Below, piece after piece: positions 1 to 64,000 of a stretch of 64,000 nucleotides of DNA (position 1 is its first letter; each line of letters starts with the position of its first letter). Source of the stretch: a virus. The stretch covers positions 1 to 64,000 of the IMG/VR virus record IMGVR_UViG_3300035698_035307; one strand, given 5' to 3'. Both the position numbers and the translations under genes were made by a program. The notes beneath the pieces are model-generated. The model saw nothing but the letters and a program-made list of their open reading frames with translations. It was not told the origin of the DNA and searched no databases.

Positions 1-32
1 ATAGTACTATAATATCATAATATGTTAGGTAT

Positions 33-40
33 TATATATC
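33..40 (-). promoter_or_regulatory. Late-promoter-like octamer GATATATA
   Basis: On the minus strand the octamer reads GATATATA followed by AT. It matches the motif found before many virion genes in this window. The gene it would serve starts beyond the left edge, since no start codon with an open frame follows in the remaining 30 bases. Confidence 0.4.
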
Positions 41-47
41 CCCCACC

Positions 48-67
48 TAGGAAGCAAATGCTTCCTA
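48..67. other. Short perfect hairpin after the hsp20 gene
   Basis: TAGGAAGC and GCTTCCTA form an 8-bp stem around a 4-base loop. It lies about 20 bases beyond the hsp20 stop codon. The minus strand lacks a T run after it, so it is either a weak terminator or an RNA 3'-end structure. On the plus strand a T run starts about ten bases later, but no plus-strand gene ends here. Confidence 0.4.
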
Positions 68-86
68 AGGAGTTTTTTTCAGACAT

Positions 87-476
87 TTAGTCAATTGTAA
101 CTGAACGCTTCTGTAACTTAGCGTTTTTAGTAATTGTAACTACTAACAAACCTTGTTCAAGTTTTGCTTTAACGCCGTCATTGTCACCATCGTTTGGTAT
201 CTTAAACTGGTTTGTGAAAGATTTCTTCCAGAAGGTTTCTTCTTCTCTTTCTACTACAGCAGTAAGAGTTAAGATGTCATTTTCAAGTATTACATCAATC
301 TCACTTCTTTCAAATCCTGGTACTGCAAATTCTAAGCGATAGTTCTCAGGTGTTGAATATGCTTTATGTCTTTTTACATCTTGTTGACTAAACATTCCAG
401 GTTTACCACCAAAAATATGTTCGAAATTCTTGAAGATGTCTTCAAAGTTTGCATTGTTAATTTTATCGTGTTCCAT
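87..476 (-). CDS. hsp20: Hsp20 / alpha-crystallin small heat-shock protein
   Basis: Small heat-shock protein, an ATP-independent holdase that binds unfolding proteins in the cytoplasm. The 129 residues are almost entirely alpha-crystallin domain (about 38-125). The signature EFAVPGFERSEIDV lies at 49-62 and the conserved GLLVVTI strand at 109-115. The usual C-terminal I-x-I/V anchor is reduced to VTI near the end, so oligomerisation may differ from bacterial IbpA. Hsp20 genes are common in T4-type phages of cyanobacteria, where a role in virion protein folding is presumed. It stands alone between two intergenic hairpins. ATG at 476 is the first start, and the leader contains an inverted repeat at 544-558. 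Confidence 0.9.
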   Translation of the reverse strand: MEHDKINNANFEDIFKNFEHIFGGKPGMFSQQDVKRHKAYSTPENYRLEFAVPGFERSEIDVILENDILTLTAVVEREEETFWKKSFTNQFKIPNDGDNDGVKAKLEQGLLVVTITKNAKLQKRSVTID

Positions 477-543
477 ATTAATATTATTTTTGTTTGTTAA
501 CGTACATGGTATATAGTATCAAAACCATGCCAATTACTAAATG

Positions 544-558
544 GTGACACATTGTCAC
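544..558. repeat. Inverted repeat GTGACA-CAT-TGTCAC
   Basis: A perfect 6-bp inverted repeat with a 3-base spacer, in the 130-base region between the hsp20 start and the next terminator. It could be a small operator or an RNA hairpin. Nothing in the sequence decides between these. Confidence 0.35.
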
Positions 559-569
559 TCTAGCCTAAA

Positions 570-589
570 AAAGTGGTCGTTAGACCACT
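570..589 (-). terminator. Intrinsic terminator
   Basis: On the minus strand AGTGGTC and GACCACT pair over a 4-base loop and are followed by a run of six T. It lies 20 bases after the stop of the small gene ending at 608. Confidence 0.8.
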
Positions 590-607
590 CTTATAGTGTA
601 TTTAAGA

Positions 608-823
608 TTACTCTTTAACTACCTTATCTTTCTTCAGCTTCTTATCAGCTTTCTTCTCACCAGCTGGTGCTTCAGGTTTAGGTTCTGGTGGTGTAAATAC
701 TCTTATTGCCTTTGCAATAACTTCAGCATCTTCTAATGAGTATGCTCCTTTGCTTTGTCCAACTTTAGCTGCTTGTACTAAAACTCCAAGTGCTTGTTCT
801 TGGTTCATTGCTTCGTTTGCCAT
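608..823 (-). CDS. Small hypothetical protein with lysine-rich tail
   Basis: A 71-residue protein of no recognised family. Residues 1-45 look like a small helical domain (MNQEQALGVLVQAAKVGQ, then SLEDAEVIAKAIRVF). The rest is a Pro/Lys-rich tail ending KKDKVVKE, typical of a disordered nucleic-acid- or protein-binding tail. It has its own late-promoter-like GATATATA 46 bases upstream and a strong terminator downstream, so it is probably a single-gene late transcript. A minor virion or assembly protein is possible but not shown. Confidence 0.65.
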   Translation of the reverse strand: MANEAMNQEQALGVLVQAAKVGQSKGAYSLEDAEVIAKAIRVFTPPEPKPEAPAGEKKADKKLKKDKVVKE

Positions 824-868
824 AATTCTATTGTTTTTGTTTTTAAATTTAATGTACGTTAATTATAG

Positions 869-876
869 TATATATC
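869..876 (-). promoter_or_regulatory. Late-promoter-like octamer GATATATA
   Basis: GATATATACTATAAT on the minus strand, 46 bases before the ATG at 823. It overlaps an inverted repeat (ATCAGC at 874-879 and GCTGAT about 20 bases on) that follows the endolysin stop codon. Confidence 0.5.
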
Positions 877-918
877 AGCTGTTTGTTTCAATAACCGGCT
901 GATTTTATTATTTTTCAG

Positions 919-1857
919 TTATAATGATAATATCATATCAACTATTTCAGGTTGTGGGAATAAATCTACCTTACCTTTTCTTACATTGGCATGAGTCCAC
1001 ATACCAGGATGATTTCTTACGTATTGTAAATCACAAAAATCAAAAGCTATATGAGCACCTTTAGATATAATCATTTCCTGTAAACCTTTTTTCATATCGA
1101 TGTTATCTCTTTCAGCTACATCTTGAATTAATTCCTTTAAAGTTGAAACTTGCTTATCAGAGTATCTGTGCCACGCTTTATAACCTCTAAATTCTTTATC
1201 AAGAATCACAACTTGTTCTTTCTCAACTCTTCCACCTACATAAGTATAATACTCATCTGGGTCAAACGTTATGAATGTTTTCTTACCAGCTGCTCGTTTG
1301 TAATAACCGCCCTTTGTTAATTGACCGAAGTTACATAATTCTACACCTACTGATTCTCTATGCATTGGGTGATTACCTGTACCAAGATGCCAGCCCATTG
1401 CTTTATCTGGGAAACACTTAACTAATGTTCCATCATATTTACTTGCAGTACCTTTTATGGATTGACCACCTATTACAAATTCAGTTGCAACAGGTCCTCT
1501 ACTATCATTAGCCCAATTCGTTACTGTTTTAAATGGATTTTCCCATCCAGCTGTATGATGTAAGAACATCCAGTGCTTATCGTAAGGACCTTTAATAAAT
1601 TCACCTTTTGGTAAGTAAGCTATAATATCGTCAAAGTTGACATCATTACCTACAGTCTCTGCACCGTCAGTAGTTGCAAGTTGCATTGCAGCCCATGTAT
1701 TTGGTCCAACTATACCATCTGCAGATAAGTGATTTAGTTTCTGCCAAGCTATAACAGCTTTTTCTGTATTTGGTCCAAAATCACCATCAGCTTTAAGTTC
1801 TAACAATTCTTGAAGTGCTTTGACTTCATTTCCTTTACTCCCTAATTTTAATATCAT
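919..1857 (-). CDS. Endolysin: peptidoglycan-binding domain plus N-acetylmuramoyl-L-alanine amidase
   Basis: Cell-wall hydrolase that cuts the bond between muramic acid and the stem peptide at lysis. Residues about 4-60 are a PG_binding_1 domain (LGSKGNEVKALQELL, then GDFGPNTEKAVIAWQ and DGIVGPNTWAAM). From about 95 follows an Amidase_2 domain with zinc-ligand candidates in MFLHHTAG and KAWHRYSD, and VGVELCNFG between them. A binding domain at the N-terminus is less common than at the C-terminus. There is no signal peptide, so export would need a holin. ATG at 1857 is preferred to the TTG at 1863. The start lies inside the end of the upstream gene (23-base overlap), and a GAATATATAAAC motif sits about 18 bases upstream. 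Confidence 0.88.
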   Translation of the reverse strand: MILKLGSKGNEVKALQELLELKADGDFGPNTEKAVIAWQKLNHLSADGIVGPNTWAAMQLATTDGAETVGNDVNFDDIIAYLPKGEFIKGPYDKHWMFLHHTAGWENPFKTVTNWANDSRGPVATEFVIGGQSIKGTASKYDGTLVKCFPDKAMGWHLGTGNHPMHRESVGVELCNFGQLTKGGYYKRAAGKKTFITFDPDEYYTYVGGRVEKEQVVILDKEFRGYKAWHRYSDKQVSTLKELIQDVAERDNIDMKKGLQEMIISKGAHIAFDFCDLQYVRNHPGMWTHANVRKGKVDLFPQPEIVDMILSL

Positions 1858-2341
1858 TCTCAAAGTATTTTTTGTTTATATATTCTTCCCAGTACTGCTT
1901 CTCCATAACAAATTCGTTAACGTTAGTACCTTTATAATCAATCGTTGTGTCATCATCCATTCCATGTCCAGTGAGCACTTGTATTTTAGCTTTAATGTTA
2001 TAAGACGGTCTAATCTGTAATAACTTCTTAAGATGTGGATTGTATCTGCTAAAAAGATTTAACTGTTCTCTTGCTTTCCCAGCATATGCAAATCTGAATC
2101 TAACGTTTGCATAAAGGCATATCTTATCAAAATGAGTTGGGTCGAACATAAACCAAGCATCTCCCATATACTGGCTGTTGTGAGGTTTAAATCCTGATGC
2201 AAGATGATAGATGTATTCTAACTTAGTTAAATTCTGACCAGACTCAACTGGGCCATCATATTCAGAATTAGTTAATTCCAAACTTGAAATAGGTTCAGTA
2301 AGGTATAAATATTTTGGGATTTCAATTTCGTTTACAAACAT
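1835..2341 (-). CDS. Hypothetical protein upstream of the endolysin
   Basis: A 168-residue protein that I do not recognise. It is rich in aromatic residues (motifs such as GDAWFMFDP and ANVRFRFAYAGK) and has no membrane segment or signal peptide. Its end overlaps the endolysin start and its ATG lies one base after the stop of the next gene upstream. It therefore sits in a tight run from 4305 down to the endolysin. By position it may be a tail or baseplate accessory protein, which is inference only. Confidence 0.6.
   Translation of the reverse strand: MFVNEIEIPKYLYLTEPISSLELTNSEYDGPVESGQNLTKLEYIYHLASGFKPHNSQYMGDAWFMFDPTHFDKICLYANVRFRFAYAGKAREQLNLFSRYNPHLKKLLQIRPSYNIKAKIQVLTGHGMDDDTTIDYKGTNVNEFVMEKQYWEEYINKKYFENDIKIRE
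1875..1886 (-). promoter_or_regulatory. Variant late-promoter-like motif GAATATATAAAC
   Basis: A one-base-longer variant of the octamer, about 18 bases before the endolysin ATG at 1857 and inside the end of the upstream gene. It could give the endolysin its own late transcript. It is weaker than the other examples because GAT is replaced by GAAT. Confidence 0.3.
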
Positions 2342-2342
2342 T

Positions 2343-3158
2343 CTATGGGTTTTCTAAGTCATTTACTCTTTCTGATAATTCAGAAATTTCTTGTTGCATT
2401 GAATCATCTCGTGCATTCATCAAAACAATAATGTCATATAATGTACTACTCCTTTGGTCCATTAGATTACAACATTCTCTTACACAGTCCCAAACATATT
2501 GAATTAATTTAAACATAGTTTCAAGTACCTTTAAATTTTCACTACAACAGTCAGCTGTATCATTACTTCCACCGCAGCTGCATAATTTTTGATAGTATCT
2601 ATCTAATTCTGCTTGATACTGTACAGTTTGGTCTATACGTTCTATTAAGAATGCATTTCTTATTGCAACTTTACTTACAGCTTGACCTTTACTATTTATA
2701 ATAGGATTTTCAAACTCAATGAACTTTGTGATTTTAATATCACAGCATTCTTCAGCTGTTGCTGCAACTGAAGGTACCGCTACAGATACAAGAGATGTCG
2801 GTGCAGACTTTAGTTTTGGATTTAATGGTAAAACGCAAACTCCTAAAGTATAATTCCAAGTACCACCATTTCCTATACAATCCTTTAATTCTTGTGCAGA
2901 AGGTTTTGATATAGGTAAGATACATTCACATGCAGTATAATCCCAAAGACCACCTTGTGATTTACAAGCTTCTAATTCTTTTGCAGTTGGTAAACATGGT
3001 TCTTCTCCAGCTTCACAACATTTTTTTAATTCTTGAAGTAATTCATTTACTTCTTTTAATGACATATCAATTCTTGCTCTGCAATCACCAGCTGCGTCTT
3101 CAGTTTGTTTAACTAAGTCAGTATAATGTTGCAATAAAATTTCAGTTGGTGTTGCCAT
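2343..3158 (-). CDS. Cysteine-rich protein with duplicated GGxWxYT motif
   Basis: A 271-residue protein of unknown function, probably structural. The N-terminal 45 residues are helical. Two copies of a short module follow: residues 58-82 (TAKELEACKSQGGLWDYT, then CEC) and 88-111 (SAQELKDCIGNGGTWNYT, then a Cys). The pattern is A-x-E-L-x-x-C-x4-GG-x-W-x-Y-T-x3-C. Many other cysteines occur in pairs (KKCCEAGEEPC, EECC, CSCGG, DCCSE, ECC). Such cysteine pairing suggests metal binding or disulfides once outside the cell. The C-terminus (about 190-270) looks like coiled coil. It lies 2 bases from the next gene in the same transcript. Confidence 0.65.
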   Translation of the reverse strand: MATPTEILLQHYTDLVKQTEDAAGDCRARIDMSLKEVNELLQELKKCCEAGEEPCLPTAKELEACKSQGGLWDYTACECILPISKPSAQELKDCIGNGGTWNYTLGVCVLPLNPKLKSAPTSLVSVAVPSVAATAEECCDIKITKFIEFENPIINSKGQAVSKVAIRNAFLIERIDQTVQYQAELDRYYQKLCSCGGSNDTADCCSENLKVLETMFKLIQYVWDCVRECCNLMDQRSSTLYDIIVLMNARDDSMQQEISELSERVNDLENP

Positions 3159-3160
3159 GT

Positions 3161-3613
3161 TTATTGAAAGTTAAGTTCTGTATATTTAATGTTGCCAATG
3201 ATTACACAACCAAATGTGATTATTTCTTCTCTACCTGTTACAGCTGTATCTCTTTTAATTCTAATTGTTGCAAATAAGTCTCCACTTACAAGGTTAGTTG
3301 TAAATTCAGGTGGCAAATATAAACTAATAACACCCTTATCTGTCATTGAAGTTCCTGTTCCTGTTTGAATAATATCAATTGTTTCATCACCAGTTGTATC
3401 TGGCCATGTATATTGTAAGCTATAGTCTTTATCTAAACCATAAATTAACACTTCAATTTCATTTAGAGTATTCAAATCTAATGGATTCCCAGCCTTATCA
3501 AGTAATGTCAATGGTATATTTGCATTGTCACCTTGATATACATTTGGTATGCAAATTCTACTTACTAAGTAATTACCGCAACTACTTACGGTTGTTGTAC
3601 ATGATGCGCTCAT
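3161..3613 (-). CDS. Beta-sandwich structural protein, BppU-N-like
   Basis: A 150-residue protein with an N-terminal motif resembling the N-terminal domain of phage baseplate upper proteins: NVYQGDNANIPLTLLDKAGN and later EIEVLIYGL, with alternating hydrophobic residues typical of an all-beta fold. By that resemblance it may be a baseplate or tail-fibre adaptor. No catalytic motif is visible. It lies between the cysteine-rich protein and a membrane protein, each within 2 bases, so the three are probably cotranslated. The assignment rests on one motif and the predicted strand pattern. Confidence 0.5.
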   Translation of the reverse strand: MSASCTTTVSSCGNYLVSRICIPNVYQGDNANIPLTLLDKAGNPLDLNTLNEIEVLIYGLDKDYSLQYTWPDTTGDETIDIIQTGTGTSMTDKGVISLYLPPEFTTNLVSGDLFATIRIKRDTAVTGREEIITFGCVIIGNIKYTELNFQ

Positions 3614-3615
3614 TA

Positions 3616-4305
3616 TTATTTAGGATTTTTTTTCGTTGTCGTTATATAAGATTTCTTCTTCTTTCCTGTCTTTACAGTATCATCTACTGGTTTTTCCTTT
3701 TCAGCTGCCTTTGGCTGCTGTAGGCTAGCCTCAGGAGCTTTCTTTAATATAGGTTCAACTTTAACAACATTATCTTCTTCTTTTTCAATATGTTCTTCTT
3801 CCTTTTTAGGTTTCGTATCAAACATATCGTCAAATAAATCTGGTTTCTTTTTCTTCTCTTCTTTTTTCTTATCATCAGGCTTAATATAATCTACGAGAGA
3901 TTTAATATAACCTAAAGCAACTAATGGTAAAATTGCACCACTTAAAAGTGCTAATATTCTCTTCTGTGCTATTTCACTAAAATCAGTTAAGCCAAAGAGT
4001 TCGACAAATCCCACATAATCATGGGCTGAGACATACGTCGAATACATATTACCCATTGCTTGAAACAGAGTCAGTACTATGAATAATGTCCAAACTAATG
4101 GCTTGTTTGTTTTTTCTAAGACAGTAATCGAAGCTAAAGATGCTGCAGCCCCCATTTCAAATCCAATCGCTAAAGATAATGCTAAAGCAAATGTATTTGT
4201 CATTAAGAAAAAATCAACCACGTGAATTGTCGAAATTATAGAAACACCGAAATAAAGCAGTGTCATTATAAGTATCACAAACCAGTGGACAAATTTATTT
4301 TTCAT
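3616..4305 (-). CDS. Integral membrane protein, four helices and long charged tail
   Basis: A 229-residue membrane protein. Hydrophobic segments lie at about 6-26, 32-58, 70-90 and 117-138. The remaining 90 residues are strongly charged (runs such as KKKEEKKKKPDLFDD) and should lie in the cytoplasm. I do not recognise a family. Position upstream of the endolysin and next to another small membrane protein makes a lysis or membrane-remodelling role possible, but the long Lys/Glu tail is unusual for a holin. It overlaps the upstream gene by 11 bases, which suggests translational coupling. Confidence 0.65.
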   Translation of the reverse strand: MKNKFVHWFVILIMTLLYFGVSIISTIHVVDFFLMTNTFALALSLAIGFEMGAAASLASITVLEKTNKPLVWTLFIVLTLFQAMGNMYSTYVSAHDYVGFVELFGLTDFSEIAQKRILALLSGAILPLVALGYIKSLVDYIKPDDKKKEEKKKKPDLFDDMFDTKPKKEEEHIEKEEDNVVKVEPILKKAPEASLQQPKAAEKEKPVDDTVKTGKKKKSYITTTKKNPK

Positions 4306-4615
4306 CGTCTTCTTCTATTTTACTTTTTACTGTAGATAAACTTGTTCTACCTTTATCTAAGTCATCTTCATAAACAAGAAAGTCAAACATAACTCTTTGC
4401 ATCTCATCCTTTACTTGTTTAGGTGTAGCAGGGATTATCTTTGCATCTTCTCTAGCTGCCTCTACTACAATAAAGCTATCTACTGTATGCTGTAGAGTAG
4501 TATTATTATCTTGTACAGTATTTATCTTACTGTTTACACTGCAGGTTTGAAAGAATAAAACAAGGATGAAAAACATACTTGCTATCATAAAACCTGTAAA
4601 TAAATTTTTATTCAT
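4295..4615 (-). CDS. Small single-pass membrane protein
   Basis: A 106-residue protein with one N-terminal hydrophobic segment (about 7-25, FMIASMFFILVLFFQ) followed by a soluble domain. The part after the membrane segment looks helical and polar. The cysteine at the end of the segment (FQTCS) does not match a lipobox. An N-terminal anchor plus periplasmic helix is the plan of an inner-membrane spanin, and the endolysin is 2.4 kb downstream in the same direction, but no partner outer-membrane lipoprotein was found. The function is open. Confidence 0.55.
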   Translation of the reverse strand: MNKNLFTGFMIASMFFILVLFFQTCSVNSKINTVQDNNTTLQHTVDSFIVVEAAREDAKIIPATPKQVKDEMQRVMFDFLVYEDDLDKGRTSLSTVKSKIEEDDEK

Positions 4616-4617
4616 TT

Positions 4618-4863
4618 TTATTTCTCCTTCTTTTTGCCTTTGAATCTACCTGATGTATTCGTATCCATTGAGTCTTTATCTTGGCAGTCACATGGGTATC
4701 TTTCACCACACCTAGGACATTTATTATCTTTCTTTTGTAAATAATCGTCCTGTTCGTCTTCAAGCTTGCCATCATCTTTAATGTCATCACCTTCGGTTTC
4801 AGTATCATCAACGCTTTTCTTTTCAGCTAACCATTGATTAAAATCCTTTACTATATTTCCCAT
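4618..4863 (-). CDS. Small zinc-ribbon-like protein with capsid-targeting N-terminus
   Basis: An 81-residue protein. The N-terminus MGNIVKDFNQWLAEKK fits the T4 capsid-targeting pattern, with a protease-type site L-A-E before K (cut after residue 14). The same first five residues occur in the gene starting at 6565. The middle is acidic (residues 17-40). Residues about 48-60 hold CPRCGERYPCDC, a zinc-knuckle-like cluster, and the C-terminus is basic. By analogy with T4 internal proteins it would be packaged with the DNA and injected. A late-promoter-like motif lies 20 bases upstream. No enzymatic function is suggested. Confidence 0.65.
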   Translation of the reverse strand: MGNIVKDFNQWLAEKKSVDDTETEGDDIKDDGKLEDEQDDYLQKKDNKCPRCGERYPCDCQDKDSMDTNTSGRFKGKKKEK

Positions 4864-4877
4864 AGTTATTCTATATT

Positions 4878-5618
4878 TTAGTTATATATCTCTAAAGGTG
4901 GGAACATCTGGTAAAACGTTTTCAACCTTGCAAGAAACATCTTATAATATTTCTTTAGGTCATTGAAAGTAAGTATAAATTTCTGGACTCCTCCTAATTC
5001 ATTTGCAATCCAAATCTCTGCACCGTCTGGTTTGATACCATGCTTATCCCAGATAGCTATCGCGTATGCTGCTGTTTGCATCTTATAGTCATCAATCCAC
5101 TTTTCAGCTTTCCATTTAAGAGATGTTTTAAAATCGATGACAACAAAAAGCCCATCAATTAAGTAACTTGCATTGTCCACTGTTCCTGCATATCCCCCGC
5201 CTATTTTAGTCCATAAGAACTCTTCTTGAAATAATACTTCTTCGATTGATTCTAGGTAATCAGGTGAGTTGTAAACTTGGTAGAATAACTTCATACCTTG
5301 TTTTTTCATGTGTTCTTCTAAAGGAACAATTTCCTCATCTTGTTTTGTAAGGTCGAATGTTATTTCTAAACGTTCGTCCTCATCTTTAATATGCAAGTGA
5401 TTCAAATAGACTTCTAATAACTTATGCATCATAGTACCTCTACCACCTGCATCTTTAGTTATCTTTTCAGCGGCTTCGTGGCCGATTTTATCTCGCCATC
5501 TATCAAGACCTGATTGGTCTTTTGTGTTCTTCAGAACCGTTGTAACACTAGGAAAGGCACCTTGTCCTTCGACTTTATAGTACCTTTTCCCATTATGTTG
5601 GATTCTTTCTATGTTCAT
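4878..5618 (-). CDS. RecB/Cas4-type PD-(D/E)xK exonuclease
   Basis: A nuclease of the RecB/Cas4/MGME1 superfamily, probably a single-strand DNA exonuclease in the cytoplasm. Motifs in order: RGTMMHKLLE with His65, GGYAGTVDN with Asp148, VVIDFKTS with Asp162 and Lys164, and QTAAYA at 181-186. This is the H-D-DxK-QxxxY arrangement of the family. The four cysteines of Cas4 are absent, so no iron-sulphur cluster is expected. Its stop is 14 bases from the next gene and its start overlaps the upstream gene by one base. A role in recombination, repair or degrading host DNA is likely. T4 itself has no direct equivalent. Confidence 0.85.
   Translation of the reverse strand: MNIERIQHNGKRYYKVEGQGAFPSVTTVLKNTKDQSGLDRWRDKIGHEAAEKITKDAGGRGTMMHKLLEVYLNHLHIKDEDERLEITFDLTKQDEEIVPLEEHMKKQGMKLFYQVYNSPDYLESIEEVLFQEEFLWTKIGGGYAGTVDNASYLIDGLFVVIDFKTSLKWKAEKWIDDYKMQTAAYAIAIWDKHGIKPDGAEIWIANELGGVQKFILTFNDLKKYYKMFLARLKTFYQMFPPLEIYN
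4883..4890 (-). promoter_or_regulatory. Late-promoter-like octamer GATATATA
   Basis: GATATATAACT on the minus strand, 20 bases before the ATG at 4863 of the packaged zinc protein. It overlaps the end of the exonuclease gene. Confidence 0.5.
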
Positions 5619-6076
5619 TATAAGTAAGAGCTAATTGACTCCCAGAAGGAAGTTAAATCTACATTAGCTGAAACTACATTATAAGTTATCTTAACAGCCC
5701 ATAATAAAGCACCTACTTTAACTATATTCCAAATGAATTTCCAAACACTCAGATTATCTAATTCTGGATATAATAAAATCAAGAATGCATTCACGCCAGG
5801 TTCTGTGATGTTTCTAAGTTCAGGTACAGCATAATCTGCTAAACCACATTTCAGTAAAATCTCATTATAAGGTTTTAACTGTTGAAGTACCCAAGCTTCT
5901 TTAACATATGAGTTGTTGTTAGCAACTTCTTCGGGTACATTAACGACCGTATAGATTCTACCAAGCTTATCAACGCGAAGATTGTTTTCATTTAAAAAAC
6001 CTTCAGCTCTTTTAGCCCCTTTATAAAATTTTCTCCAGATTTTTAATTCTCTGTATAGTGTAATAAAATACTTCAT
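5618..6076 (-). CDS. Hypothetical protein with C-terminal membrane segment
   Basis: A 152-residue protein of unknown function. The N-terminus is basic and helical (ELKIWRKFYKGAKRAEGFL). A hydrophobic stretch at about 115-137 (WKFIWNIVKVGALLWAVKI) could be a single membrane helix near the C-terminus, as in tail-anchored proteins. It overlaps the exonuclease start by one base and follows the packaged protein gene by one base, so it is translated in the same operon. Confidence 0.55.
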   Translation of the reverse strand: MKYFITLYRELKIWRKFYKGAKRAEGFLNENNLRVDKLGRIYTVVNVPEEVANNNSYVKEAWVLQQLKPYNEILLKCGLADYAVPELRNITEPGVNAFLILLYPELDNLSVWKFIWNIVKVGALLWAVKITYNVVSANVDLTSFWESISSYL

Positions 6077-6565
6077 TTACCAAATAATTTCAATATCGTC
6101 AGCTTCTTCTTTACCCAATGTAGCTTGAAATTCTGCTTCAGCTGATTTGGCTTCTTTGTTGGCTGCGATTAGTTTAACTTTAATTTTTTCTCTCTTTGCA
6201 ACATCTTCTTTTGGAGTAGATAAAAACTCTTTTGTAATTTTCTGAACTCCTAATTGAGCTGCATGATGCTTATCAATTGCTTTTAATAATACTTTTGATA
6301 CTGTAGCTTTTGCTTCAAATACTTCAGGATATAATTCTTCAAGGTCTTCATAACCTGAATCTTCTAACCATCTCTTTAAATCTTTTTTACTTCCAGTAAC
6401 GAATGCTTGTGCTCCTTTTCCAAACTCTATAGATACTTTATGTTGTCTATTCCATTTGTCACATTCTTCAGGTGAATCCTGGCATGCGTAATCAACATCG
6501 ATTGTTATCTTCTTTGCTTCGTTCAAGTCGTGGAACTCATTAAAATTCTTTACAATATTTCCCAT
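6077..6565 (-). CDS. Internal head protein candidate with capsid-targeting N-terminus
   Basis: A 162-residue protein whose start MGNIVKNFNEFHDLNEAKK resembles the T4 capsid-targeting sequence, with a potential protease site L-N-E before A. The rest is a mixed alpha/beta domain (KGAQAFVTGSKKDLKRWLED) followed by a lysine-rich helical tail (about 100-155). No enzyme motif is visible. ATG at 6565 is chosen over the upstream TTG at 6625, because the 20 extra residues would overlap the sigma-factor gene, and the ATG restores the shared MGNIVK start and places the GATATATA motif 21 bases upstream. Probably packaged in the capsid. Confidence 0.65.
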   Translation of the reverse strand: MGNIVKNFNEFHDLNEAKKITIDVDYACQDSPEECDKWNRQHKVSIEFGKGAQAFVTGSKKDLKRWLEDSGYEDLEELYPEVFEAKATVSKVLLKAIDKHHAAQLGVQKITKEFLSTPKEDVAKREKIKVKLIAANKEAKSAEAEFQATLGKEEADDIEIIW

Positions 6566-6585
6566 TTTTGATATATTATTTTTTT

Positions 6586-6593
6586 TATATATC
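6586..6593 (-). promoter_or_regulatory. Late-promoter-like octamer GATATATA
   Basis: GATATATAAAA on the minus strand, 21 bases before the ATG at 6565 and just beyond the stop of the ECF sigma gene. Confidence 0.55.
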
Positions 6594-6596
6594 TTC

Positions 6597-7310
6597 CTAG
6601 ACACATTCCTCTTGGTACTTTTCAATTATCATTCTGCTGAGCATTTCTCTACCTCTCTTAATTCTATTCTTAACTCTCTGTAATGCTCGCTTATATTCTT
6701 TGTTGTAAAATGCTTCGCCTATTTCTTTTCTATCGAACTCCTCCTTATATGTTTCAATATTATCATCATGTTTGAACATAATATCTTTGTAACACATTCC
6801 ACCTATAATTCTATCATGTATGATATCTTTATAAAGAGGGCTTAAGTACTGAATACTATCGATAGCGATATTATATTTATCTTGTACCTCGTTATACTCA
6901 TCTAAAAAGTCTTGTTCTTCTTTGATGTCTTCCATTTCATAGTGATGAACACCATGTACAAATTCTCCACCCATTGAAGGTGTAATTCCTTTTTCGTTGA
7001 AATATTCGAGACTTGTTTTTCTCTTTTGTTTTTTAATGTATGACAAACAGTCATTCTTAGCTATTCTAAATGCCCAAGTTGTTATCTGTCCTTTTTCAGG
7101 ATGATATTTGTCAATTTGTGTGAATACTTTTGAAAAAGTATCAGCTGTCAAATCTTCAGCAGCATCTCTATCTTTTACAAAACCTTTAATATAGTTCATT
7201 AAACTAGGTTTCATTTTGATGTAAAGTTTGCTAAATGTTGTGTTGCTACGGCTCTCTTTGAACTCGTTTGCAAGCTGTGAATACGTTTCTTTCATTGCCT
7301 TTTTACTCAT
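6597..7310 (-). CDS. ECF-type RNA polymerase sigma factor
   Basis: A sigma-70-family factor that would redirect host RNA polymerase. Residues about 27-98 form region 2: MNYIKGFVKDRDAAEDLTAD, then TFSKVFTQIDKY and TTWAFRIAKNDCLSYIKKQK, which matches the ECF 2.1-2.4 pattern (core binding and -10 recognition). A linker with an unusual acidic insert (about 105-145) precedes a region-4-like helical part (150-225, YKDIIHDRIIGGMCYKDI and ALQRVKNRIKRGREML), expected to contact the -35 element. It is larger (237 residues) than most ECF factors. The start overlaps the phosphoesterase gene by 4 bases. A separate gp55-like late sigma is encoded at 51903, so this one may control another gene class. Confidence 0.85.
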   Translation of the reverse strand: MSKKAMKETYSQLANEFKESRSNTTFSKLYIKMKPSLMNYIKGFVKDRDAAEDLTADTFSKVFTQIDKYHPEKGQITTWAFRIAKNDCLSYIKKQKRKTSLEYFNEKGITPSMGGEFVHGVHHYEMEDIKEEQDFLDEYNEVQDKYNIAIDSIQYLSPLYKDIIHDRIIGGMCYKDIMFKHDDNIETYKEEFDRKEIGEAFYNKEYKRALQRVKNRIKRGREMLSRMIIEKYQEECV

Positions 7311-7843
7311 TTTTTTTGATTTTTAAAGTCCTTAAATAATTCTATTAATCCACTTATCTCCTGCGGCTGATATGACCAATTGTCAGCACAAGCATTAATT
7401 CTGTTTGAGATAGTTAAATCTGTTGGATGGTCAAATAAACTATGACCGTGAAAGTGAAAAACACCCTTATCTTTTCCGGGCCAATCTAACATTGGCCAAT
7501 GAGATAATATAGTATTTGTCTTTGGTTCTTTATAAAAAGCTAACGGGATAATTTCAATTTTATCTTTTAGATATCTGCTAATTTCTAGAGCTGCATCATC
7601 ATAATCGCCCATCAATAGCTTTATACGGCCATTTAGTCGTATCAAGATATCTTCTGCTTCAAGTGGAGTCCACGCTAAATTTCCTAAATGATAAACAATA
7701 TCATCAGGACCTACTACTGCATTCCACTTTTCTATAATTGCCTCGTTCATTTCTCCGATTGCCTCGAATGGCCTGTTTGCGATATCCAATATCTCAATCC
7801 TTCCTAGAAAAGTATCAGATGTCACGAAAATTTTTCTCTTCAT
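7307..7843 (-). CDS. Calcineurin-like metallophosphoesterase with altered active site
   Basis: A 178-residue member of the metallophosphoesterase fold in the compact phage/YfcE-like form. The five metal-binding blocks are recognisable but changed: D-x-H is DTF (10-12), GD is GN at 54-55 (HLGNLAW), GNH(D/E) is GDYD (79-82). Only His115 in SHWP and H-G-H (132-134) are kept. Loss of several metal ligands suggests a catalytically weak or inactive protein, perhaps a binding or regulatory module. It overlaps the sigma-factor start by 4 bases and follows the ATP-grasp gene directly, so the three are coexpressed. Family confident, activity doubtful. Confidence 0.75.
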   Translation of the reverse strand: MKRKIFVTSDTFLGRIEILDIANRPFEAIGEMNEAIIEKWNAVVGPDDIVYHLGNLAWTPLEAEDILIRLNGRIKLLMGDYDDAALEISRYLKDKIEIIPLAFYKEPKTNTILSHWPMLDWPGKDKGVFHFHGHSLFDHPTDLTISNRINACADNWSYQPQEISGLIELFKDFKNQKK

Positions 7844-8800
7844 TTATGTGCCTATAATAAAACGATTATTAGTATTTTGAATTGTCTTCATGTCTAAATC
7901 ACTAGCAAAGTTACCAAGTCTGTGCATGGTATCTTCTGACATTTCTTTATCGTAAAAATCGTTATAAATACTGTGATACAACTTAACCGAAGCATCATAC
8001 GGTAATCCTGGTTGTGAATTGATTTCGATAATATACATTGCACCATCTTCATCTTTCATTAAATCTAATGCATAAATATCCACTTTACTGAAATTCTCAC
8101 GAACCTCTTTTAATATTTCTTTAAATTCATCAGGTATGTAATCTAATACAACTTTAGTATAGCCAAATTTCATAGCTTCGTCAGTTCCACCAGTACCTTC
8201 TTTTGCTTTCTTATTAAGTGCTTCTCTTTTCATGAACAACAATGGGTGTTCTTTAAAGAGTATTAATCTAAATTCTTCATCTATTTTAATCTTCTCAGAG
8301 AATACTTCAAACTCGTCTTTGTTTTCTCTTAATTCTTCTTTTAACTTAAAACTTTGAATACCTATTCCAGAATGGTTATTATCTGGTTTAGCAATGATTG
8401 GAAAACTAAGATTCTCTAATGCATCTTCTTTAGAAAATACTGTTTTAGGAACAAATTTACTTTTCTCCATTGTCATATGAAAATTCCGTTTACTAGAGAC
8501 AGATTTAACATCGTCTGGCTTATTGTAAACATTCTCTAATGGTATTAACTTATTTTCGATTAAGTACCTGCTAATGTCATTATTGTAATTAATAACAGGG
8601 TATTTTTGATTTATCTGATATGATAATTTCTTTTCAGTAAGTGGTAGCATAAAATTCTCTGTAGCATACTCCTTATAAGAGATATCAGTCCCTTTATTAG
8701 TATTGTCATATACTAAAAGTGCTTTAAATAATTCACCAAACTCTTCTTTTATAAATTGAGTGTAGCCTTTTACTTTTACGAAATTACTTTTTATACCCAT
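7844..8800 (-). CDS. ATP-grasp ligase-like protein, possible capsid-targeted
   Basis: A 318-residue protein of the ATP-grasp fold (RimK/glutathione-synthetase type), which joins a carboxylate to an amine or thiol using ATP. Visible blocks are FPIIAKPDNNHSGIGIQSF (about 134-152, the lysine and glycine loop for ATP), the EFRLILF strand, and IYALDLMKD followed by YIIEINSQPGLP (about 245-272, the metal-binding D and E-x-N). The N-terminus VKVKGYTQFIKEEFGE resembles a capsid-targeting sequence with a site I-K-E before E. The substrate is unknown. The gene is directly upstream of the altered phosphoesterase and the ECF sigma gene in one operon. Confidence 0.7.
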   Translation of the reverse strand: MGIKSNFVKVKGYTQFIKEEFGELFKALLVYDNTNKGTDISYKEYATENFMLPLTEKKLSYQINQKYPVINYNNDISRYLIENKLIPLENVYNKPDDVKSVSSKRNFHMTMEKSKFVPKTVFSKEDALENLSFPIIAKPDNNHSGIGIQSFKLKEELRENKDEFEVFSEKIKIDEEFRLILFKEHPLLFMKREALNKKAKEGTGGTDEAMKFGYTKVVLDYIPDEFKEILKEVRENFSKVDIYALDLMKDEDGAMYIIEINSQPGLPYDASVKLYHSIYNDFYDKEMSEDTMHRLGNFASDLDMKTIQNTNNRFIIGT

Positions 8801-8810
8801 TGGTTTTCAA

Positions 8811-9110
8811 TTATTTTAGTAAGCTTGAGTCTGCTTTGATTTTTTCAACCCAATCTCTAGCTTCAGCAGCTTTCTCATAATCCTCTTCAACAATAAGAAT
8901 GTCCATATTATTTTCAAGTGCTATGAGAAAATCTTTCTTCTCAACTCTTAACGCAATACCAGTAGGTTGAAGTGTAACAAAAACTGCTAATTCTTGTTTT
9001 CCTTCAAGTACATCGATTACAGCTTCAAGAACTGCTCTTTTTACCTCAGAGCTTCTTTTCTTAAACTCTACAGTAATTTCTTCCTGTGTGTTTGCTTGTA
9101 TTTCAATCAT
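8811..9110 (-). CDS. Hypothetical protein with UVR-like helical motif
   Basis: A 99-residue protein of unknown function. The C-terminal EEDYEKAAEARDWVEKIK (about 76-93) resembles the UVR motif, a helical hairpin found in UvrB/UvrC and Clp adaptor proteins. The N-terminal part is alpha/beta with acidic helices. It is first in the operon that continues to the ATP-grasp gene (10-base gap). A GATAAATA motif lies 48 bases upstream. Confidence 0.55.
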   Translation of the reverse strand: MIEIQANTQEEITVEFKKRSSEVKRAVLEAVIDVLEGKQELAVFVTLQPTGIALRVEKKDFLIALENNMDILIVEEDYEKAAEARDWVEKIKADSSLLK

Positions 9111-9157
9111 ATGTAAATATACATTTAATATTCGTCACCCGAAAGCTTTAGCTACTA

Positions 9158-9165
9158 TATTTATC
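9158..9165 (-). promoter_or_regulatory. Late-promoter-like octamer GATAAATA
   Basis: GATAAATATAG on the minus strand, 48 bases before the ATG at 9110 in an 87-base intergenic gap. It is closer to the T4 late consensus TATAAATA than the more frequent GATATATA form. Confidence 0.45.
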
Positions 9166-9197
9166 GAACTTTTTTGCTTCCATTTACTGCATTGGAG

Positions 9198-10085
9198 TTA
9201 TTTTTTAGTTTCAAGAAACACTCCTAATGCACCTTTATAATCTTCCTGAGTTCCACCTTCTTTAATCAGGTTTTCCATCGTCTTGAAAAATGTTTTCGTA
9301 GTTTTTGGAAATATAATTTCTTTGTACTCGCCATATTCGAATAATGGTTCTTTCAACTCAAAATGAGGTGAAGATACATTTTCTTCATTTTCAATCTTAT
9401 CTGCAGCATCGAAATGTCTTTCATAGAAATGAATATTGTCAGCTGAATGAAAATACGTACCGAGTTTTAATTCTGGATAGTATGGGAGCAACCATAATCT
9501 CATTTGTTGTAATACAATTGAAAAGAATGGGGCATCATAACTTAAACCAAAGAACATATCATTTGAACGTATTGTCATCTTCATGTTCAGAGTGTCTTCT
9601 CTTATAAAGAAATTCAGATACATCGTGCATACAAAATCTTTGTTACCAACATATTGAAATTTAGGTTGATTTAAGAACGCTATCGCTTGACGAGTATTCT
9701 TATCACTTCTTAGTGAGTTCAAGCACCAATAAAGTTGGTCACCGAATAATAAGTCACCATAATTCGAATTAATTTCACCACCTTCATCTGTTAGGTTTCC
9801 CCAGAACTTAGAAAAATTTGAAATGTAATCTACTGTACGTTCTTTTTTCAAATACCAGGCAAGTTCACCTGCTAAGTATTTCCAATTAAATGGACGTTCT
9901 TTAAAATCAAGTAATACCTTCGTAGGATTAAGTGGCATCGTATGCATATACAATTCCTTCACCTTTTGCCCCCTCGGCGCACTCTCATAACCATCATTCT
10001 TTATCTTACTTATAAGACTCTGGAACTCATGATTAATATCTTGCTTATGTTCTTTCTCGCTTAAATAGTTTGGTATTTTTGTCAT
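9198..10085 (-). CDS. Thymidylate-synthase-fold enzyme, probable dCMP hydroxymethylase
   Basis: A 295-residue thymidylate synthase/dCMP hydroxymethylase homolog. Recognised parts: GELAWYL (73-79), NYGDLLFG (108-115), Arg132 in TRQAIAF, the nucleophile Cys153 in DFVCTMYL, the phosphate-binding RSND at 173-176, GLSYDAPF (180-187) and FHSADNIHFYERH (212-224). At the position where thymidylate synthase has the pyrimidine-contacting Asn, this protein has Asp184. In T4 dCMP hydroxymethylase the same Asn-to-Asp change gives dCMP specificity. It would therefore make 5-hydroxymethyl-dCMP from dCMP and methylene-THF. It lies 5 bases after the kinase gene and is last in the block. Confidence 0.8.
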   Translation of the reverse strand: MTKIPNYLSEKEHKQDINHEFQSLISKIKNDGYESAPRGQKVKELYMHTMPLNPTKVLLDFKERPFNWKYLAGELAWYLKKERTVDYISNFSKFWGNLTDEGGEINSNYGDLLFGDQLYWCLNSLRSDKNTRQAIAFLNQPKFQYVGNKDFVCTMYLNFFIREDTLNMKMTIRSNDMFFGLSYDAPFFSIVLQQMRLWLLPYYPELKLGTYFHSADNIHFYERHFDAADKIENEENVSSPHFELKEPLFEYGEYKEIIFPKTTKTFFKTMENLIKEGGTQEDYKGALGVFLETKK

Positions 10086-10090
10086 TGCTC

Positions 10091-10951
10091 TTAATTATTT
10101 TTCAAAATTAGTTCCTTAAGTTCGGATTCAAACTTATAGAGTTTTAACAATGTCTCGTTCCTTTGTTTCATTAATTCTTTGAAGTTTTCAGTAGGAAGTG
10201 TACTCTTCAAATATAATGGAAATGTATTAACACATAGATAGTTCAGGTAATCAGTAACTAAGTCCTTCCAGATGATTCCTTTAATATTACTATGTTCTTT
10301 GTAAGTTTCGAAGAACTTCTCAATTAATGCAAAACTAAAATCTAATTCTTCAATGTCAAGCATATCTGATACGAATGACATGATTTCTATACTGATAAAA
10401 TCAAATGCTGCAAAATCAAAATCAATCAAAGTATACTTATCACCGTCCCATAAAATATTATGCTTACGAAAATCTCGATGTAATGCAATTTTAAGTTGTT
10501 TCTCATTGATACCTTTGATATCTTTTTGAATCTTCTTTCTGATACTTAAATCTCGTTTCAATGCGACTTTATTATTTACAGCTTCTTCCCAAGCCATTAA
10601 ATCATCGTACATTAATTCTTTATGAGGTAAGTCAATTGTATCACCTTCTTTCCAACAATGATTATGAATCTTAGCCATGTTCTCAGCTATAATTGAAACA
10701 GAAGTTACACCTAAGTTCCATTCACATTCTTTAACAACCTCATATCGACATTCAATTATCTCAGGGTCTGTATTAGCAGGATGGCCATAAATTCCTTTAT
10801 TAATTTCGAATCCATTTAGATTGTCAATGTTGTAAAATAATCTGGTTTGAAATATACCAACTCTGTAATCATATTTGCTCTTAGGCATATACTTAATAAA
10901 GACATCATCTCGTATTTCAGTACTGCTAGTGTTACCGCCGCTTTTATTCAT
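10091..10951 (-). CDS. APH/choline-kinase-family phosphotransferase
   Basis: A 286-residue small-molecule kinase of the aminoglycoside phosphotransferase/choline kinase fold. The catalytic loop is LHRDFRKHNILW with Asp160 and Asn165, and the metal-binding segment is LIDFDFAAF with Asp177 and Asp179. The N-lobe is hard to align and may be reduced. Substrates of the family are hydroxylated small molecules. Its place between two hydroxymethylase-like genes (8-base overlap upstream, 5-base gap downstream) suggests it phosphorylates a hydroxymethyl or hydroxylated nucleotide intermediate. That is inference, and an aminoglycoside-resistance or choline-kinase role is not excluded. Confidence 0.75.
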   Translation of the reverse strand: MNKSGGNTSSTEIRDDVFIKYMPKSKYDYRVGIFQTRLFYNIDNLNGFEINKGIYGHPANTDPEIIECRYEVVKECEWNLGVTSVSIIAENMAKIHNHCWKEGDTIDLPHKELMYDDLMAWEEAVNNKVALKRDLSIRKKIQKDIKGINEKQLKIALHRDFRKHNILWDGDKYTLIDFDFAAFDFISIEIMSFVSDMLDIEELDFSFALIEKFFETYKEHSNIKGIIWKDLVTDYLNYLCVNTFPLYLKSTLPTENFKELMKQRNETLLKLYKFESELKELILKNN

Positions 10952-11915
10952 CTTTGTTGTAAATTTTTAGAAAGTCGTGTTCAATTGCATTGTCATTTGC
11001 TTTTGCCATTGTGGCCGTATAAAGAATTAAAGCCCACTTATAAAAGTATTCTGTTTTAAAATACGTTCTGTCAGGTTTATATAAATCTTTGTAAGTAGTT
11101 ATCGTACCACCATCGATATCCTCATGTTTACCAGCTTTCATAAATTCATCGACATAATGATATAAGATTCCATTTTCTTGAACCCATTCCTTATGTGTTA
11201 ATTCAAATGGCATTGGATGATACGTATGATTAGGGTCGAAGTCTTGTGACCAGGTAGGTTTACCACTTTTGTCACAATAATAATGCATACTAACTGTCTT
11301 GTATAGAAAGTGTCCCATTGTTAATTCAGGGTAAAATTCTGTAAGCCAACCTGTCATCATTTCTTGAAGTGTTGTAAATAAAATCACATCGTTTGCCCAT
11401 CCCATTGAAAGTGCAGTTCCTCTTGTTTCAAGAGTCATATGTAATTTATTATCTCGTATGATAAAGTGACAGTATATTAAACAAGGGTAGTGAACTTTGG
11501 GTCTTCTACTACCAAAAGATATTACTGCCTTTCTACTGTTCTTATCATCTCTGAGTACGTTTCTTATTTTGAGTAGTGACCATCTACTATTTCCTTGGCG
11601 ATTTTCATTGCCAAAGAACATGATATTGTCTTCAAACCCCATTGTTTTTTTGACCATTTCCCTTGAATGCATAACCCTCGGTTGGTTTTCATTAAAGATG
11701 TCAAAAAGTTCTTGATAAATGAAAGGCATATTTAAGCCTTTGATAGGTATGATTTTATCACGAGGATTTTTAATTAGTACAGAAGCATTCATAACTTCTT
11801 TAGTCCATTCTTTCCTGGCTTCTACTAATTCACCCTGGTCATCAATTAATTGTGCGAAGTACTCATATGCATCTCTTGCATTTTGTACTTCTGCATACTT
11901 CATATTATAATCCAT
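10944..11915 (-). CDS. Second, divergent thymidylate-synthase-fold enzyme
   Basis: A 323-residue thymidylate synthase superfamily member, clearly different from its neighbour. Cys145 in VHYPCLIYCHF is the likely nucleophile. ETRGTALSMGWANDVILF (163-180) aligns with the RSxD...GLPFN block but has Ala168 for the Asp and Asp176 at the base-specifying Asn position, so a cytosine-type substrate is suggested. The final HxY block is YKTVSMHYY (205-213). The N-terminal 110 residues are longer than in thymidylate synthase. It may act on an already modified dCMP or add another one-carbon unit. It is first of the three-gene block and overlaps the kinase by 8 bases. Confidence 0.72.
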   Translation of the reverse strand: MDYNMKYAEVQNARDAYEYFAQLIDDQGELVEARKEWTKEVMNASVLIKNPRDKIIPIKGLNMPFIYQELFDIFNENQPRVMHSREMVKKTMGFEDNIMFFGNENRQGNSRWSLLKIRNVLRDDKNSRKAVISFGSRRPKVHYPCLIYCHFIIRDNKLHMTLETRGTALSMGWANDVILFTTLQEMMTGWLTEFYPELTMGHFLYKTVSMHYYCDKSGKPTWSQDFDPNHTYHPMPFELTHKEWVQENGILYHYVDEFMKAGKHEDIDGGTITTYKDLYKPDRTYFKTEYFYKWALILYTATMAKANDNAIEHDFLKIYNKDE

Positions 11916-11920
11916 AAATT

Positions 11921-12178
11921 CTATTTAAAAATTAAATTTGCTAAACCAACCAGAATCATTATTCCAATTACAATGCAAAAGAAAGCTCCTATTAAACCTA
12001 ATATGAAACCCCATCCAATCCAGAGAGGTGATGTAACCCACCACCATGACCAATTAGCTACCTGACCGACTTCACCTAATTTCATTACTAAGAATATAAT
12101 AAAAATGATAGTACTTAATTTCATACCATTGCCGGCTGTTTTTTGTACTGTTTTGTTTTTTAGTATGTTAGTTTTCAT
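11921..12178 (-). CDS. Small membrane protein (Fragile-X-F-like phage family)
   Basis: An 85-residue protein with two hydrophobic helices around a tryptophan-rich segment (NWSWWWVTSPLWIGWGF). This pattern recurs in small phage proteins annotated as transmembrane Fragile-X-F proteins, whose function is unknown. An alternative ATG at 12124 would remove 18 polar residues and give the more typical MKLSTIIFIIF start. The gene ends 6 bases before the second TS-like gene, so it may belong to that transcript. Confidence 0.6.
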   Translation of the reverse strand: MKTNILKNKTVQKTAGNGMKLSTIIFIIFLVMKLGEVGQVANWSWWWVTSPLWIGWGFILGLIGAFFCIVIGIMILVGLANLIFK

Positions 12179-12215
12179 GTTATAAATTTAAGAAATTAGT
12201 TCGACATAATAAAGT

Positions 12216-12857
12216 TTATTTGAATATCTCATAAAGGTGATGGTCAGTTGCGTATCCTTTAGCTACTGCGAATTTCTTTTCAACTAATTTACCCATCATG
12301 TTAAACCTTTCTGAGCCAGCATCTTCATGTAATGCAATTAATATACCAGTCGAAGTCATGCTTCGTCCCATTGCTTCATCAAAATCTTTTTCTTTTTTGG
12401 TTTTCTTCTGTGTAACTTTACTGTACAGCGTAATTAACATGTCATTTGCAGCATCACCTTCAATAGTTTTATATTTGACCATGCCAACTTTAGAAGCTCT
12501 TTCTTTAACTTCTGAATGTGTAAGTGTTTCTGGTTTTTTTGAACGTTTCTTCTTTTGCATGGACACTTTGTCTAAGCCTTTGTCCATGTTACGTTCTTTT
12601 TTATTCTTTTTCTGCTTGGGCTTGGACACTTTGTCCACTTTGTCCACTTTGTCCACCTTTTTAGTAGGTTTATCTTTCTTTCTGGACACTTTGTCCACTT
12701 TAGTGTCCACTTTGTCTTCAGTAACTTTATTTTTATGCTTCTTCTTGGGCTTCTTCTCAACACTCGGTGTTTCAAACAAAGGTGTAAATCTTTTTTTCTT
12801 TCCGAAGAATTTCTCTTTTTCTTCAGGAGTCATATCACCCACTGATTTTCTTGCCAT
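12216..12857 (-). CDS. Lysine-rich repeat protein of unknown function
   Basis: A 213-residue protein. Residues 35-110 are extremely basic with repeated KVDKV units (KKVDKVDKVDKVSK) and are probably disordered and nucleic-acid-binding. The C-terminal third (about 120-213) looks like a folded helical domain (NDMLITLYSKVTQKKTKKEK, then FNMMGKLVEKKFAVAKGYA). No family recognised. The repeats also appear at DNA level as tandem TTGTCCACT units. It stands alone between short gaps, with no clear promoter motif. Confidence 0.6.
   Translation of the reverse strand: MARKSVGDMTPEEKEKFFGKKKRFTPLFETPSVEKKPKKKHKNKVTEDKVDTKVDKVSRKKDKPTKKVDKVDKVDKVSKPKQKKNKKERNMDKGLDKVSMQKKKRSKKPETLTHSEVKERASKVGMVKYKTIEGDAANDMLITLYSKVTQKKTKKEKDFDEAMGRSMTSTGILIALHEDAGSERFNMMGKLVEKKFAVAKGYATDHHLYEIFK
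12622..12720 (-). repeat. Short tandem repeats coding KVDKV
   Basis: Three consecutive 9-base TTGTCCACT-type units at about 12630-12657 and scattered copies up to about 12713. They code the Lys-Val-Asp repeats of the basic protein. Copy number could vary by slippage. Confidence 0.6.
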
Positions 12858-12908
12858 AATTATATTGTTTGTATCAAAAGTAATACATTAAAACGCAACA
12901 TAAAAGTT

Positions 12909-13244
12909 TTATCTGTCATCTCCCGAACCTCTTTCAGTTCCTCTGCTAACTCTACCTGCTAATTTTTCATTGTTTAAGTTTGCAATATCTTCAAGCGTAT
13001 AACCTAATTTACCGGCAAGTACTGAAAGATACCAAAGAGTATCGCCAAGTTCATTGCCAATTGCTTTCTTTGTAGTAGGTGTCAATTCGCCTTTGTCATC
13101 TCTGAAAAGTTTCTTGACCTTTCCTGCTACCTCTCCTGCCTCCTCAGACAGTCCAATTGATAAATATGTAAATGGATGGATATGTTCCCCTCCTGTAAAG
13201 AATGCATTCTCTAATGCACTCTCCTGATAATCATTCATCGTCAT
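12909..13244 (-). CDS. MazG-like nucleotide pyrophosphohydrolase
   Basis: A 111-residue all-alpha NTP pyrophosphohydrolase. The metal-binding E-E-x-x-E is at 34-38 (SEEAGEVAGKV) and the E-x-x-D at 65-68 (NELGDTLWYL). It hydrolyses NTP or dNTP to NMP and pyrophosphate. T4 uses a related all-alpha enzyme (dCTPase, gp56) to remove dCTP and supply dCMP for hydroxymethylation, so this could feed the TS-like enzymes at 9198-11915. MazG homologs in phages are also linked to (p)ppGpp depletion. Its start overlaps the next gene upstream by 14 bases. Confidence 0.82.
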   Translation of the reverse strand: MTMNDYQESALENAFFTGGEHIHPFTYLSIGLSEEAGEVAGKVKKLFRDDKGELTPTTKKAIGNELGDTLWYLSVLAGKLGYTLEDIANLNNEKLAGRVSRGTERGSGDDR

Positions 13245-13617
13245 CTTCTATTCCTTTTTTAATTGTCATTAATACTGTATGTTTATCGATAGACATCTTT
13301 GTAATAATCTTATAAAGTGCTCTCAGTTCCTGTTCATTTGTTAATGTACAGACTGTTGTTTCGATAGGATTTACTCCTTGTTGGATAGTTATAAAGAATC
13401 CATTATAAGCAATGTACTCACCATTTTCACCGCGGACATAATTGTATCTAAATCTATAAACCTTTTGGCTCATAACAAAATGCAATCCCCCTAAACCATA
13501 TTTCTTGAATATGGCTAGGGTTAATTCTGTTTGGGGGTGATTCTGAGCTTCATGTTTTTGCTCAGTTATTATGCTACGACTTTTTCTTTTAATGTATTCG
13601 TCTCTTGCTTTACTCAT
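13231..13617 (-). CDS. Hypothetical protein between MazG and 2H phosphoesterase genes
   Basis: A 128-residue protein of unknown function. The N-terminus is basic (ARDEYIKRKSRSIITEQK). The central part has alternating strands (KVYRFRYNYVRGENGEYIAY) and the C-terminus is acidic. It overlaps both neighbours (8 bases with the 2H phosphoesterase gene, 14 with mazG), so the three are translated from one message. Confidence 0.6.
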   Translation of the reverse strand: MSKARDEYIKRKSRSIITEQKHEAQNHPQTELTLAIFKKYGLGGLHFVMSQKVYRFRYNYVRGENGEYIAYNGFFITIQQGVNPIETTVCTLTNEQELRALYKIITKMSIDKHTVLMTIKKGIEDDDE

Positions 13618-14194
13618 TTTTAGCTTTTTTAAATGGCCACTTTAATTTGCTGCCATCAGTCTTACTGTAAACTATCTTATCAGGTTTGCTTACTACAGCT
13701 TCCTTAAGCTTCTTTGCGTATTTCTTACCAGTTCCTGGTTTTAAGTATGCAACTGTACAGTGAGCATGATAGTCCGGGTAATCCGTTGTATGAGGGAACT
13801 CAGCTAATGTTTCATTCATTTTGTTTAAATCTTTTGAATTAACATCAAATTTCAGAACATCGAAGTCATCATTTTCAAACAACGAAAGTCTTTGCATTGA
13901 TACGATTGGGTCACTAAATTCATGTGCCATCATTGCCTTTTTGATATCATCATCATCATTGTCTTCGTGTAAACCATATAAAACAGTTACATGAGGTTCA
14001 TCTTCTCTACCATAATCTCCGTCCTTTTCATAAACATCTTCGTCATCAATTGATTCTTGTAAGTCAGCCCAATTCTTTTCGTCAACGTTTAAATATAACA
14101 TAACACAACCGTAATCATGTGCAGTACCTGATTTCTCTTCTACTTTATCATCTTCGATAAATTGTTCAAATGTTTTTACATGTAATCTTTCCAT
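13610..14194 (-). CDS. 2H phosphoesterase with capsid-targeting N-terminus
   Basis: A 194-residue 2H-family protein (RNA 2',3'-cyclic phosphodiesterase / 2'-5' RNA ligase-like fold). The two catalytic motifs are PHVTVLYGL with His68 and Thr70, and HAHCTVAYLKPG with His145 and Thr147. The N-terminus VKTFEQFIEDDKVEE closely matches the T4 capsid-targeting sequence, so the enzyme is probably packed in the head and injected. Family members open 2',3'-cyclic phosphates on RNA ends. The T4 anti-CBASS protein Acb1 uses the same two-HxT chemistry to destroy cyclic oligonucleotide signals. Either role fits an enzyme delivered at infection. It lies 12 bases after the phosphoribosyltransferase gene. Confidence 0.8.
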   Translation of the reverse strand: MERLHVKTFEQFIEDDKVEEKSGTAHDYGCVMLYLNVDEKNWADLQESIDDEDVYEKDGDYGREDEPHVTVLYGLHEDNDDDDIKKAMMAHEFSDPIVSMQRLSLFENDDFDVLKFDVNSKDLNKMNETLAEFPHTTDYPDYHAHCTVAYLKPGTGKKYAKKLKEAVVSKPDKIVYSKTDGSKLKWPFKKAKNE

Positions 14195-14206
14195 AATTTA
14201 ATTTTT

Positions 14207-14752
14207 TTATTCGTAATATCTATAAAATGAGTTAACAACTTTTCTTTTTGTTTTAGAACCATCATATATTACTGCAACAGATTTTACTTTAGAACCGTTA
14301 GCTATAAAAAAGCTTTCAATTTTCCTTGCAGTACCACCTGAGAAGTAAGAATCATCTACAAATACAAATGATTTCTTTTTGACATCAAAATCTTCAGGCT
14401 TATAAGATTCAACACCTTTACCGAGTGTTAGCATCTTTCCATTAAATGTAACGAATCCTTTGCATTTAAAAGCCTTCTTCTTATAAAGCTTCATTAATGT
14501 ATCACCAAATCCTCCAGATGACGCAATATATTCATTTTCAAATGGTTTTAAAAGTGCTATAATCATTTTCTTATTTAATACATTTTTGATTTGGTCATCA
14601 AGTGCATCAAAAAATGGTTTACCACCTTTATGTTTTACTAACAGTTTATCTATAAGTTCTTCTAAGTTCTTGTAAATAGAATCGGGCGGATTAAGGCCGC
14701 CCGGTTTTTCTGTTATAAATTCTTCGAATGTTTTTAATTGTATCTTTTCCAC
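14207..14752 (-). CDS. Phosphoribosyltransferase-fold protein with capsid-targeting N-terminus
   Basis: A 181-residue type I phosphoribosyltransferase-like protein. The PRPP-binding loop is FVFVDDSYFSGGTARKI (129-144), with the usual two acidic residues and GGTA turn. The first strand and flexible loop are less clear. The N-terminus IQLKTFEEFITEKPGG (4-19) is one of the best matches to the T4 capsid-targeting sequence, with a site I-T-E before K. It is probably a packaged protein. The natural substrate (base or nucleotide salvage, or a binding role) cannot be read from the sequence. The start is GTG at 14752, overlapping the TAG stop of the vertex gene by one base. Confidence 0.75.
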   Translation of the reverse strand: MEKIQLKTFEEFITEKPGGLNPPDSIYKNLEELIDKLLVKHKGGKPFFDALDDQIKNVLNKKMIIALLKPFENEYIASSGGFGDTLMKLYKKKAFKCKGFVTFNGKMLTLGKGVESYKPEDFDVKKKSFVFVDDSYFSGGTARKIESFFIANGSKVKSVAVIYDGSKTKRKVVNSFYRYYE

Positions 14753-15861
14753 TAAATTAAGCTTTTTTCAAATTTAAAATATATCTTTGTGTAATATATA
14801 TCAGCTTTTTCTTTTTGGCCAACAAATACGCTTGCATATCTTAATCTGATTGCTATTTTAGGTGCCATAGTCCCTTCAGCTATTGTCGATAATGATTGAG
14901 CTCCCATATATGGAAGGTACATTCCAGGTTCATTATTCTTTGGCATTCTTGAGACTGTAATCGAATTATCATCCCATCTTTTCATTGGGTCAACGAAGAT
15001 TGTGATTCCATTAAAAGTACCTGCTATATAAGGTTCTCCACCTGTAACCATTGATACTTTAGCTTCAGAAGGTAATACAAACCCTTCTATGTCTTGTAGA
15101 ATTGTACCAATCTGACCATTAACTACAGCTACATTACCTGCGCCTCTTCTTGTTGTTATCGCGAGCATATTACATGCACTTAATATAGCAGTGATGATTC
15201 TACGATGAGCTTCTTGAATTGTCATATCTGATGTAATGACATAAGCTTTTTGGTAAACACCCTTGAAATATTTAGGTAACCATTTTTCTAAGAAAGATAA
15301 ATTTTTGTGAATCCACTTAGTTCTTTTCTCTTTCTTTAAATCTTTATCAGTCCATGACTTACGATAAGATATTTCACCATAGTTGTCTATTTTAGCTAAG
15401 ACATTTTTCCAAATGGCCATTTTAGACTCATTAATAAGAACACCTTCAGTTTGCGTAACTGCATCTATACCTATTGATTTTAGATGTTCAATCATTTCTC
15501 TTGTGATAGTTGCAGAAACTTGGTAAGTTTGTTGTTCTATTGCTTGATTAAATAACTGTAAGCCGATTGTCTTCATTGGCACTGATTCACCCCTTGTAAG
15601 AGGTTGTTCAAAACCAGTAACAAAATCTGTTTCTTTTTCATCAGATGTTGGTTCCATTTCAACAAAATCTAAATAAGACATTAAACCTATAGGTAATTCA
15701 ACCTTTTGAACATTTGTAAAATATTTCAGAGCATCATCTTCAAATATCTTCTGATTCATTACAGCGATGAAAGCATCTGTCTTCGCTTGCTGAACAGGGT
15801 CCACTTCCTGCATCTGTAGATGTGGGGGTAAATTGTTTAAATTAAAATTTTCCATATACAT
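14752..15861 (-). CDS. gp24: Capsid vertex protein, gp24-like paralog of the major capsid protein
   Basis: A 369-residue protein of the T4 gp23/gp24 capsid family (HK97 fold). It shares LGLMSYLDFV-type, TITREMIEHLKSIGIDAV and STIAEGTMAPKIAIRLRYA blocks with the major capsid protein encoded at 44441. It lacks much of the N-terminal and insertion regions of that protein (369 versus 564 residues), as expected for a pentamer-forming vertex protein. The first residues MYMENFN offer two ATG codons (15861 and 15855). It lies 30 kb from the capsid gene and directly upstream of two capsid-targeted enzymes, in an apparent late unit. Confidence 0.82.
   Translation of the reverse strand: MYMENFNLNNLPPHLQMQEVDPVQQAKTDAFIAVMNQKIFEDDALKYFTNVQKVELPIGLMSYLDFVEMEPTSDEKETDFVTGFEQPLTRGESVPMKTIGLQLFNQAIEQQTYQVSATITREMIEHLKSIGIDAVTQTEGVLINESKMAIWKNVLAKIDNYGEISYRKSWTDKDLKKEKRTKWIHKNLSFLEKWLPKYFKGVYQKAYVITSDMTIQEAHRRIITAILSACNMLAITTRRGAGNVAVVNGQIGTILQDIEGFVLPSEAKVSMVTGGEPYIAGTFNGITIFVDPMKRWDDNSITVSRMPKNNEPGMYLPYMGAQSLSTIAEGTMAPKIAIRLRYASVFVGQKEKADIYYTKIYFKFEKSLI
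14795..14802 (-). promoter_or_regulatory. Possible internal late promoter
   Basis: GATATATATTACAC on the minus strand, 43 bases before the GTG of the phosphoribosyltransferase gene and inside the end of the vertex gene. It may be chance in coding sequence. Confidence 0.25.
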
Positions 15862-15878
15862 TTATTATGTTGTTGATG

Positions 15879-15886
15879 TATATATC
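15879..15886 (-). promoter_or_regulatory. Late-promoter-like octamer GATATATA
   Basis: GATATATACATC on the minus strand, 18-24 bases before the two possible ATG codons of the vertex gene. Confidence 0.55.
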
Positions 15887-15943
15887 AGTACTTTTGGAAG
15901 TAATGTCTGCCAGTTGCGTTATTTCAGTACAATCTGAAAAAGA

Positions 15944-15974
15944 AAAAGGGTAAACATCTTATAGTGCTTACCCC
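15944..15974 (-). terminator. Probable intrinsic terminator
   Basis: On the minus strand GGGTAA and TTACCC pair over a 14-base loop and are followed by TTTTTCTTTTT. It is about 10 bases after the stop of the gene ending at 15984. Confidence 0.65.
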
Positions 15975-15983
15975 TAATCATTT

Positions 15984-16172
15984 TTACTCCGTATGAGCTT
16001 TTTTGACAATCATTACATCTTCTGGTAATGGATTGTCTTTAAATTTTGCTAGAAAAGCTTTCAAAGTTTTTTTAGCTTTACTAGGCGATAGCTTACCTAC
16101 AGGAACAATGAAAGTTCTTCTAACTTCTCCTTGTCCTGTTTTACACCAATAGTCTTTCTCTAATCTTGTCAT
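15984..16172 (-). CDS. Small basic hypothetical protein
   Basis: A 62-residue protein. A strand-rich start (RRTFIVPVGKL) is followed by a basic helix (SPSKAKKTLKAFLAKFKD) and a C-terminal strand. Family unknown. Its ATG overlaps the amidinotransferase stop by 4 bases, and a terminator follows, so it is the last gene of the operon that begins at 19471. Confidence 0.6.
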   Translation of the reverse strand: MTRLEKDYWCKTGQGEVRRTFIVPVGKLSPSKAKKTLKAFLAKFKDNPLPEDVMIVKKAHTE

Positions 16173-17020
16173 ACTAATTCTCTTTTTAACGGTAATGTCA
16201 TGCAGGCAAACCCTCCTGCCATTTTTCTAATTTCACTCATTTTACAAGTATGAATTTTCATACCTTGATGACATTCTAACATTGCTTTAACTTGTGGGCA
16301 ATCATCAGCCATTATAATTTCCCTTGGACCAATCACTAAAATATTAGTGGCATAGTTCTTACTGACCTCGTCAAACTCAGACAGTGTAATCACATTCTTA
16401 TATCCTAATGTTTCTTGACTCAGTTCTGACCTTATGAGTAACGTATCAGCATCCAGAATCATATGAGCACCTAATATATGTTGAGGTATTCCTTCAGGTA
16501 AAGCTTCGACTGTTTTAAAATTAATATGAGGATATAATTGTTGTAATGTTTCTGCTACCTTTGGAGAAGTTCTATTACCTACAGATAAAATTACTTCATC
16601 TGGTTTAGTTCTTAACATATCAGCTCCTTCAAATGTAATATCTTCACTGAACTCAATTAATTTCCCAGCGTATTGTTCTTTTCTTAAATACTTAATAAGA
16701 TTAAGTTCTTCACCTTTTCTTACATCATATCTTAAATTCCCAAGTATAATTGAATCATCTAAAACTGCAGCTACATCTCTCATATAGATTGCATTAGCGT
16801 GATATAAATAATCAGGAGTATGCATATCAGTATGTACTTCAATACCTAATTTGTTTAAAAGGTCCCATAATGCTGAAACTTCTTCTAATACTACGTCATA
16901 GTTTGGTTGAAATTCATACATCGCCTCATCAGCTGTCATCATTTCTAGTTCACCTCTTCGAGGTATATGTAAGAAAACTGATTGTAGTTTTCCATATTCT
17001 GAGTTATATCCTACTTCCAT
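16169..17020 (-). CDS. Amidinotransferase / arginine deiminase-family enzyme
   Basis: A 283-residue protein of the guanidino-modifying superfamily (arginine deiminase, dimethylargininase, amidinotransferase). Landmarks are IYMRDVAAV with Asp82, TFEGADML with Glu131 and Asp134, the histidine block QHILGAHMILDAD (His186) and the nucleophile Cys273 in MAGGFACMTLPLKRE. All catalytic positions appear intact. The family hydrolyses or transfers the amidino group of arginine-like substrates. A phage copy could consume arginine or put amidino groups on another molecule. It overlaps the deoxyribosyltransferase-like gene by one base. Confidence 0.8.
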   Translation of the reverse strand: MEVGYNSEYGKLQSVFLHIPRRGELEMMTADEAMYEFQPNYDVVLEEVSALWDLLNKLGIEVHTDMHTPDYLYHANAIYMRDVAAVLDDSIILGNLRYDVRKGEELNLIKYLRKEQYAGKLIEFSEDITFEGADMLRTKPDEVILSVGNRTSPKVAETLQQLYPHINFKTVEALPEGIPQHILGAHMILDADTLLIRSELSQETLGYKNVITLSEFDEVSKNYATNILVIGPREIIMADDCPQVKAMLECHQGMKIHTCKMSEIRKMAGGFACMTLPLKRELV

Positions 17021-17481
17021 TATGAGTATTTTATTAATGTTATTAATTCCTCAAATTCTTCAACTTGTGGTATATTATATTTACTGCAAACTATGTCAAT
17101 GTTTCCTTTTCTCCAGAAACCTTCTGGGCAATAAATAACTAGCTTACCTGATTTAGCGTATAAGCCAAACTCTAACAGTGAGATAGGTGCTATACTATCT
17201 TTTGTCAAAACCATTATAATTTTATCAGCTAATTCTAAATGTTCTAATTCCCAATTAACTTGTTCATTAAATTTTGGATTATCAATTGATTGTTCCCATG
17301 TATCATCCCATTCATCTCTACGTGGATTGTAAAGTATAACAGGAAAGTCTTTTACAGCTTCTGTAATCTTTAATTGCCAATCTTCGGCTTTACCCATATC
17401 AATTGACCCTGCAAGAAAGATACTTTTATATCCTTCTACTTTTGCAGCATATCCGGGTGGTTTTATTACAATTGTTTTCAT
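17020..17481 (-). CDS. Nucleoside 2-deoxyribosyltransferase-like protein
   Basis: A 153-residue protein of the nucleoside deoxyribosyltransferase / DUF4406-like fold. IFLAGSIDMGKAEDWQ (21-36) is the N-terminal glycine-rich strand-loop, YNPRRDEWDD (51-60) follows, QVNWELEHLELADKIIM (75-90) forms the central helix, and SLLEFGLYA (101-109) carries the likely nucleophile Glu104. The family exchanges bases on deoxyribose or hydrolyses nucleotides such as hmdUMP/dCMP derivatives (RCL-type). It fits a role in altering the nucleotide pool. It is two bases after an unknown 81-residue gene. Confidence 0.75.
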   Translation of the reverse strand: MKTIVIKPPGYAAKVEGYKSIFLAGSIDMGKAEDWQLKITEAVKDFPVILYNPRRDEWDDTWEQSIDNPKFNEQVNWELEHLELADKIIMVLTKDSIAPISLLEFGLYAKSGKLVIYCPEGFWRKGNIDIVCSKYNIPQVEEFEELITLIKYS

Positions 17482-17482
17482 T

Positions 17483-17728
17483 TTAAAATCTTGCTGCGCC
17501 TTGTACAGGCAGTTCTTCAGGTGTTCCTTTACTATTTCTAACTATTTTGAAGCATTTCTTGAATGTAACTTTGTCCATATTTACAAGATTGCTAGGGTGT
17601 ATAGTATGAATGAGAATGTCATTAGTTTCTTTAGCTATACGAAACATTACATAATTATTTAGCTTTAATCCAGGCAGTCGATATCTGCTGGGGAGTATCT
17701 TTTCATATGTAGCATTATAGTATCTCAT
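17483..17728 (-). CDS. Hypothetical protein in the sulfotransferase operon
   Basis: An 81-residue protein with no recognised family. The middle has strand pattern NNYVMFRIAKETNDILIHTI. It is locked between the sulfotransferase and deoxyribosyltransferase-like genes with 1-base gaps, so it is certainly in the same operon and may be an accessory subunit. No motif points to a function. Confidence 0.55.
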   Translation of the reverse strand: MRYYNATYEKILPSRYRLPGLKLNNYVMFRIAKETNDILIHTIHPSNLVNMDKVTFKKCFKIVRNSKGTPEELPVQGAARF

Positions 17729-17729
17729 A

Positions 17730-18956
17730 CTAAATCCATTTATCTGTGTTCATTGAATATCCTAATCTATACATCATATCTTGAACATGTGGTTCTTTTG
17801 CTAACCAATTCATCTCATGTTCTCTTTTCTTCCACCTGTATAAACCTGGCTCATCTGTTGCCATCGTTACTGGCATAACTCCAATTTCTACGTGAGGTAT
17901 TCCAATATAGTCACATATATCATCTGCTATTTCTTGAGGACTTATTAAGAAGTCTTCGAACTTAACTCTCATTGTATGAACCTTACTTTCAAGAATTGAA
18001 TTATGTGCAGTGTACCATTGATTTAAACAAACTTGTTCAAGTGTAGAATTTGTATATTGTTTCCAATTAGCAGGTAAGTCAAATTTCCACCATTTCTTTC
18101 CAAAAGCTTTAACATCACTATAACCTTTAATATTGAGTTCTAAATCTTGTGATTCCATATTATGTGCAAAGAAACCATTATCAGATAACCAACCGTCCAT
18201 TAAACCGTTTGTTGTTTGTGCAAATCCTCTACTTAAGTGGATATACTTTATCTCTGCATTTGGGAATAGGTTCTCGAATAATCCAATTCTATAACAGTCT
18301 TGAGGTGTCTTAAATAAAAGCGGATGTGTAGCTGCGTCTTCTTCAGTAAAACTTCTTTTCTTAGAAGGTATTACGAAAGGTGGTTCCTCAATCTTAATCT
18401 GTTCAGTAAATAATTGTTTGTCTTTTGCAAATAAATCATAATAACCTCTCTTATCTGGCATGAAACTATTAATGAATCGCTTAGTAGATTCTTCATAGTT
18501 ATCACTGTTACCGTAAGCTTCGTGAACTCTCTGTTCTATTAATTCATGAAGTTCTGGCTTCATTTCAGGATATTGATACAGCATTCTTTTCTGCCAGTCA
18601 ATTGTAGTTCTTCTTACATCAATGAATGGAATATTAATACCCATATCTGAAAACATAATATCAAGAAGCTTTTGTTTATCATTAACTTCAGTAAATCCGT
18701 CAGACTCTGTCCAAGGAAATGCATTCTTTGTTAAGATGTAATAAGGTTCTTCTTCACCAGAAAGATAAGCAATATCATCACTCTTAGACAATATTGATTT
18801 CATTAATGTTGAACCAGAACGAGAAGCTGTAAGGATTACTACAATCTTTTTTACTTTCTCATTTAGATTCCCAGTTGGCTTTATAAAACCTTCTCCAAAT
18901 AATTTATCATTGACATTGTCAATAGCGTTCTCTACTCTTTCTGTGTATTTGTTCAT
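17730..18956 (-). CDS. Sulfotransferase-family protein
   Basis: A 408-residue PAPS-dependent sulfotransferase-like protein. The 5'-phosphosulfate-binding loop is ILTASRSGSTLMKSIL (36-51). The second PAPS contact is expected around IKYIHLSRGFAQT (about 236-248), with the LSRG replacing the usual R...S. The C-terminal part VRFEDFLISPQEIADDICDYIGI-like block (MRVKFEDFLISPQ) is typical of the family. It would transfer sulfate to a hydroxyl or amine of an unknown acceptor. It overlaps the P-loop kinase gene by 4 bases, and in this operon the acceptor might be a nucleotide or a surface glycan. Confidence 0.8.
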   Translation of the reverse strand: MNKYTERVENAIDNVNDKLFGEGFIKPTGNLNEKVKKIVVILTASRSGSTLMKSILSKSDDIAYLSGEEEPYYILTKNAFPWTESDGFTEVNDKQKLLDIMFSDMGINIPFIDVRRTTIDWQKRMLYQYPEMKPELHELIEQRVHEAYGNSDNYEESTKRFINSFMPDKRGYYDLFAKDKQLFTEQIKIEEPPFVIPSKKRSFTEEDAATHPLLFKTPQDCYRIGLFENLFPNAEIKYIHLSRGFAQTTNGLMDGWLSDNGFFAHNMESQDLELNIKGYSDVKAFGKKWWKFDLPANWKQYTNSTLEQVCLNQWYTAHNSILESKVHTMRVKFEDFLISPQEIADDICDYIGIPHVEIGVMPVTMATDEPGLYRWKKREHEMNWLAKEPHVQDMMYRLGYSMNTDKWI

Positions 18957-19471
18957 GCTTTCATTCTTTCGTTTACAAAATCGATTACCTGTTGGATATG
19001 TTCGTCTTCGATATGAAAATTGTCTGGATTAATTACAACAGGACATGTTGCAAAACTAGATAATACCTTCATATACTTATCCACATGTGTTTTAAAGTCT
19101 TTACCTTCTTTACTACTCCGCTTGGCTGCTAGTGCTGGCCAATTTTCTTCAGTAGTTGCTATAAATACTGCGCATTTATGAATGTGACTTTTAGATACTC
19201 GTAAAATTTCTTTACGATAACCTTCGTCTTCAGAATATGCAGCATCTGTTAACCCTCTATCCCAGAGAATTACTCTTTTATAATCATTTATCTGGTCTAA
19301 TCTTTCGATATTATTATGCATCCAGAAATTATAATCTTGCCATCTCGATTGCATTCCTATATTAATAGCACCTGCCCCCTTGAATCTTATCCATTCAGGT
19401 TTTTGTTCTAATAATTTATCAATGAGATATGTTTTGCCAACTGTTGACAAACCTTCTAAAAAAACTATCAT
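18953..19471 (-). CDS. P-loop nucleoside/nucleotide kinase-like protein
   Basis: A 172-residue P-loop kinase of the deoxynucleoside kinase/thymidylate kinase type. The Walker A is LEGLSTVGKTYLID (5-18), and the DRG motif is LWDRGLTDAAYS (about 69-80), typical of nucleoside kinases. A lid segment with AAKRSSKEGKD follows. Several phage base-hypermodification pathways use P-loop kinases acting on hydroxymethyl pyrimidines, so a role on modified nucleotides is possible. A terminator separates it from the upstream gene, so it is first of the operon running to 15984. Confidence 0.75.
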   Translation of the reverse strand: MIVFLEGLSTVGKTYLIDKLLEQKPEWIRFKGAGAINIGMQSRWQDYNFWMHNNIERLDQINDYKRVILWDRGLTDAAYSEDEGYRKEILRVSKSHIHKCAVFIATTEENWPALAAKRSSKEGKDFKTHVDKYMKVLSSFATCPVVINPDNFHIEDEHIQQVIDFVNERMKA

Positions 19472-19523
19472 ATGTTATTTGTTTTGTATTATATGGGCTA
19501 TAGCCCTGATGGTTTCATTAATC

Positions 19524-19562
19524 ATAAAAAAAGCCACCTATTCAGTTAAGTGGCTTTTTTAT
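19524..19562 (-). terminator. Intrinsic terminator
   Basis: On the minus strand A-rich then GCCAC pairs with GTGGC and a run of seven T follows. The A and T flanks extend the stem. It ends the transcript of the gene stopping at 19572. Confidence 0.8.
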
Positions 19563-19571
19563 GATGACTAC

Positions 19572-20315
19572 TTAGTCTTTTTTAACGTCTTTAGCTTCTT
19601 TCAAGATTTCTCCTGCTTTCGCTTCAGCTTCGTCAATTTTCTTTGCAGCTTCCTTTGTCTTCTCTACATCTTCTACTTTAACACCAGATGCTTCAATGTC
19701 AAGTTCTTGATTACGAGCGTCAAGTTCTGTAAGTCTCGTGTGAATATCTCTAAGAATTTGATTGTCATCAGCAACCATTTTCATTGATTCAGATACTGTC
19801 TCACCTATAATTGTCACTAAACGAACGTGAGTTCTAGCTTCGAAGAAGCCTGTACCAGCTCTTTGTGCAAGTGAGTTATAAAGATGTGCGATATCTTTAC
19901 CAAGAATCCAGATTTTACCATCTGTATCAATACCTTCTTTCTTTGCATTCTTTAATTCACTGTAAAGTGATACAAGTAATGCGGCATTTCTGTGCTGCCA
20001 AGGTAAATCTTTTTCTACGAACTTAAGAAGTTCTTTAAGATAACCATCGTTTTCAATTGTGATAGGATATTCAGTTTCAGCTAACTGACTTGTTTGTTGA
20101 GTAGCAATTGCTTCTAACTCTTTAAGTTCAGCTAAAATAGCTTCTTTATCCATTTCTTTAACATCTGAACGAGCTTCAATGTTAAGAATATCTTCTTTGT
20201 CATCACCTAAAAGAACTTTCTTTCTTTCGATTTTGTATTCAGGTGCTGTTTCTGTTACTTCGCCTGCAGTTTTAACTTCAGATGCGTCAACAACTTTTGC
20301 TTCTTCTTTTGCCAT
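19572..20315 (-). CDS. Hypothetical helical protein
   Basis: A 247-residue protein of unknown function. The N-terminal 45 residues are polar and acidic. A helical core follows (EAILAELKELEAIATQQTSQ, then WQHRNAALLVSLYSELKNA and DGKIWILGKDIAHLYNSLAQ), and the C-terminus is a charged, probably coiled-coil helix rich in Ala/Glu/Lys. No catalytic motif. It is followed by a strong terminator and preceded by an A-rich leader. A virion or assembly role is possible but not shown. Confidence 0.6.
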   Translation of the reverse strand: MAKEEAKVVDASEVKTAGEVTETAPEYKIERKKVLLGDDKEDILNIEARSDVKEMDKEAILAELKELEAIATQQTSQLAETEYPITIENDGYLKELLKFVEKDLPWQHRNAALLVSLYSELKNAKKEGIDTDGKIWILGKDIAHLYNSLAQRAGTGFFEARTHVRLVTIIGETVSESMKMVADDNQILRDIHTRLTELDARNQELDIEASGVKVEDVEKTKEAAKKIDEAEAKAGEILKEAKDVKKD

Positions 20316-20343
20316 AATTTATTGTATTTTTCTTTAAATTTGT

Positions 20344-20484
20344 TTATTCAGTTGGTCTTTTTGGTAATTCAATATAATGAGTTACATCTTCTAAAACCGT
20401 AGCATAATTTGTTCTATAATGTTTACCATCATAAAAACCTAAAAACGTGCCGTAGATTTTTGTTAATAATATTAACTGACTCAT
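20344..20484 (-). CDS. Small ORF, remnant or short gene with upstream in-frame stop
   Basis: A 46-residue frame from ATG 20484 to TAA 20344 (MSQLILLTKIYGTFLGFYDG at the start, ending YIELPKRPTE). The same frame is open further upstream and reads like coding sequence (IEYISIETEPEVHEEPH) back to a TAA at 20554-20556. Nine codons before that stop lies an in-frame ATG (20583), placed 6 bases after the kinase stop where a normal next gene would start. So this is either a gene with a nonsense codon at position 10, or a shorter gene using the internal ATG or a rare start. A TATAAT-like box overlaps the stop. No family recognised. Confidence 0.45.
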   Translation of the reverse strand: MSQLILLTKIYGTFLGFYDGKHYRTNYATVLEDVTHYIELPKRPTE

Positions 20485-20589
20485 ATGAGGTTCTTCATGA
20501 ACTTCAGGTTCTGTTTCTATTGAAATATATTCAATGTGTTTGTATTTGTAGTATTATAGTATTCTATGTATTGTTTGTTTCATACCGAT

Positions 20590-21108
20590 TTACAGAAATT
20601 CAGCCAATTCACTGGATTTTATCCTTAAATCAAAATCAGTAAAGTTGTCAAAGTCTTTTCTGTCAGCTCCCATACGTCTTTCCAGACTGTCACCTGGCAT
20701 AGTTCTTTGTGCAAGTCTTTCTCTTCTTATTGCTTCTGGAATGTCCATAAAGATAATAAAAGAATTTTTTCTATCTTCTGGTAATAATTTGCTAATTCCA
20801 GATGGCGTCATAATAAAGGTATCACACATCGACATTTGTTCTTTAGCTGTTCCATAATACCAGCCGTTAAATTCTACGTATTCATACCAAAAATCTTCTT
20901 TGATTCTCTTTTGAAACTCTTTAACACTAAGAAAATAATAATCAATTCCTTCAACTTCACCTTCCCTTGCAGGGCGAGTAGTATAAGATACAGCATGGCT
21001 AAATCCTTTCTTTACAAATGCGTCTTTTAAATAGTCTTTTCCACCGGCTGCATGGCCGCAAAATATCATACGTGCTCTTGGAAATAAATAAGTTTGCTTT
21101 CCTGTCAT
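20590..21108 (-). CDS. Guanylate-kinase-like dNMP kinase
   Basis: A 172-residue guanylate-kinase-fold enzyme. Walker A is FCGHAAGGKDYLKDAF (16-31), the nucleotide-binding segment is VSYTTRPAREGEVEGIDYYF (about 40-59), and GWYYGTAKEQ (about 83-92) completes the GMP-type site. The lid arginines are in RRERLAQRTMPGDSLERR. It phosphorylates a (d)NMP to the diphosphate. T4 carries a dNMP kinase (gp1) that accepts hydroxymethyl-dCMP, and this may be the functional equivalent. The P-loop has AAGGKD where GSGKST is usual. It overlaps the KTSC gene by one base. Confidence 0.85.
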   Translation of the reverse strand: MTGKQTYLFPRARMIFCGHAAGGKDYLKDAFVKKGFSHAVSYTTRPAREGEVEGIDYYFLSVKEFQKRIKEDFWYEYVEFNGWYYGTAKEQMSMCDTFIMTPSGISKLLPEDRKNSFIIFMDIPEAIRRERLAQRTMPGDSLERRMGADRKDFDNFTDFDLRIKSSELAEFL

Positions 21109-21329
21109 TAATCTAAAATTTCAAATTCGAATTTATCTTTAATTATTTTGTGAAATTCTCCACCTATTGACTCAGCAGTAGAGAACAGTTTGTAAGTAGC
21201 TTCATCAACTTCCATATATTTGTACTGTCGGCCACCTTTAAATGTCAAGGTTAAGTCCCTAGTATTAAAATCGTATATCGAGAGCTTGATGTTCTTTGAG
21301 TCGTATACTCGTGTTTCTATTAATATCAT
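21108..21329 (-). CDS. KTSC-domain protein
   Basis: A 73-residue protein that is essentially one KTSC domain: an all-beta start with NIKLSIYDFNTRDLTLTFKG, the Y-x-Y pair in GRQYKYMEVDEATYKLF and a short helix before GGEFHKIIKD. The domain also occurs at the C-terminus of some lysyl-tRNA synthetases and as free phage proteins. Its function is unknown, though nucleic-acid binding is often supposed. It overlaps both neighbours by 1-4 bases, so it is cotranslated with the dNMP kinase. Confidence 0.75.
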   Translation of the reverse strand: MILIETRVYDSKNIKLSIYDFNTRDLTLTFKGGRQYKYMEVDEATYKLFSTAESIGGEFHKIIKDKFEFEILD

Positions 21330-21754
21330 TTTACCATTATTTTTCCGTTATAAAATATTTGTTGAACTTCAATATCTGCTTGAGTTCTATTGTTATCTAA
21401 ATCCAATTCGAAACCAGCAATATTTGCATTTCCATAATTGAAATTGTTCTCAAAGAAGTCAATTCTTGTTATCTTAACATTCTTATACAAGATTTCGCCT
21501 AAGACTGAACCATCTTTATTGTGAGGTTTGATTTTGATATCAAACACCTTATTGTTTGAAAATAAGTCTGCTAAGATGTCAAGTGGCATTATAGTCTTAT
21601 TTACAATGTTCAATTGAAACTCTAATTTATGAGGTGAAACTTCAATTATCTGGTCTTGTAAAAAATCACTTGCAGATTTCGTTAATCCTTCACAAATAAA
21701 ATCTACTTCAAACAAATTATAATTGTAAGATTCTGTTTTTGGTTTTAAATCCAT
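21326..21754 (-). CDS. Possible tail-tube-fold structural protein
   Basis: A 142-residue all-beta protein. The pattern NLFEVDFICEGL near the start, followed by FQLNIVNKTIMPLD, FDIKIKPHNKDGSVLG and FELDLDN, resembles the strand order of the gp19/gp54-type tail tube fold (compare NLFEVTFLPP in the tail tube protein at 27328). It may be a tube-initiator or hub-associated protein, which would fit its position next to the tape measure. The resemblance is by eye and weak. Confidence 0.4.
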   Translation of the reverse strand: MDLKPKTESYNYNLFEVDFICEGLTKSASDFLQDQIIEVSPHKLEFQLNIVNKTIMPLDILADLFSNNKVFDIKIKPHNKDGSVLGEILYKNVKITRIDFFENNFNYGNANIAGFELDLDNNRTQADIEVQQIFYNGKIMVK

Positions 21755-21781
21755 TATTTATTGTTTATTGTTTGTGTCATT

Positions 21782-21812
21782 AAAAAGCCGACATAATGTA
21801 TTTTATATCGGC
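21782..21812 (-). terminator. Intrinsic terminator after the tape measure gene
   Basis: On the minus strand GCCGATATA pairs with TATGTCGGC (one mismatch) and five T follow. It lies about 30 bases beyond the tape measure stop. Confidence 0.75.
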
Positions 21813-21838
21813 CTCTAATGAAAAGTTTATATTAAATT

Positions 21839-24800
21839 TTAAAACATTGCTTGTTTTGTTTTTATTGTACCTCTAAGTTGAGAATCAATTGATTCTAATG
21901 AACCAAGCATTTCTTTTATACCTTTAGAAAGTTCAGCTGTTGCAGCTGAGTTATCACCATCTGTTGTTGCTGCAGCTTCAGAAACTGTTCCTGCAGGAGC
22001 TCCCATATTTGCAATTGAATTAGCCGTACTTGCACTTGATGTAGAAACAGTATCTGCAAACTTACTTAATAATTCAGCAAGCTTTTCAAATGTTTCTTCA
22101 ATTGAACCACCGAACTTAGAAAGTAAATCACTTATGCTCCCTGCTTCTGCAACTACTGCCATTGCTTGGAATAAAGCTTTAGTTTCTGAAAGTACTTCTA
22201 AATCTAAATCATTGATTTCGTCTTTGAATACTCCCATTGATGTTGCAACTGAATCAAAGCTTTCTGCTACTGACTTCCATTCATCTGCACTGTCAGTCAT
22301 TATTTCAAAGTCTTCAGTAAATAAACCGAAAAATTCTACTGCAGCACCTGTATTAGGTTTTCTAAATGCTTCTAATACACCACCCATAAATAAACCAATA
22401 TTATTACCTAACATCGGTAAGTCTTCTGGTTTAATATCTTTAAAGTTTACATTAATATCACCAATTGATTTTGCTAATGTACCTATACCACTTGAAACAC
22501 CTGCTAATACTTCAACAGCTTCTTCCATTTCTTCCTTCATATCATCAGTAATGTACTGACCGATTTGACTCATAGCTTTTGCCATTCCAATACCTAAAGC
22601 TGCAATATTTGCGATTGCATTATCAATATCTTTCTGGGTTAATGTAATGACCTTATCAGGGGTTAATTCTGGAATACCTGTCTTAGAATTAATAGTTACC
22701 TTTTGTGAAACAAATTGCATCTTTGCAAATGATTGAATACCAAGAGCTAAACCTTGAATCACATCACTAATACCACCTAAAGATTCAATACCTTCTTTAG
22801 TATCATCTGGGTCAATTCCATCATTATCTTTACCATGCATACCAAACCATGACCAATCATCTTGGCCTAATTTAGAGAATACTAATGCCATTGACATCGC
22901 CATACTAGCAATATTACTTACAGCTGTATCTATATCACCTTGATTTAATTTAGTTACTTTATCTGGAACCAATTCTGGCATTCCAGTTTCACTATTAATC
23001 ATTATCTTATTTGTAACGAACTCCATACCAGCAAATTGTTGTATACCTGTAGCTAAACCAGAAATAATATCTCCAATTCCTGCTAATGATTGTACACCTG
23101 ATTTAACTAAATCTCCACCGAACACACTGTATAATAATGCTCCCATTGGGTCTTTCGGTGCTTCACCTTCATTTATTTTACCAATTTCAGCAAATACTCT
23201 TGCTACTGACATTGCAACTCTAGCAACATTATCAGTTGCTGCATCAATTTCAGTTTGTTTAAGTTGTCTCTTCTTTACTGGTCTTAATTCTGGACCGTCC
23301 TTTGTTTCGACTACGTCATATTCTGTTATTGTCATATTAGCCCAATCTTGAACACCCTGAGCTAATCCACTCATTGTACTTCCTGCTAAACTTAATGCTC
23401 TAACACCACGACTTACATATCTTTTACCACCGAAAATACTTGCATAGAATGGGTCATTAGGAGATTCTCCCATTTCCAATTTACCAACATCAGCAAATGG
23501 TCCAGAAATTGCACTGATTACAGATTTCATACCTGAAGCCATTCTCTTAAAGTCTCTTTCAGTAAGCTTAACTTTCCTCTTAACTTTCATTTCACCTGAT
23601 TTCTCATCGTATTCCCATACAGGTGCTGTTAAATTAGCCCATTCTTGAACACCTTCAGCAAGTCCAGCAAGTGTTTTACCTGCTTTGCTTAATGCCCAAA
23701 CGCCAATATTAACTCTCATTAGCTTACCCCAATCAATCATACCAAACTTGTTTAAGAATGGTGCAGTGAAAGCATCAGCTACTGAGCTTATTACATATTT
23801 CATGTTATCAGCATCTCTGCTGGTAAATCCTAATTTCTTAAATACTACTAATGAAGCTCCAATTGCAACTAAAGCAATACCAGCTGGTATATACATTAAA
23901 GCAATAGGTACCATTGCAGCTGCTAATATCATTGAACTACCGATAGCGGCTATTGTACCAAAGAAACCTTCATCTCCATCTAAACCAAGGAACGCGTTTC
24001 TTATTCCACTGATTGCTGATTGTAATAATGATTCGTCACCATTTTCCCAACCACTAGCTTTAAATGTAGCTAATCCAGCTCCAATTAATACTAATGCAGT
24101 ACCAGCAACTATACCGGCAGCTGCTCCTAAAATAATAAATGCTGCAACTACTGGTATTCCCATTAAACCAAATTCAAGGCCAATCATTGCAAGTGTAGCA
24201 CCTACCATTCCGATTTGTTCCCAATCTCGTTCAACTGCATCTAATATAATTCCAATACCAACTCCTAATACTATCATTGCTACTGCACCTACGATTAACG
24301 CTGCAGCACCCATTAAAATATTTCCACCGAAGTTACCAATAAGAACTAATGCTAAACCGAAACCTCCAATGATAGCTCCAACCATTCCTATTTGTTCCCA
24401 ATCTCTATCTACTGAATCAAGTAACATTTTTAATGCAACAGAAAGGATAATCATTGCTACTGCACCTATAATTAAAGCTATTGCTGCTTTCATCATGTCT
24501 TTAGCTCTTTGACCAACTAAATATAACATTAATGCAAAAGCACCTATAACTACTATTGTTTGTAAAATATCTTCCCAACTTGGGGCTAATTTGTGCCAGA
24601 AGTAAAGTGCTAAACCAAATATAACGATGGCAACACCTATCATCCACAGGGCATATGCACCTTGTTTCACATCTTTATCAACTTTAGATAATAACCACAT
24701 TACTCCTACAAATAGTATTAATGTAAGAAGTATAGGCAGTATAAAGACAGCACCCATGATGTAAAGAGGTCCAATCAATGCGATTGCTATGCCGAATAAA

Positions 24801-25615
24801 GCGATTGACCAGGCGATCTGTTTTAAGTTCTGAGCACCTTCGCCGATTGATTTATCTAAACCTTTAGATGCAATTATTTTAAATATTGTTAAGAATATTC
24901 CAAGAACTAATAATATTGGTATCATTGAAAGCGCAGCAACTAAATAAATAGGTCCTGATAATGCAATTGCAAGTCCAAATAATACAATTGACGCTGCAAT
25001 TTGTTTAAGAGCTCTCGCTCCACCTTCTAATAAACCATCTTCAAATGCTTCGAATACTCCACCTAAAGCCATTAATAATTTCTTGATTACGAATACAACT
25101 AATGGAACTGCAACAATACCAACTGCATAAAGCGGCAGTGCAATTACTAAACCGATTCCTAGGCCAATAATACCTAATGCAAGCATTCCTAATAACTTAG
25201 GAACCTTTAAGAAAAATTCAAATGCTTTTTCTGATTTTTTGAAACCTTCTCCCATCTTAGTGATACCATCAATAAGACTATCAAAGACTTTACCATCTAC
25301 TGTACTGTAGGCTTTTACTGCATCAACAATCATTGTCAAACCTTTACCAAACATCTCGACTGTTACACCTAATGCTTGAAGTTCGGCAGCTTTCATTCCG
25401 TCCCCTCCACTAGGACCTTCCGTTATGGCGGTCTTAATAGATTTGTTAATTTCAACTAGTTGATTTATCTTATCAGATATGTTGATAATCGCAGCGAAGT
25501 ATGGGTGTGATGAATCACTGAGAGCTAAATTAATCTCAGATAATTCATCAACCATAGCTTGCTGATTTTCTTGTGACATTTTCTCGAAAGGAGAAGCGAA
25601 TATATTAAAACCCAT
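21839..25615 (-). CDS. Tail length tape measure protein
   Basis: A 1258-residue protein with the length, low charge and repeat content of a tape measure, located between hub/tube genes. Residues 1-140 are soluble helices. About 140-590 is a chain of many hydrophobic segments (for example LLGMLALGIIGLGIGLVIAL) including two copies of RDWEQIGMVGA about 60 residues apart. About 620-1060 holds four tandem repeats of roughly 100 residues with the core GLAxGxQxxA and a D-x-A-x-x-N-x-A block. The tail is helical and Ala/Ser-rich. It sets tail length and may enter the host membrane during DNA injection. T4 gp29 is half this length. Confidence 0.78.
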   Translation of the reverse strand: MGFNIFASPFEKMSQENQQAMVDELSEINLALSDSSHPYFAAIINISDKINQLVEINKSIKTAITEGPSGGDGMKAAELQALGVTVEMFGKGLTMIVDAVKAYSTVDGKVFDSLIDGITKMGEGFKKSEKAFEFFLKVPKLLGMLALGIIGLGIGLVIALPLYAVGIVAVPLVVFVIKKLLMALGGVFEAFEDGLLEGGARALKQIAASIVLFGLAIALSGPIYLVAALSMIPILLVLGIFLTIFKIIASKGLDKSIGEGAQNLKQIAWSIALFGIAIALIGPLYIMGAVFILPILLTLILFVGVMWLLSKVDKDVKQGAYALWMIGVAIVIFGLALYFWHKLAPSWEDILQTIVVIGAFALMLYLVGQRAKDMMKAAIALIIGAVAMIILSVALKMLLDSVDRDWEQIGMVGAIIGGFGLALVLIGNFGGNILMGAAALIVGAVAMIVLGVGIGIILDAVERDWEQIGMVGATLAMIGLEFGLMGIPVVAAFIILGAAAGIVAGTALVLIGAGLATFKASGWENGDESLLQSAISGIRNAFLGLDGDEGFFGTIAAIGSSMILAAAMVPIALMYIPAGIALVAIGASLVVFKKLGFTSRDADNMKYVISSVADAFTAPFLNKFGMIDWGKLMRVNIGVWALSKAGKTLAGLAEGVQEWANLTAPVWEYDEKSGEMKVKRKVKLTERDFKRMASGMKSVISAISGPFADVGKLEMGESPNDPFYASIFGGKRYVSRGVRALSLAGSTMSGLAQGVQDWANMTITEYDVVETKDGPELRPVKKRQLKQTEIDAATDNVARVAMSVARVFAEIGKINEGEAPKDPMGALLYSVFGGDLVKSGVQSLAGIGDIISGLATGIQQFAGMEFVTNKIMINSETGMPELVPDKVTKLNQGDIDTAVSNIASMAMSMALVFSKLGQDDWSWFGMHGKDNDGIDPDDTKEGIESLGGISDVIQGLALGIQSFAKMQFVSQKVTINSKTGIPELTPDKVITLTQKDIDNAIANIAALGIGMAKAMSQIGQYITDDMKEEMEEAVEVLAGVSSGIGTLAKSIGDINVNFKDIKPEDLPMLGNNIGLFMGGVLEAFRKPNTGAAVEFFGLFTEDFEIMTDSADEWKSVAESFDSVATSMGVFKDEINDLDLEVLSETKALFQAMAVVAEAGSISDLLSKFGGSIEETFEKLAELLSKFADTVSTSSASTANSIANMGAPAGTVSEAAATTDGDNSAATAELSKGIKEMLGSLESIDSQLRGTIKTKQAMF
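22440..23720 (-). repeat. Four tandem ~300-base repeats in the tape measure gene
   Basis: The coding sequence repeats with a spacing of about 300-308 bases (GL-A-x-G-hydrophobic cores near 23640, 23341, 23033 and 22727). The last two copies are the most similar (ITINSKTG and IMINSETG, each followed by a PEL-x-PDKV stretch). Limits are approximate. Confidence 0.6.
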
Positions 25616-25640
25616 TCAATCATTGATAATTTTTTACAAG

Positions 25641-25940
25641 TTACATTTTAGGTATCTTTATGCTAGGACTCTTTAAGCCTGTGGTTTTTAAACCAGCCAT
25701 AGGAGAAATTCCTTTCATGTACTTATCTGCACCTTTTACGCCACTTGTTTGTGTTTTATTTATCGAACTTGACATGTTACCATATTGTTCGGCGCTTTGC
25801 TCTTCCTGGTCTTTACGACCATCTTTCTCTTTCTTCAGGTGCTCTACTAAATTATTTATCGTGTATTGATATTCATAAAACTCCCAAAGTTCTATCTCAC
25901 TTGGGTTAATGTGTAAATGGTGCATGAGATAGAACTTCAT
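25641..25940 (-). CDS. Small protein between hub protein and tape measure, gp51-like by position
   Basis: A 99-residue protein. The first half is helical with HHLHINPSEIELWEFYEYQY and the second is basic and low-complexity (GLKTTGLKSPSIKIPKM). It starts one base after the stop of the gp26-like gene. In phages a pair of genes before the tape measure usually encodes tail assembly chaperones, sometimes joined by frameshift. In T4 the pair gp26/gp51 occupies this functional place. It has a D/E-K stretch then basic tail consistent with binding the tape measure. Assignment mostly by position. Confidence 0.5.
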   Translation of the reverse strand: MKFYLMHHLHINPSEIELWEFYEYQYTINNLVEHLKKEKDGRKDQEEQSAEQYGNMSSSINKTQTSGVKGADKYMKGISPMAGLKTTGLKSPSIKIPKM

Positions 25941-25941
25941 T

Positions 25942-26988
25942 TTAAAGTAATTCTCCAGAGATATCTGGAAGCATGAAAAGAGCTTTGATGCCTCCAGGAA
26001 AGTCTACTCGGGTGGCGACCTCAGCACCACATTCTTGACATTCTTGGACTATATTTGGCTTAACACCAATCTTCATCTTTTCAGCAATAGCGTACACTAC
26101 GTTATACTTAGTAGTATCCCAACCTTTAAAGTCTACTTCACCGTCGAATATATTTTTTTCTTTGAATCCTCTCCACTCAGTTTGGATATAAGGCAGAATC
26201 TGTGTCCACGCTTTGTCCCAACCTTCATCTTTTCTACGCTTACCATCTACATAGTCAGCTAGTACTTTCATCACACCTACTGATGGTGGTGACATTCTAA
26301 TAATACCTGATGATTTAGTTTGGATGACATAACATCTTTCTTCTTCGCTGTAATATTTTTCAATATGTGCAGGTACTTCATTTAAGCCAAATGAATCAGG
26401 CTTTATTTCGATTGTAAGTTCTTCACCGCAATCTGGACATTTCTTCTTGAATTGAAGTCTTGATTCAGGTTCTGGGAATGTAAGGTCTCTAATCTTTAAA
26501 AGAATAAAAATCTTGTCTTCTTCTCTAATATCTTTCCAACTTAACATTCTACCTTCTGACGATATACGTACACAATTTTGTAGAATATAATTTAACTTAT
26601 CTTCAATATCGAATAAGTCTCTCTCATTAAGTGTAGACCAATGACGAATCTCATTCACCTTTGCAGCCCTGATTTGCATCTTGATTCCTGCAAGGTAAAA
26701 TTTACCAGTTGAAGGTAAATCGTCAGTATAAATACTATGCCATCCCATTAACATATCGGCACTTTCAAATTCTCCAGAATCTCTACCCTTTATGTTTACT
26801 TTACCAAGATTATCTTTACCTGTAAGTTCTTTAAGCTTCTCAGCTTTTTCTAAATAAGGGTCTTTAACCTCTACTTTTTCAACTTCTTGGCCACCATGTG
26901 CATTTTCTCCAGTCGCTTCTTTTCTTTCTACGATTTCACGAGCTTTGTCTTCAAATGCTTGATTCTTTTTTTCTTCGTTTTCTGCCAT
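25942..26988 (-). CDS. T4 gp26-like baseplate hub assembly protein
   Basis: A 348-residue protein resembling the T4 baseplate hub family (gp26 type). Residues 1-65 are charged and disordered. The core contains DKLNYILQNCVRISSEGRML and EEDKIFILLKIRDLTF (about 130-175), the family signature. Two CxxC pairs follow, KKCPDCGEEL (about 181-190) and VQECQECGAEV (about 318-328), which probably bind one zinc. It may act as an assembly chaperone for the hub rather than stay in the virion. It is 5 bases after the ribbon-helix-helix-like gene in the same transcript. Confidence 0.72.
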   Translation of the reverse strand: MAENEEKKNQAFEDKAREIVERKEATGENAHGGQEVEKVEVKDPYLEKAEKLKELTGKDNLGKVNIKGRDSGEFESADMLMGWHSIYTDDLPSTGKFYLAGIKMQIRAAKVNEIRHWSTLNERDLFDIEDKLNYILQNCVRISSEGRMLSWKDIREEDKIFILLKIRDLTFPEPESRLQFKKKCPDCGEELTIEIKPDSFGLNEVPAHIEKYYSEEERCYVIQTKSSGIIRMSPPSVGVMKVLADYVDGKRRKDEGWDKAWTQILPYIQTEWRGFKEKNIFDGEVDFKGWDTTKYNVVYAIAEKMKIGVKPNIVQECQECGAEVATRVDFPGGIKALFMLPDISGELL

Positions 26989-26993
26989 TTTGA

Positions 26994-27227
26994 TTAATTT
27001 TTTCTTGTTATTTCTTTAACGTCTTTCTTTACGAAAGAATCTTGAACCTTGTTTTTTTGTTCGTTATACAATGCAATTTCTCTTTGTAAAAGATTTCTGA
27101 CAAATGTTGAAAGTGGTTCTGGTCTTTCACCATCATCAAGCGCTTTAGTAAGAATCATTTTATTTAATTCTCTTAAGCTTTCTTTAGAAATTAGAACTTG
27201 TATCTTTTCTGTTAATTGTTCTCCCAT
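26994..27227 (-). CDS. Small ribbon-helix-helix-like protein
   Basis: A 77-residue protein with EKIQVLISKESLRELNKMIL followed by a helix (LSTFVRNLLQREIAL). One N-terminal strand and two helices is the plan of ribbon-helix-helix DNA-binding proteins, but the fold could also be a simple helical adaptor. It has its own late-promoter-like motif and stands before the gp26-like gene. A structural-assembly role is as likely as regulation. Confidence 0.5.
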   Translation of the reverse strand: MGEQLTEKIQVLISKESLRELNKMILTKALDDGERPEPLSTFVRNLLQREIALYNEQKNKVQDSFVKKDVKEITRKN

Positions 27228-27263
27228 TTCATATTATTATATTTTTATAGTATAATAGTATTT

Positions 27264-27271
27264 TATATATC
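27264..27271 (-). promoter_or_regulatory. Late-promoter-like octamer GATATATA
   Basis: GATATATAAAA on the minus strand, 37 bases before the ATG at 27227. It lies directly after the tail tube terminator, so it starts a new unit (hub and tape measure genes). Confidence 0.6.
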
Positions 27272-27281
27272 GTATCACCCT

Positions 27282-27308
27282 AAAAAAACCGGAAAGTAAT
27301 TCCGGTTT
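27282..27308 (-). terminator. Intrinsic terminator after the tail tube gene
   Basis: On the minus strand AAACCGGAA pairs perfectly with TTCCGGTTT over a 5-base loop and further T follow. It is 20 bases after the gp19 stop. Confidence 0.85.
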
Positions 27309-27327
27309 AAATATGTTTTATTTAACT

Positions 27328-27876
27328 TTAAGCTAATTCTTCTTCCCAATGGTCACACTTGAACGCCATGTCAATTGCTACTGGGTCGTTAGTTCCATAT
27401 TCTAGTGAATCTGCTAAAGATAAACCATCTTTTGGAAATACGTGAAATAATGTAAGCTTTCTAAAAATCTCACCTTTTCTGTTGTACTGTACAATAATTA
27501 GTGTTCCAGTATAATCCTTCTTCAAGCCCATTTCGCCTGTTTCTGGGTCATATACCTTCTTATACCAGTCTCTTAGAGTCTTGTATATGTAAAGTTGATT
27601 TGATTCGTTTAAGTTAAGAGAAAAGTTAACAGTTACGTCAATTGATGTAGTACCAGGCATTGCAGCAAAACTTCTATCTGCGAACTTATACTTCTGACCT
27701 ACAGCATCTATTGCAGGATTAACTCCTCCAAGACCTCCGATACTATTAACATGCTCTAATAACAGGCCGCCATCTATACCATTAGGTGGTAAAAATGTTA
27801 CCTCAAACAAGTTAGGATATACTGGGTCCTCTTGTTTACTTGATGCTTTCGATACTTTATAATGTGGTAATGCCAT
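27328..27876 (-). CDS. gp19: Tail tube protein, gp19-like
   Basis: A 182-residue T4 gp19-family tail tube subunit that stacks as hexamers inside the sheath. Characteristic parts are YPNLFEVTFLPPNG (20-33), FADRSFAAMPGTTSIDVTV (66-84), the helix SNQLYIYKTLRDWYKKVYDP (94-113) and LTLFHVFPKDG. Length is close to the 163 residues of T4 gp19. It is flanked by late-promoter-like motif and terminator, so it is probably transcribed alone at high level. Confidence 0.88.
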   Translation of the reverse strand: MALPHYKVSKASSKQEDPVYPNLFEVTFLPPNGIDGGLLLEHVNSIGGLGGVNPAIDAVGQKYKFADRSFAAMPGTTSIDVTVNFSLNLNESNQLYIYKTLRDWYKKVYDPETGEMGLKKDYTGTLIIVQYNRKGEIFRKLTLFHVFPKDGLSLADSLEYGTNDPVAIDMAFKCDHWEEELA

Positions 27877-27904
27877 TTTTCTTTAATTTTTTTCTATCTT
27901 TGTT

Positions 27905-27912
27905 TATATATC
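27905..27912 (-). promoter_or_regulatory. Late-promoter-like octamer GATATATA
   Basis: GATATATAAAC on the minus strand, 29 bases before the tail tube ATG at 27876. Confidence 0.6.
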
Positions 27913-27935
27913 TATTCCTTTTAGGGAATTGTGAT

Positions 27936-27965
27936 AAAAGGAACCTGCTGAGCAGATTCCTTTTT
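27936..27965 (-). terminator. Intrinsic terminator after the sheath gene
   Basis: AAAAGGAA-x-CTGC pairs with GCAG-x-TTCCTTTTT over a 3-base loop. A- and T-rich flanks on both sides could make it work in both directions. It follows the sheath stop by about 10 bases. Confidence 0.8.
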
Positions 27966-27974
27966 AATTAGATT

Positions 27975-30900
27975 TTATAAATATTGTCCTGTCTGAATTG
28001 CTCCAGTCTTAAGAACTGTTGTTCTGTGAACTAATATTTCAAGTCCTTTTGTAGGTTCAACGTAAGTATCTAAGATTCCCATATTAGCATCTATTACGTC
28101 TGTAGTGTTGTTTGTTGTGTCCATAATGTTTTTATAATCATATACACCGTTATCAACTCTTACTGACTCTAAGAAATTATCTGCAAGAGTCTTGATTTCA
28201 AGTCTTGTTTGTGGAGTGTTAAACTCAAATTGATAATTCTTAAGAATTTCTGCTACACCGTCTTCGATATAAATTAATACCTCTCTAACGTGAGTACTAG
28301 ATAATGCTGATTTAATTGACTGCTGAGCAGTTTTGTTACCAGCGATTTGTAAACCAACGCCTCTTTGGAATATAATTGGATTGATTCCGAATGGTTCAAG
28401 ATTATCTCTGTCTTCTCTATCGAAATTCATTTCTAAACCAACTACACCTTTACCGCTTACAACTCCTCTTCTTGGACCTGCTACGATTGACCAAGGTAGC
28501 GCATTTATATACTTAGCAACAAAGTTATTAGAAACATATGCTGCAGGTGGTACGTTAATGTTCTTACCTCTATCTCTTACAACGATGTAAGGAGCGTAGA
28601 AAGAAATATAGTTTGCACCATTTGCAAGTGATGGAAGTGAATAAACTAATGTAGGATTCTTAGTTAAATCTCCACCGTCTTTAATAAAGTGTGTTTGTAG
28701 TATTCCATTTGCATCTACGAATACAGGGTCAGTTGACTTCTTAAAGTCTTCCATTGAAGGTGCACTTGCTAACGCTAAAGCATTTTGTCTTCCTTGTGCA
28801 AGGATAGAGAATTGCTTCTTAGATTCGTTTGCAATACCTTTTCCGAAAGTATCAACAATGTATCTGTAACTTATAGATTCTTTATCTACTAAAGCTTTGT
28901 ATAAGTTCGTACCTGAACCGATTGTCTCATCTAAAATTTCATCAATTCTATCTTGAGTACCATTAGGAACATGGTAGTTACTTCTTAATGTAAATCCGTT
29001 AAGTGCAAATAATTTATAATACTCTATAACTGATTCAATTTGCTTGTATCTTTCTATTGTACTTACTCCACCTACTACGCTAAGTTTTACCTTCTCATTT
29101 GTAGTTACTGTAAGTGTATCACCTGATTGAGAAATTCTATTAACTTTCGTTAATCTTGATTCTCCAGCTGGGCCAGTTGCATCTGCTACGATATAATCAC
29201 CTACTGCAATAGCATTGTTATATGTTGCTGCTGATAATGTAAATTGATTAGCTCCTAATGAAGTTATAATATTCATTACTGCATTTATAGCGCCAGCTAA
29301 CGATTGAATTATCTCTATTTCAGTTGTTGTAACATCGCCATTAGTATCTTTATAGTTACCTGCTGTAAATGCTGGTAATTCTGAAAGAGTAGCTACTGTT
29401 AATGTTGCTGATGTATGTGCTTTTTCTAATACTACAGGAACTGAATAATGTGTTGCTGCTTGAAGAACTTCGTTACCATCAAGGAAACCATAAGTTCCGT
29501 CATCAACTACCATTGCAACTGCTGTTGTTTTAGAGAATGAAAGGAATAACGTTTCGAATGAAGCACCTGTATTAGCTACTACTGCATCACCTGAAGTTAA
29601 AATACCTTCATCAAAGTCATCATATAGTCCATTAAATGGAGCTGATAAGATTCCGTAATTCACACCGTCAAAACCGTCTGATACTGCAAGAGTTCTCTTT
29701 GCAAAATCTGGTACTGACATGAAGAACATTTTATTAGTTGCTCCTGAAGTATCTAAATGAATAGCATATCCATCACCTTCTACTGAAAGTCCGATGTATA
29801 ATTTACCACCTGTTTCTTGAAGAGTTACTACTGGTGCCCAATTGTAGGTTCCAGCTTTCACCATTAGAACGAATGAACCTACTGTTCTGCTTGTTCCTCC
29901 TGGAGTATTATTAAATAAACTGCTTTCTATTTCACTGTATTGTGGATGTGCAGTTGGTCCACTTGCTTGTACTATAATCTGGTAGTTAGCGGTTCCTGAA
30001 CCAGTTACTGCTGCTACTGACATTGGAGGTGTTGCTGTTGCACCGCCAGTACTTGCTGGTATAATATCGAAGTTAATATCGTTTGCTGTTGCAACAACAT
30101 CAAAATCAATAGCTTCCGTTTGACTCTCACCGTAGTTTAAATCATCCTTAATCAGTCTATCATAAGATAGATATTGGATTCTATTAAAATTCTCATCTGT
30201 ATTAACTGCATACTCTAAATTATGACCAACTAAATCAATACCTGAATAGTTACTACCGTCATAATTAACTTGTTTAACACCTGAAAGGATATCACCTGAA
30301 TCAAATAATTCTTTATTGATTGCACAGAAAAGTCCTGTTTTACTTGTTTCAAAGTTAACAAGGTCTTGTAAGAACATGTTGTTACCATCTTGGTCAATAA
30401 AATCTGGAACAAGTGTACCAGTATAAATTGCTAAAGTGTTAACTTCAGGTAAATTAAGGAAAGTCTGCATTGATGACTTTATAATTCCTTTTGTTGAGTG
30501 GAAATAATCTGAAAAGATTGGGTCAATTGCAAGTTTAGCATAATCGCTATAGTCTCCATCTAATACAATCACATCAACGAAATAATCGCTAATATAGTCA
30601 TATTCATTCATGAAGTCAGGTACATTTTCTGCACCGTACCATTCTTTTGCAATGATATCAAAACCTGAAAGATTTTGAGCTTTTCTTGTTAAAACCGTGA
30701 TAGGTTTTTGCTTTAAATTAACTAACTGAAATAATTCAGAGTTAGTATTTAAAGTTCTTAGCATTGATTCCGCTTCTGGGAACCAAAATTTCTCTTTATT
30801 ATAGAAACCTGAGTATAACGCAGTCTTTTCAGCTGAGTTTGCTAAGGTTGCTGATGTTGAGAATGTTTGATAATCAATCGTATCAACTGTTGGGCTTTCA

Positions 30901-31199
30901 GTATCGTTGTTTAATCTTAATAGATTTAATGCAAGGATTGGGCCTCTTTCTAAAGCTGTTAATGCACTTCTGTGAAAATAACCGCCTTTTCTTTCCAATG
31001 TTCTGTCAATACCACCGTATACTTCCTGGAAGAAAGCTGGGTCGTTAATGAAGATAGGAGTGTTGAAAGGTCCTTTGTTTGAATAACCTACAACTAAACG
31101 TATTGTCTCTGAAGGTACATCAGCTGTCTGACTTCTATCAAATTCAAGTCTATATACACCTGAACTTTTAAATTGTAATAATTCTGGACTTAATGCCAT
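27975..31199 (-). CDS. gp18: Tail sheath protein, gp18-like
   Basis: A 1074-residue contractile sheath subunit. The N-terminus SSGVYRLEFDRSQ with IRLVVGYSNKGPFNTPIF and the C-terminus (SVRVDNGVYDYKNIMD, ALPWSIVAGPRRGVVSG, VREVLIYIEDGVAEILKNY) are the conserved sheath domains. T4 gp18 has 659 residues, so roughly 400 extra residues lie in the middle (about 370-680), rich in Thr, Gly and Ala with beta-strand character, and probably form outward domains. It is preceded by a late-promoter-like motif and followed by a terminator. Confidence 0.9.
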   Translation of the reverse strand: MALSPELLQFKSSGVYRLEFDRSQTADVPSETIRLVVGYSNKGPFNTPIFINDPAFFQEVYGGIDRTLERKGGYFHRSALTALERGPILALNLLRLNNDTESPTVDTIDYQTFSTSATLANSAEKTALYSGFYNKEKFWFPEAESMLRTLNTNSELFQLVNLKQKPITVLTRKAQNLSGFDIIAKEWYGAENVPDFMNEYDYISDYFVDVIVLDGDYSDYAKLAIDPIFSDYFHSTKGIIKSSMQTFLNLPEVNTLAIYTGTLVPDFIDQDGNNMFLQDLVNFETSKTGLFCAINKELFDSGDILSGVKQVNYDGSNYSGIDLVGHNLEYAVNTDENFNRIQYLSYDRLIKDDLNYGESQTEAIDFDVVATANDINFDIIPASTGGATATPPMSVAAVTGSGTANYQIIVQASGPTAHPQYSEIESSLFNNTPGGTSRTVGSFVLMVKAGTYNWAPVVTLQETGGKLYIGLSVEGDGYAIHLDTSGATNKMFFMSVPDFAKRTLAVSDGFDGVNYGILSAPFNGLYDDFDEGILTSGDAVVANTGASFETLFLSFSKTTAVAMVVDDGTYGFLDGNEVLQAATHYSVPVVLEKAHTSATLTVATLSELPAFTAGNYKDTNGDVTTTEIEIIQSLAGAINAVMNIITSLGANQFTLSAATYNNAIAVGDYIVADATGPAGESRLTKVNRISQSGDTLTVTTNEKVKLSVVGGVSTIERYKQIESVIEYYKLFALNGFTLRSNYHVPNGTQDRIDEILDETIGSGTNLYKALVDKESISYRYIVDTFGKGIANESKKQFSILAQGRQNALALASAPSMEDFKKSTDPVFVDANGILQTHFIKDGGDLTKNPTLVYSLPSLANGANYISFYAPYIVVRDRGKNINVPPAAYVSNNFVAKYINALPWSIVAGPRRGVVSGKGVVGLEMNFDREDRDNLEPFGINPIIFQRGVGLQIAGNKTAQQSIKSALSSTHVREVLIYIEDGVAEILKNYQFEFNTPQTRLEIKTLADNFLESVRVDNGVYDYKNIMDTTNNTTDVIDANMGILDTYVEPTKGLEILVHRTTVLKTGAIQTGQYL

Positions 31200-31225
31200 A
31201 GTATTCTGGATTTTTTTTCTTTTAT

Positions 31226-31233
31226 TATATATC
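31226..31233 (-). promoter_or_regulatory. Late-promoter-like octamer GATATATA
   Basis: GATATATAATA on the minus strand, 27 bases before the sheath ATG at 31199. Confidence 0.6.
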
Positions 31234-31267
31234 CGCGTTCTTGTTCTTTAATTCAAATATTTTATCT

Positions 31268-31585
31268 TTACTTAAAAACCTTCTTAATGCCTTTAACTAA
31301 GTCTTTCTGGTCAGTTATCTCACCAAGCTTAGTGCTAGTTTTAAAATCGTTCCAATATACAACGCCACTTAGAACGTTGATAGAGATATAATCTTCACCT
31401 TTTTTGAACTGCACAACTAAATCAATTGATGCATCCATTCCTGTATTATCTATTACAGGCTTAATAGTGCTATCAACTTCTGCAGGATATCCTGCTCCAT
31501 TGAATGCATCTAGTATCGTAGCAACCATATCAACACTCTTCTCTAAAAGAAATTGACTGTGTGATTCTGTTATAAGTTTACGCAT
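31268..31585 (-). CDS. Small protein between terminase and sheath genes, possible capsid-targeted
   Basis: A 105-residue alpha/beta protein of unknown function. The N-terminus KLITESHSQFLLEKSVD contains S-x-x-Q-F-L-L-E before K, a weaker version of the capsid-targeting pattern. The remainder (VATILDAFNGAGYPAEVD, then SIDLVVQFKKGEDYISINVL) looks like a small folded domain. It has its own GATAAATA motif 23 bases upstream, inside the terminase gene end. T4 has no gene at this site between 17 and 18. Confidence 0.5.
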   Translation of the reverse strand: MRKLITESHSQFLLEKSVDMVATILDAFNGAGYPAEVDSTIKPVIDNTGMDASIDLVVQFKKGEDYISINVLSGVVYWNDFKTSTKLGEITDQKDLVKGIKKVFK

Positions 31586-31607
31586 ATTATAATCTTCTTA
31601 TTTTATG

Positions 31608-31615
31608 TATTTATC
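31608..31615 (-). promoter_or_regulatory. Late-promoter-like octamer GATAAATA
   Basis: GATAAATACATAA on the minus strand, 23 bases before the ATG at 31585 and overlapping the last codons of the terminase gene. Confidence 0.45.
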
Positions 31616-33449
31616 CCTTCAATAGGTCGTAAATATCATAATGTAAATCTCCATCTGTTCTATCTTTTCCTTTATACAGAATTTCTTCCATATATTCATG
31701 AAGTTCATCATCTATAATATCTAACATTTCTTCAATAAAATCGGCATAATCTACTGTGTTCACAAACTCTGCACAATTGATAGATGACATAGCTAAATCA
31801 TCATTACCTGTTTGGCCACCATAACTACCGTTTGCTAGTTTACCAAATTTACTTATCTCGTATACTGTCATATGGTCTGTAAGCTCCATTCTATTGAGTT
31901 CTATAACCTTCTTAAAGTTTTGACATAAAATAGGTTTATTGTCTTTTTTAATTTTTAATCCGTAGTTTAACGTTTTTGCATCATGTCTGTGTTTAAATTT
32001 AACTACTGATTCCTCATCAAAATCATTTCTCTGTGGGAAGATAGTTGATAAGTATTTCATCATTACTGCACCGTATGCATTGTATTCTATGATAAGTTTT
32101 ACATTCTCTGAATAGAATAAGTCGTAGTTCAGTATATAAAGAACTTTAGCAAAATCTTCGATTCCATGTTCATTACTTGAGAATCGGCCTACTTGTTTCA
32201 GTTTAAAGAAGTCGTACATAGCTCCTGGACCATGCATCTCTTTAATTTCTTCTCTACTTAATGGAACTACTTGGAACATATTAATAACGGAATTGTCACC
32301 ACCATTACCTTCAGCTATATCAATACTGAACACCCAATAGTTACCTTCATTCTCAATTTGTTCAATATCAAAATTCGGATGCCATGTCAAATGATTCTTT
32401 ACATCAAGTGCTGCTTCATCAAATTCTTCAAACTCATGATAAACATAATGTCTCATATCCTTATCCATCTTCTTAAGAACTACTGCATTAAGAAGTAAAC
32501 TTGAAGATGCAATAAATTGGTTACCATATTGTCTATTGAAAGCTTCTTCACCTTTAATACCACCGCCAAGCATACCAACTTCACGTTCTTTCCAAGCATC
32601 ATCTCTTCCAGGTACTTGCCACCAATCTACTTTAAATGGATGGAACTCACTCTCGCCCTTCACTGCGGCATCATAAATTTCATAGAACTTATTATACCCG
32701 TTAGGTGTACTCGTTATTATAATTCTTGATATCTGAGATGAACTCAGAGTAGGGTAAACGTTCTCAAAGAATGATTCTACAATATTAGCTTGAACGTGTG
32801 CAAATTCATCAAGGAATAATAAGTGAATTGTAAATGAGATACCTGCTTTACCAGTTGTAGATTGACCTACTAAACGACAACCATTATCAAATTTCATATT
32901 GGTTACATCATACTTAAGAATACCTGGCTTCATAAACCAAGGGAGATTCTCAATAATAACTTTCGCTTTATCAATAATTTCTTTTGTTGTATCTAATTTG
33001 TTAGAAAGAATAAGAGCATTCTTATCAATATTGAATACTAAATACCATGCAATGAAAATAGCTGAGCAAATAGTTTTACCAATCTGTCTAGATGCAAGAC
33101 AAACGTTAAATCGATTGTCGCAAAATGTATCAAGCATTTCACCTTGATAATCTCTTAATTTAATGGTCTGTAAACCATCATCTGTCATTACAGTTGCATA
33201 TTTATTTGCAAAGTAATTAATATCTTTAGCACATTTCTTAAGTTCAGCTTTCTCTTCAGGTGTATAAGCCCAAGCAATGTTACCTTTCTTAAGTGTAGGA
33301 TTCCTATCATAGAATGGAGTGCCACCTTTTACTTTATAACCTTCATCAAGAGCTTTTACATATTCGCTAACCTTTTTAGTCGACCATACGTTTTTATCTT
33401 TTGATTTTATTTCACTTTCATCAAATTTAATTAGAAACTCGTTCCCCAT
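31611..33449 (-). CDS. gp17: Terminase large subunit, gp17-like
   Basis: A 612-residue packaging motor with ATPase and nuclease domains, which docks on the portal and cuts concatemers. Walker A is CLASRQIGKTICSA (about 116-129), Walker B LLFLDEFAHV (about 208-217), and a coupling motif ITSTPNG follows (about 247-253). The RNase-H-like nuclease has FSIDIAEGNGGDNSV (first Asp) and LIIEYNAYGAVMM. Length equals T4 gp17 (610). It lies 15 bases after the small-subunit gene. Confidence 0.93.
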   Translation of the reverse strand: MGNEFLIKFDESEIKSKDKNVWSTKKVSEYVKALDEGYKVKGGTPFYDRNPTLKKGNIAWAYTPEEKAELKKCAKDINYFANKYATVMTDDGLQTIKLRDYQGEMLDTFCDNRFNVCLASRQIGKTICSAIFIAWYLVFNIDKNALILSNKLDTTKEIIDKAKVIIENLPWFMKPGILKYDVTNMKFDNGCRLVGQSTTGKAGISFTIHLLFLDEFAHVQANIVESFFENVYPTLSSSQISRIIITSTPNGYNKFYEIYDAAVKGESEFHPFKVDWWQVPGRDDAWKEREVGMLGGGIKGEEAFNRQYGNQFIASSSLLLNAVVLKKMDKDMRHYVYHEFEEFDEAALDVKNHLTWHPNFDIEQIENEGNYWVFSIDIAEGNGGDNSVINMFQVVPLSREEIKEMHGPGAMYDFFKLKQVGRFSSNEHGIEDFAKVLYILNYDLFYSENVKLIIEYNAYGAVMMKYLSTIFPQRNDFDEESVVKFKHRHDAKTLNYGLKIKKDNKPILCQNFKKVIELNRMELTDHMTVYEISKFGKLANGSYGGQTGNDDLAMSSINCAEFVNTVDYADFIEEMLDIIDDELHEYMEEILYKGKDRTDGDLHYDIYDLLKG

Positions 33450-33464
33450 AATAATTCTTTCTTT

Positions 33465-34175
33465 TTACTCTTCGATGTCATCAGAAAATCCATTCTTACT
33501 ACCTTCTTCAATAGCATCATCATAACCACTTTTTCCTGCGTCACCGTAGTCGCTTTCTTCCAGCTCTACTATAGTTTCTTGTTTAAGTTCACCTTGAAGT
33601 TCCTGCATCAAACCCTTTGTACCTCTAAAGACTGTCTGGTCTTCTTCGTCATCATCGGTTGATTTTAATTTCTTCTGAGATTTACTTACATCACTGTATA
33701 CTTCTAAGTCTCTTGATAGTTTCTTAGTAGCTTCTTCAGCTGCCATTACATATAAGGTCTGACTCTTAATCATATCTAATTGTGACCTTTGTAAAGTAGC
33801 AAGTACTTCAAACATTCTTGGTGATAATTCTCCACCGTCTATTTGTCCTAATAATGTTGTTATTGCTCGCTCTCCTGTTTCCATAAGGAATATTAGTTGA
33901 GTAAGTTCCATCTCTTTCAGCTTTAAATTAGCTGTGATGTATTCTTCATGTTCAATTATGTTCTCGCTTAAATAAAACCTAAGCATTTGATGTAGAGTTT
34001 TCTTTGCTTTAATCTCAGACTTACTCTTAATATCAACATAATCATGTCTAATTCTATTACTTACAGGCGGCAAACTTTCACCAGGTCCTAAATCAATATC
34101 ATCGTCATTGATGAGAGAATCTAAAGAATCTCTTATCTGGTTAGTTTGTTCTGTATTATTGTTCTTCTTCGCCAT
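33465..34175 (-). CDS. gp16: Terminase small subunit, gp16-like
   Basis: A 236-residue protein, called from its place directly upstream of the large subunit and its composition. The N-terminal 60 residues are acidic and polar. The core (about 60-170) is predicted as long helices (HQMLRFYLSENIIEHEEYIT, LKEMELTQLIFLMETGERAI), consistent with the coiled-coil oligomerisation domain of gp16. The C-terminus is acidic. T4 gp16 has 164 residues. It would recognise DNA and regulate the motor. Confidence 0.65.
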   Translation of the reverse strand: MAKKNNNTEQTNQIRDSLDSLINDDDIDLGPGESLPPVSNRIRHDYVDIKSKSEIKAKKTLHQMLRFYLSENIIEHEEYITANLKLKEMELTQLIFLMETGERAITTLLGQIDGGELSPRMFEVLATLQRSQLDMIKSQTLYVMAAEEATKKLSRDLEVYSDVSKSQKKLKSTDDDEEDQTVFRGTKGLMQELQGELKQETIVELEESDYGDAGKSGYDDAIEEGSKNGFSDDIEE

Positions 34176-34198
34176 ATTATTAGTTTATAGTAGTATTG

Positions 34199-34206
34199 TA
34201 TATATC
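34199..34206 (-). promoter_or_regulatory. Late-promoter-like octamer GATATATA
   Basis: GATATATACAA on the minus strand, 24 bases before the ATG at 34175 of the terminase operon. Confidence 0.55.
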
Positions 34207-34218
34207 AAAAACTCCAAG

Positions 34219-36198
34219 TTATCTTGGATTGGTTAATTTCAGCATTCTTTGTTGAGGTTGAGCATTGTCTACAAGTAAGGCCATTTGAGTATCACGCACT
34301 ACAAATTGATTCAATACAGCTGAATGTTGTTCTTCATCTATAGCTGTTTCGAATATTCTGAAATTAGTCAAATATACTGGGCCACCAAGTAGCATCCAAC
34401 TATCATTAGAATCTATTGTAATTGGAGCAGATATTGTTTTTACTTCAGAGAACTTAAGTTCAAGTGTAGTATCTTGTGCTTGTGGTCTTGTATTCTGTAA
34501 TGGTTTATCAAGTTCATACAAATATAAGGCTAATTGATTAAACTCATTATTCAGACTGTAAACAACTGAGTACCACTTATCAGTATCGAACTTATCAAGT
34601 TCATTTGAAATATCGTATAAATATGTTGTATCATTTATCTTCACAACAATGTTACCATTCATGATTTTAAAGTACATTCCATCATTACCACCCTCTTGAT
34701 TGTAACCATAAATTGGAATTGCTATCTCTTTAAATAAACTCCTAGGTGATGTAAGAACGACCGCTGTGTCGAATGTTTCGTTTATTGTAAAATTATTAAT
34801 GTCTATAATTTCTTTAACTCTTCTTAAGCCATCATACATTCCAGTACCAGTCAAGTCTATTGTATCACCAACATCATATCTATGTTTCTGACTAGTTGTT
34901 ATTTGAGCGTAACCTGTATTATCTACAATGTCAGTAATAGTCTTAAGTTTTATTTTAGGACCATCTGTAACTTCTGGTACCCATTTGAACCAAAATGTAA
35001 AAGCTCTATTATCAGAAGTTTCAATCTTGTTCGGTAACCTATACTTAACTGCAAGTGTAGTATTATCTACTTGGCTTAAATCATAATAATGTTTGCTTAC
35101 GATTGTCCAGTTGTTGTTTAAGTTATAATCAGTTATAAGTAAATCTACGTTTAAGTCACTTCTTACGAAGTCATTAGCTTCTGTACCGATTGTCTTATAT
35201 TGTTGAGGCTTAGTAACTTGTTCGTACTCATCTTGTTTCGTTTCTCCGAAGACATCATCTACACTTACTACTAAGTCTTTAAGTTCTTGTTCTTCTACAC
35301 TTAAGCTATCAGCCCAAGATACATTTTCTCTATCTTCCCATTTCGTTAGTTTAACTCTCCAATATGTATACTGGTTATTATATTCATCAGCTAATGAAAC
35401 TGAATTTACTTGGAACATTTTATCAATACGAGGAATGTAAACGTAATCTCTTTCCTTTGGCATTGTTCTAGCTCCAAATGCTTCATGGAACGGTTGATAC
35501 ATCATATGAACTTCAAAACCTTCAAATCCCATACCATCAACGGCATTGAATTGAATCTCTTCAGTTGGAAATTCATTGTCTGGTACCATTATTTTGATTT
35601 CTTCTACGGCAGTTACTGAATGTAATGTATATTCACCTAAGATTGTATCTTCTGTTCTTATTTTTGGGTCTACTTTATAATACTTAACACAGTGTCCAAA
35701 TATGTCATTCACTAGATTTCCTAATTGATTGTACATGTTATTAGCTGGTCCTAAATCATATGGGTTAAATAAGTTGTCACCACAATTATCACATACTGTG
35801 AGGTTAGGTACACCATTATTATCCCAGGGGTCTTCGCAACATACAGTCTGAACTACTTGTTCTACTATACCTGCTTCAGTTTCTGCTTCTAATCCAATAG
35901 AAACAAATTCAAGTTCGTGACCTGTATCTAATTCACAAGCTTCATACTTATATTCAATCCAAAAATCATTTGCTGGATTAAGAACAAGATTCTGTAAAGC
36001 TATATCAGTTAAAGGCATGAACTCAGAGAAATTCTTATTATCAGTAGACCATCTAAAATATCTACAGAAATAGTTTTGAGTATCTTCTCCAATAGTTTCG
36101 TCTTCATAACCATTGATTTGAGTTAGACATTCATATGGTGAAACGAGTTTTATAACTATTGCATCACCAGCTTCATTTACTTTAGTACCATCTACCAT
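34219..36198 (-). CDS. Large virion structural protein with C-terminal LamG-like domain
   Basis: A 659-residue protein, probably part of the neck, baseplate or fibres. The first 150 residues are beta-rich with YFCRYFRWSTDNKNFSEF and a cysteine cluster (QTVCCEDPW, VCDNCGDN). The middle part has VHMMYQPFHEAFGARTMPKE and DYVYIPRIDKMFQVNSVS, a block I associate with structural proteins of other large phages. Residues about 400-630 look like a laminin-G/concanavalin jelly roll (DKWYSVVYSLNNEFNQLALY, VYLTNFRIFE), which may bind glycans. It overlaps the holin-like gene by one base. Confidence 0.6.
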   Translation of the reverse strand: MVDGTKVNEAGDAIVIKLVSPYECLTQINGYEDETIGEDTQNYFCRYFRWSTDNKNFSEFMPLTDIALQNLVLNPANDFWIEYKYEACELDTGHELEFVSIGLEAETEAGIVEQVVQTVCCEDPWDNNGVPNLTVCDNCGDNLFNPYDLGPANNMYNQLGNLVNDIFGHCVKYYKVDPKIRTEDTILGEYTLHSVTAVEEIKIMVPDNEFPTEEIQFNAVDGMGFEGFEVHMMYQPFHEAFGARTMPKERDYVYIPRIDKMFQVNSVSLADEYNNQYTYWRVKLTKWEDRENVSWADSLSVEEQELKDLVVSVDDVFGETKQDEYEQVTKPQQYKTIGTEANDFVRSDLNVDLLITDYNLNNNWTIVSKHYYDLSQVDNTTLAVKYRLPNKIETSDNRAFTFWFKWVPEVTDGPKIKLKTITDIVDNTGYAQITTSQKHRYDVGDTIDLTGTGMYDGLRRVKEIIDINNFTINETFDTAVVLTSPRSLFKEIAIPIYGYNQEGGNDGMYFKIMNGNIVVKINDTTYLYDISNELDKFDTDKWYSVVYSLNNEFNQLALYLYELDKPLQNTRPQAQDTTLELKFSEVKTISAPITIDSNDSWMLLGGPVYLTNFRIFETAIDEEQHSAVLNQFVVRDTQMALLVDNAQPQQRMLKLTNPR

Positions 36199-36662
36199 TA
36201 TTCTTCATTATTTTCTTTTTCCTCGGCAGGTTTAGTTGCCGTCTCAGCAGTTTTCTTTGGAAGCTTTGGCAACGTAGCTGAAGGTTCTCCGCTAGTTCTC
36301 AAGTGCTGTCCTAAGACATACAGCGCTATGAACCCAGACAGTGCAGTAAAATAAGCTGCAAGTTGAGTTAAATCTGTTTTGCTGATGATTCCATAGGTGC
36401 CAGCGATTAACCACATTGCCATACAGGTATATGTAACTAATTCTCTTTTTGATTTTGGGAATAAACCAGTTGGGTCTTGTGATTTCTTCATAGTTTCTGA
36501 TGCAATATAAGTACCTACGTAAGTTGTAAGTGATGCAAAAAACCATGAGGCTTGTGACCAAGTGGTATCGTACCAAGCAGCTAAACTGCCCAGTAATAGC
36601 CATAATAATATAACGACGTATATCATTTTAACTCTTTTACTAAAATAAGATTTTTTTGACAT
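36198..36662 (-). CDS. Holin-like membrane protein
   Basis: A 154-residue protein with four hydrophobic helices (about 13-31, 36-56, 76-92 and 98-118) and a charged, Lys/Glu/Pro-rich C-terminal tail of about 30 residues. Size and topology suit a holin or another pore-forming membrane protein, though no family motif is recognised. Support comes from regulation: a hairpin with a late-promoter-like motif in its loop covers the start region (36664-36700), the arrangement T4 uses for lysozyme. The endolysin is 34 kb away. ATG at 36662 is preceded by AGAGAT, a possible ribosome-binding site inside the stem. Confidence 0.55.
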   Translation of the reverse strand: MSKKSYFSKRVKMIYVVILLWLLLGSLAAWYDTTWSQASWFFASLTTYVGTYIASETMKKSQDPTGLFPKSKRELVTYTCMAMWLIAGTYGIISKTDLTQLAAYFTALSGFIALYVLGQHLRTSGEPSATLPKLPKKTAETATKPAEEKENNEE

Positions 36663-36663
36663 A

Positions 36664-36700
36664 TCTCTGGCGCCTTTTGTTTATTTATCGGCGCAAGAGA
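36664..36700 (-). promoter_or_regulatory. Hairpin with late-promoter motif in its loop, covering a start site
   Basis: On the minus strand TCTCT-T-GCGCC pairs with GGCGC-C-AGAGA (10 pairs, one mismatch) around a 15-base loop that reads GATAAATAAACAAAA. The downstream stem arm contains AGAGA just before ATG 36662. RNA from further upstream would fold and hide the start. RNA initiated from the loop promoter (expected near 36676) would lack the first arm and stay open. Confidence 0.6.
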
Positions 36701-36707
36701 ATTAAAG

Positions 36708-37397
36708 TTATTTCGGGTAGTCTGTAATAAGTATACAGGTGGGATTGTCCATTTCTATTTTAGGATTTATCAATTCAGATACGAGTTCTAAAATAAATGT
36801 ATAGCGGTCGACCTCAGCTGATTCTACACCAACTAATTCTACGAAGAGGTCAATTTTAGTTAAAAAATCCATTGTATTGATATGTACATAAGGTGGGCCC
36901 TTTCTGAACAAATCTTTTGGCATTAATCCAATATCTATTAAAAATCTATTGAATATTTTCAGCTCTGCAGAATCTAAATGAGTAGGAAAGTCAAGTATTG
37001 AATGAATTACTTTGAAGTCAAAGTTGATAACAGGAGTACCTTCTGGACCATTTGGCCATAAAAGTCTCGATGTATTTTTAGCTTCTGAAACATTTACTGT
37101 GAAATATCTCAAATTTGAATATCTTTCAAGTAGTTCACTTATAAAGTAGATGCTATTGACCTTCTTTGAAAACTCCATAGGTGTTGATGTTTTAATATCA
37201 TCTAAAATACCCTTTAAGTTCTCATCAATCACAGCCCTCATATCCCATGAACTTACTGTAAACTTATTTTCAGATTCTACTCTGTAATACAAAGAGTTCT
37301 GTTTGATAATTGAAAGTAATTTCTGGTCAAAATAATTGTTCTTGAAAAGGGTAATATTCATAAGAACTGGTACATCAGATTGATATTGTTCATTCAT
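36708..37397 (-). CDS. Hypothetical protein downstream of the clamp loader genes
   Basis: A 229-residue protein of unknown function. It has an alpha/beta pattern with LMNITLFKNNYFDQKLLSII, FISELLERYSNLRYFTVN and FNRFLIDIGLMPKDLF. No catalytic motif is evident. Its start overlaps the gp62-like gene by 8 bases, so it is translated with replication genes rather than with the structural genes that follow. Confidence 0.6.
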   Translation of the reverse strand: MNEQYQSDVPVLMNITLFKNNYFDQKLLSIIKQNSLYYRVESENKFTVSSWDMRAVIDENLKGILDDIKTSTPMEFSKKVNSIYFISELLERYSNLRYFTVNVSEAKNTSRLLWPNGPEGTPVINFDFKVIHSILDFPTHLDSAELKIFNRFLIDIGLMPKDLFRKGPPYVHINTMDFLTKIDLFVELVGVESAEVDRYTFILELVSELINPKIEMDNPTCILITDYPK

Positions 37398-37902
37398 GCT
37401 CTTCTATAGTTTTTTCTATTCTTTCTAACTCTTCTAATATTTCTTCTTTATAAAATTTCATTGCATCATTAAAATCTCTTCTGCTTATCTTTTGCTTTCT
37501 TAAATAGAATACGATTGTATCTTCAGATGGGACAAATTTTGATTTAGTCTTCTCTTCTTTTACTTTCTTAGTTTTTGTCCAAACCCATTGTGGTGTACGA
37601 TTATATTTACCACCAACAAGATGCCATAGATTTGTTACTGCTACAGGATTGATTTTATTTATATTAAACCTCTCAGCTGTTTCTGGATATCTTATGGCCA
37701 TAAACCTGTTCATCATAAAACGATGCTTCTTCTTTTGATAGTTAGTTGCATCTTTATATTTAGGGTTATTACCAAAGAATATCTTAGTAAAATTAAAAAG
37801 CTTGTCATAATCATCCGGAGATGATTTGACTTTAACTTTCTTTTCTTTTACAACTTTTGGTTTCTTTACTCTTGGCTTTCTAGCCTTCTTTTCTTTTGCC
37901 AT
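37390..37902 (-). CDS. Possible clamp loader small subunit (gp62-like)
   Basis: A 170-residue protein. The first 25 residues are almost all Lys, Arg, Pro and Val. The core HRFMMNRFMAIRYPETAERF, with NPVAVTNLWH, RTPQWVWTKTKK and DTIVFYLRKQKISRRDF, broadly resembles the N-R-x-x-S...N...KRFSKW pattern and the C-terminal helices of gp62 from T4-type phages. The position supports it: gp44 is two genes upstream in the same operon. T4 gp62 has 187 residues. The similarity is faint and needs profile confirmation. Confidence 0.42.
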   Translation of the reverse strand: MAKEKKARKPRVKKPKVVKEKKVKVKSSPDDYDKLFNFTKIFFGNNPKYKDATNYQKKKHRFMMNRFMAIRYPETAERFNINKINPVAVTNLWHLVGGKYNRTPQWVWTKTKKVKEEKTKSKFVPSEDTIVFYLRKQKISRRDFNDAMKFYKEEILEELERIEKTIEEHE

Positions 37903-39110
37903 TAAAATAAACTTTTAATGTTTTTTGGTGGTCCTGCAATTGACCTAGTTTTTTGTACGATTGCATAGTCAGTTCCTTCAAGTATTAATCTATTTGATGT
38001 TACACCTGCAAAGTTACTTAGACGTGACTTATGGTCATCTTTAATTAATTCGAACATTGAACGTTGAATTGCATCTGGTACAGTTTCAACATGTAAAAGT
38101 ATCAAATCGATATTATGTTCAAGTCTGGCCATTATAGAAGCTTCAGTATAATTAACTCCCATTACTTCTTTTATAAATCTAACAAGGTCTTGCTTATAAG
38201 ATTCATTAAAAAGATATGTTGAAGAGAACCTTCGGTTCTTTTTCTTGAATAAAGCTAAAATCTCTTGAGCTTTCTTTTCACTTATTTTGAAATTCTTTTC
38301 ACCGTTTTTAGATGGTTTAAGACATACTGATTCTACGTTGTCACCTTTATCTCCTGTAAGTATTTTAATTAATACAAATTCATCACAGAATATCTTTTCT
38401 ACTTTAAGACTTCCTTTCGTTACAAGTCCTTTAAGCAATTGTTTCTTACTTTGACCCATCAGTTCTTCGTCTGCAGCATCCATCATATCTAAGAAGTCAA
38501 TTTCTCCCATATCTTCTTCGTCTTCTGCAAGTTCTAACCATTTGTCAAATCCTGGGTATACACCAATTCTATGTCTGGTGTTATCATACCAAAGTGAGAA
38601 TGCTTCTGTTGCATTATTGTAACTAACAAGTTGAAGTAAATCTTTATCGCCAGTCCACATTATACAGTCTTCACCTAATGAATTTAAGTAAGTTGACCAT
38701 GCAAAAATCATGTCATCACCTTCAGCTCCTGCTACTTTCTCAACAATGATACCTTTATCTTCAAGAATACCTTCAAATGTTTTCATTATACCGTGAACAT
38801 TCTTCCAGTGAATACTGGCATCTGGTTTACGATTTGCTTTGTAAGTAGAATCATAGTCTTTACGCCATGATTTTGAATCGACTACGAATACGATTCTGGT
38901 AACGATATCTTGAAATTTACGTACTTCACTTGCAAAATCCATTGCGAGTTTCTGCATGAAAGCTTTCATCTCCTTTTCAGATGCCATTAATTGAGTGCTA
39001 ATTGTCTTACCATCAATTACTATAGCTGTCTTCTTAGGTTTAGGCATTACATGTAGCCTACTGTATATAAAGTAATTACCGTCAATTACTAATGTTGTTT
39101 CTTTTCCCAT
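37902..39110 (-). CDS. rnh: RNase H / 5'-3' FEN-type nuclease
   Basis: A 402-residue flap-endonuclease-family protein like T4 RNase H, which removes Okazaki primers. Acidic metal-binding motifs are VIDGNYFIYS (near the N-terminus), SKSWRKDYDSTYKANR (helical arch lysines and arginines), AGAEGDDMIFAW, WTGDKDLLQLVS and ILTGDKGDNVESV. It is about 100 residues longer than T4 RNase H, partly from an acidic insert (AEDEEDMGEIDFLDMMDAAD). ATG at 39110 is chosen over TTG 39137, because the motif strand begins immediately after it. It overlaps the gp62-like gene by one base. Confidence 0.88.
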   Translation of the reverse strand: MGKETTLVIDGNYFIYSRLHVMPKPKKTAIVIDGKTISTQLMASEKEMKAFMQKLAMDFASEVRKFQDIVTRIVFVVDSKSWRKDYDSTYKANRKPDASIHWKNVHGIMKTFEGILEDKGIIVEKVAGAEGDDMIFAWSTYLNSLGEDCIMWTGDKDLLQLVSYNNATEAFSLWYDNTRHRIGVYPGFDKWLELAEDEEDMGEIDFLDMMDAADEELMGQSKKQLLKGLVTKGSLKVEKIFCDEFVLIKILTGDKGDNVESVCLKPSKNGEKNFKISEKKAQEILALFKKKNRRFSSTYLFNESYKQDLVRFIKEVMGVNYTEASIMARLEHNIDLILLHVETVPDAIQRSMFELIKDDHKSRLSNFAGVTSNRLILEGTDYAIVQKTRSIAGPPKNIKSLF

Positions 39111-39158
39111 ACTAAATCTTATTTTTAAATATAACAATTAAATTCGCCTTTCCAAAGT

Positions 39159-40121
39159 TTAGGCATCATTAATTATTGATTGAATTGAATAAACAAGAGA
39201 AAGCATCGTAATGACTGGGTCTATAACATGAACTCTCTGATGTTGATGTTCTGCAACTGTAATGATGATTTGTGGAATGAACTTAGCTGCCTGTTTTCTT
39301 TCCATTTCAATATATTCAATAAATTCATTACCAAGAACTGATAATACGTCATCAGTCCTGTTAGCATACTCTGACACTAAGAATTTATAATTCACAACTG
39401 GGTCTATATTATTGAAAACAAGTTCGAACAAGTCTTTATAAACTCCATGGAATTTCTTTATATTGTCCATCGTAATTCTATCAACCCCTTCATGGATATA
39501 ACCATTAAGCTTTTGTAGAATACTTCTAAAATCTGGAAAGTACTTCTTAACAAATTCAACTAGCGCTTCTTTATCAATTGCTACACCTTCTTTTTTACAA
39601 ATCTCATAAAGTCTCTTCATGTACTTAAGTTGCAGCTTCTTAGACTCTTCATTATCAAAGTCAAAGTTGAAGTTCTCAAATCGAGACTGTACTGCTTCAG
39701 GTAACTTATTGATATAGTTTGTGGTTGCAATGAACCTACTATTATTTTTAAACCTATCCATAGTACCTTTAAGTGCTTTGAAAAACTGTTCCGATACTCC
39801 GTCAATTTCATCAAGAATAACTATCTTAATTCTACTCTTACCGCCCATGATATCGGCAGTTGAACAGAAGTTAGTTATTTTTGTACGAATTACATCAACA
39901 CTAGTTTCATCAGATGCATTAATATAGATGTAAGGCAAATCAAAATGCTTACATAATGCAAACGCAGATGATGTCTTACCATTACCTGGTGAGCCATGAA
40001 ATAAAAAGTCTTGATACGGGCCTTTATATAATTTTTCCAGAATCCTTTCTGGGAGAATAAGTTCTTCTAAGTTATTAGGTTGATATTTCTTAATAAGAAC
40101 TGTGCTATTAAAATCTCTCAT
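39159..40121 (-). CDS. gp44: Sliding clamp loader ATPase, gp44-like
   Basis: A 320-residue AAA+ clamp loader subunit. Walker A is FHGSPGNGKTSSAFAL (41-56), Walker B IKIVILDEIDGV (about 98-109), sensor 1 FIATTNYINKLP (about 129-140) and the SRF arginine finger VQSRFENF. The C-terminal collar domain is helical. It opens the trimeric clamp gp45 and loads it on primed DNA. Size matches T4 gp44 (319). First gene of the operon continuing through RNase H, with only an 81-base divergent region upstream. Confidence 0.93.
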   Translation of the reverse strand: MRDFNSTVLIKKYQPNNLEELILPERILEKLYKGPYQDFLFHGSPGNGKTSSAFALCKHFDLPYIYINASDETSVDVIRTKITNFCSTADIMGGKSRIKIVILDEIDGVSEQFFKALKGTMDRFKNNSRFIATTNYINKLPEAVQSRFENFNFDFDNEESKKLQLKYMKRLYEICKKEGVAIDKEALVEFVKKYFPDFRSILQKLNGYIHEGVDRITMDNIKKFHGVYKDLFELVFNNIDPVVNYKFLVSEYANRTDDVLSVLGNEFIEYIEMERKQAAKFIPQIIITVAEHQHQRVHVIDPVITMLSLVYSIQSIINDA

Positions 40122-40167
40122 ATGTTTTATTATTTGTTTATTATACTAATTCCTAATTATAAGTTTC

Positions 40168-40177
40168 AATATATAAA
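40168..40177 (+). promoter_or_regulatory. Plus-strand late-promoter-like motif AATATATAAA
   Basis: AATATATAAATAA about 26 bases before the ATG at 40203. It contains TATAAATA, the T4 late consensus, and is the only example on the plus strand, matching the only plus-strand genes. Confidence 0.6.
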
Positions 40178-40202
40178 TAAAGTGCTTAAATAATAATTTT
40201 CT

Positions 40203-40526
40203 ATGACTAAGATAAAATTTAAAGTATTATCATTTGACGGATTTATCAGCGAAAGTTTATCTGGTTTAAAATCTGCGAAAGATAAGAAGAACAAAGCTGC
40301 TTCAAGAGCAGGTGATTTAGAAGGACGTTCTGAAAAGAACCAAGCTAAATATGTTTTCTATGATGACAAAGAGAAATATGAAAAGAAACATCTGAAACTT
40401 CAGAATGATATCAAAGCTGAAGATGATAAAGTACAAAAGGAAAAACTTAGAGCAGAACTTAATAATCTCAAAAAAGAATGGAAGACAGAGCAAGCGAAAT
40501 ACAAAAGCGCAATAAAAGCAATGTAA
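40203..40526 (+). CDS. Internal head protein with capsid-targeting N-terminus
   Basis: A 107-residue, very Lys-rich helical protein. The N-terminus KFKVLSFDGFISESLSG (5-21) matches the T4 capsid-targeting pattern with a site I-S-E before S. After cleavage a basic coiled-coil-like protein of about 90 residues remains, similar in kind to T4 internal proteins IPI-IPIII. It is probably packaged and injected with the DNA, where it may bind DNA or block a host defence. Transcribed on the plus strand from its own late-type promoter. Confidence 0.68.
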   Translation: MTKIKFKVLSFDGFISESLSGLKSAKDKKNKAASRAGDLEGRSEKNQAKYVFYDDKEKYEKKHLKLQNDIKAEDDKVQKEKLRAELNNLKKEWKTEQAKYKSAIKAM

Positions 40527-41074
40527 GAAAGAAAAGACGTGCTAAAAGGAAAGCTAAGAATAAAAAGACTCACAGGAGAACATATAAACTAAAGCGAGTA
40601 CATTTCGGTTGGTGGAAAAGAAGATTCAATATAATGTTGGACCCACTTAAACCATTTGAAAGAAATGTTCTACTTGACAACCCCCTATTAAAATATTCTG
40701 CAGATGATGACCAATTCGTTCTCATACTCTTTAAGATGTATGACATGCAACGGGATGCAAAAACCCATAACAAACAATTCATTAATCCTTACAATGATAG
40801 TATAACTAATTTTAAAGAGATTCGTAAAGCTTCTAAGAATGTTAATTGGAAATGTGCTATCTGTAGTGAAAAAATCATTTCAACTATTCATAACTTTGAT
40901 GTAGATAATTTCTTATGCCCTATCTGTATGGAAACTCATAGTAAAGGTCAATTTGTAGATGACCGTATTGTACAGTCTTCTGTAAAATTTAGAAAAGCAT
41001 GTGAATATTTATATAAGCATCAGGAAGAAACCTATAAAGAATTTGTTAGGAAGTCCGAACAGGACAGTCGTTAA
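40478..41074 (+). CDS. Basic zinc-binding-like protein
   Basis: A 198-residue protein on the plus strand, overlapping the previous gene by 49 bases in another frame. The first 50 residues are extremely basic (KKRRAKRKAKNKKTHRRTYK). Later CAICSEK and CPICMETH (about 127-152) form a four-cysteine zinc-ribbon-like pair. This combination suggests nucleic-acid binding. The exact start is uncertain: a later ATG at 40634 (MLDPLKPFER) would skip the basic region. It converges with the DUF115-like gene, overlapping its end by 29 bases. Confidence 0.55.
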   Translation: MEDRASEIQKRNKSNVRKKRRAKRKAKNKKTHRRTYKLKRVHFGWWKRRFNIMLDPLKPFERNVLLDNPLLKYSADDDQFVLILFKMYDMQRDAKTHNKQFINPYNDSITNFKEIRKASKNVNWKCAICSEKIISTIHNFDVDNFLCPICMETHSKGQFVDDRIVQSSVKFRKACEYLYKHQEETYKEFVRKSEQDSR

Positions 41075-41843
41075 GTGCATCTTCTACTGTGCACTTTGGA
41101 ATACTTCTTAGTTTTGATTTTGGATTTGCATTCCATAATTCGATACCTTCAGTTTTAAGCAGTTCAAATACCCCATCAAAGTTACCAATCATATTTCGTT
41201 CATAAATCTTATGGTCGTGACGTATACCGTATCCTTCATGCCAATGAGTCTTTCCATCACCAGATTCCATATCGAATCCAAGTAAGTAAATCTTTTTAAC
41301 ACCTAAATGGAAAGCTACATTAATTGCAGCAAAGCCAGAATTGTTTCCAGCTCTTATAAAGTTTGGTCTTTTATCTAGACCTGTCCTACCTGATGTAGTT
41401 AATAGTACTACGTCTGGCGCGAGGCTAGGTGCATTTCTACAAGTAACCTTAATACCTTTAAGACTGTCTATAGCAGGTTTATTCCAACGATAGAATCTCG
41501 CATCCGTCCAGTATACTACTTCTGACCAGGGCATAACCTGAAAAGCTTTATTAATAGCTATTGTATGTTTACCTTTAAGTTGATTCCAATTGAAATTTTT
41601 AAGAGATGGGCCACCTCCTACGATATAAACAGTATCACCATTCCAGATTTTCTTAAGCTTATTGTTCTCATCTCTATGAGGAAGAACATGTGTTCGTTTA
41701 ATTTTATCTTTAGGTACTATCTTTGACATCTTTTGATTTTTAATAGGTGCATTAGTAAATTCCACAGCCTTTTGCTTAGTCTGTTTCTTAACAATACTAG
41801 GTTTTATATTAACTTTACGTTGAATGTTTCGATTAATTGGCAT
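41046..41843 (-). CDS. DUF115/sialyltransferase-like protein
   Basis: A 265-residue protein. Residues 1-60 are basic and probably disordered. Then VYIVGGGPSLKNFNW (about 72-86), HTIAINKAFQVMPWSEVVYW and FIRAGNNSGFAAINVAFHLG with KIYLLGFDM form a Rossmann-like fold seen in DUF115 proteins and CST-type glycosyltransferases. Possible roles are transfer of a sugar in surface or DNA modification, or nucleotide-sugar binding. The gene lies right after a strong terminator, so it needs read-through or an unseen promoter. Confidence 0.65.
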   Translation of the reverse strand: MPINRNIQRKVNIKPSIVKKQTKQKAVEFTNAPIKNQKMSKIVPKDKIKRTHVLPHRDENNKLKKIWNGDTVYIVGGGPSLKNFNWNQLKGKHTIAINKAFQVMPWSEVVYWTDARFYRWNKPAIDSLKGIKVTCRNAPSLAPDVVLLTTSGRTGLDKRPNFIRAGNNSGFAAINVAFHLGVKKIYLLGFDMESGDGKTHWHEGYGIRHDHKIYERNMIGNFDGVFELLKTEGIELWNANPKSKLRSIPKCTVEDALNDCPVRTS

Positions 41844-41860
41844 ACTTAGAAGAGATTAAA

Positions 41861-41883
41861 AAGGCCTACGTATTGTAGGCCTT
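41861..41883 (-). terminator. Intrinsic terminator
   Basis: AAGGCCTAC pairs perfectly with GTAGGCCTT over a 5-base loop and the minus strand continues with further T. It is 8 bases after the stop of the frame ending at 41891. Confidence 0.85.
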
Positions 41884-41890
41884 CTGTTGA

Positions 41891-43501
41891 TTATTTATAT
41901 AAGTTTTTTAAAGCTTCTGAATTAGCTAAAAGATTTCTTATGTTTGATATGTTGTGTTCTACTTTTTCTTGAGTTTCATCAGCTGTTGATTCTTTCTCTT
42001 TCCAGAATGATACAGAAATTTCACCTTTGTCGTTAGCAGTAGTTGGTTTTACTTTCTTAATAATATCTTTCTGTTCATATTTATCTAACTCTTCAGTAGA
42101 TGGTGTTGATTTTGACCAACCTGCATCTTCTAATTCTTTAGCTTTTGTTTCATATTCGCTATTATCAATTTCTTCTGGAGTATCTTCTTCTTTCTTTTCA
42201 GGTTCTTCTTCTTTCTTTTCAGGTTCTTTCTTTGTACCACCTGCATCTCCTAAAGCTTTTTCAATATCATCAATTGCTCTTGATTGAGCTGATACTTCTT
42301 TTGCAGCTGCATCATAGCCAGCAGTATCACCATCTTCTTTAGCCTTGTTCATTTTTTTAACAAGTACTTCCTGTTCACCTTTTGCAATGTCTAAATCAGC
42401 TTGTGCCTTTTCAGCATCAGAAGGTCCTTTTTCTTCGTCTTTAACTTTAGATGTTGCATCAGTATCAGCTGTTCCACCAATCTTTGTGATTTTATCTAAA
42501 TATTCTTTTTCTTTTTCTTGACTAACCTTTCTTGCGTCTTCTTTATCCATCAACTTATTAATATCTGTAATAATAACCTGTCTCTTATGAAGTAACTTAT
42601 AAAGGTCTTTCTCTAATTCATCAATCTTATCTGATGCAGCTTCATCTACACTTTCTTTCTTTACAAGGTTTTTAAGTTTAGAACCAATTCCTCCACCGTC
42701 ATCGTCTTCAGCATCTTGCTTATCTTCTTTCTTTTTATTTTCAGCATCTTCTGCATCTTTCTCTTCAGCTTCAATTTCTCCACCAGCTGCTTCAATATCT
42801 TTTGCAACTGCTTCGATGTTTTTATTAATTCCATCTATTTTTCTTATAAGAGGTGCAACTTTTTCTGCAGAACCATCTTTAACATCTTTAGTGTCAGCTT
42901 TAAGCTTATCAGTCTCGTCCTTTAACCCTGCTTCTAATTCTGTAGAGGCTTGTTGAAGTTCTTTATGTTTTAATTTGAGTTCTTTAATCTTATCAGGAGC
43001 TAATTGAAGTATATCTGCATTGTCAAGTTTGGTTTTTGCAATGGCAGCTTCTGAATCAGCTTTGTATTTTTGATGTATTCTACCTAAATATTTAGAACCA
43101 CCTATTTTATCTGTAAGTTCTTGTTCCATTTTTTCTATCTGAGCCTTTCTGTGGTCAGCTTGTGCATGGAATTTATCAGTTTGTTTCTTAAGCTTTTCTT
43201 TTGCACCTTTAGCTTTTTCTGGGTCCATTTCAGCTATGTCAGCTTTCTGTTTAGAAATTGCAACCTGATGATTAACGTCTTCTATCTTCTTAGAACCAAT
43301 AGCTAAAGTAGCTTGTTTAACTTTCTTAGCTTTTCTTAGATTTGATATTGCTTTAAATATACCAAACCCTAACAATCCAGCACCACCAATTGCAACTCCT
43401 GCTGCAGTCTTAGCTGTGCTGAATCCTTTATCTAATAACGCACCTAAGTCCTGGTCTCCTTCGAAAAGAACATTAGCTTCGTCAATTATTTCAGTTAGAC
43501 T
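41891..43501 (-). CDS. Downstream frame of a frameshifted head-region protein
   Basis: A 536-codon frame joined to the gene at 43495-44208 by a -1 shift. It is open up to 43507, but its first 44 codons (SLTEIIDEANVLFEGDQDLG at the start) contain no ATG. The nearest start is a TTG at 43375. A short hydrophobic stretch (KTAAGVAIGGAGLLGFGIFK) is followed by about 450 residues of charged coiled coil rich in Lys, Glu and Ala, then a terminal domain. LFE before G is a possible prohead protease site. Placed after the capsid gene, it could be a head-core or internal protein. Function unknown. Confidence 0.6.
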   Translation of the reverse strand, partial: SLTEIIDEANVLFEGDQDLGALLDKGFSTAKTAAGVAIGGAGLLGFGIFKAISNLRKAKKVKQATLAIGSKKIEDVNHQVAISKQKADIAEMDPEKAKGAKEKLKKQTDKFHAQADHRKAQIEKMEQELTDKIGGSKYLGRIHQKYKADSEAAIAKTKLDNADILQLAPDKIKELKLKHKELQQASTELEAGLKDETDKLKADTKDVKDGSAEKVAPLIRKIDGINKNIEAVAKDIEAAGGEIEAEEKDAEDAENKKKEDKQDAEDDDGGGIGSKLKNLVKKESVDEAASDKIDELEKDLYKLLHKRQVIITDINKLMDKEDARKVSQEKEKEYLDKITKIGGTADTDATSKVKDEEKGPSDAEKAQADLDIAKGEQEVLVKKMNKAKEDGDTAGYDAAAKEVSAQSRAIDDIEKALGDAGGTKKEPEKKEEEPEKKEEDTPEEIDNSEYETKAKELEDAGWSKSTPSTEELDKYEQKDIIKKVKPTTANDKGEISVSFWKEKESTADETQEKVEHNISNIRNLLANSEALKNLYK

Positions 43502-44208
43502 TTTTTTTTATCCTCATCTTCCTCAGCTTCTTCAGCTGCGGCAGCTTCTTCTTCTTCCTTAAGTTTCTTAGCTTCTGCTTCTTCCTCTAATTTCTTAGAT
43601 TCTTCAAGTTCTTCTTCTTTCTTCTTAGCTTCTGCTTCTTCTTCCTCTAATTTCTTAGATTCTTCAAGTTCTTCTTCTTTCTTCTTAGCTTCTGCTTCTT
43701 CTTCTTCCTTAAGTTTCTTAGCTTCTGCTACTTTTTTAGCTTCTAAAGTTTCTTCGTCTTCTTCTTCGTCATCATCATCTGACTTAGTTGCTGCAGCTTT
43801 TTCTTCTTCTTCTTTCTTCGCAGCTGCTTCTTTTTCTTCTTTCTCTTTATCAGCTTCTTCGCCAGATTTTTCAGAACCTTCTTCTTCGTCGTCATCGCCT
43901 TTTTTCTTTTCGGCATCTTCTTCCTCATCAGATTCTTCTTCTTCGTGCTCATCGCCTTCTTCACCTTCTTCTTCCATTTGGCCTACAAATTCTTCAAAAG
44001 ACATTATCTTATTAAATTCGTTAAGACTAATTACAGTGTCTGCAGTTTTGTGTGCTACATAAAGTTCAAAGATTTCTTCATTCATATGCTGAACATATAA
44101 TGATTCTTCTATATTACTTTCATTCAATGATTTGAACTCATCAAATACTGGTGATTTATTTTCTTTAATACAATTATCGATATAACTGTCAAGTACTTTA
44201 ATTTCCAT
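43495..44208 (-). CDS. Acidic low-complexity head-region protein, upstream frame
   Basis: A 237-residue protein from ATG 44208 (the TTG at 44247 is rejected because the late-promoter motif would lie inside the gene). Residues 1-85 form a normal domain (EIKVLDSYIDNCIKEN, then HMNEEIFELYVAHKTADTVI). The rest is Glu/Lys/Asp/Ala repeat with duplicated AKKKEEELEESKKLEE units. It ends in KKKV directly after nine A residues, where a -1 shift would continue into the frame ending at 41891 and give about 772 residues. An acidic, helical core-like protein beside the capsid gene fits a scaffold or internal protein. Confidence 0.6.
   Translation of the reverse strand: MEIKVLDSYIDNCIKENKSPVFDEFKSLNESNIEESLYVQHMNEEIFELYVAHKTADTVISLNEFNKIMSFEEFVGQMEEEGEEGDEHEEEESDEEEDAEKKKGDDDEEEGSEKSGEEADKEKEEKEAAAKKEEEEKAAATKSDDDDEEEDEETLEAKKVAEAKKLKEEEEAEAKKKEEELEESKKLEEEEAEAKKKEEELEESKKLEEEAEAKKLKEEEEAAAAEEAEEDEDKKKV
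43501..43509 (-). other. A9 slippery run, candidate -1 frameshift site
   Basis: On the minus strand the codons GAT AAA AAA AAA GTC TAA end the upstream frame. Slipping back one base gives AGT CTA ACT GAA and enters the 536-codon downstream frame. It may be programmed slippage, transcriptional slippage or a homopolymer base-call error. Confidence 0.6.
43571..43703 (-). repeat. Tandem 57-60-base repeat in acidic coding region
   Basis: Two near-identical copies of about 60 bases (for example the CTTCCTCTAATTTCTTAGAT segment at 43581 and 43641), plus a partial third. They code the E/K/A repeats. Confidence 0.7.
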
Positions 44209-44231
44209 ATTGTACAATTTTTTTCTTTGTT

Positions 44232-44239
44232 TATATATC
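44232..44239 (-). promoter_or_regulatory. Late-promoter-like octamer GATATATA
   Basis: GATATATAAAC on the minus strand, 24 bases before ATG 44208. It supports that start over the TTG at 44247. Confidence 0.6.
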
Positions 44240-44240
44240 T

Positions 44241-44397
44241 CTGACAAATACTCGAACCATTGTCAAAATTAGCTGAGAACCCAGCTGGTTTATCATGTCT
44301 TACTTAAGTTATTACAATAGAATGAATCTACATCATTGTGCGAACTGACCTAATCAGTCTAATTAGTATTTCAATGGTATCATATAACCCAAAAAAA
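44241..44397. other. Gene-free spacer with two small hairpins
   Basis: No reading frame or RNA gene is seen between the capsid terminator and the next promoter. Two inverted repeats occur: TGACAA...TTGTCA (44242-44265) and AGCTG...CAGCT (44271-44286). They may be remnants of regulatory structure or a small RNA. Confidence 0.3.
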
Positions 44398-44416
44398 GGA
44401 ACTCACTAGGAGTTCC
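44398..44416 (-). terminator. Intrinsic terminator after the major capsid gene
   Basis: On the minus strand GGAACTC pairs with GAGTTCC over a 5-base loop and seven T follow. It is about 25 bases after the capsid stop. Confidence 0.85.
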
Positions 44417-44440
44417 TTTATAATATAATTAATCAATCGA

Positions 44441-46135
44441 TTAAATCATTTGGAAAGTGCTGAAGTCAACACCGAATGTGTAGTAATATAATTGAGGGTG
44501 GAAACCTGCTTCAACTAATGCATATCTAGACTTGATAGCAATTTTAGGAGCCATTGTTCCTTCTGCAATTGTAGATACTGATTCTGCCATTAAATAAGGC
44601 ATGAATACAAGACCTGGTGAATTACCGTCACCTTTTCTTCCAACTAATACTCTGTTGTCATTCCAACCCATATATGGGTCAACGTATACTGTTACGCCTG
44701 CTACTTGTCCTACTGGATAAAGTGAACCACCTTGTTGATTAAACGTGTTGGCCATTGCGTAAGGTACGAAACCTGAGATATCTTGTAAAGCTGTTGCAAC
44801 TTGTCCGTTAGTTACTGCGAAGTTTGCTGCTCCTCTTCTACCTCTGATTGATACAAGGTTACTTGCTGCTAAAATTCTAGAAAGAATTTGTCTTTGAAGT
44901 GTTCCTTTGTTATCACCTGCTGTTGGTGTTGATGCTGGTACATTACCAGTAACTACTGCATTTCCTTCGTTGTCGTTTCCTAATGCGAAAGTTGTAGTAC
45001 CACCTGTTGCGATGTATAATGAAAGCTGAGTGCTATCATAAGCTTCAATCTGGCTATTATTAGTGTTACCTAATGCGAATAATCTGTCTAAGATATTCTT
45101 GTTAATTGATTGAGTAAGTTCGTTAGTAAGAATTGCTTCTACTTGAGCTACTGCGTCAATACCGAATTGTTTTAAATCTTGGATTTGCTCTCTAGTAACT
45201 GCTGCTGCTACTTGGAAAGTTTTAGCTTCAACTGACTTGTTGAATAAACTAAGACCCATAATGTTATCTTGTTGTGATTCACCTTCGCCTCTTGAATAAG
45301 GAGAGTTAGAATTAAACGTAGAACCAGCAAGTCCTGATAATCCGCTACCTGAGAATCCAGTAATATGGTCTTCAAGTGCTTTTACTAATTCAGCTGCACC
45401 GTCTATTTCTAGAACATCAGTTGATGCATTCTGTGTAGTATGGTTAGAGAATAAGCTATTACCTGCTGTAATTGCCATACCTAATGTGTCGTTAGGAGTT
45501 GCAAGACCTTTAGCATAAGTAGTTGCAGCAACACCTGTTGAAGTTTCTACTTTAAAGATTGGATAGTTATCAATTCTAGAGTTACCTACAAAGGTTAATC
45601 TGAATGTTGCAGTTGTTGAACCAGCTGCTATTTGTGTGTATGCTACATCACCTTCTGCTAATGCCGCTGCTCCAGTTGATGCTGTTGCTGGGAATTTAAC
45701 TAATAATGGTGCTTCAGTTCCATCAGTTCCACCTGTTACAGCGCCGATAGTACCACCTGCATATACAAAGTCTAAATAAGTCATCATTCCAAGAGGACCA
45801 CTCATTGGAATAACAGGTACTAAATCAAGTCCAATAGTTTGTGCTGCTACTTGCAATGCAAGTGGAAGTAAACTATAAGCTTTGTCACCAGAACCAGTTG
45901 TTTGGCTAGTGAATGCATTTTGTGTACCTGGGTCACCTGGAAGTGTTACTGGTCCCATACCTGGAACGTTCATACCTGGATTAAGGTGTACTAAGTTGTT
46001 CGCATCTTCGTAAAGATTGTGAAAGTGAGCGTATTTCGACATCCAACCAAGTTTATTAGCGTCTTCAACGCCAGTTGCTTCCTTGATAATAGGAGTCCAT
46101 GTTGCTCTAACTTCTGCTTCGTTTATAAGTTTCAT
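44441..46135 (-). CDS. gp23: Major capsid protein, gp23-like
   Basis: A 564-residue HK97-fold capsid protein of the T4 gp23 family. Recognisable blocks are GPLGMMTYLDFVYAGG (about 112-127), the F-x-V-A-A-A-V-T-R-E-Q-I-x-D-L-K-x-F-G-I-D-A-V helix (about 313-337), and STIAEGTMAPKIAIKSRYA near the C-terminus. T4 gp23 has 521 residues and loses 65 N-terminal residues to the protease. Here IIKEATG near residue 20 or a later site may be the cut. A Thr/Gly-rich insertion (about 125-260) could form a surface domain. It lies 48 bases after the protease gene. Confidence 0.92.
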   Translation of the reverse strand: MKLINEAEVRATWTPIIKEATGVEDANKLGWMSKYAHFHNLYEDANNLVHLNPGMNVPGMGPVTLPGDPGTQNAFTSQTTGSGDKAYSLLPLALQVAAQTIGLDLVPVIPMSGPLGMMTYLDFVYAGGTIGAVTGGTDGTEAPLLVKFPATASTGAAALAEGDVAYTQIAAGSTTATFRLTFVGNSRIDNYPIFKVETSTGVAATTYAKGLATPNDTLGMAITAGNSLFSNHTTQNASTDVLEIDGAAELVKALEDHITGFSGSGLSGLAGSTFNSNSPYSRGEGESQQDNIMGLSLFNKSVEAKTFQVAAAVTREQIQDLKQFGIDAVAQVEAILTNELTQSINKNILDRLFALGNTNNSQIEAYDSTQLSLYIATGGTTTFALGNDNEGNAVVTGNVPASTPTAGDNKGTLQRQILSRILAASNLVSIRGRRGAANFAVTNGQVATALQDISGFVPYAMANTFNQQGGSLYPVGQVAGVTVYVDPYMGWNDNRVLVGRKGDGNSPGLVFMPYLMAESVSTIAEGTMAPKIAIKSRYALVEAGFHPQLYYYTFGVDFSTFQMI

Positions 46136-46183
46136 GTGTATTTTTACTTTTTTTCTTTTTCGTTTGTTTTTTTCGAATGGCTT

Positions 46184-48013
46184 TTAATATTTACCATTCA
46201 TTCTTTTAACAGATTGGATTATATATTGCGCTTTCGATTCGTCAATTGCGGTATTTTCAACTTTCGCTGTAGTTTTACTTTCATTAACTTTCTCAATTAC
46301 AATAGAAACATCTCTTAAATCTCTTGTTTGCCAGAAATTATCAATCTGGTACTGAGTGTCTAATTTTGAGTATTTCGATTCGGCTATAATCTGATTCTTT
46401 TTAGCTTCGCTTAATTTATCCCATGTTTCACGGTATTCTGTTCCCATGTCTCTGATAAATCCAAGACCATCATTCTTTTCCTCTGGCTTAATTGCCGTTT
46501 CATAAATCTGTTCTACTTGTTCTTTATTAAAGTAGTTCTTGCCTTCAAACGCCTTTACAACGACGGTTTGTTTTTCTGCATCAAGTGCATAAAATCCGTC
46601 TTGCTTCTCTTTTGGTAAAAATTGCATGAAATGCATTGTACCTTCTACTGTTTGCTTCTTAGCAGATTCGAGAATCATATTTAATTTTTCTGAAATTTCT
46701 TCTTTATAATCTTTTGGTTTAGTTTCCACTTTTGTATCGTTTGTGTTCGTATTAGTATTCGCATTCTCTTCAACATGAACTGCTGCAGATTTGTTTACGA
46801 ATTTGTTGAATTTTTCTCCAACTGTATTTGAATAGTTACCAACGTTCTCAAGATTACCTTTAAGGTATTCGGTATAGTTAACGTGCTTGTTAAAACCTTC
46901 ACCTAAATAGTTTGTATATTTAGCTAAATCATTTGAACTTTCACCTATATATTTTGAGTATTCTTTTATTTGGTTTGCTCCAGTTGCTACGTGCTCAATA
47001 TACTTAATTGCTTTTTCTAATTCTGCACCTTGATACTCACCAAAGTTAATACCTTGATTAGTCTTTTCTGCAACGTGGTTTAAATGTTTTACTACGGTTT
47101 CTAATGTTTCGCTTAAGTAATTGCTAAATTCTACAGATTTGTTAGCACCTTCGCCAACATGTCCTGAATAATCTTTAACTTTATTTAAACCTTCAGTAAG
47201 ATAATTGTTATGACTAACTAATTTATCTACGTTACCACCGATATAGTTAACATATTCAAATAATTGATTAACCTTCTGTGCTATTGCTTCAGAATATTCA
47301 ATACCTGATTCTGTTTTGGTTTCTTTCAGTGCACCTTTTAAACCAGTGATTTCTTCTGAAATATATTTTGACCATTTTTCAAAATCCGGAGTTGAAACAA
47401 ATTTATTATCTTCCATGTTCTCAGGGTTATTTTCTTTAATATATGTATCGCGGAAAAAGTCTTCTGGTACTTCAAAAACATGAACGTTATCATCATTTGT
47501 AAAACCGTACTGCTCATTCACTCTTTTCAGCTGTGCATTTGCAAATCCAGGGTCAGCAACTAAGTCATAAGTAAATAATTTCTTAATTCTAACGTGTCCA
47601 TTAGATTCTACAACACCTGCTGCTCTAGATGAGATATGAAGTGGTACGCCACCTTCTGCAAGTGCTTGGGCTTCTTTACCATGTGTAGTATCCAGTAATC
47701 TGATTCTTCCTAATACTTGTTTAGATTCTTTATCGTATTCTAGTTTCTCTATAACGTGTGAAGCTTTTGATAAAGAAACGTCAAAGTTTTGTGGATGGTC
47801 TAATTCACCTAATAATGTTCCAGCGCCAATTTTCTCTTGTAAGCCTTCAATCTGTGGTAAATATTCTGATTCATCATATATTCTTCCGTTCTTATTCTTG
47901 ACTCCTATTTCGCCAAAAATACCTTCAAACACATAATTACCATTTTCATCCTTCTGTACCTGTACAGCAGGAGCTGTCTCTAAAATTAGAAGGTGTTTTA
48001 ATTGTTCTGACAT
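46184..48013 (-). CDS. gp21: Prohead protease fused to a repeat-containing scaffold
   Basis: A 609-residue protein. Residues 1-190 match the T4 gp21 prohead protease: GIFGEIGVKNKNGRIY (31-46), GELDHPQNFDVSLSKASHVI with likely catalytic His73, and PLHISSRAAG with Ser128/129. T4 gp21 has only 212 residues. Residues 257-410 are eleven gap-free repeats of 14 residues, [YH]-[LVI]-x-E-x-x-N-x-x-x-x-[YF]-[ST]-x, expected to form a long helical rod. A further helical region follows (410-609). In T4 the scaffold gp22 is a separate gene right after gp21, so this protein probably combines protease and core scaffold, as in HK97-type or jumbo-phage fusions. Confidence 0.82.
   Translation of the reverse strand: MSEQLKHLLILETAPAVQVQKDENGNYVFEGIFGEIGVKNKNGRIYDESEYLPQIEGLQEKIGAGTLLGELDHPQNFDVSLSKASHVIEKLEYDKESKQVLGRIRLLDTTHGKEAQALAEGGVPLHISSRAAGVVESNGHVRIKKLFTYDLVADPGFANAQLKRVNEQYGFTNDDNVHVFEVPEDFFRDTYIKENNPENMEDNKFVSTPDFEKWSKYISEEITGLKGALKETKTESGIEYSEAIAQKVNQLFEYVNYIGGNVDKLVSHNNYLTEGLNKVKDYSGHVGEGANKSVEFSNYLSETLETVVKHLNHVAEKTNQGINFGEYQGAELEKAIKYIEHVATGANQIKEYSKYIGESSNDLAKYTNYLGEGFNKHVNYTEYLKGNLENVGNYSNTVGEKFNKFVNKSAAVHVEENANTNTNTNDTKVETKPKDYKEEISEKLNMILESAKKQTVEGTMHFMQFLPKEKQDGFYALDAEKQTVVVKAFEGKNYFNKEQVEQIYETAIKPEEKNDGLGFIRDMGTEYRETWDKLSEAKKNQIIAESKYSKLDTQYQIDNFWQTRDLRDVSIVIEKVNESKTTAKVENTAIDESKAQYIIQSVKRMNGKY
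46784..47245 (-). repeat. Eleven tandem 42-base repeats coding a 14-residue module
   Basis: Residues 257-410 of the protease-scaffold protein, for example YLTEGLNKVKDYSG, HVGEGANKSVEFSN and YIGESSNDLAKYTN. Copies are diverged at DNA level but all keep exactly 14 residues. Y-type and H-type starts mix. Confidence 0.8.
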
Positions 48014-48042
48014 ATATGTAGATTAATTTTTTTTTATATATT

Positions 48043-48050
48043 TATATATC
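48043..48050 (-). promoter_or_regulatory. Late-promoter-like octamer GATATATA
   Basis: GATATATAAATATATAAA on the minus strand, 30 bases before the protease ATG at 48013. It contains TATAAATA. Confidence 0.65.
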
Positions 48051-48083
48051 TTGCGAAAAACTTAGTGCATTTCGCACAAGATA

Positions 48084-49655
48084 TTAAAAATCAATATCGT
48101 CTTCGCTTCCGTCGCCTGCATCATCTGCTTTTTTCTTCTTTATGGCTGCGTTTTTCTCTAAATCAGCTGGGGCCATTTTTAAGAATCGTTTGATTAAAAA
48201 GTCGAGGTCGAAGTAAGGTACGTCATTCATATCTTCATCAGTTTCAACTAAACTGTCTCTCATTGTAGATATAAAATCAACTCTCTTCTCGAAGATTTCC
48301 ATTTCTTTTAATTCAGCGAACATGTTTTCTTCATTGAATTGAAGTGCTACGCTAGTTTGAAATGCTGAGTCTTGTTTAAGTTCAGGAAATTTAAGTGCCA
48401 TCTGTAAAAATAAAGGCTTAACTAATATCTCTTGGAAACTTGAACGAAGTCTTCTTATAAATTTAGCAAATTTTATTTCTTCTCTTATTAAACCATCTGC
48501 TGACATTTCGTAAGTTGCTGGGCTTTCTGTATCGAATCTACTGAAAGGAATTTTAGAAGCTAACTTTAACTTATCATCAAAATATTTTAGTGCATCAGTG
48601 TCACTTAAGTCTGGACCTTCATTTGCTAGTGTTTCAATTTCAGGAGAATCTCCATCTTTTTGTGGTAACCAATATTCTTTATTGAACTGCATCATTGGCT
48701 TACCATTTACTTTAAGGTCAGCTGATTCAAAATCGAAGTCAACCACCTCTCTATAATTCTGCATTAACTGAGCTAACGATTGTTTCGCTCTAGTTTTAGA
48801 TTTACCACCTACTGGAATAATAAACTTCATCTTGAAAGAAGCATTTGTCACAGCCCATATAACACGAGTGTGTTCCATTATTCTTAATAAGTTGAATGAA
48901 CGTACTAAACGTTCTACATAGCTTACTCTAGAAGCTGTTGTAATAGAACCGTAAGATAAGTATATGATTTGTGAATCAAACATCATTCTCTCTTTTCCTG
49001 GTACATCTTTAAACTGATACCAAACTTTCTTATTGGTTTGTTTATCTACTCCTGGTACAAGTGTAACTGCATCAAGTTCTTTAAAACCAATAATCTCATC
49101 TTGCTTATCATTGTAGATAATTTCAAATGCAAGGTAGCCGTCGATTAACCACTTTCTAAAGTAGTACCATGCTGACTGGTCTTGATTGAAACCAAAATAT
49201 TGGTAAATGTTATTAAATGCTTTGTTCATGTACTTCTCAACGTTCTCAGGAACATCAAGGTTTAATAAGTCGCCATAAGCAAAGTAATTCTTACTGTCGT
49301 ATACTATTGTCTCATCACAAAGCGTATCAAGGATGTCCTCGATTTCATCTTGCATTGAGAATATTCTAAGTTGTTCTCTTTTTTCTTGGTAGTCTCTATC
49401 AAAGAAGCCAATTTTCTTCTTAAAAGAAATATCACTCATTGAAAGGGCCGCAAATGGGTACCATAAGTCATCATCTGCTACGCCAAATGGATTTATATTC
49501 GTATATCCAATTTGGTCTTCTATAATACCAATACCTTGAGAATTACGAATAACCATGTCATCGTATTTCATTCCGAATGAACTTAAATCTTGTAAGGATT
49601 TCGAAATTTTTGTAGGAGCGCTGAACGGTCCAAATCTATCTAACCAACCTGGCAT
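48084..49655 (-). CDS. gp20: Portal protein, gp20-like
   Basis: A 523-residue portal (head-tail connector) protein matching T4 gp20 in length (524). Landmarks are DEIEDILDTLCDETIVYD (about 103-120), WYYFRKWLIDGYLAFEIIY, YLSYGSITTASRVSYVERLV, RVIWAVTNASFKMKFIIPVG and FDDKLKLASKIPFSRFD. It forms the dodecameric ring at the unique vertex through which DNA is packaged. Order portal, protease, capsid is as in T4. Confidence 0.92.
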   Translation of the reverse strand: MPGWLDRFGPFSAPTKISKSLQDLSSFGMKYDDMVIRNSQGIGIIEDQIGYTNINPFGVADDDLWYPFAALSMSDISFKKKIGFFDRDYQEKREQLRIFSMQDEIEDILDTLCDETIVYDSKNYFAYGDLLNLDVPENVEKYMNKAFNNIYQYFGFNQDQSAWYYFRKWLIDGYLAFEIIYNDKQDEIIGFKELDAVTLVPGVDKQTNKKVWYQFKDVPGKERMMFDSQIIYLSYGSITTASRVSYVERLVRSFNLLRIMEHTRVIWAVTNASFKMKFIIPVGGKSKTRAKQSLAQLMQNYREVVDFDFESADLKVNGKPMMQFNKEYWLPQKDGDSPEIETLANEGPDLSDTDALKYFDDKLKLASKIPFSRFDTESPATYEMSADGLIREEIKFAKFIRRLRSSFQEILVKPLFLQMALKFPELKQDSAFQTSVALQFNEENMFAELKEMEIFEKRVDFISTMRDSLVETDEDMNDVPYFDLDFLIKRFLKMAPADLEKNAAIKKKKADDAGDGSEDDIDF

Positions 49656-49688
49656 ATCTTTTTATTTTTTAATTATTATTGTTCTTTT

Positions 49689-49696
49689 TATATATC
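49689..49696 (-). promoter_or_regulatory. Late-promoter-like octamer GATATATA
   Basis: GATATATAAAA on the minus strand, 34 bases before the portal ATG at 49655 and directly after the upstream stop codon. Confidence 0.6.
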
Positions 49697-49697
49697 A

Positions 49698-50861
49698 TTA
49701 GAAAAGTTTTTTAAAGTTCTCAGCTTCAAGTTCATTCTTTTTGTCACCAACTGCTTTACCTTTAATACCATATTCTTTCATTACTTCATTTCCTTTAACT
49801 GTAGGCTTGAATTTTAAGAATGCTTTAACCATCTTTAGATTCATATTATTCCATTTTGCAAAGGTCATTAAATCTTGTGGGCCGATTTTGTTAACACCTG
49901 CCTGCGCAATCTTCCACTTGTTCTCAACAGCTAGGACTGTCTCTGGTGTCAGGTTCATAAACTCCTTAAGGAATATAATATCTCGAGTCTCATCTGCACC
50001 ATACTTATGCTTTGTCATCTTCTTTATCAGATTATCATCATTCATTCTAACTAACTGAGCAAGATTGATAATCCACTTGTTTGAATTAACAAAATTGAAG
50101 TCAATATCATACCCTGGTAATATCATTGGGAAGAATCCATAGTCTTTTAATAATCGAAGTGGGTGTGTAGTATCTTTAGCCTTAGAAATAGTTTTCTTAA
50201 ACTCATCACGAATCCTTTCAGGAGAAACTCCATCTAAACTATTGTCAGCCTTTAGAGCTGATTCAATTGCCTTATCTGGTTTAGAACCAGCAACACCGGC
50301 AAATCTAATTGCTCTTAGTTTTCTAAGTGGGTCTTCATCGAATCTAGCTTTTGCATCTCCAACAGTTCTGATTTTATTATTCTCTAAATCTTTTACACCG
50401 CCGACAAGGTCTACGATTTCTTGAGTTTCAATATCATAGAACAAAGCGTTAATAGTTAAGTCTCTTCTTAAAACATCTTTATCGATTGTAGAATACTTAA
50501 CGCCACCATCTGGTCTACGACCTTTACCTAAATCTTCTCTGAATGTTGCAATCTCAAATGGTTCGCCATTGATTATTGCAATTGTCACACCTAAATCTTT
50601 AGATTTTCCACCGTCTATAGTTTTGTACTTACCTGCAATTATCTTATCTACTTGAGCAGGTGTTGCATCAGTAGCTACATCATAGTCTTTAGGTTTCTTA
50701 CCTAATAAAGCATCACGAACTGCTCCACCTACTACGTATAATTTGAATCCACTTTTCTTGAATAATTTATGAAGTTCCATCACTTCACTAGGTAAATTCA
50801 ATTTGAATTTCTGTGCTGCTTCTATAAGCAGATTATATTCTTTAAATCCTTTTACTTTCAT
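49698..50861 (-). CDS. CCA-adding / poly(A) polymerase-type nucleotidyltransferase, possible capsid-targeted
   Basis: A 387-residue class II tRNA nucleotidyltransferase-like enzyme. The head domain has LYVVGGAVRDALLGKKPKDY followed by DVAT (GG-x-x-R-D and D-x-D metal site, about 41-65), the template-like RRDLTINALFYD block (about 132-143) and DPLRKLRAIRFA (about 176-187). The C-terminal body is shorter and helical. It would repair or add the CCA end of tRNA. The N-terminus VKGFKEYNLLIEAAQK resembles the capsid-targeting pattern, with L-I-E before A. It overlaps the upstream gene by 4 bases. Confidence 0.83.
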   Translation of the reverse strand: MKVKGFKEYNLLIEAAQKFKLNLPSEVMELHKLFKKSGFKLYVVGGAVRDALLGKKPKDYDVATDATPAQVDKIIAGKYKTIDGGKSKDLGVTIAIINGEPFEIATFREDLGKGRRPDGGVKYSTIDKDVLRRDLTINALFYDIETQEIVDLVGGVKDLENNKIRTVGDAKARFDEDPLRKLRAIRFAGVAGSKPDKAIESALKADNSLDGVSPERIRDEFKKTISKAKDTTHPLRLLKDYGFFPMILPGYDIDFNFVNSNKWIINLAQLVRMNDDNLIKKMTKHKYGADETRDIIFLKEFMNLTPETVLAVENKWKIAQAGVNKIGPQDLMTFAKWNNMNLKMVKAFLKFKPTVKGNEVMKEYGIKGKAVGDKKNELEAENFKKLF

Positions 50862-51430
50862 TTCTTAAGTCCTTTATTTATTTCTGCTACATTTAAGTAT
50901 GTTACCTTTGGCCATGAGTCATATGATAGAACATATTGTTCCGACTTTCTACCAGTTATATATGTTCTTACTGAATGATTAAAACCTACTCTTGATAAAA
51001 CTCTTACTAAGTTATTATAATATAAACCTATTACTTGAGCTTGTGCTTTTGCATTTCCTTTGTTTCTACCTCGAATAGCAGCCTTGATATTAACAGCATA
51101 AGCTTCCATTATTTTATCCATGATTTTTAATCTAAGCTGGTTTGGTAGAAAATTAAGATTTATTCCAATATCGTTCCCATGGTCATCTTGTCCCATTGAA
51201 AGAACAACTGGATTTGCATCCCATGATTTCATATTCTTTATCGTCTTTGGGTCAACATATTTGAACATGTATATCTTACCTCGTTTAAATCTTTCATTAG
51301 TCTTAACTAACGTTGTATCTTTTGAATCTCGTTTAGCTTTGATGTACCAAATTTCAGCATCTCTTATTGCTTTACCTTGGCCACCAGCCTCTTTGATTTC
51401 TTTTCTTATTAAGTCTTTTAATAATGTCAT
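50858..51430 (-). CDS. Possible DNA end protector (gp2-like) or head-completion protein
   Basis: A 190-residue basic protein. The middle has FKRGKIYMFKYVDPKTIKNM, then VVLSMGQDDHGNDIGINLNF and LPNQLRLKIMDKI, a strand-turn block reminiscent of small head-completion proteins in T4-type phages. In T4, gp2 (protects DNA ends from RecBCD) is encoded next to gp4, and here the gp4-like nuclease gene is immediately upstream with a 4-base overlap. That synteny is the main reason for the suggestion. Confidence 0.4.
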   Translation of the reverse strand: MTLLKDLIRKEIKEAGGQGKAIRDAEIWYIKAKRDSKDTTLVKTNERFKRGKIYMFKYVDPKTIKNMKSWDANPVVLSMGQDDHGNDIGINLNFLPNQLRLKIMDKIMEAYAVNIKAAIRGRNKGNAKAQAQVIGLYYNNLVRVLSRVGFNHSVRTYITGRKSEQYVLSYDSWPKVTYLNVAEINKGLKK

Positions 51431-51906
51431 GATTTAAGAAATTTTTCGGTTACAATTATAAACTCCCACCCTCTTTCTCGAGCATACAATGTAGCAGCTC
51501 GAGATTTAAAGAAGTTTCTGATATAAGTTTCGACTGCATACTTATAGTTTTTAACTGCTTGTGTAGTCTTACGTTTTGGTGGTTTTGGTTTAAGTGTTTC
51601 TCTATAAGGTTTAACCTCAACGAGATAACTTATCTTATTCCCAGAAGGCTTCTTTACTTTCATATAGAAGTCTGGGAAATAGTCATGATATTTTTTATCT
51701 CTTGGATTATAGTAACGAACTTTGATAGGTTCAGAAGCCCATTCAATAATATTGTCTGTGTTATCACAGTACATACAAAATTTAGTTTCCCAACTACTTC
51801 TACAAATTATAGGATATGGTCCAATATATTTGGCCGGCCTTTTTGGTTGAAAGTAACTCTGTTTCCACTTTGATTTTTTTGAAGGTCTGTTCCTTTTTAT
51901 GTTCAT
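51427..51906 (-). CDS. gp4: Head-completion nuclease, gp4-like
   Basis: A 159-residue PD-(D/E)xK nuclease-fold protein of the T4 gp4 (gp50/65) type needed to finish filled heads. Features are CRSSWETKFCMYCDNTDNII, then EWASEPIKVRYY, the first catalytic Asp in YFPDFYMKV and the E-x-K in YLVEVKPYRE. This is the TnsA-like arrangement. The N-terminal 25 residues are basic. It overlaps both neighbours by 4 bases, including the late sigma gene upstream. Confidence 0.8.
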   Translation of the reverse strand: MNIKRNRPSKKSKWKQSYFQPKRPAKYIGPYPIICRSSWETKFCMYCDNTDNIIEWASEPIKVRYYNPRDKKYHDYFPDFYMKVKKPSGNKISYLVEVKPYRETLKPKPPKRKTTQAVKNYKYAVETYIRNFFKSRAATLYARERGWEFIIVTEKFLKS

Positions 51907-52376
51907 AGACTATATATCCCATCAGAAGAATCGCTACCGTATCCAGTGCTATCTAAGCTAATGGTTCCAGCATATTTCTTTGGGTATAATTTGTTCCAGC
52001 CTTTTGCTGCACCTTTTTTAGCTATCTCTGTATAATATGCAAAGGCATTCTTATATTTAGGATTAAATCCATTCCAATATTTTAAAAGGTCTAATTTAGC
52101 TGAGGATGCGCAATCTTCTTTATCTGCGACTTTAACATAAGCAAGTTTTCTTGATACACCATCTGCAATAAGCATCAATAGTGTAACTGCTCTGTTAGTT
52201 AATTTACCTTGTTCTTTAGATAAAACTATCTCCGCATAAAGTTCTTTGTTATTAACGGGTATATCCTTCTTTTTTCTCTTTTTCGGTACTTTCTTTACTG
52301 CTGGTTTCTTCGCGGCAGTTTTTTTCTTACTAGCTGCTTTAACTTGTTTCTTATCAGTTGTTTGTTTTTTAGCCAT
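51903..52376 (-). CDS. gp55: Late-transcription sigma factor, gp55-like
   Basis: A 157-residue homolog of T4 gp55, the small sigma factor that directs host RNA polymerase to late promoters. The matching core is VNNKELYAEIV (40-50), LLMLIADGVSRK (about 66-77) and NPKYKNAFAYYTEIAKKGAA (about 103-122), the equivalent of the T4 KYKNPHAYITQ segment. The first 38 residues are a Lys/Ala/Pro-rich basic extension absent from T4 gp55. The protein ends with a short hydrophobic tail (DGIYSL), which could replace the clamp-binding tail of gp55. Expected target: the GATATATA/GATAAATA octamers of this window. Confidence 0.75.
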   Translation of the reverse strand: MAKKQTTDKKQVKAASKKKTAAKKPAVKKVPKKRKKKDIPVNNKELYAEIVLSKEQGKLTNRAVTLLMLIADGVSRKLAYVKVADKEDCASSAKLDLLKYWNGFNPKYKNAFAYYTEIAKKGAAKGWNKLYPKKYAGTISLDSTGYGSDSSDGIYSL

Positions 52377-52447
52377 TCTGTTTCGTTTTTTAGAATATGT
52401 AAGTTATATCGTTGGTACTGCGATAGTTTCAGGGTTTTTACCCACAA

Positions 52448-52472
52448 AACTGCCGGCGATATGCCGGCAGTT
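52448..52472 (-). terminator. Strong intrinsic terminator
   Basis: AACTGCCGGC pairs perfectly with GCCGGCAGTT over a 5-base loop, GC-rich in an AT-rich genome, with TTTT following on the minus strand. It is about 30 bases after the stop at 52502. Confidence 0.85.
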
Positions 52473-52501
52473 ACTTTTTATAAATTTGTTATGTTTGGGC
52501 C

Positions 52502-54604
52502 TTATTCTACGGGCTTAACTTCTGATTCTTTGTGAGGGTGAGTAGTTCCATCGTTATACATTACGATATACTCTTCGTCATCTGAACTCCAACTTTGAAG
52601 TGTACCAATCATACCGTCAGAACATTCAACCTTTGTTCCTGGTGGAATATGGTCTTCGTTTGTTGCTTCTGATACTTTAATTTCACCTTCTTTAAATTCT
52701 TTAGTGGTTCCGTCATCGTAAGAAACTAAGTAAGTTCCTTCTTCGTCACTGTAACTGTTAATGCTTCCACCATCTGAAGTCTTTGTACCTGGTTGGTATT
52801 TAGCTTCATTTGTGTTTTCTGCAACAACAATATCACCTTCTTTAAATTCTTTAGTGGTTCCGTCATCGTAAGAAACTAAGTAAGTTCCTTCTTCGTCACT
52901 AAAACTATTAATACTACCACCGTCCTTTGTTTTCGTACCTGGTTTGTATTTAGCTTCTACAACTTTAGCTTCGCCAATTGCATTGAACTCTGCTTGGAAT
53001 TTATCAAGTTCAGAATTAACTAATGCAGTTGCTTCTTTAATTGATTGATTCTCTTGGTCCGCTTTTGATAAATCTTCTTTCTTTTCCTTTAAGAATAAAA
53101 TCTTATCTAAAAGTTCTGATTTTCTTTCTTCAAGTTTAGCGGCTTCTTGTTTCTCTGCTGCTAATTTCTCAAATACTAAAGTACTGATATCGTAATTAAG
53201 AGCTTCTTGAACATCTTTAACTGCATCTTCTACTTTCTCATACATCTCAAATGTATTACGTCCCATATAAGTATTAACTTTATTGATGTATAGATTTTCA
53301 TCCATCTTCATTACGTTAAACTGAAGGCCGTTATGTTTTCTTGAAGTGATACTTCTAACGAAGTCCAATTCTTTAATTTCTGCTAAGTTTTCATAAGTAG
53401 CTACAATTACATTAACTGTATTCTGCTCATTCATTCTATACTTACCTGTTGTTAATAAGAAGTTTCTAAGAGCACTTCCATCAACCATCTCTTGAACTTT
53501 ACCGTTGAACTTAAAAATAGGTTCTTTTGTTTCGCTTAAAGATAGAGAAACCATATTTTCTCCTTTTGAAGTTACCATTTCACCAGACTTAAATCTGAAT
53601 GTTTCTTCGCAAGCCATTAAAGTTATAAATAAAGCGTTTACTTTATCTTGTGCAAATGGTATGATTGTATTTTCTTTCACATAGTAAGGGCTACCATTAA
53701 GTGCAAATAAAAGTCCACCTTCATGTTCTACTACATATGAATGTCTTTTAAGTACAAGATTATTAGCATCATCGTCAATATCTTTACTTAATTTAATATT
53801 GTGTTCGTAAATTGCATTAAGTTGCGGTATCCATCTCATGCCACTAACTTCAGCAGTAACTGCTTGGCGCATATCACTCTCTGTCATTAATCTAAGTTCA
53901 TCAAGTTTATCAAGACCTGATTGGTAGTATTTCTTTGCATTACTTCCATCAAGTGAAGTATAAGCTTCTTCAACAGCAACGCCCATTGCATTTGCAGTAA
54001 GTGCTCCTTCTACTGTTCTAATAAATTCACCAACTGGATTCATCCAATCGAATGCTCTTAATTCTTGAACAAGAGATTTTGCAAGGACAGCATGCGATAA
54101 TTTGTTAGCTGCGATTTGTCTTTGAGTATTAGTATATGTAGTCAAAGCGATTTGTTGTTCGTTCAAGTTATTCATAATAGCATCAACCTCAGTTGGAACC
54201 ATTTTTTGTTGACCTGCTTCAACAGCCGTATTATACTCTACTAATGAACCCTTAAGTTCGTTAATTTTGCCAATAGCTTCGTCAATTCTTGATTGACTCG
54301 CTTCAGCCACCATAGGCTTAAGATATTTGTCGCAAATATCATTAATCTGACCGATGTAATAAGCTTTTGAAGAATGAACATTATAGCCTTTCATAGCTTC
54401 TTTCAATGTATTAATTCTTTCTTCAAGATTTAATTTTTCTTTAATAGTCATTGTTATAATTGTTTTTTTAGGATAATACATACTAATCCCAAACTGAATC
54501 TTTTCAGCGGGTATTCCCATTTTATCAAGAATTACGCAGACTTGCTCTGGTGTTTTTCCTGATTTTGCAAATTCTTGCACTAATGCCTGTAGATTATTAC
54601 TCAT
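52502..54604 (-). CDS. Large virion-type protein with three C-terminal Tudor/KOW-like repeats
   Basis: A 700-residue protein of unknown function, probably structural. Residues 1-240 are helical (EERINTLKEAMKGYNVHSSK and following). About 240-440 is alpha/beta with RHSYVVEHEGGLLFALNG. About 450-545 is coiled coil. Residues 553-700 hold three repeats of about 50 residues with core PGTK-x-x-DGG-S-I-N-S and YLVSYDDGTTKEFKEG, resembling small SH3-like barrels (Tudor/KOW type) that bind peptides or nucleic acid. It has its own late-promoter-like motif and terminator, so it is a single-gene late unit. Confidence 0.62.
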   Translation of the reverse strand: MSNNLQALVQEFAKSGKTPEQVCVILDKMGIPAEKIQFGISMYYPKKTIITMTIKEKLNLEERINTLKEAMKGYNVHSSKAYYIGQINDICDKYLKPMVAEASQSRIDEAIGKINELKGSLVEYNTAVEAGQQKMVPTEVDAIMNNLNEQQIALTTYTNTQRQIAANKLSHAVLAKSLVQELRAFDWMNPVGEFIRTVEGALTANAMGVAVEEAYTSLDGSNAKKYYQSGLDKLDELRLMTESDMRQAVTAEVSGMRWIPQLNAIYEHNIKLSKDIDDDANNLVLKRHSYVVEHEGGLLFALNGSPYYVKENTIIPFAQDKVNALFITLMACEETFRFKSGEMVTSKGENMVSLSLSETKEPIFKFNGKVQEMVDGSALRNFLLTTGKYRMNEQNTVNVIVATYENLAEIKELDFVRSITSRKHNGLQFNVMKMDENLYINKVNTYMGRNTFEMYEKVEDAVKDVQEALNYDISTLVFEKLAAEKQEAAKLEERKSELLDKILFLKEKKEDLSKADQENQSIKEATALVNSELDKFQAEFNAIGEAKVVEAKYKPGTKTKDGGSINSFSDEEGTYLVSYDDGTTKEFKEGDIVVAENTNEAKYQPGTKTSDGGSINSYSDEEGTYLVSYDDGTTKEFKEGEIKVSEATNEDHIPPGTKVECSDGMIGTLQSWSSDDEEYIVMYNDGTTHPHKESEVKPVE
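52505..52948 (-). repeat. Three ~150-base repeats, two nearly identical
   Basis: The segments 52683-52750 and 52833-52900 are identical over 68 bases at an offset of 150. The third copy (next to the stop codon) is diverged. Recent duplication or recombination between the two identical copies is likely. Confidence 0.8.
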
Positions 54605-54624
54605 ATCTCACATTTTATTTGGTT

Positions 54625-54632
54625 TATATATC
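54625..54632 (-). promoter_or_regulatory. Late-promoter-like octamer GATATATA
   Basis: GATATATAAAC on the minus strand, 21 bases before the ATG at 54604. Confidence 0.6.
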
Positions 54633-54654
54633 ATTTGTCTTGCGTTTAATTTTC

Positions 54655-55488
54655 CTACTCATGTTTCTTATCGAAAGATGCGTCTTGTCTACTTTTTAAT
54701 ACATTTTTCTCAACTTTAGCAATTGCATCACTAGATTTTTCACCAAAACCAGTTAAACCCATACGAGGAGGTGCGGTAAATGTATTATGTTCTATCTCAA
54801 ACATTCTATTACCAGCAAACTGTTCGTGTTTAAAATCAATTGAAGGAATAAATGCTAATGCCTCAAGATTAAATGTTACTTTATATTTCTTATCATCATC
54901 AAACGCAAATTCAATTGGTCTTTCTTGTGTATAATCTTCTGGCATCTTATAATAACATGCTACTCTGAATGTTGCTTCATTTGGGTGGCCTGCTTCAATA
55001 TTAAAAGCATTGTTCTTATATAGCCTCTTGATTAAAGCTTCGGCAATTTTGAATGTATCTAATTGACTATCAACTAAAACTTCAACATCAAAGCCGAAAG
55101 TAATTGGTATCATCTGGAATTGAGAATGAAATGATTTCATCTCTTGTCCTACTAATCTATTATAGGTACCATAAACGTATTTGTTAAGTAATGAACCTGA
55201 GTCAATATTCATAGAAGTCATATTAAGAATACCTCTTGGAAGTTTCTCATAATTCGTCTTAGCATGTTCACCTTCTGGGTCTCTTACACCGTCATTTAAA
55301 AAATGTTGTTCTAAGAAAGCTTCATCTCCAGCAATTGCATACATGAAAGGTACTTTTACCTTATCTCTCGTGTCTTCGTCAGTTTGTTGGTAGTAATAAA
55401 TCTTCTCATTTAAGTCAGCTAAAAGGCCTACGAATATCTGTCGTATGACAGAATCGTCCTTATTATAAACTAAATTGTATGCAGGCAT
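54655..55488 (-). CDS. Probable tail sheath stabiliser, gp15-like
   Basis: A 277-residue protein with the general pattern of the T4 gp15 tail-completion family. The start has YNKDDSVIRQIFVGLLADLN and VKVPFMYAIAGDEAFL, followed by YEKLPRGILNMTSMNIDSGS and IPITFGFDVEVLVDSQLDTF, comparable to the LPRISFEM and PY-x-L-x-F blocks of gp15. T4 gp15 has 272 residues, very close in length. It would cap the tail and bind the head. The C-terminus is basic. Confidence 0.58.
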   Translation of the reverse strand: MPAYNLVYNKDDSVIRQIFVGLLADLNEKIYYYQQTDEDTRDKVKVPFMYAIAGDEAFLEQHFLNDGVRDPEGEHAKTNYEKLPRGILNMTSMNIDSGSLLNKYVYGTYNRLVGQEMKSFHSQFQMIPITFGFDVEVLVDSQLDTFKIAEALIKRLYKNNAFNIEAGHPNEATFRVACYYKMPEDYTQERPIEFAFDDDKKYKVTFNLEALAFIPSIDFKHEQFAGNRMFEIEHNTFTAPPRMGLTGFGEKSSDAIAKVEKNVLKSRQDASFDKKHE

Positions 55489-55508
55489 TCATTAATGATT
55501 ATTTTAAG

Positions 55509-55516
55509 TATATATT
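55509..55516 (-). promoter_or_regulatory. Variant late-promoter-like octamer AATATATA
   Basis: AATATATACTT on the minus strand, 21 bases before the ATG at 55488. It differs from the usual form by A for G at the first position. Confidence 0.4.
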
Positions 55517-55518
55517 GC

Positions 55519-57198
55519 TTATTGGATTGTTTCTACATTAAATTTACTAAAACCGTTCTCTCTATAGATTTCAATCTTCTTATCAAACAATTCATGAGGT
55601 AATACAGTATGGTTGATTACGAATGCATTAATGTTATTTTCCTTGATAACTTTATTAAGAATCTTTAGAATAGAATGTACACCATCTGCATCAATTGAAC
55701 TGAATATTTCATCTAAGAAAAGTAAGTTTAATTGTGGGAAACGAAGTTTCAGCATCTTTATAATAGAGATGATAATAACAAAATCAGCTTTCTTTTTCTC
55801 ACCTGTACTTAATGTACTAGGATTAATTACTTCACCTAAATGATTAATCTGACAATCAAAATGTTCATCAAATCTAATTTGAAAATGTAAGTGCATTTCA
55901 TTTGCCATCTGGGCTATTGATGTATTTAGAGCAGGTAGAATAGTCTTCAGTGCAAGGTTCTTAACGCCCTCATCACCTAATAAATTTTCCATCATGTTCA
56001 AGAAATAATCGTCTTCCGATTTTCTTACTTTTGTTTTAGATTTTGTTTTCTCTTTAACTTTGAACTCATCTATTAAACCTTTAAGATGGTCGAATTGTTC
56101 ATCATCATTTGTCTTAAGACTTTTAGCTATTTCAACTAACTCATTCTTATATGTTTGAATCTGTGTAGATAAAGCTGAGGCCTTTTGCAGTACTGCATCT
56201 TGCTTATTCCTATTATCATACGCAGTTTCTTTAAGCTTGTCAATCTTTAATTTAACACCATCCATCTCGATAGGTAATTTTGCAACTTTAACTTCTGCAG
56301 CTTCTTTAATTTCTTTATGGAAGTCTGTGTTAAGTGGAGATTCACATGTCGGGCACTTCTTTTGCTTTCTTAAATTGATTTGTTTCTGTGCTTCAGTAAG
56401 CTCATCTTTCTTACCATTATAAAGAGTTCTGTGTTTATCAATTTCTTCTTCAATAATATCATATCGCTCAAGCAGCTTAGTACGTACCTCGGATAGTCTA
56501 TTCTTACTTGCAACTAAATCCTTAAGCTTATCTTTAAGGTCAGTTATCTTGCTGTTCTTTTTGTTCTCAGTAATCTCTTCAAGAGATTCAATTTTCTCAT
56601 TAATTGAAACGATATTATCTGCAAGTTGATTTAATTCATCATCCACAGTTTTAATTTCATCCTTTAAATCTTTACGATTGTCTTTAATTACTTTAAGCAT
56701 GTCATTGAGAATAGAGAAACCGAATAATCTATCAATGATATTTCTCTTATCTTTATTGCTCATGTTTATGAATGACTTGAACTCAGTAATTGATAAGATA
56801 ATAATATTCTTGAATACGTGAAATGGAATTTTAAAAACTTCTTTCTCTAAATATTCTTGTACGTTTGATTTACCAGCTTGGTCATAATCTACATTATTAA
56901 TCTTAACACTGAACTTCTTAGGCTTTAAACCTCTTTCAATTACAACATTATTGCTACCACATGTAACATCTACTTTAATAGTCATGCCACCATTTATCCT
57001 GTTAGGTAAATCTGCAAGATTCTTGCCTTCAATTTTACCATATAAGCCAAATACGATTGCATTTGCAATTGTTGTTTTACCAAAACCATTGCCTCCTGTT
57101 ACTAAATAGAATGAGCTATTTTCTTCTTCGAAAATTATCTTCTGTGCTTCATTACCGTAACTTGCTATATTCTTAAACTCAATTGAATTAATTCTCAT
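55519..57198 (-). CDS. gp46: Recombination endonuclease subunit, gp46-like (Rad50/SbcC)
   Basis: A 559-residue SMC-like ATPase that works with gp47 in end resection and host DNA degradation. Walker A is LVTGGNGFGKTTIANAI, the zinc hook in the coiled coil is KKCPTCESPLN, the signature is LSTGEKKKADF and Walker B is LNLLFLDEIFSSID. The two coiled-coil arms flank the hook. Length equals T4 gp46 (560). ATG at 57198 (MRINSIEFKNIASYGN) is preferred to the GTG at 57231. The last bases of gp47 overlap the leader. Confidence 0.92.
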   Translation of the reverse strand: MRINSIEFKNIASYGNEAQKIIFEEENSSFYLVTGGNGFGKTTIANAIVFGLYGKIEGKNLADLPNRINGGMTIKVDVTCGSNNVVIERGLKPKKFSVKINNVDYDQAGKSNVQEYLEKEVFKIPFHVFKNIIILSITEFKSFINMSNKDKRNIIDRLFGFSILNDMLKVIKDNRKDLKDEIKTVDDELNQLADNIVSINEKIESLEEITENKKNSKITDLKDKLKDLVASKNRLSEVRTKLLERYDIIEEEIDKHRTLYNGKKDELTEAQKQINLRKQKKCPTCESPLNTDFHKEIKEAAEVKVAKLPIEMDGVKLKIDKLKETAYDNRNKQDAVLQKASALSTQIQTYKNELVEIAKSLKTNDDEQFDHLKGLIDEFKVKEKTKSKTKVRKSEDDYFLNMMENLLGDEGVKNLALKTILPALNTSIAQMANEMHLHFQIRFDEHFDCQINHLGEVINPSTLSTGEKKKADFVIIISIIKMLKLRFPQLNLLFLDEIFSSIDADGVHSILKILNKVIKENNINAFVINHTVLPHELFDKKIEIYRENGFSKFNVETIQ

Positions 57199-57202
57199 AC
57201 TC

Positions 57203-58303
57203 TTAAATTTCCATGTTATATTGATACGCACATGTATCGTGTAGTTTCTTTACTTCATTAAGTAACTTAGATTTAAGTTCTTCTTCAAATCCTGTACTCT
57301 TAATATACTTAGAGCAGAGGTTCATTATATCAAATTGTTTGTATATTCTTTCGATTTCTTCAGCATCTAGCTCCATTAAATCTGTATCTATATAACAAGA
57401 TTCATCATAGATGTTAGGTTCTACAAATCTAGCTAAACCATCTATCTCTCTCATTAATGCACCAAGATTATAACTGGTTGATATCTTTGCTGGTATGTAT
57501 AAATCAACAAAATTATTAGTTATATCTGCCTTAAGTTCTTCTAAAGTTTTATCTAAATAATTCAATAAATGAACTTTAATAAATTTCGGACTTACTTTAT
57601 TCTCAATAAAAGCTTCCTTACCTGTTTCAATATCAAGTATATACATGCCTTTTATGTTATCCATATCTGAACGTGTCATTTGATATGGATTACCAATCAT
57701 CTTTACATTTCCTTTTTCTTGTGAATAGTGAATGTGACCAGAATAAACTCTTTTAAATCCTCTGTATTCAGTTGTTGTGATTCCTTCTCTGTTTGTAACT
57801 TTAGCATTCAATTTTAATCCTCTAACTTCAGAGTGACAAAATACATAATCGCTATCAGCATATTCAACTAAAGTATCAATTTCTTCTTCCTGATTTCTTC
57901 TCCAGGGCATTAATAAACATTTTTCTCCAGCCCAATCATATTGAATAGGATTCTTATGTATATTAACGTTTGGGATATTCTTTAAACCATCTAATGATGT
58001 AATCTCATTTGATTTCTTTCTATACAAATCATGATTACCTACAATAATATGAACTGGTAAGATTTTACCAATCTCTGTATATAAGTCAATAACGTAACTG
58101 TTGATAAGTAGGTTTATGCTTTGACGATTATCATACATGTCACCTAGGTGTAACAAAATATCACCCTCTCTGTAATTCTTCTTTATGGTTGGGATTAAAA
58201 CTTTCTCATGAAATTCTTTCATGATTTCAAACCATTCCATTGAGTTAGCTCTTGCTCCCCAGTGAGTGTCTGTAACCATAAAGATTCGTTTTACATCTTT
58301 CAT
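57203..58303 (-). CDS. gp47: Recombination nuclease subunit, gp47-like (Mre11/SbcD)
   Basis: A 366-residue Mn-dependent phosphoesterase nuclease. The five motifs are FMVTDTHWGAR (D-x-H), LLHLGDMYDNR (GD), IIVGNHDLY (GNHD), VFCHSEVRG (H) and VYSGHIHYSQ (G-H-x-H). All ligands are intact, in contrast to the altered phosphoesterase at 7307. The C-terminal part is the helical Rad50-binding domain. T4 gp47 has 339 residues. It forms the MR complex with gp46, encoded just downstream. Confidence 0.92.
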   Translation of the reverse strand: MKDVKRIFMVTDTHWGARANSMEWFEIMKEFHEKVLIPTIKKNYREGDILLHLGDMYDNRQSINLLINSYVIDLYTEIGKILPVHIIVGNHDLYRKKSNEITSLDGLKNIPNVNIHKNPIQYDWAGEKCLLMPWRRNQEEEIDTLVEYADSDYVFCHSEVRGLKLNAKVTNREGITTTEYRGFKRVYSGHIHYSQEKGNVKMIGNPYQMTRSDMDNIKGMYILDIETGKEAFIENKVSPKFIKVHLLNYLDKTLEELKADITNNFVDLYIPAKISTSYNLGALMREIDGLARFVEPNIYDESCYIDTDLMELDAEEIERIYKQFDIMNLCSKYIKSTGFEEELKSKLLNEVKKLHDTCAYQYNMEI

Positions 58304-58318
58304 ACTCGGTCTTTTATT

Positions 58319-58762
58319 TTAAAACAGTCTGTTTATCTTTTTCTTTTTGTATACATCTTTCGCATCGTTAAGTTCATCTAACAATTCGTCTTTAAACGTA
58401 TTACTAAGAGCATTGTAAAACTTAGCAGGAAATACATCAAAGTAGTCAGTTAATACATCAAATACTTCCATTTTCCTGTACTGCATCTTAAGGTTATTTA
58501 TCACCGTAATATAGATTTCATTCATTTGAATCTTCGTGAGTTTCTTCACTTTACCATCCGAATCTAAAACAACTAAGTGTTTAAACTTTCTTGAAGTTCT
58601 TATTATTGTGTCGACATCGTTGAATAACATGTCATAATGTACCTGGTCTTCTAAATCAATATCACTTCTGTCTGAAGGTTTAAAACTCATTGTTGAATCA
58701 TACTCAGGAGCTGATTCATTGAATTTGTTGTCAAATATTTTGTCTTGTTTAGTTCTTCCCAT
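58319..58762 (-). CDS. Hypothetical protein in the recombination operon
   Basis: A 147-residue protein of unknown function. The first 40 residues are polar and charged. The rest is helical with KLTKIQMNEIYITVINNLKM and DVLTDYFDVFPAKFYNALSN. It lies between gp41 (5-base gap upstream) and gp47 (15-base gap), so it is coexpressed with replication genes. It could be a small helicase or recombination accessory factor. No motif supports a specific role. Confidence 0.6.
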   Translation of the reverse strand: MGRTKQDKIFDNKFNESAPEYDSTMSFKPSDRSDIDLEDQVHYDMLFNDVDTIIRTSRKFKHLVVLDSDGKVKKLTKIQMNEIYITVINNLKMQYRKMEVFDVLTDYFDVFPAKFYNALSNTFKDELLDELNDAKDVYKKKKINRLF

Positions 58763-58767
58763 TTTTT

Positions 58768-60123
58768 TTAATTTTGATTGCTACCATCATATTCATCACT
58801 CTCGCCGCTACCTGCAGCTCCACTCCATTCTTCAGTTGATTCAGTGAGTCTCATAAATTCGTAGTTAATTGTTAACTTAAATCTCATATTTTTACCTTCG
58901 CCATCTCTAATCTTTAGGATTTTAAGCCAATACTCAGGTGGGTCAGATTCATACATTATCTTATCTTGAATAATTGCATACATCATATCTGCAGTATGTG
59001 ATAGACCAGCTGATTCAGCAATATTGTTCATTGTTATTTCAGTTGAATCATAACCATCTCTATTAATCTGAGTTGCAGTAATGATAAGCCAATCATTTCT
59101 AATTGCCATCGCTCTAAGGTCTTCAGCTATTTGCTTCACCTTCATGTAAGTATTATCACTATTAGGGTTTCTATAATTAGCTAAGATGTTAATGTAGTCA
59201 ATTACTACTACTTGCATCTTAATACCCTTAACTTCTTCAAGTTCTTTTAAATATGCTTCGATATCTAAAACTGAAAATTGTGATGTTGGTACATGTTTAA
59301 TAAATAATTGTCCAGGAGGTAATAAACCTTCTGACATTCTATCTAATTTTCTCTTAATGAGATTCTTGTCTCTTGCTTTCTTTGCATACTCAGACATTCC
59401 AATATTAAGAGCATTAGAACCAATACGTTTCACAAATTTATGTGCACCCATTTCTGCAGAAATTACTGCAGTGTTGTGACCTCTTTTTACGAAGTTCACG
59501 GCATCATTTGCTAGGAAGATAGATTTACCAATGTTTTGTTCACCAGCATATACAACTAATGATTGTTTATCATATCCACCATGTGTTACTGCATCAACGG
59601 CATTGTAACCTGTCGTAATCTTTTGTTCTTGTTTCTGGTCGTGACAAGCTGGGTCAAAAAAGTCTAAACCTAAATCTGTATTAAAGTTTAAATTATTTCT
59701 CTCATTTATTAATGTCTTAACCTTGTTGATAATAGTATCAACGTTGTCTGGAGTAACTTTGTTCGTTTGAACATACTCCATTGTATCTAAGAGTGTTGTA
59801 TCAAATGTCCTCCACTTAATCCAAGCTTCTGCAGTAGTTTCTAACCATTCTGCATCGTATTCTTTTAAATTTACATCGTAAATAGCTGTTACTAAATCCT
59901 TTGAAATACCAGTTTGCTTTGCAGCCTTTGAATGGTCTATCAAAAGTTTCATTTGTTCAGCTGATGGTGTTTCTTTAAATTTTACGTAAAACTTATTTGC
60001 CAACGTTGAAAGAACATCAATCTCTTTACTGGTATAATAATCTTTACCAATCTTGCTTAAGTATTTTGGTTTACTTAAACAGAGATTGAAAAAGGTCTTT
60101 TCGTAGTCTGCGTTAAAGTTCAT
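58768..60123 (-). CDS. gp41: Replicative DnaB-type helicase, gp41-like
   Basis: A 451-residue hexameric 5'-3' helicase. The N-terminal domain (1-150) is helical. The RecA-like domain has VVYAGEQNIGKSIFLANDA as Walker A (with ENIGKS-type loop), AVISAEMGAHKFVKRIG (H1a), MQVVVIDYINILA as Walker B, WLIITATQINRDG (H3) and IAESAGLSHTADMMYAI (H4). Length is close to T4 gp41 (475). It overlaps the HAD-phosphatase gene by 11 bases. Confidence 0.9.
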   Translation of the reverse strand: MNFNADYEKTFFNLCLSKPKYLSKIGKDYYTSKEIDVLSTLANKFYVKFKETPSAEQMKLLIDHSKAAKQTGISKDLVTAIYDVNLKEYDAEWLETTAEAWIKWRTFDTTLLDTMEYVQTNKVTPDNVDTIINKVKTLINERNNLNFNTDLGLDFFDPACHDQKQEQKITTGYNAVDAVTHGGYDKQSLVVYAGEQNIGKSIFLANDAVNFVKRGHNTAVISAEMGAHKFVKRIGSNALNIGMSEYAKKARDKNLIKRKLDRMSEGLLPPGQLFIKHVPTSQFSVLDIEAYLKELEEVKGIKMQVVVIDYINILANYRNPNSDNTYMKVKQIAEDLRAMAIRNDWLIITATQINRDGYDSTEITMNNIAESAGLSHTADMMYAIIQDKIMYESDPPEYWLKILKIRDGEGKNMRFKLTINYEFMRLTESTEEWSGAAGSGESDEYDGSNQN

Positions 60124-60652
60124 CTTTAGTTATCTTTTTAAAATCCTTTATCCAATAAAATTGTTTCATACCAGAATTATCTGCAAATCCTTTATCAGTC
60201 TCTCTATCTCCAACCATTATCGAGTCTTTAATATTGATACCTAATTCAGATGCTGCTTTTAAAGCCATACCTGGATTTGGTTTTCTCATCTGGTCTCCAG
60301 CTGCATTTGTCTTGCTAAAATATATTTTCTCGAAGTTAACACCTTCTTTCTTTGCAGCTTTCGTAATGTTTGCAAATTTTTCAATTATATCCTTTAAGCT
60401 TATGTAGCCTGCTGCAATGCTACCTTGGTTGCTTGCACCTATGATTTTATATCCAGCTTCTTGAAAAAGTTTAATTTTATTCAAAACACCTGGAATAAAA
60501 GCCCAGTCATCTTTGTCTTGCGGAAATGTACCCTTAGTCTTAGGTTTGATGACGGTATGGTCTAAATCTAAAAAAAGGCCAGCAGGTTTTTCCTCTTGAC
60601 CTTCTTTAATAAATTGACCAAATGTTTTTATAAATAGTTTATCTTGTGCCAT
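60113..60652 (-). CDS. HAD polynucleotide 3'-phosphatase-like protein with capsid-targeting N-terminus
   Basis: A 179-residue HAD-superfamily phosphatase of the HisB-N/PNKP 3'-phosphatase type. Motif I is LFLDLDHTVIKPK (nucleophile Asp and D-x-D), followed by the FIPGVLNKIKLFQEAGYKII cap, GASNQGSIAAG (motif II), RKPNPGMALKAA (motif III Lys) and IMVGDRETDKGFADN (motif IV). The N-terminus FIKTFGQFIKEGQEE matches the capsid-targeting pattern with I-K-E before G. T4 Pnkp fuses such a phosphatase to a kinase, while here it stands alone. A packaged RNA/DNA end-processing enzyme is suggested. Confidence 0.82.
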   Translation of the reverse strand: MAQDKLFIKTFGQFIKEGQEEKPAGLFLDLDHTVIKPKTKGTFPQDKDDWAFIPGVLNKIKLFQEAGYKIIGASNQGSIAAGYISLKDIIEKFANITKAAKKEGVNFEKIYFSKTNAAGDQMRKPNPGMALKAASELGINIKDSIMVGDRETDKGFADNSGMKQFYWIKDFKKITKDEL

Positions 60653-60654
60653 TG

Positions 60655-60963
60655 TTATTTGGTTTTTTCGTAGGGGTTAACTAGGACCTTATAAGAAGTC
60701 TTAGAATCAGATGTTCTTGTTATTTCAATAGAACCTTTATCAATTAATTCTAATAGACTAGACTGTATGATTTCAGCTGAGGCAGTAGGCATCTTTTTCT
60801 TAATAATATAATCCGAAAATGTGATGTCACCTGATTTACCTTTATCATCAGCTCGTTTACAAACGAAGTAAAGTAAGTCATCAGGTTTTGGCCATCCGTC
60901 CATATCTTTATCCATTTCTAAAACATGTTTGATTTGTATTTTATCTTTGTTGAAATTACTCAT
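60655..60963 (-). CDS. Hypothetical winged-helix-like small protein
   Basis: A 102-residue protein. The pattern LLYFVCKRADDKGKSGDITF, then SDYIIKKKMPTASAEIIQSS and LIDKGSIEITRTSDSKTSYK resembles three helices and a beta wing, so DNA binding is possible. It sits between uvsX (after a terminator) and the HAD gene, one base apart from the latter. No family is recognised. Confidence 0.55.
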   Translation of the reverse strand: MSNFNKDKIQIKHVLEMDKDMDGWPKPDDLLYFVCKRADDKGKSGDITFSDYIIKKKMPTASAEIIQSSLLELIDKGSIEITRTSDSKTSYKVLVNPYEKTK

Positions 60964-60970
60964 ATGATTG

Positions 60971-60993
60971 AATTAAAGGGGCCGAAGCCCCTT
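60971..60993 (-). terminator. Intrinsic terminator with TTCG loop
   Basis: On the minus strand AAGGGGC-TTCG-GCCCCTT forms a 7-bp stem with the very stable TTCG tetraloop, followed by TAATT. It is immediately after the uvsX stop codon. Confidence 0.75.
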
Positions 60994-60996
60994 AGT

Positions 60997-62274
60997 TTAT
61001 TTCTTTAATTCTTCTTGAATAGAATCCATTGCATCTTCGCCTTCTGTTTCTACATCATCAAGTAAGTCGATTATCTCATCTTCTTCACCTAACATATCAT
61101 CTGGAATTGTATCATTGATTCCGTAATTAAACATTGGTTGAATACGCTCGTTAATTGCATCTAAAACATCCTTTGTGAATACTTTATCAGAATAAAGTTC
61201 GTTTGCTTTTTTAATTGGCTCATCTAAATGTTTACATACCCAACTCTTACAGTTCTGCTTGATATTGATATCACCGTTCGCATCCATTTCACCTTTAGAA
61301 ACACCTACTGTGTCCCAATCGAAATATTCTTCAAGTCCAACATAAGGATTCATACCAGAATCATATCTAATGAATGCTTTCACAACATTAGGTTTTGCAA
61401 ATCTATTCTTATTTGGGGCTACTCTAACTATAATACCTGATTTGATTTTATTCTTACCAGAACCTTCAGTTAATTGAGCTTTACCTAAGAATAAGATAAT
61501 ACTAGCTGCATATTCTGGGCCAGTTCCACCACCTGCTTTTGTAAGTGATATAAAACTCTGTGTTTGATATGTATGATTAGTAAATACAAATGGAGCTTTA
61601 ATTTCTGCTAAAGGAACTGTTATAATTCTAAATAGAGATTTCGTAAGTTTCGCTCTTGTCATATCTGCTTTTTCACTACCAGAGATTGCATCGTCTACTT
61701 CTTTCTTCGATGGTAAGTTACCAGCTGAATCAAGTGCAAAGAATAATTTAGGAATTTTAATACCTTCTCTTTTCTTTTGTACAAGCTGGTCGATTAATGA
61801 AGTAATATGATGTCTAAACTCTTGTAATGTTGCCATTGGTTCATATCTCACCTTTGTTGTATCAATTCCAAAAGTTTCCATTAATTTCTTATCAATAGCA
61901 TTTTCTGAGTCGTAAAATACAACATAATATCCCATTGCAATTGCATTCTTAACTGCGTTCAATAGTAAATATGTTTTTCCTGTACCTGATGGTCCTGCAA
62001 GTGCAACACATCTGTTGTTTGGTATACCACCGTATATAGAGCCAGTACATGCAGCGTTTATAATGTGACTACCGAACGAAATATAATGGTCAACTTCACT
62101 GAAAGTATTCTCAGACATTTTACTACCATAAAGACTTATCTTGTCGAGGTCTTTATTCATGTCATCAAAAGTAAATTCAGGTATCACCTTCTTTGATTTA
62201 GTTACTTTAACTTTCTTCACTTTAGGCATGCCATCTGTTGCTTTTGCTTTGTCTTTGTCGTTTTTCTTCGCCAT
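60997..62274 (-). CDS. uvsX: RecA-like recombinase UvsX
   Basis: A 425-residue recombinase that forms filaments on single-stranded DNA for strand exchange and recombination-dependent replication. Walker A is ALAGPSGTGKTYLLLNAV (about 91-108), FYDSENAIDKKLMETFGID is the adenine/E96-like region, PKLFFALDSAGNLPSKKEVD Walker B, and FVFTNHTYQTQSF precedes DNA-binding loop 2 (SLTKAGGGTGPEYAAS). T4 UvsX has 391 residues. The C-terminus is strongly acidic as in T4. Confidence 0.92.
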   Translation of the reverse strand: MAKKNDKDKAKATDGMPKVKKVKVTKSKKVIPEFTFDDMNKDLDKISLYGSKMSENTFSEVDHYISFGSHIINAACTGSIYGGIPNNRCVALAGPSGTGKTYLLLNAVKNAIAMGYYVVFYDSENAIDKKLMETFGIDTTKVRYEPMATLQEFRHHITSLIDQLVQKKREGIKIPKLFFALDSAGNLPSKKEVDDAISGSEKADMTRAKLTKSLFRIITVPLAEIKAPFVFTNHTYQTQSFISLTKAGGGTGPEYAASIILFLGKAQLTEGSGKNKIKSGIIVRVAPNKNRFAKPNVVKAFIRYDSGMNPYVGLEEYFDWDTVGVSKGEMDANGDINIKQNCKSWVCKHLDEPIKKANELYSDKVFTKDVLDAINERIQPMFNYGINDTIPDDMLGEEDEIIDLLDDVETEGEDAMDSIQEELKK

Positions 62275-62295
62275 AATTAATTTTTATTTTTAATT

Positions 62296-63447
62296 CTAAA
62301 ATAATGCACTTGTGTACAATAAATTTCTATCTAATTGTTTTAATCCCATTACCTTTATTACTTTGTTTAATGGGTCCAACATGCATTTTTCAAATTGCAT
62401 TTCATAATCTATCTTCGGTGCAAACTCATAAGGAAAACTACCCTGAGCATAAGAGAAGCTGTCGTTAACTACATCAGTTGTATGATATACTTTTACTTTA
62501 ACTGAATCTCCAATTCTCTCGTATTTATTCTTATGTTGTGACTTATGTAAAAGTAGATTATGATATCCAACACCTCTTACGTGGTATTGACAGCCTGAAC
62601 CATATTCTAGCACCTTCTGGTCATCAATTATATACTTTGCATAACCATTACACTTAAGTGAGAATGATATGTCTTCAACATCTGCAACTAAAAATTCTTT
62701 CTTAATTGTCTTTAAGTATTGAACAACTTCCTTTAGTTCAGGTTTATCTTGCTTAAAGAATATTTCTAAAATTTTAGTTAGATGTTTTCTTGCAAATGGT
62801 GGAGTAGATGATTGAATCGTATTCCATCCTTTTACTTTTATCTTTGAAAGACTCTTATGGTGTACATTAGGGTCTTCCCAAACAATATCTTGAATGTATT
62901 TCTTTTTTGCTAAGTGAATACATTTTTTTGCAATTGACTCCATTTCAAATGAAAGGAAGTTTTCACCATTAATATTATCTGCATACATCTGGTGCACCTT
63001 TGCAAGATATCCCTTTAATCTGTGCTCGTAGAGTTGTAGAACAAAATCTTTCTCATCACCTTTCCAGTTTGATTTATCAATAAACTCTTGGAACGTAACA
63101 TAACAAGAATCAGTATCAATATAAGTTACAATTGGAGCGTAAACTTGTCCTGTAATTTCAATACCTAATTTCTTGTGAAGTGCTATATCTTTATGCCAAA
63201 ATTCATGGGCATATTTATTAAGCATACGTTCTGCGTATAAGATACAATCCTGGCCCTGTAATGTGATTGACTCTGCTATGTCAATATTAAAGAAATAGAA
63301 CCACTCGTTTCCAAATGCGCCATAGATAGAGTTCAAGATACGTTTTACAGATTGTTCTAAATTGTAATATCTGTCAACTAATTCCTGTTCAACTACTAAA
63401 AGCTTTTCTAATTCCTCTTTGTTTAATTTACTTAAATCTTCACTCAT
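62296..63447 (-). CDS. gp43: DNA polymerase, C-terminal palm/thumb part (split gp43)
   Basis: A 383-residue family B polymerase fragment. Motif B is LEQSVKRILNSIYGAFGNEW (residues 32-51, K-x3-N-S-x-Y-G) and motif C is TYIDTDSCYV (about 108-117). Motif A (D-x-x-S-L-Y-P) and the 3'-5' exonuclease are absent and must be encoded elsewhere. T4 gp43 is one 898-residue chain. The start has its own ATG and an acidic helical leader (SKLNKEELEKLLVVEQELVD), so this is a separate gene, as in some T4-type phages with split gene 43. The sliding-clamp-like gene is 12 bases upstream. Confidence 0.88.
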   Translation of the reverse strand: MSEDLSKLNKEELEKLLVVEQELVDRYYNLEQSVKRILNSIYGAFGNEWFYFFNIDIAESITLQGQDCILYAERMLNKYAHEFWHKDIALHKKLGIEITGQVYAPIVTYIDTDSCYVTFQEFIDKSNWKGDEKDFVLQLYEHRLKGYLAKVHQMYADNINGENFLSFEMESIAKKCIHLAKKKYIQDIVWEDPNVHHKSLSKIKVKGWNTIQSSTPPFARKHLTKILEIFFKQDKPELKEVVQYLKTIKKEFLVADVEDISFSLKCNGYAKYIIDDQKVLEYGSGCQYHVRGVGYHNLLLHKSQHKNKYERIGDSVKVKVYHTTDVVNDSFSYAQGSFPYEFAPKIDYEMQFEKCMLDPLNKVIKVMGLKQLDRNLLYTSALF

Positions 63448-63459
63448 AGACCGTTCTTA

Positions 63460-64000
63460 TTAATCTGTTTGACAAGTTGCTATTGATAATAGAGTTTCAC
63501 TGTCATTAGATTTAAGAATCAATTTATTATGACATACTGAACAATCATAAGTTTCACTGTCAATTAAATTCAAGTATCTCTTATAAATCTGTACTGTGTC
63601 ACCTTTACTATCAGCTGATGATGGTGTCGCGATTAATGTATTAAATGTATCGTTAGGACTTTTAAACCAGACTTGGTTGTCCTTTAGTTCAATAAGGAAA
63701 GTATCTACATCTTTCTCAATATTTAATCTACTTTCAAGTTTAGAGATTACATCTTCGTCAAATGTAAATTTAAACAGTTTGTCACCATCATCGAAAATTG
63801 CTTCAATTTGGTCTACTGTTAAGTCCATAAAATTAATTGCAGGGTCGGCACAAGGTAATTTGATTTTATCAGTTTCTGCTGCGTTAGAAATTATAAATTG
63901 AGTTGCAATCCAACCAGCATCTGTTGCTGAGAATGTAACTTCTGCTTTAATAGTTTCTAAACCAAACGTCTTAAGTGCATCAATTACTCTGTTTCCATTG
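63460..64000 (-). CDS. Probable sliding clamp (gp45-like), 5' part outside the window
   Basis: The frame runs from the stop at 63460 to the window edge with no stop (at least 179 residues). An internal ATG at 63828 is not the start, because the upstream codons read as protein (DAGWIATQFIISNAAETDKI). Strand patterns such as MDLTVDQIEAIF, DTFLIELKDNQVWFKSPND and the final SETYDCSVCHNKLILKSND resemble clamp domains, where L-P-x-x-Y-x-V and a C-terminal strand are typical. It directly precedes the polymerase gene. T4 gp45 has 228 residues. The assignment is moderate. Confidence 0.5.
   Translation of the reverse strand, partial: NGNRVIDALKTFGLETIKAEVTFSATDAGWIATQFIISNAAETDKIKLPCADPAINFMDLTVDQIEAIFDDGDKLFKFTFDEDVISKLESRLNIEKDVDTFLIELKDNQVWFKSPNDTFNTLIATPSSADSKGDTVQIYKRYLNLIDSETYDCSVCHNKLILKSNDSETLLSIATCQTD

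Follow-up and report, generated by a model that had tools for sequence, protein, structure and literature searches.

The region analysed here is a window of 64,000 bases, corresponding to bases 1-64000 of an IMG/VR virus record of 151,520 bases. It contains a trio of genes in which an APH-type kinase gene is enclosed by two genes for proteins of the thymidylate synthase (TS) fold, one of them a predicted dCMP hydroxymethylase (HMase). The trio and the neighbouring genes considered are as follows:

7844..8800, minus strand: ATP-grasp ligase, downstream of the trio (PF07478, E=4e-8)
9198..10085, minus strand: P0001, intact ORF of 295 aa, predicted dCMP 5-hydroxymethylase of the T4 gp42 kind (PF00303, 1b49, residue set, 80/80 relatives)
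10091..10951, minus strand: P0002, intact ORF of 286 aa, putative small-molecule kinase of the APH clan, choline-kinase/CotS/AmgK-like (PF01636, TIGR02906, motifs)
10944..11915, minus strand: P0003, intact ORF of 323 aa, TS-fold paralog (HMase profile, hhalign, AF2/Foldseek, residue table)
12909..13244, minus strand: MazG-like nucleotide pyrophosphohydrolase, possible dCTP/dNTP pool enzyme (PF03819, E=1e-7; phrog_229, E=2e-29)
18953..19471, minus strand: P-loop, thymidylate-kinase-like protein (phrog_761, E=2e-5)
20590..21108, minus strand: guanylate-kinase-fold dNMP kinase, possible hm-dCMP kinase (PF00625, E=2e-17; phrog_1815, E=3e-32)

The terminase of the record matched best to that of the huge uncultured phage LR756500 (47%), followed by those of PAU and Tenacibaculum phages. 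Together with the T4-type genes in the record, these matches indicate a phage of the T4 superfamily, whose host probably belongs to the Bacteroidota. The phage carries many accessory genes. The coordinates of the trio were as originally predicted, and so, exactly, were the overlap of 8 bases between P0002 and P0003 and the gap of 5 bases between P0001 and P0002. This spacing had been taken to show a single transcription unit, a conclusion which we do not retain. Because 149 of the 154 genes of the record are located on one strand and 49% of all same-strand neighbour pairs are spaced by -30 to +10 bases, two tight junctions in succession are ordinary in this genome. The trio may be co-transcribed, yet the same applies to most of the genome. 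The same arrangement of P0003, P0002 and P0001 was not found elsewhere by tblastn in phages, IMG/VR scans or motif scans.

P0001 matched the TS family PF00303 with E=8e-21, and its top match in the PDB was the dCMP hydroxymethylase of phage T4 (1b49, E=5e-18). Its key residues are Cys153, Thr154, the motifs GEINSNYG (103-110) and RSND (173-176), and Asp184. As had been claimed, Cys153 and Asp184 of P0001 and Cys145 and Asp176 of P0003 align with Cys146 and Asn177 of E. coli ThyA. In a residue table of 17 functional positions, which follows the numbering of ThyA, P0001 shows the full gp42-type set for folate and dCMP, including Trp80, Tyr94, Asp169, Thr147 and Asp177; of these, Trp80, Tyr94 and Asp169 are the folate and proton-relay positions. 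The Cys-[Thr/Ser] pair and the Asp at the position of Asn177 are retained in all 80 relatives fetched from IMG/VR. Several of these relatives contain a separate canonical TS, which argues against the P0001 family acting as thymidylate supplier. No canonical TS was found in the present record, which may be incomplete, so P0001 has no ordinary TS beside it here. Among the records examined, it is unusual to find two Asp177 TS-fold genes and no canonical TS. Asp177 and residue 147 of phage TS proteins have been linked to modified cytosine (PMC8670742). We predict with high confidence that P0001 is a folate-dependent dCMP hydroxymethylase of the T4 gp42 type. The proposed base-modification locus acting on cytosine is supported in this respect, with P0001 as its T4-gp42-like enzyme.

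The closest named relative for P0001 occurs in LR756500. There, the HMase ortholog is located 1.4 kb (10834 to 12250 in locus L007) from a gene for T4 beta-glucosyltransferase (PF09198, E=7e-23), and a homolog of the 20590-21108 kinase is encoded nearby (3553-4242). In another relative (L017), a homolog of the ATP-grasp ligase lies two genes from the HMase (7285-8223, 31% identity). Of 74 relatives, 19 (18 recognised via HMM, plus L016) have a P-loop kinase gene in front of the HMase, and P0002 possibly stands in for this kinase. The pool-conversion genes of the original prediction were recovered in the form of the MazG and dNMP kinase genes listed above, and the record elsewhere codes for a dCMP-type deaminase, a dUTPase and ribonucleotide reductase.

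P0003 matched the HMase profile with E=3.5e-23 (hhalign, E=4e-17) and phrog_5131 with E=3e-15. It retains Arg21, Glu58, Arg126, Cys146, Arg166, Asp177, His207 and Tyr209 in ThyA numbering, comprising the nucleotide site and the nucleophile; in its own numbering, the retained residues include Cys145, Asp176, His211 and Tyr213, and also Arg128/Lys129. According to the residue table, Trp80 is replaced by Glu, Tyr94 by Trp or a gap, Ser167 by Gly, and Asp169 by Ala, and the folate/proton-relay signature common to P0001 and T4 gp42 is lost. A function of P0003 as second dCMP hydroxymethylase was rejected because of the missing Trp80, Tyr94 and Asp169. The proposed similarity of both TS-like proteins to dCMP hydroxymethylase holds for P0001 but not for P0003, where the loss of these residues had been overlooked. 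Judged from its sequence, P0003 is a true paralog of the HMase family in which the nucleotide site is retained together with the Cys and the Asp. Only distant TS relatives, and no close ones, were obtained by tblastn in phages, IMG/VR scans and motif scans.

The residue losses raise the question of whether P0003 is catalytic at all, since it may represent a pseudo-enzyme that forms heterodimers with P0001 or regulates it. TS active sites are completed by Arg126/127 of the partner subunit; P0003 lacks several residues of the catalytic and folate sites, Arg128/Lys129 are retained, and the genes of the trio are adjacent. The conservation of Cys145 and of the entire nucleotide site (Asp176, His211, Tyr213) would be unexpected after a loss of catalysis, and the ORF is intact and shows ordinary codon usage. 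We regard this explanation as unlikely.

The AF2 model of P0003 is confident for the TS-fold core and of low confidence for the Trp80/Tyr94 loop and the C-terminal 90 residues; the partner of Tyr94 in P0003 is uncertain because of the low confidence of this loop. The C-terminal extension (233-323) was found only in P0003. Foldseek placed the CMP hydroxymethylase MilA (5jnh) first for the core (E=2.5e-12), closely followed by the dCMP hydroxylase entries 9iqc and 9iqu (E=2e-11), with which P0003 shares 16-17% identity. Entry 9iqc is a riboflavin-dependent monooxygenase with dCMP and FAD, 9iqu is the phage dCMP hydroxylase AfhB, and RB69 ORF048c (RB69_048) is near-identical to both (E=5e-162). 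A paper of 2026 (PMC13390438) assigns the Mosigvirus enzyme to the TS superfamily as a 5-hydroxy-dCMP synthase and states that arabinose is attached directly to C5. In our residue table, RB69 ORF048c keeps Asp177 and Cys146 and has Ala in place of Trp80 and Asn in place of Asp169. Because this enzyme contains Asp177 and yet is a hydroxylase, Asp177 marks specificity for cytosine and not hydroxymethylation, which corrects the assumption that Asp177 alone is diagnostic of a hydroxymethylase. Its residue changes also provide a precedent for the loss of folate residues.

P0003 might specifically hydroxylate dCMP at C5 in a flavin-dependent manner, as AfhB/RB69-type enzymes do, in which case 5-hmC and 5-hoC chemistry would occur together in this phage and the kinase would function in the activation of a sugar. 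This would agree with the Foldseek matches to 9iqc and 9iqu and with the shared Asp177 and loss of folate residues, but MilA ranks higher structurally, the sequence identity is at the low value given above, and the tree places P0003 adjacent to RB69_048 with a support of 0.000. In addition, P0003 has lost Tyr94 and Gly95, which are both kept in RB69_048, and we consider this assignment to be doubtful.

P0002 matched the APH family PF01636 with E=3e-7 and 30.8 bits (curated cut-off, 23.2), TIGR02906 (CotS) with E=4e-8, and AmgK with E=1e-3; its closest described relatives are CotS, choline kinase and AmgK. The TS-fold and APH homologies originally assigned to the three proteins were recovered in the profile searches with values well beyond those expected by chance. 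The catalytic residues Lys20, H158-R-D-x4-N165 and D177-F-D are intact, in agreement with the H-R-D...N and D-F-D motifs reported before. A single-sequence AF2 model was unusable (pLDDT 37). No relatives of P0002 were detected by tblastn in phages, or by IMG/VR, GTDB and motif scans, the latter yielding two viral proteins that resemble P0002 in the catalytic motif only. A P-loop base kinase of the thymidine hypermodification type was rejected as an identity for P0002, which belongs to the APH clan and matches no P-loop family, while its TS partner contains Asp instead of Asn.

P0002 could also have no relation to DNA bases and be a stand-alone kinase of the APH/CotS type with an antibiotic, lipid head-group or protein target, located here by chance. 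Such a role would suit its top profile match (CotS), the missing nucleotidyltransferase or glycosyltransferase alongside, its slightly below-average codon usage, the many accessory genes of the phage, and the result that no relative of P0002 was found when the surroundings of the 80 relatives of P0001 were searched. It would not account for the position of P0002 exactly between two TS-fold genes or for the recurrence of APH kinases in cytosine-modifying phages. None were found in 50 unrelated viral contigs, but these controls were on average shorter than the test set, and the enrichment is only suggestive. Overall, we find an unrelated kinase somewhat unlikely.

An APH-type kinase in this place had been considered unprecedented, which does not hold in view of the phages RB69 and Thanatos. 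RB69 ORF53_52c and Thanatos TH1_060, each of 561 residues, contain a nucleotidyltransferase-/glycosyltransferase-like N-terminal part; the C-terminal part of TH1_060 is annotated as phosphotransferase, and the protein is essential for the propagation of Thanatos (PMC6024577, PMC12838424). Both are encoded near a TS-fold dCMP-modifying enzyme (PMC6024577, PMC12838424, PMC13390438), and the nucleotidyltransferase-fused kinase of these phages probably serves sugar activation. RB69 ORF052c shows the APH-clan motif HGDPNFSN...IDPRG with weak Pfam matches. Homologs of ORF052c and ORF048c are present in 369 and 367 phage records, respectively, with nearly the same host make-up (Escherichia, 173/173; Acinetobacter, 57/57). 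Among the relatives of P0001, a homologous fusion of nucleotidyltransferase and APH is encoded in G001 at a distance of about 7-8 kb from the HMase. In G002, G023 and G027, genes for HAD, APH-type kinase, nucleotidyltransferase and glycosyltransferase follow one another. Genes for a HAD-kinase fusion and a cytidylyltransferase-like protein lie close to that of an Asp177 TS on the human-gut scaffold MT837767. The hhalign comparison of P0002 with the ORF052c family gave a probability of 5%, involving the catalytic loop alone, and a small BLAST search returned no match between ORF052c and P0002. No sugar nucleotidyltransferase adjoining or fused to P0002 was recognised among the flanking families. 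Membership of P0002 in the RB69 ORF53_52c kinase family was rejected on the grounds of the hhalign value and the missing nucleotidyltransferase, and at the level of sequence, it represents an APH subfamily other than the RB69/Thanatos kinase.

The trio could also act as a relay on free nucleotides, with P0001 producing hm-dCMP, P0002 phosphorylating its 5-CH2OH group, and P0003 exchanging the phosphate for a new group. The Cys of P0003 would add to C6, the phosphate would leave to yield the exocyclic methylene that is the usual TS intermediate, and a new nucleophile would attack, finishing the base before its incorporation. P0003 has the features that such an enzyme requires, in that the Cys, Asp177 and the Args for phosphate binding are present and the folate site is absent. 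Kinase-then-substitution is a known logic in thymidine hypermodification; the three genes are adjacent, and the two Asp177 TS proteins in a record without detected canonical TS are the unusual feature mentioned above. Conversely, we know of no TS-fold enzyme performing such a substitution, the hydroxymethyl-base kinases known to us have a P-loop and use DNA as substrate, gene adjacency carries little weight in this genome, and no relatives were found that might reveal conservation. The relay is therefore very improbable in our view; if true, it would to our knowledge be without precedent both for substitution by a TS-fold enzyme and for a base kinase of the APH fold.

Our preferred reading, to which we assign a probability of about 50%, is that the trio constitutes a cytosine-modification locus of a T4-superfamily phage, consisting of a HMase, a non-folate TS paralog and a precursor kinase. 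P0001 would convert dCMP to 5-hydroxymethyl-dCMP in a folate-dependent reaction, as supported by its sequence, and hm-dCMP would be converted to the triphosphate by nucleotide kinases and incorporated into DNA by the polymerase, while the 20590-21108 kinase and the MazG-like protein (12909-13244) may adjust the nucleotide pool. For P0003 and P0002, we infer the following functions. Based on its residues, P0003 would be a TS-fold duplicate that has given up folate while still binding a cytosine nucleotide and retaining the Cys as nucleophile; most likely, it would act on dCMP or hm-dCMP in a second reaction independent of folate, similar to the FAD-bound RB69-like dCMP hydroxylase. P0002 would most likely phosphorylate a precursor (sugar or amino-alcohol) of the group intended for the modified cytosine, and less likely the nucleotide itself. 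It would thereby play the role of the APH-type domain of RB69 ORF53_52c and Thanatos TH1_060, coming from another APH subfamily. Near the trio, neither a sugar nucleotidyltransferase nor, beyond a weak MptE-like protein, a glycosyltransferase was recognised, and the record contains no detected T4 beta-glucosyltransferase, so the donor pathway appears incomplete here. It also counts against the proposal that P0003 is not grouped with RB69_048 with any tree support and that P0002 resembles ORF052c in the loop only.

By modifying their cytosines, phages defeat restriction and Cas enzymes, and the modifying enzymes are useful as reagents. P0003 is a candidate for a second TS-fold lineage that has abandoned folate while retaining dCMP specificity, and could be used to test whether the switch seen in the RB69 type arose more than once. 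If P0002 acts on a nucleotide, this would represent a new activity for the APH fold.

Compared to T4 gp42 (1b49), P0001 shares the TS fold, Cys-Thr, the Asp at the Asn177 position, INSNYG, Asp169 and Trp80, but is only about 29% identical, and no T4 beta-glucosyltransferase accompanies it anywhere in the record. MilA, the best structural match to the core of P0003, also has Asp at the base-specifying position; it is a folate enzyme of mildiomycin synthesis, whereas P0003 has lost the folate residues. The RB69/Mosigvirus ORF048c ('AfhB') corresponds to P0003 in the TS fold, Asp177, the Cys and the loss of Trp80 and Asp169, but P0003 additionally lacks Tyr94/Gly95, keeps Gly173 and carries the 90-residue C-terminal extension, and a common clade is without tree support. 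RB69 ORF53_52c, TH1_060 and the homolog in G001 (L097) are, like P0002, APH-clan kinases encoded near a TS-fold dCMP-modifying enzyme; P0002 differs by the lack of a fused or adjacent nucleotidyltransferase and by HRD...DFD instead of HGD...DPRG. In the 5-hmC carbamoyltransferase loci (MetaGPA, PMC8670742; Acinetobacter phage MD-2021a), an Asp177 TS likewise occurs together with a gene for a decorating enzyme and a nearby deaminase, but the decoration is a carbamoyl transfer, and no APH kinase was found there. RB69/Thanatos-type phages already provide examples of an APH-type kinase next to an Asp177 TS enzyme, and the locus is probably a variant of the known phage cytosine disguise, unusual only in P0003 and its pairing with the kinase. 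What distinguishes it from the T4- and RB69-type cytosine modifications is the divergence of its TS paralog and the different APH subfamily of its kinase.

Genes for C5 DNA-methyltransferase-like proteins were found at four loci, including those of G001 and G002 among the relatives of the dCMP hydroxymethylase (HMase):

L097 (locus in genome G001), 8839-10071, PF00145 match with E=1e-14
L098 (locus in genome G002), 4401-5615
L099, 8240-9502
L100, 8227-9489

All four proteins contain the motif CPCAGLS and are altered in the region of AdoMet motif I, and their genes cluster with those for a glycosyltransferase, a nucleotidyltransferase and an APH kinase. They are possibly cytosine modifiers acting without methylation.

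The window also contains the following genes:

7844-8800, ATP-grasp ligase of the D-Ala ligase/RimK-like kind, a short distance from the HMase gene
13610-14194, 2H-phosphoesterase-like protein with H-x-T/H-C-T motifs

A homolog of the ATP-grasp ligase lies two genes from the HMase in another relative (L017), and the ligase may be part of the modification set. Matches to 2_5_RNA_ligase2 and anti-CBASS Acb1 (E of about 1e-7 to 1e-6) came from scanning the surrounding region and were attributed to ORF 13610-14194 via its motifs.

The gene at 14752-15861 codes for a second Gp23-type capsid protein (E=3e-21), in addition to the one encoded at 44441-46135; it is perhaps a vertex protein. Genes for arginine-deiminase-like, nucleoside 2-deoxyribosyltransferase-like, sulfotransferase and thymidylate-kinase-like proteins follow in series (16169-19471); this run is an accessory cluster. 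The window contains no tRNA genes, and one strand of the whole record (G000) carries 149 of the 154 predicted genes. Beyond the window, the record encodes:

G000 71312-74680 (L002 8313-11681), protein of 1122 residues, of which 433-569 form a cytidylyltransferase-like domain (E=4e-10)

On the human-gut phage scaffold MT837767 (L010), the stretch 2507-4073 carries a fusion of a capsule-phosphatase-like HAD with an APH-like kinase, after which comes a cytidylyltransferase-like gene; an Asp177 thymidylate-synthase-fold gene lies nearby.
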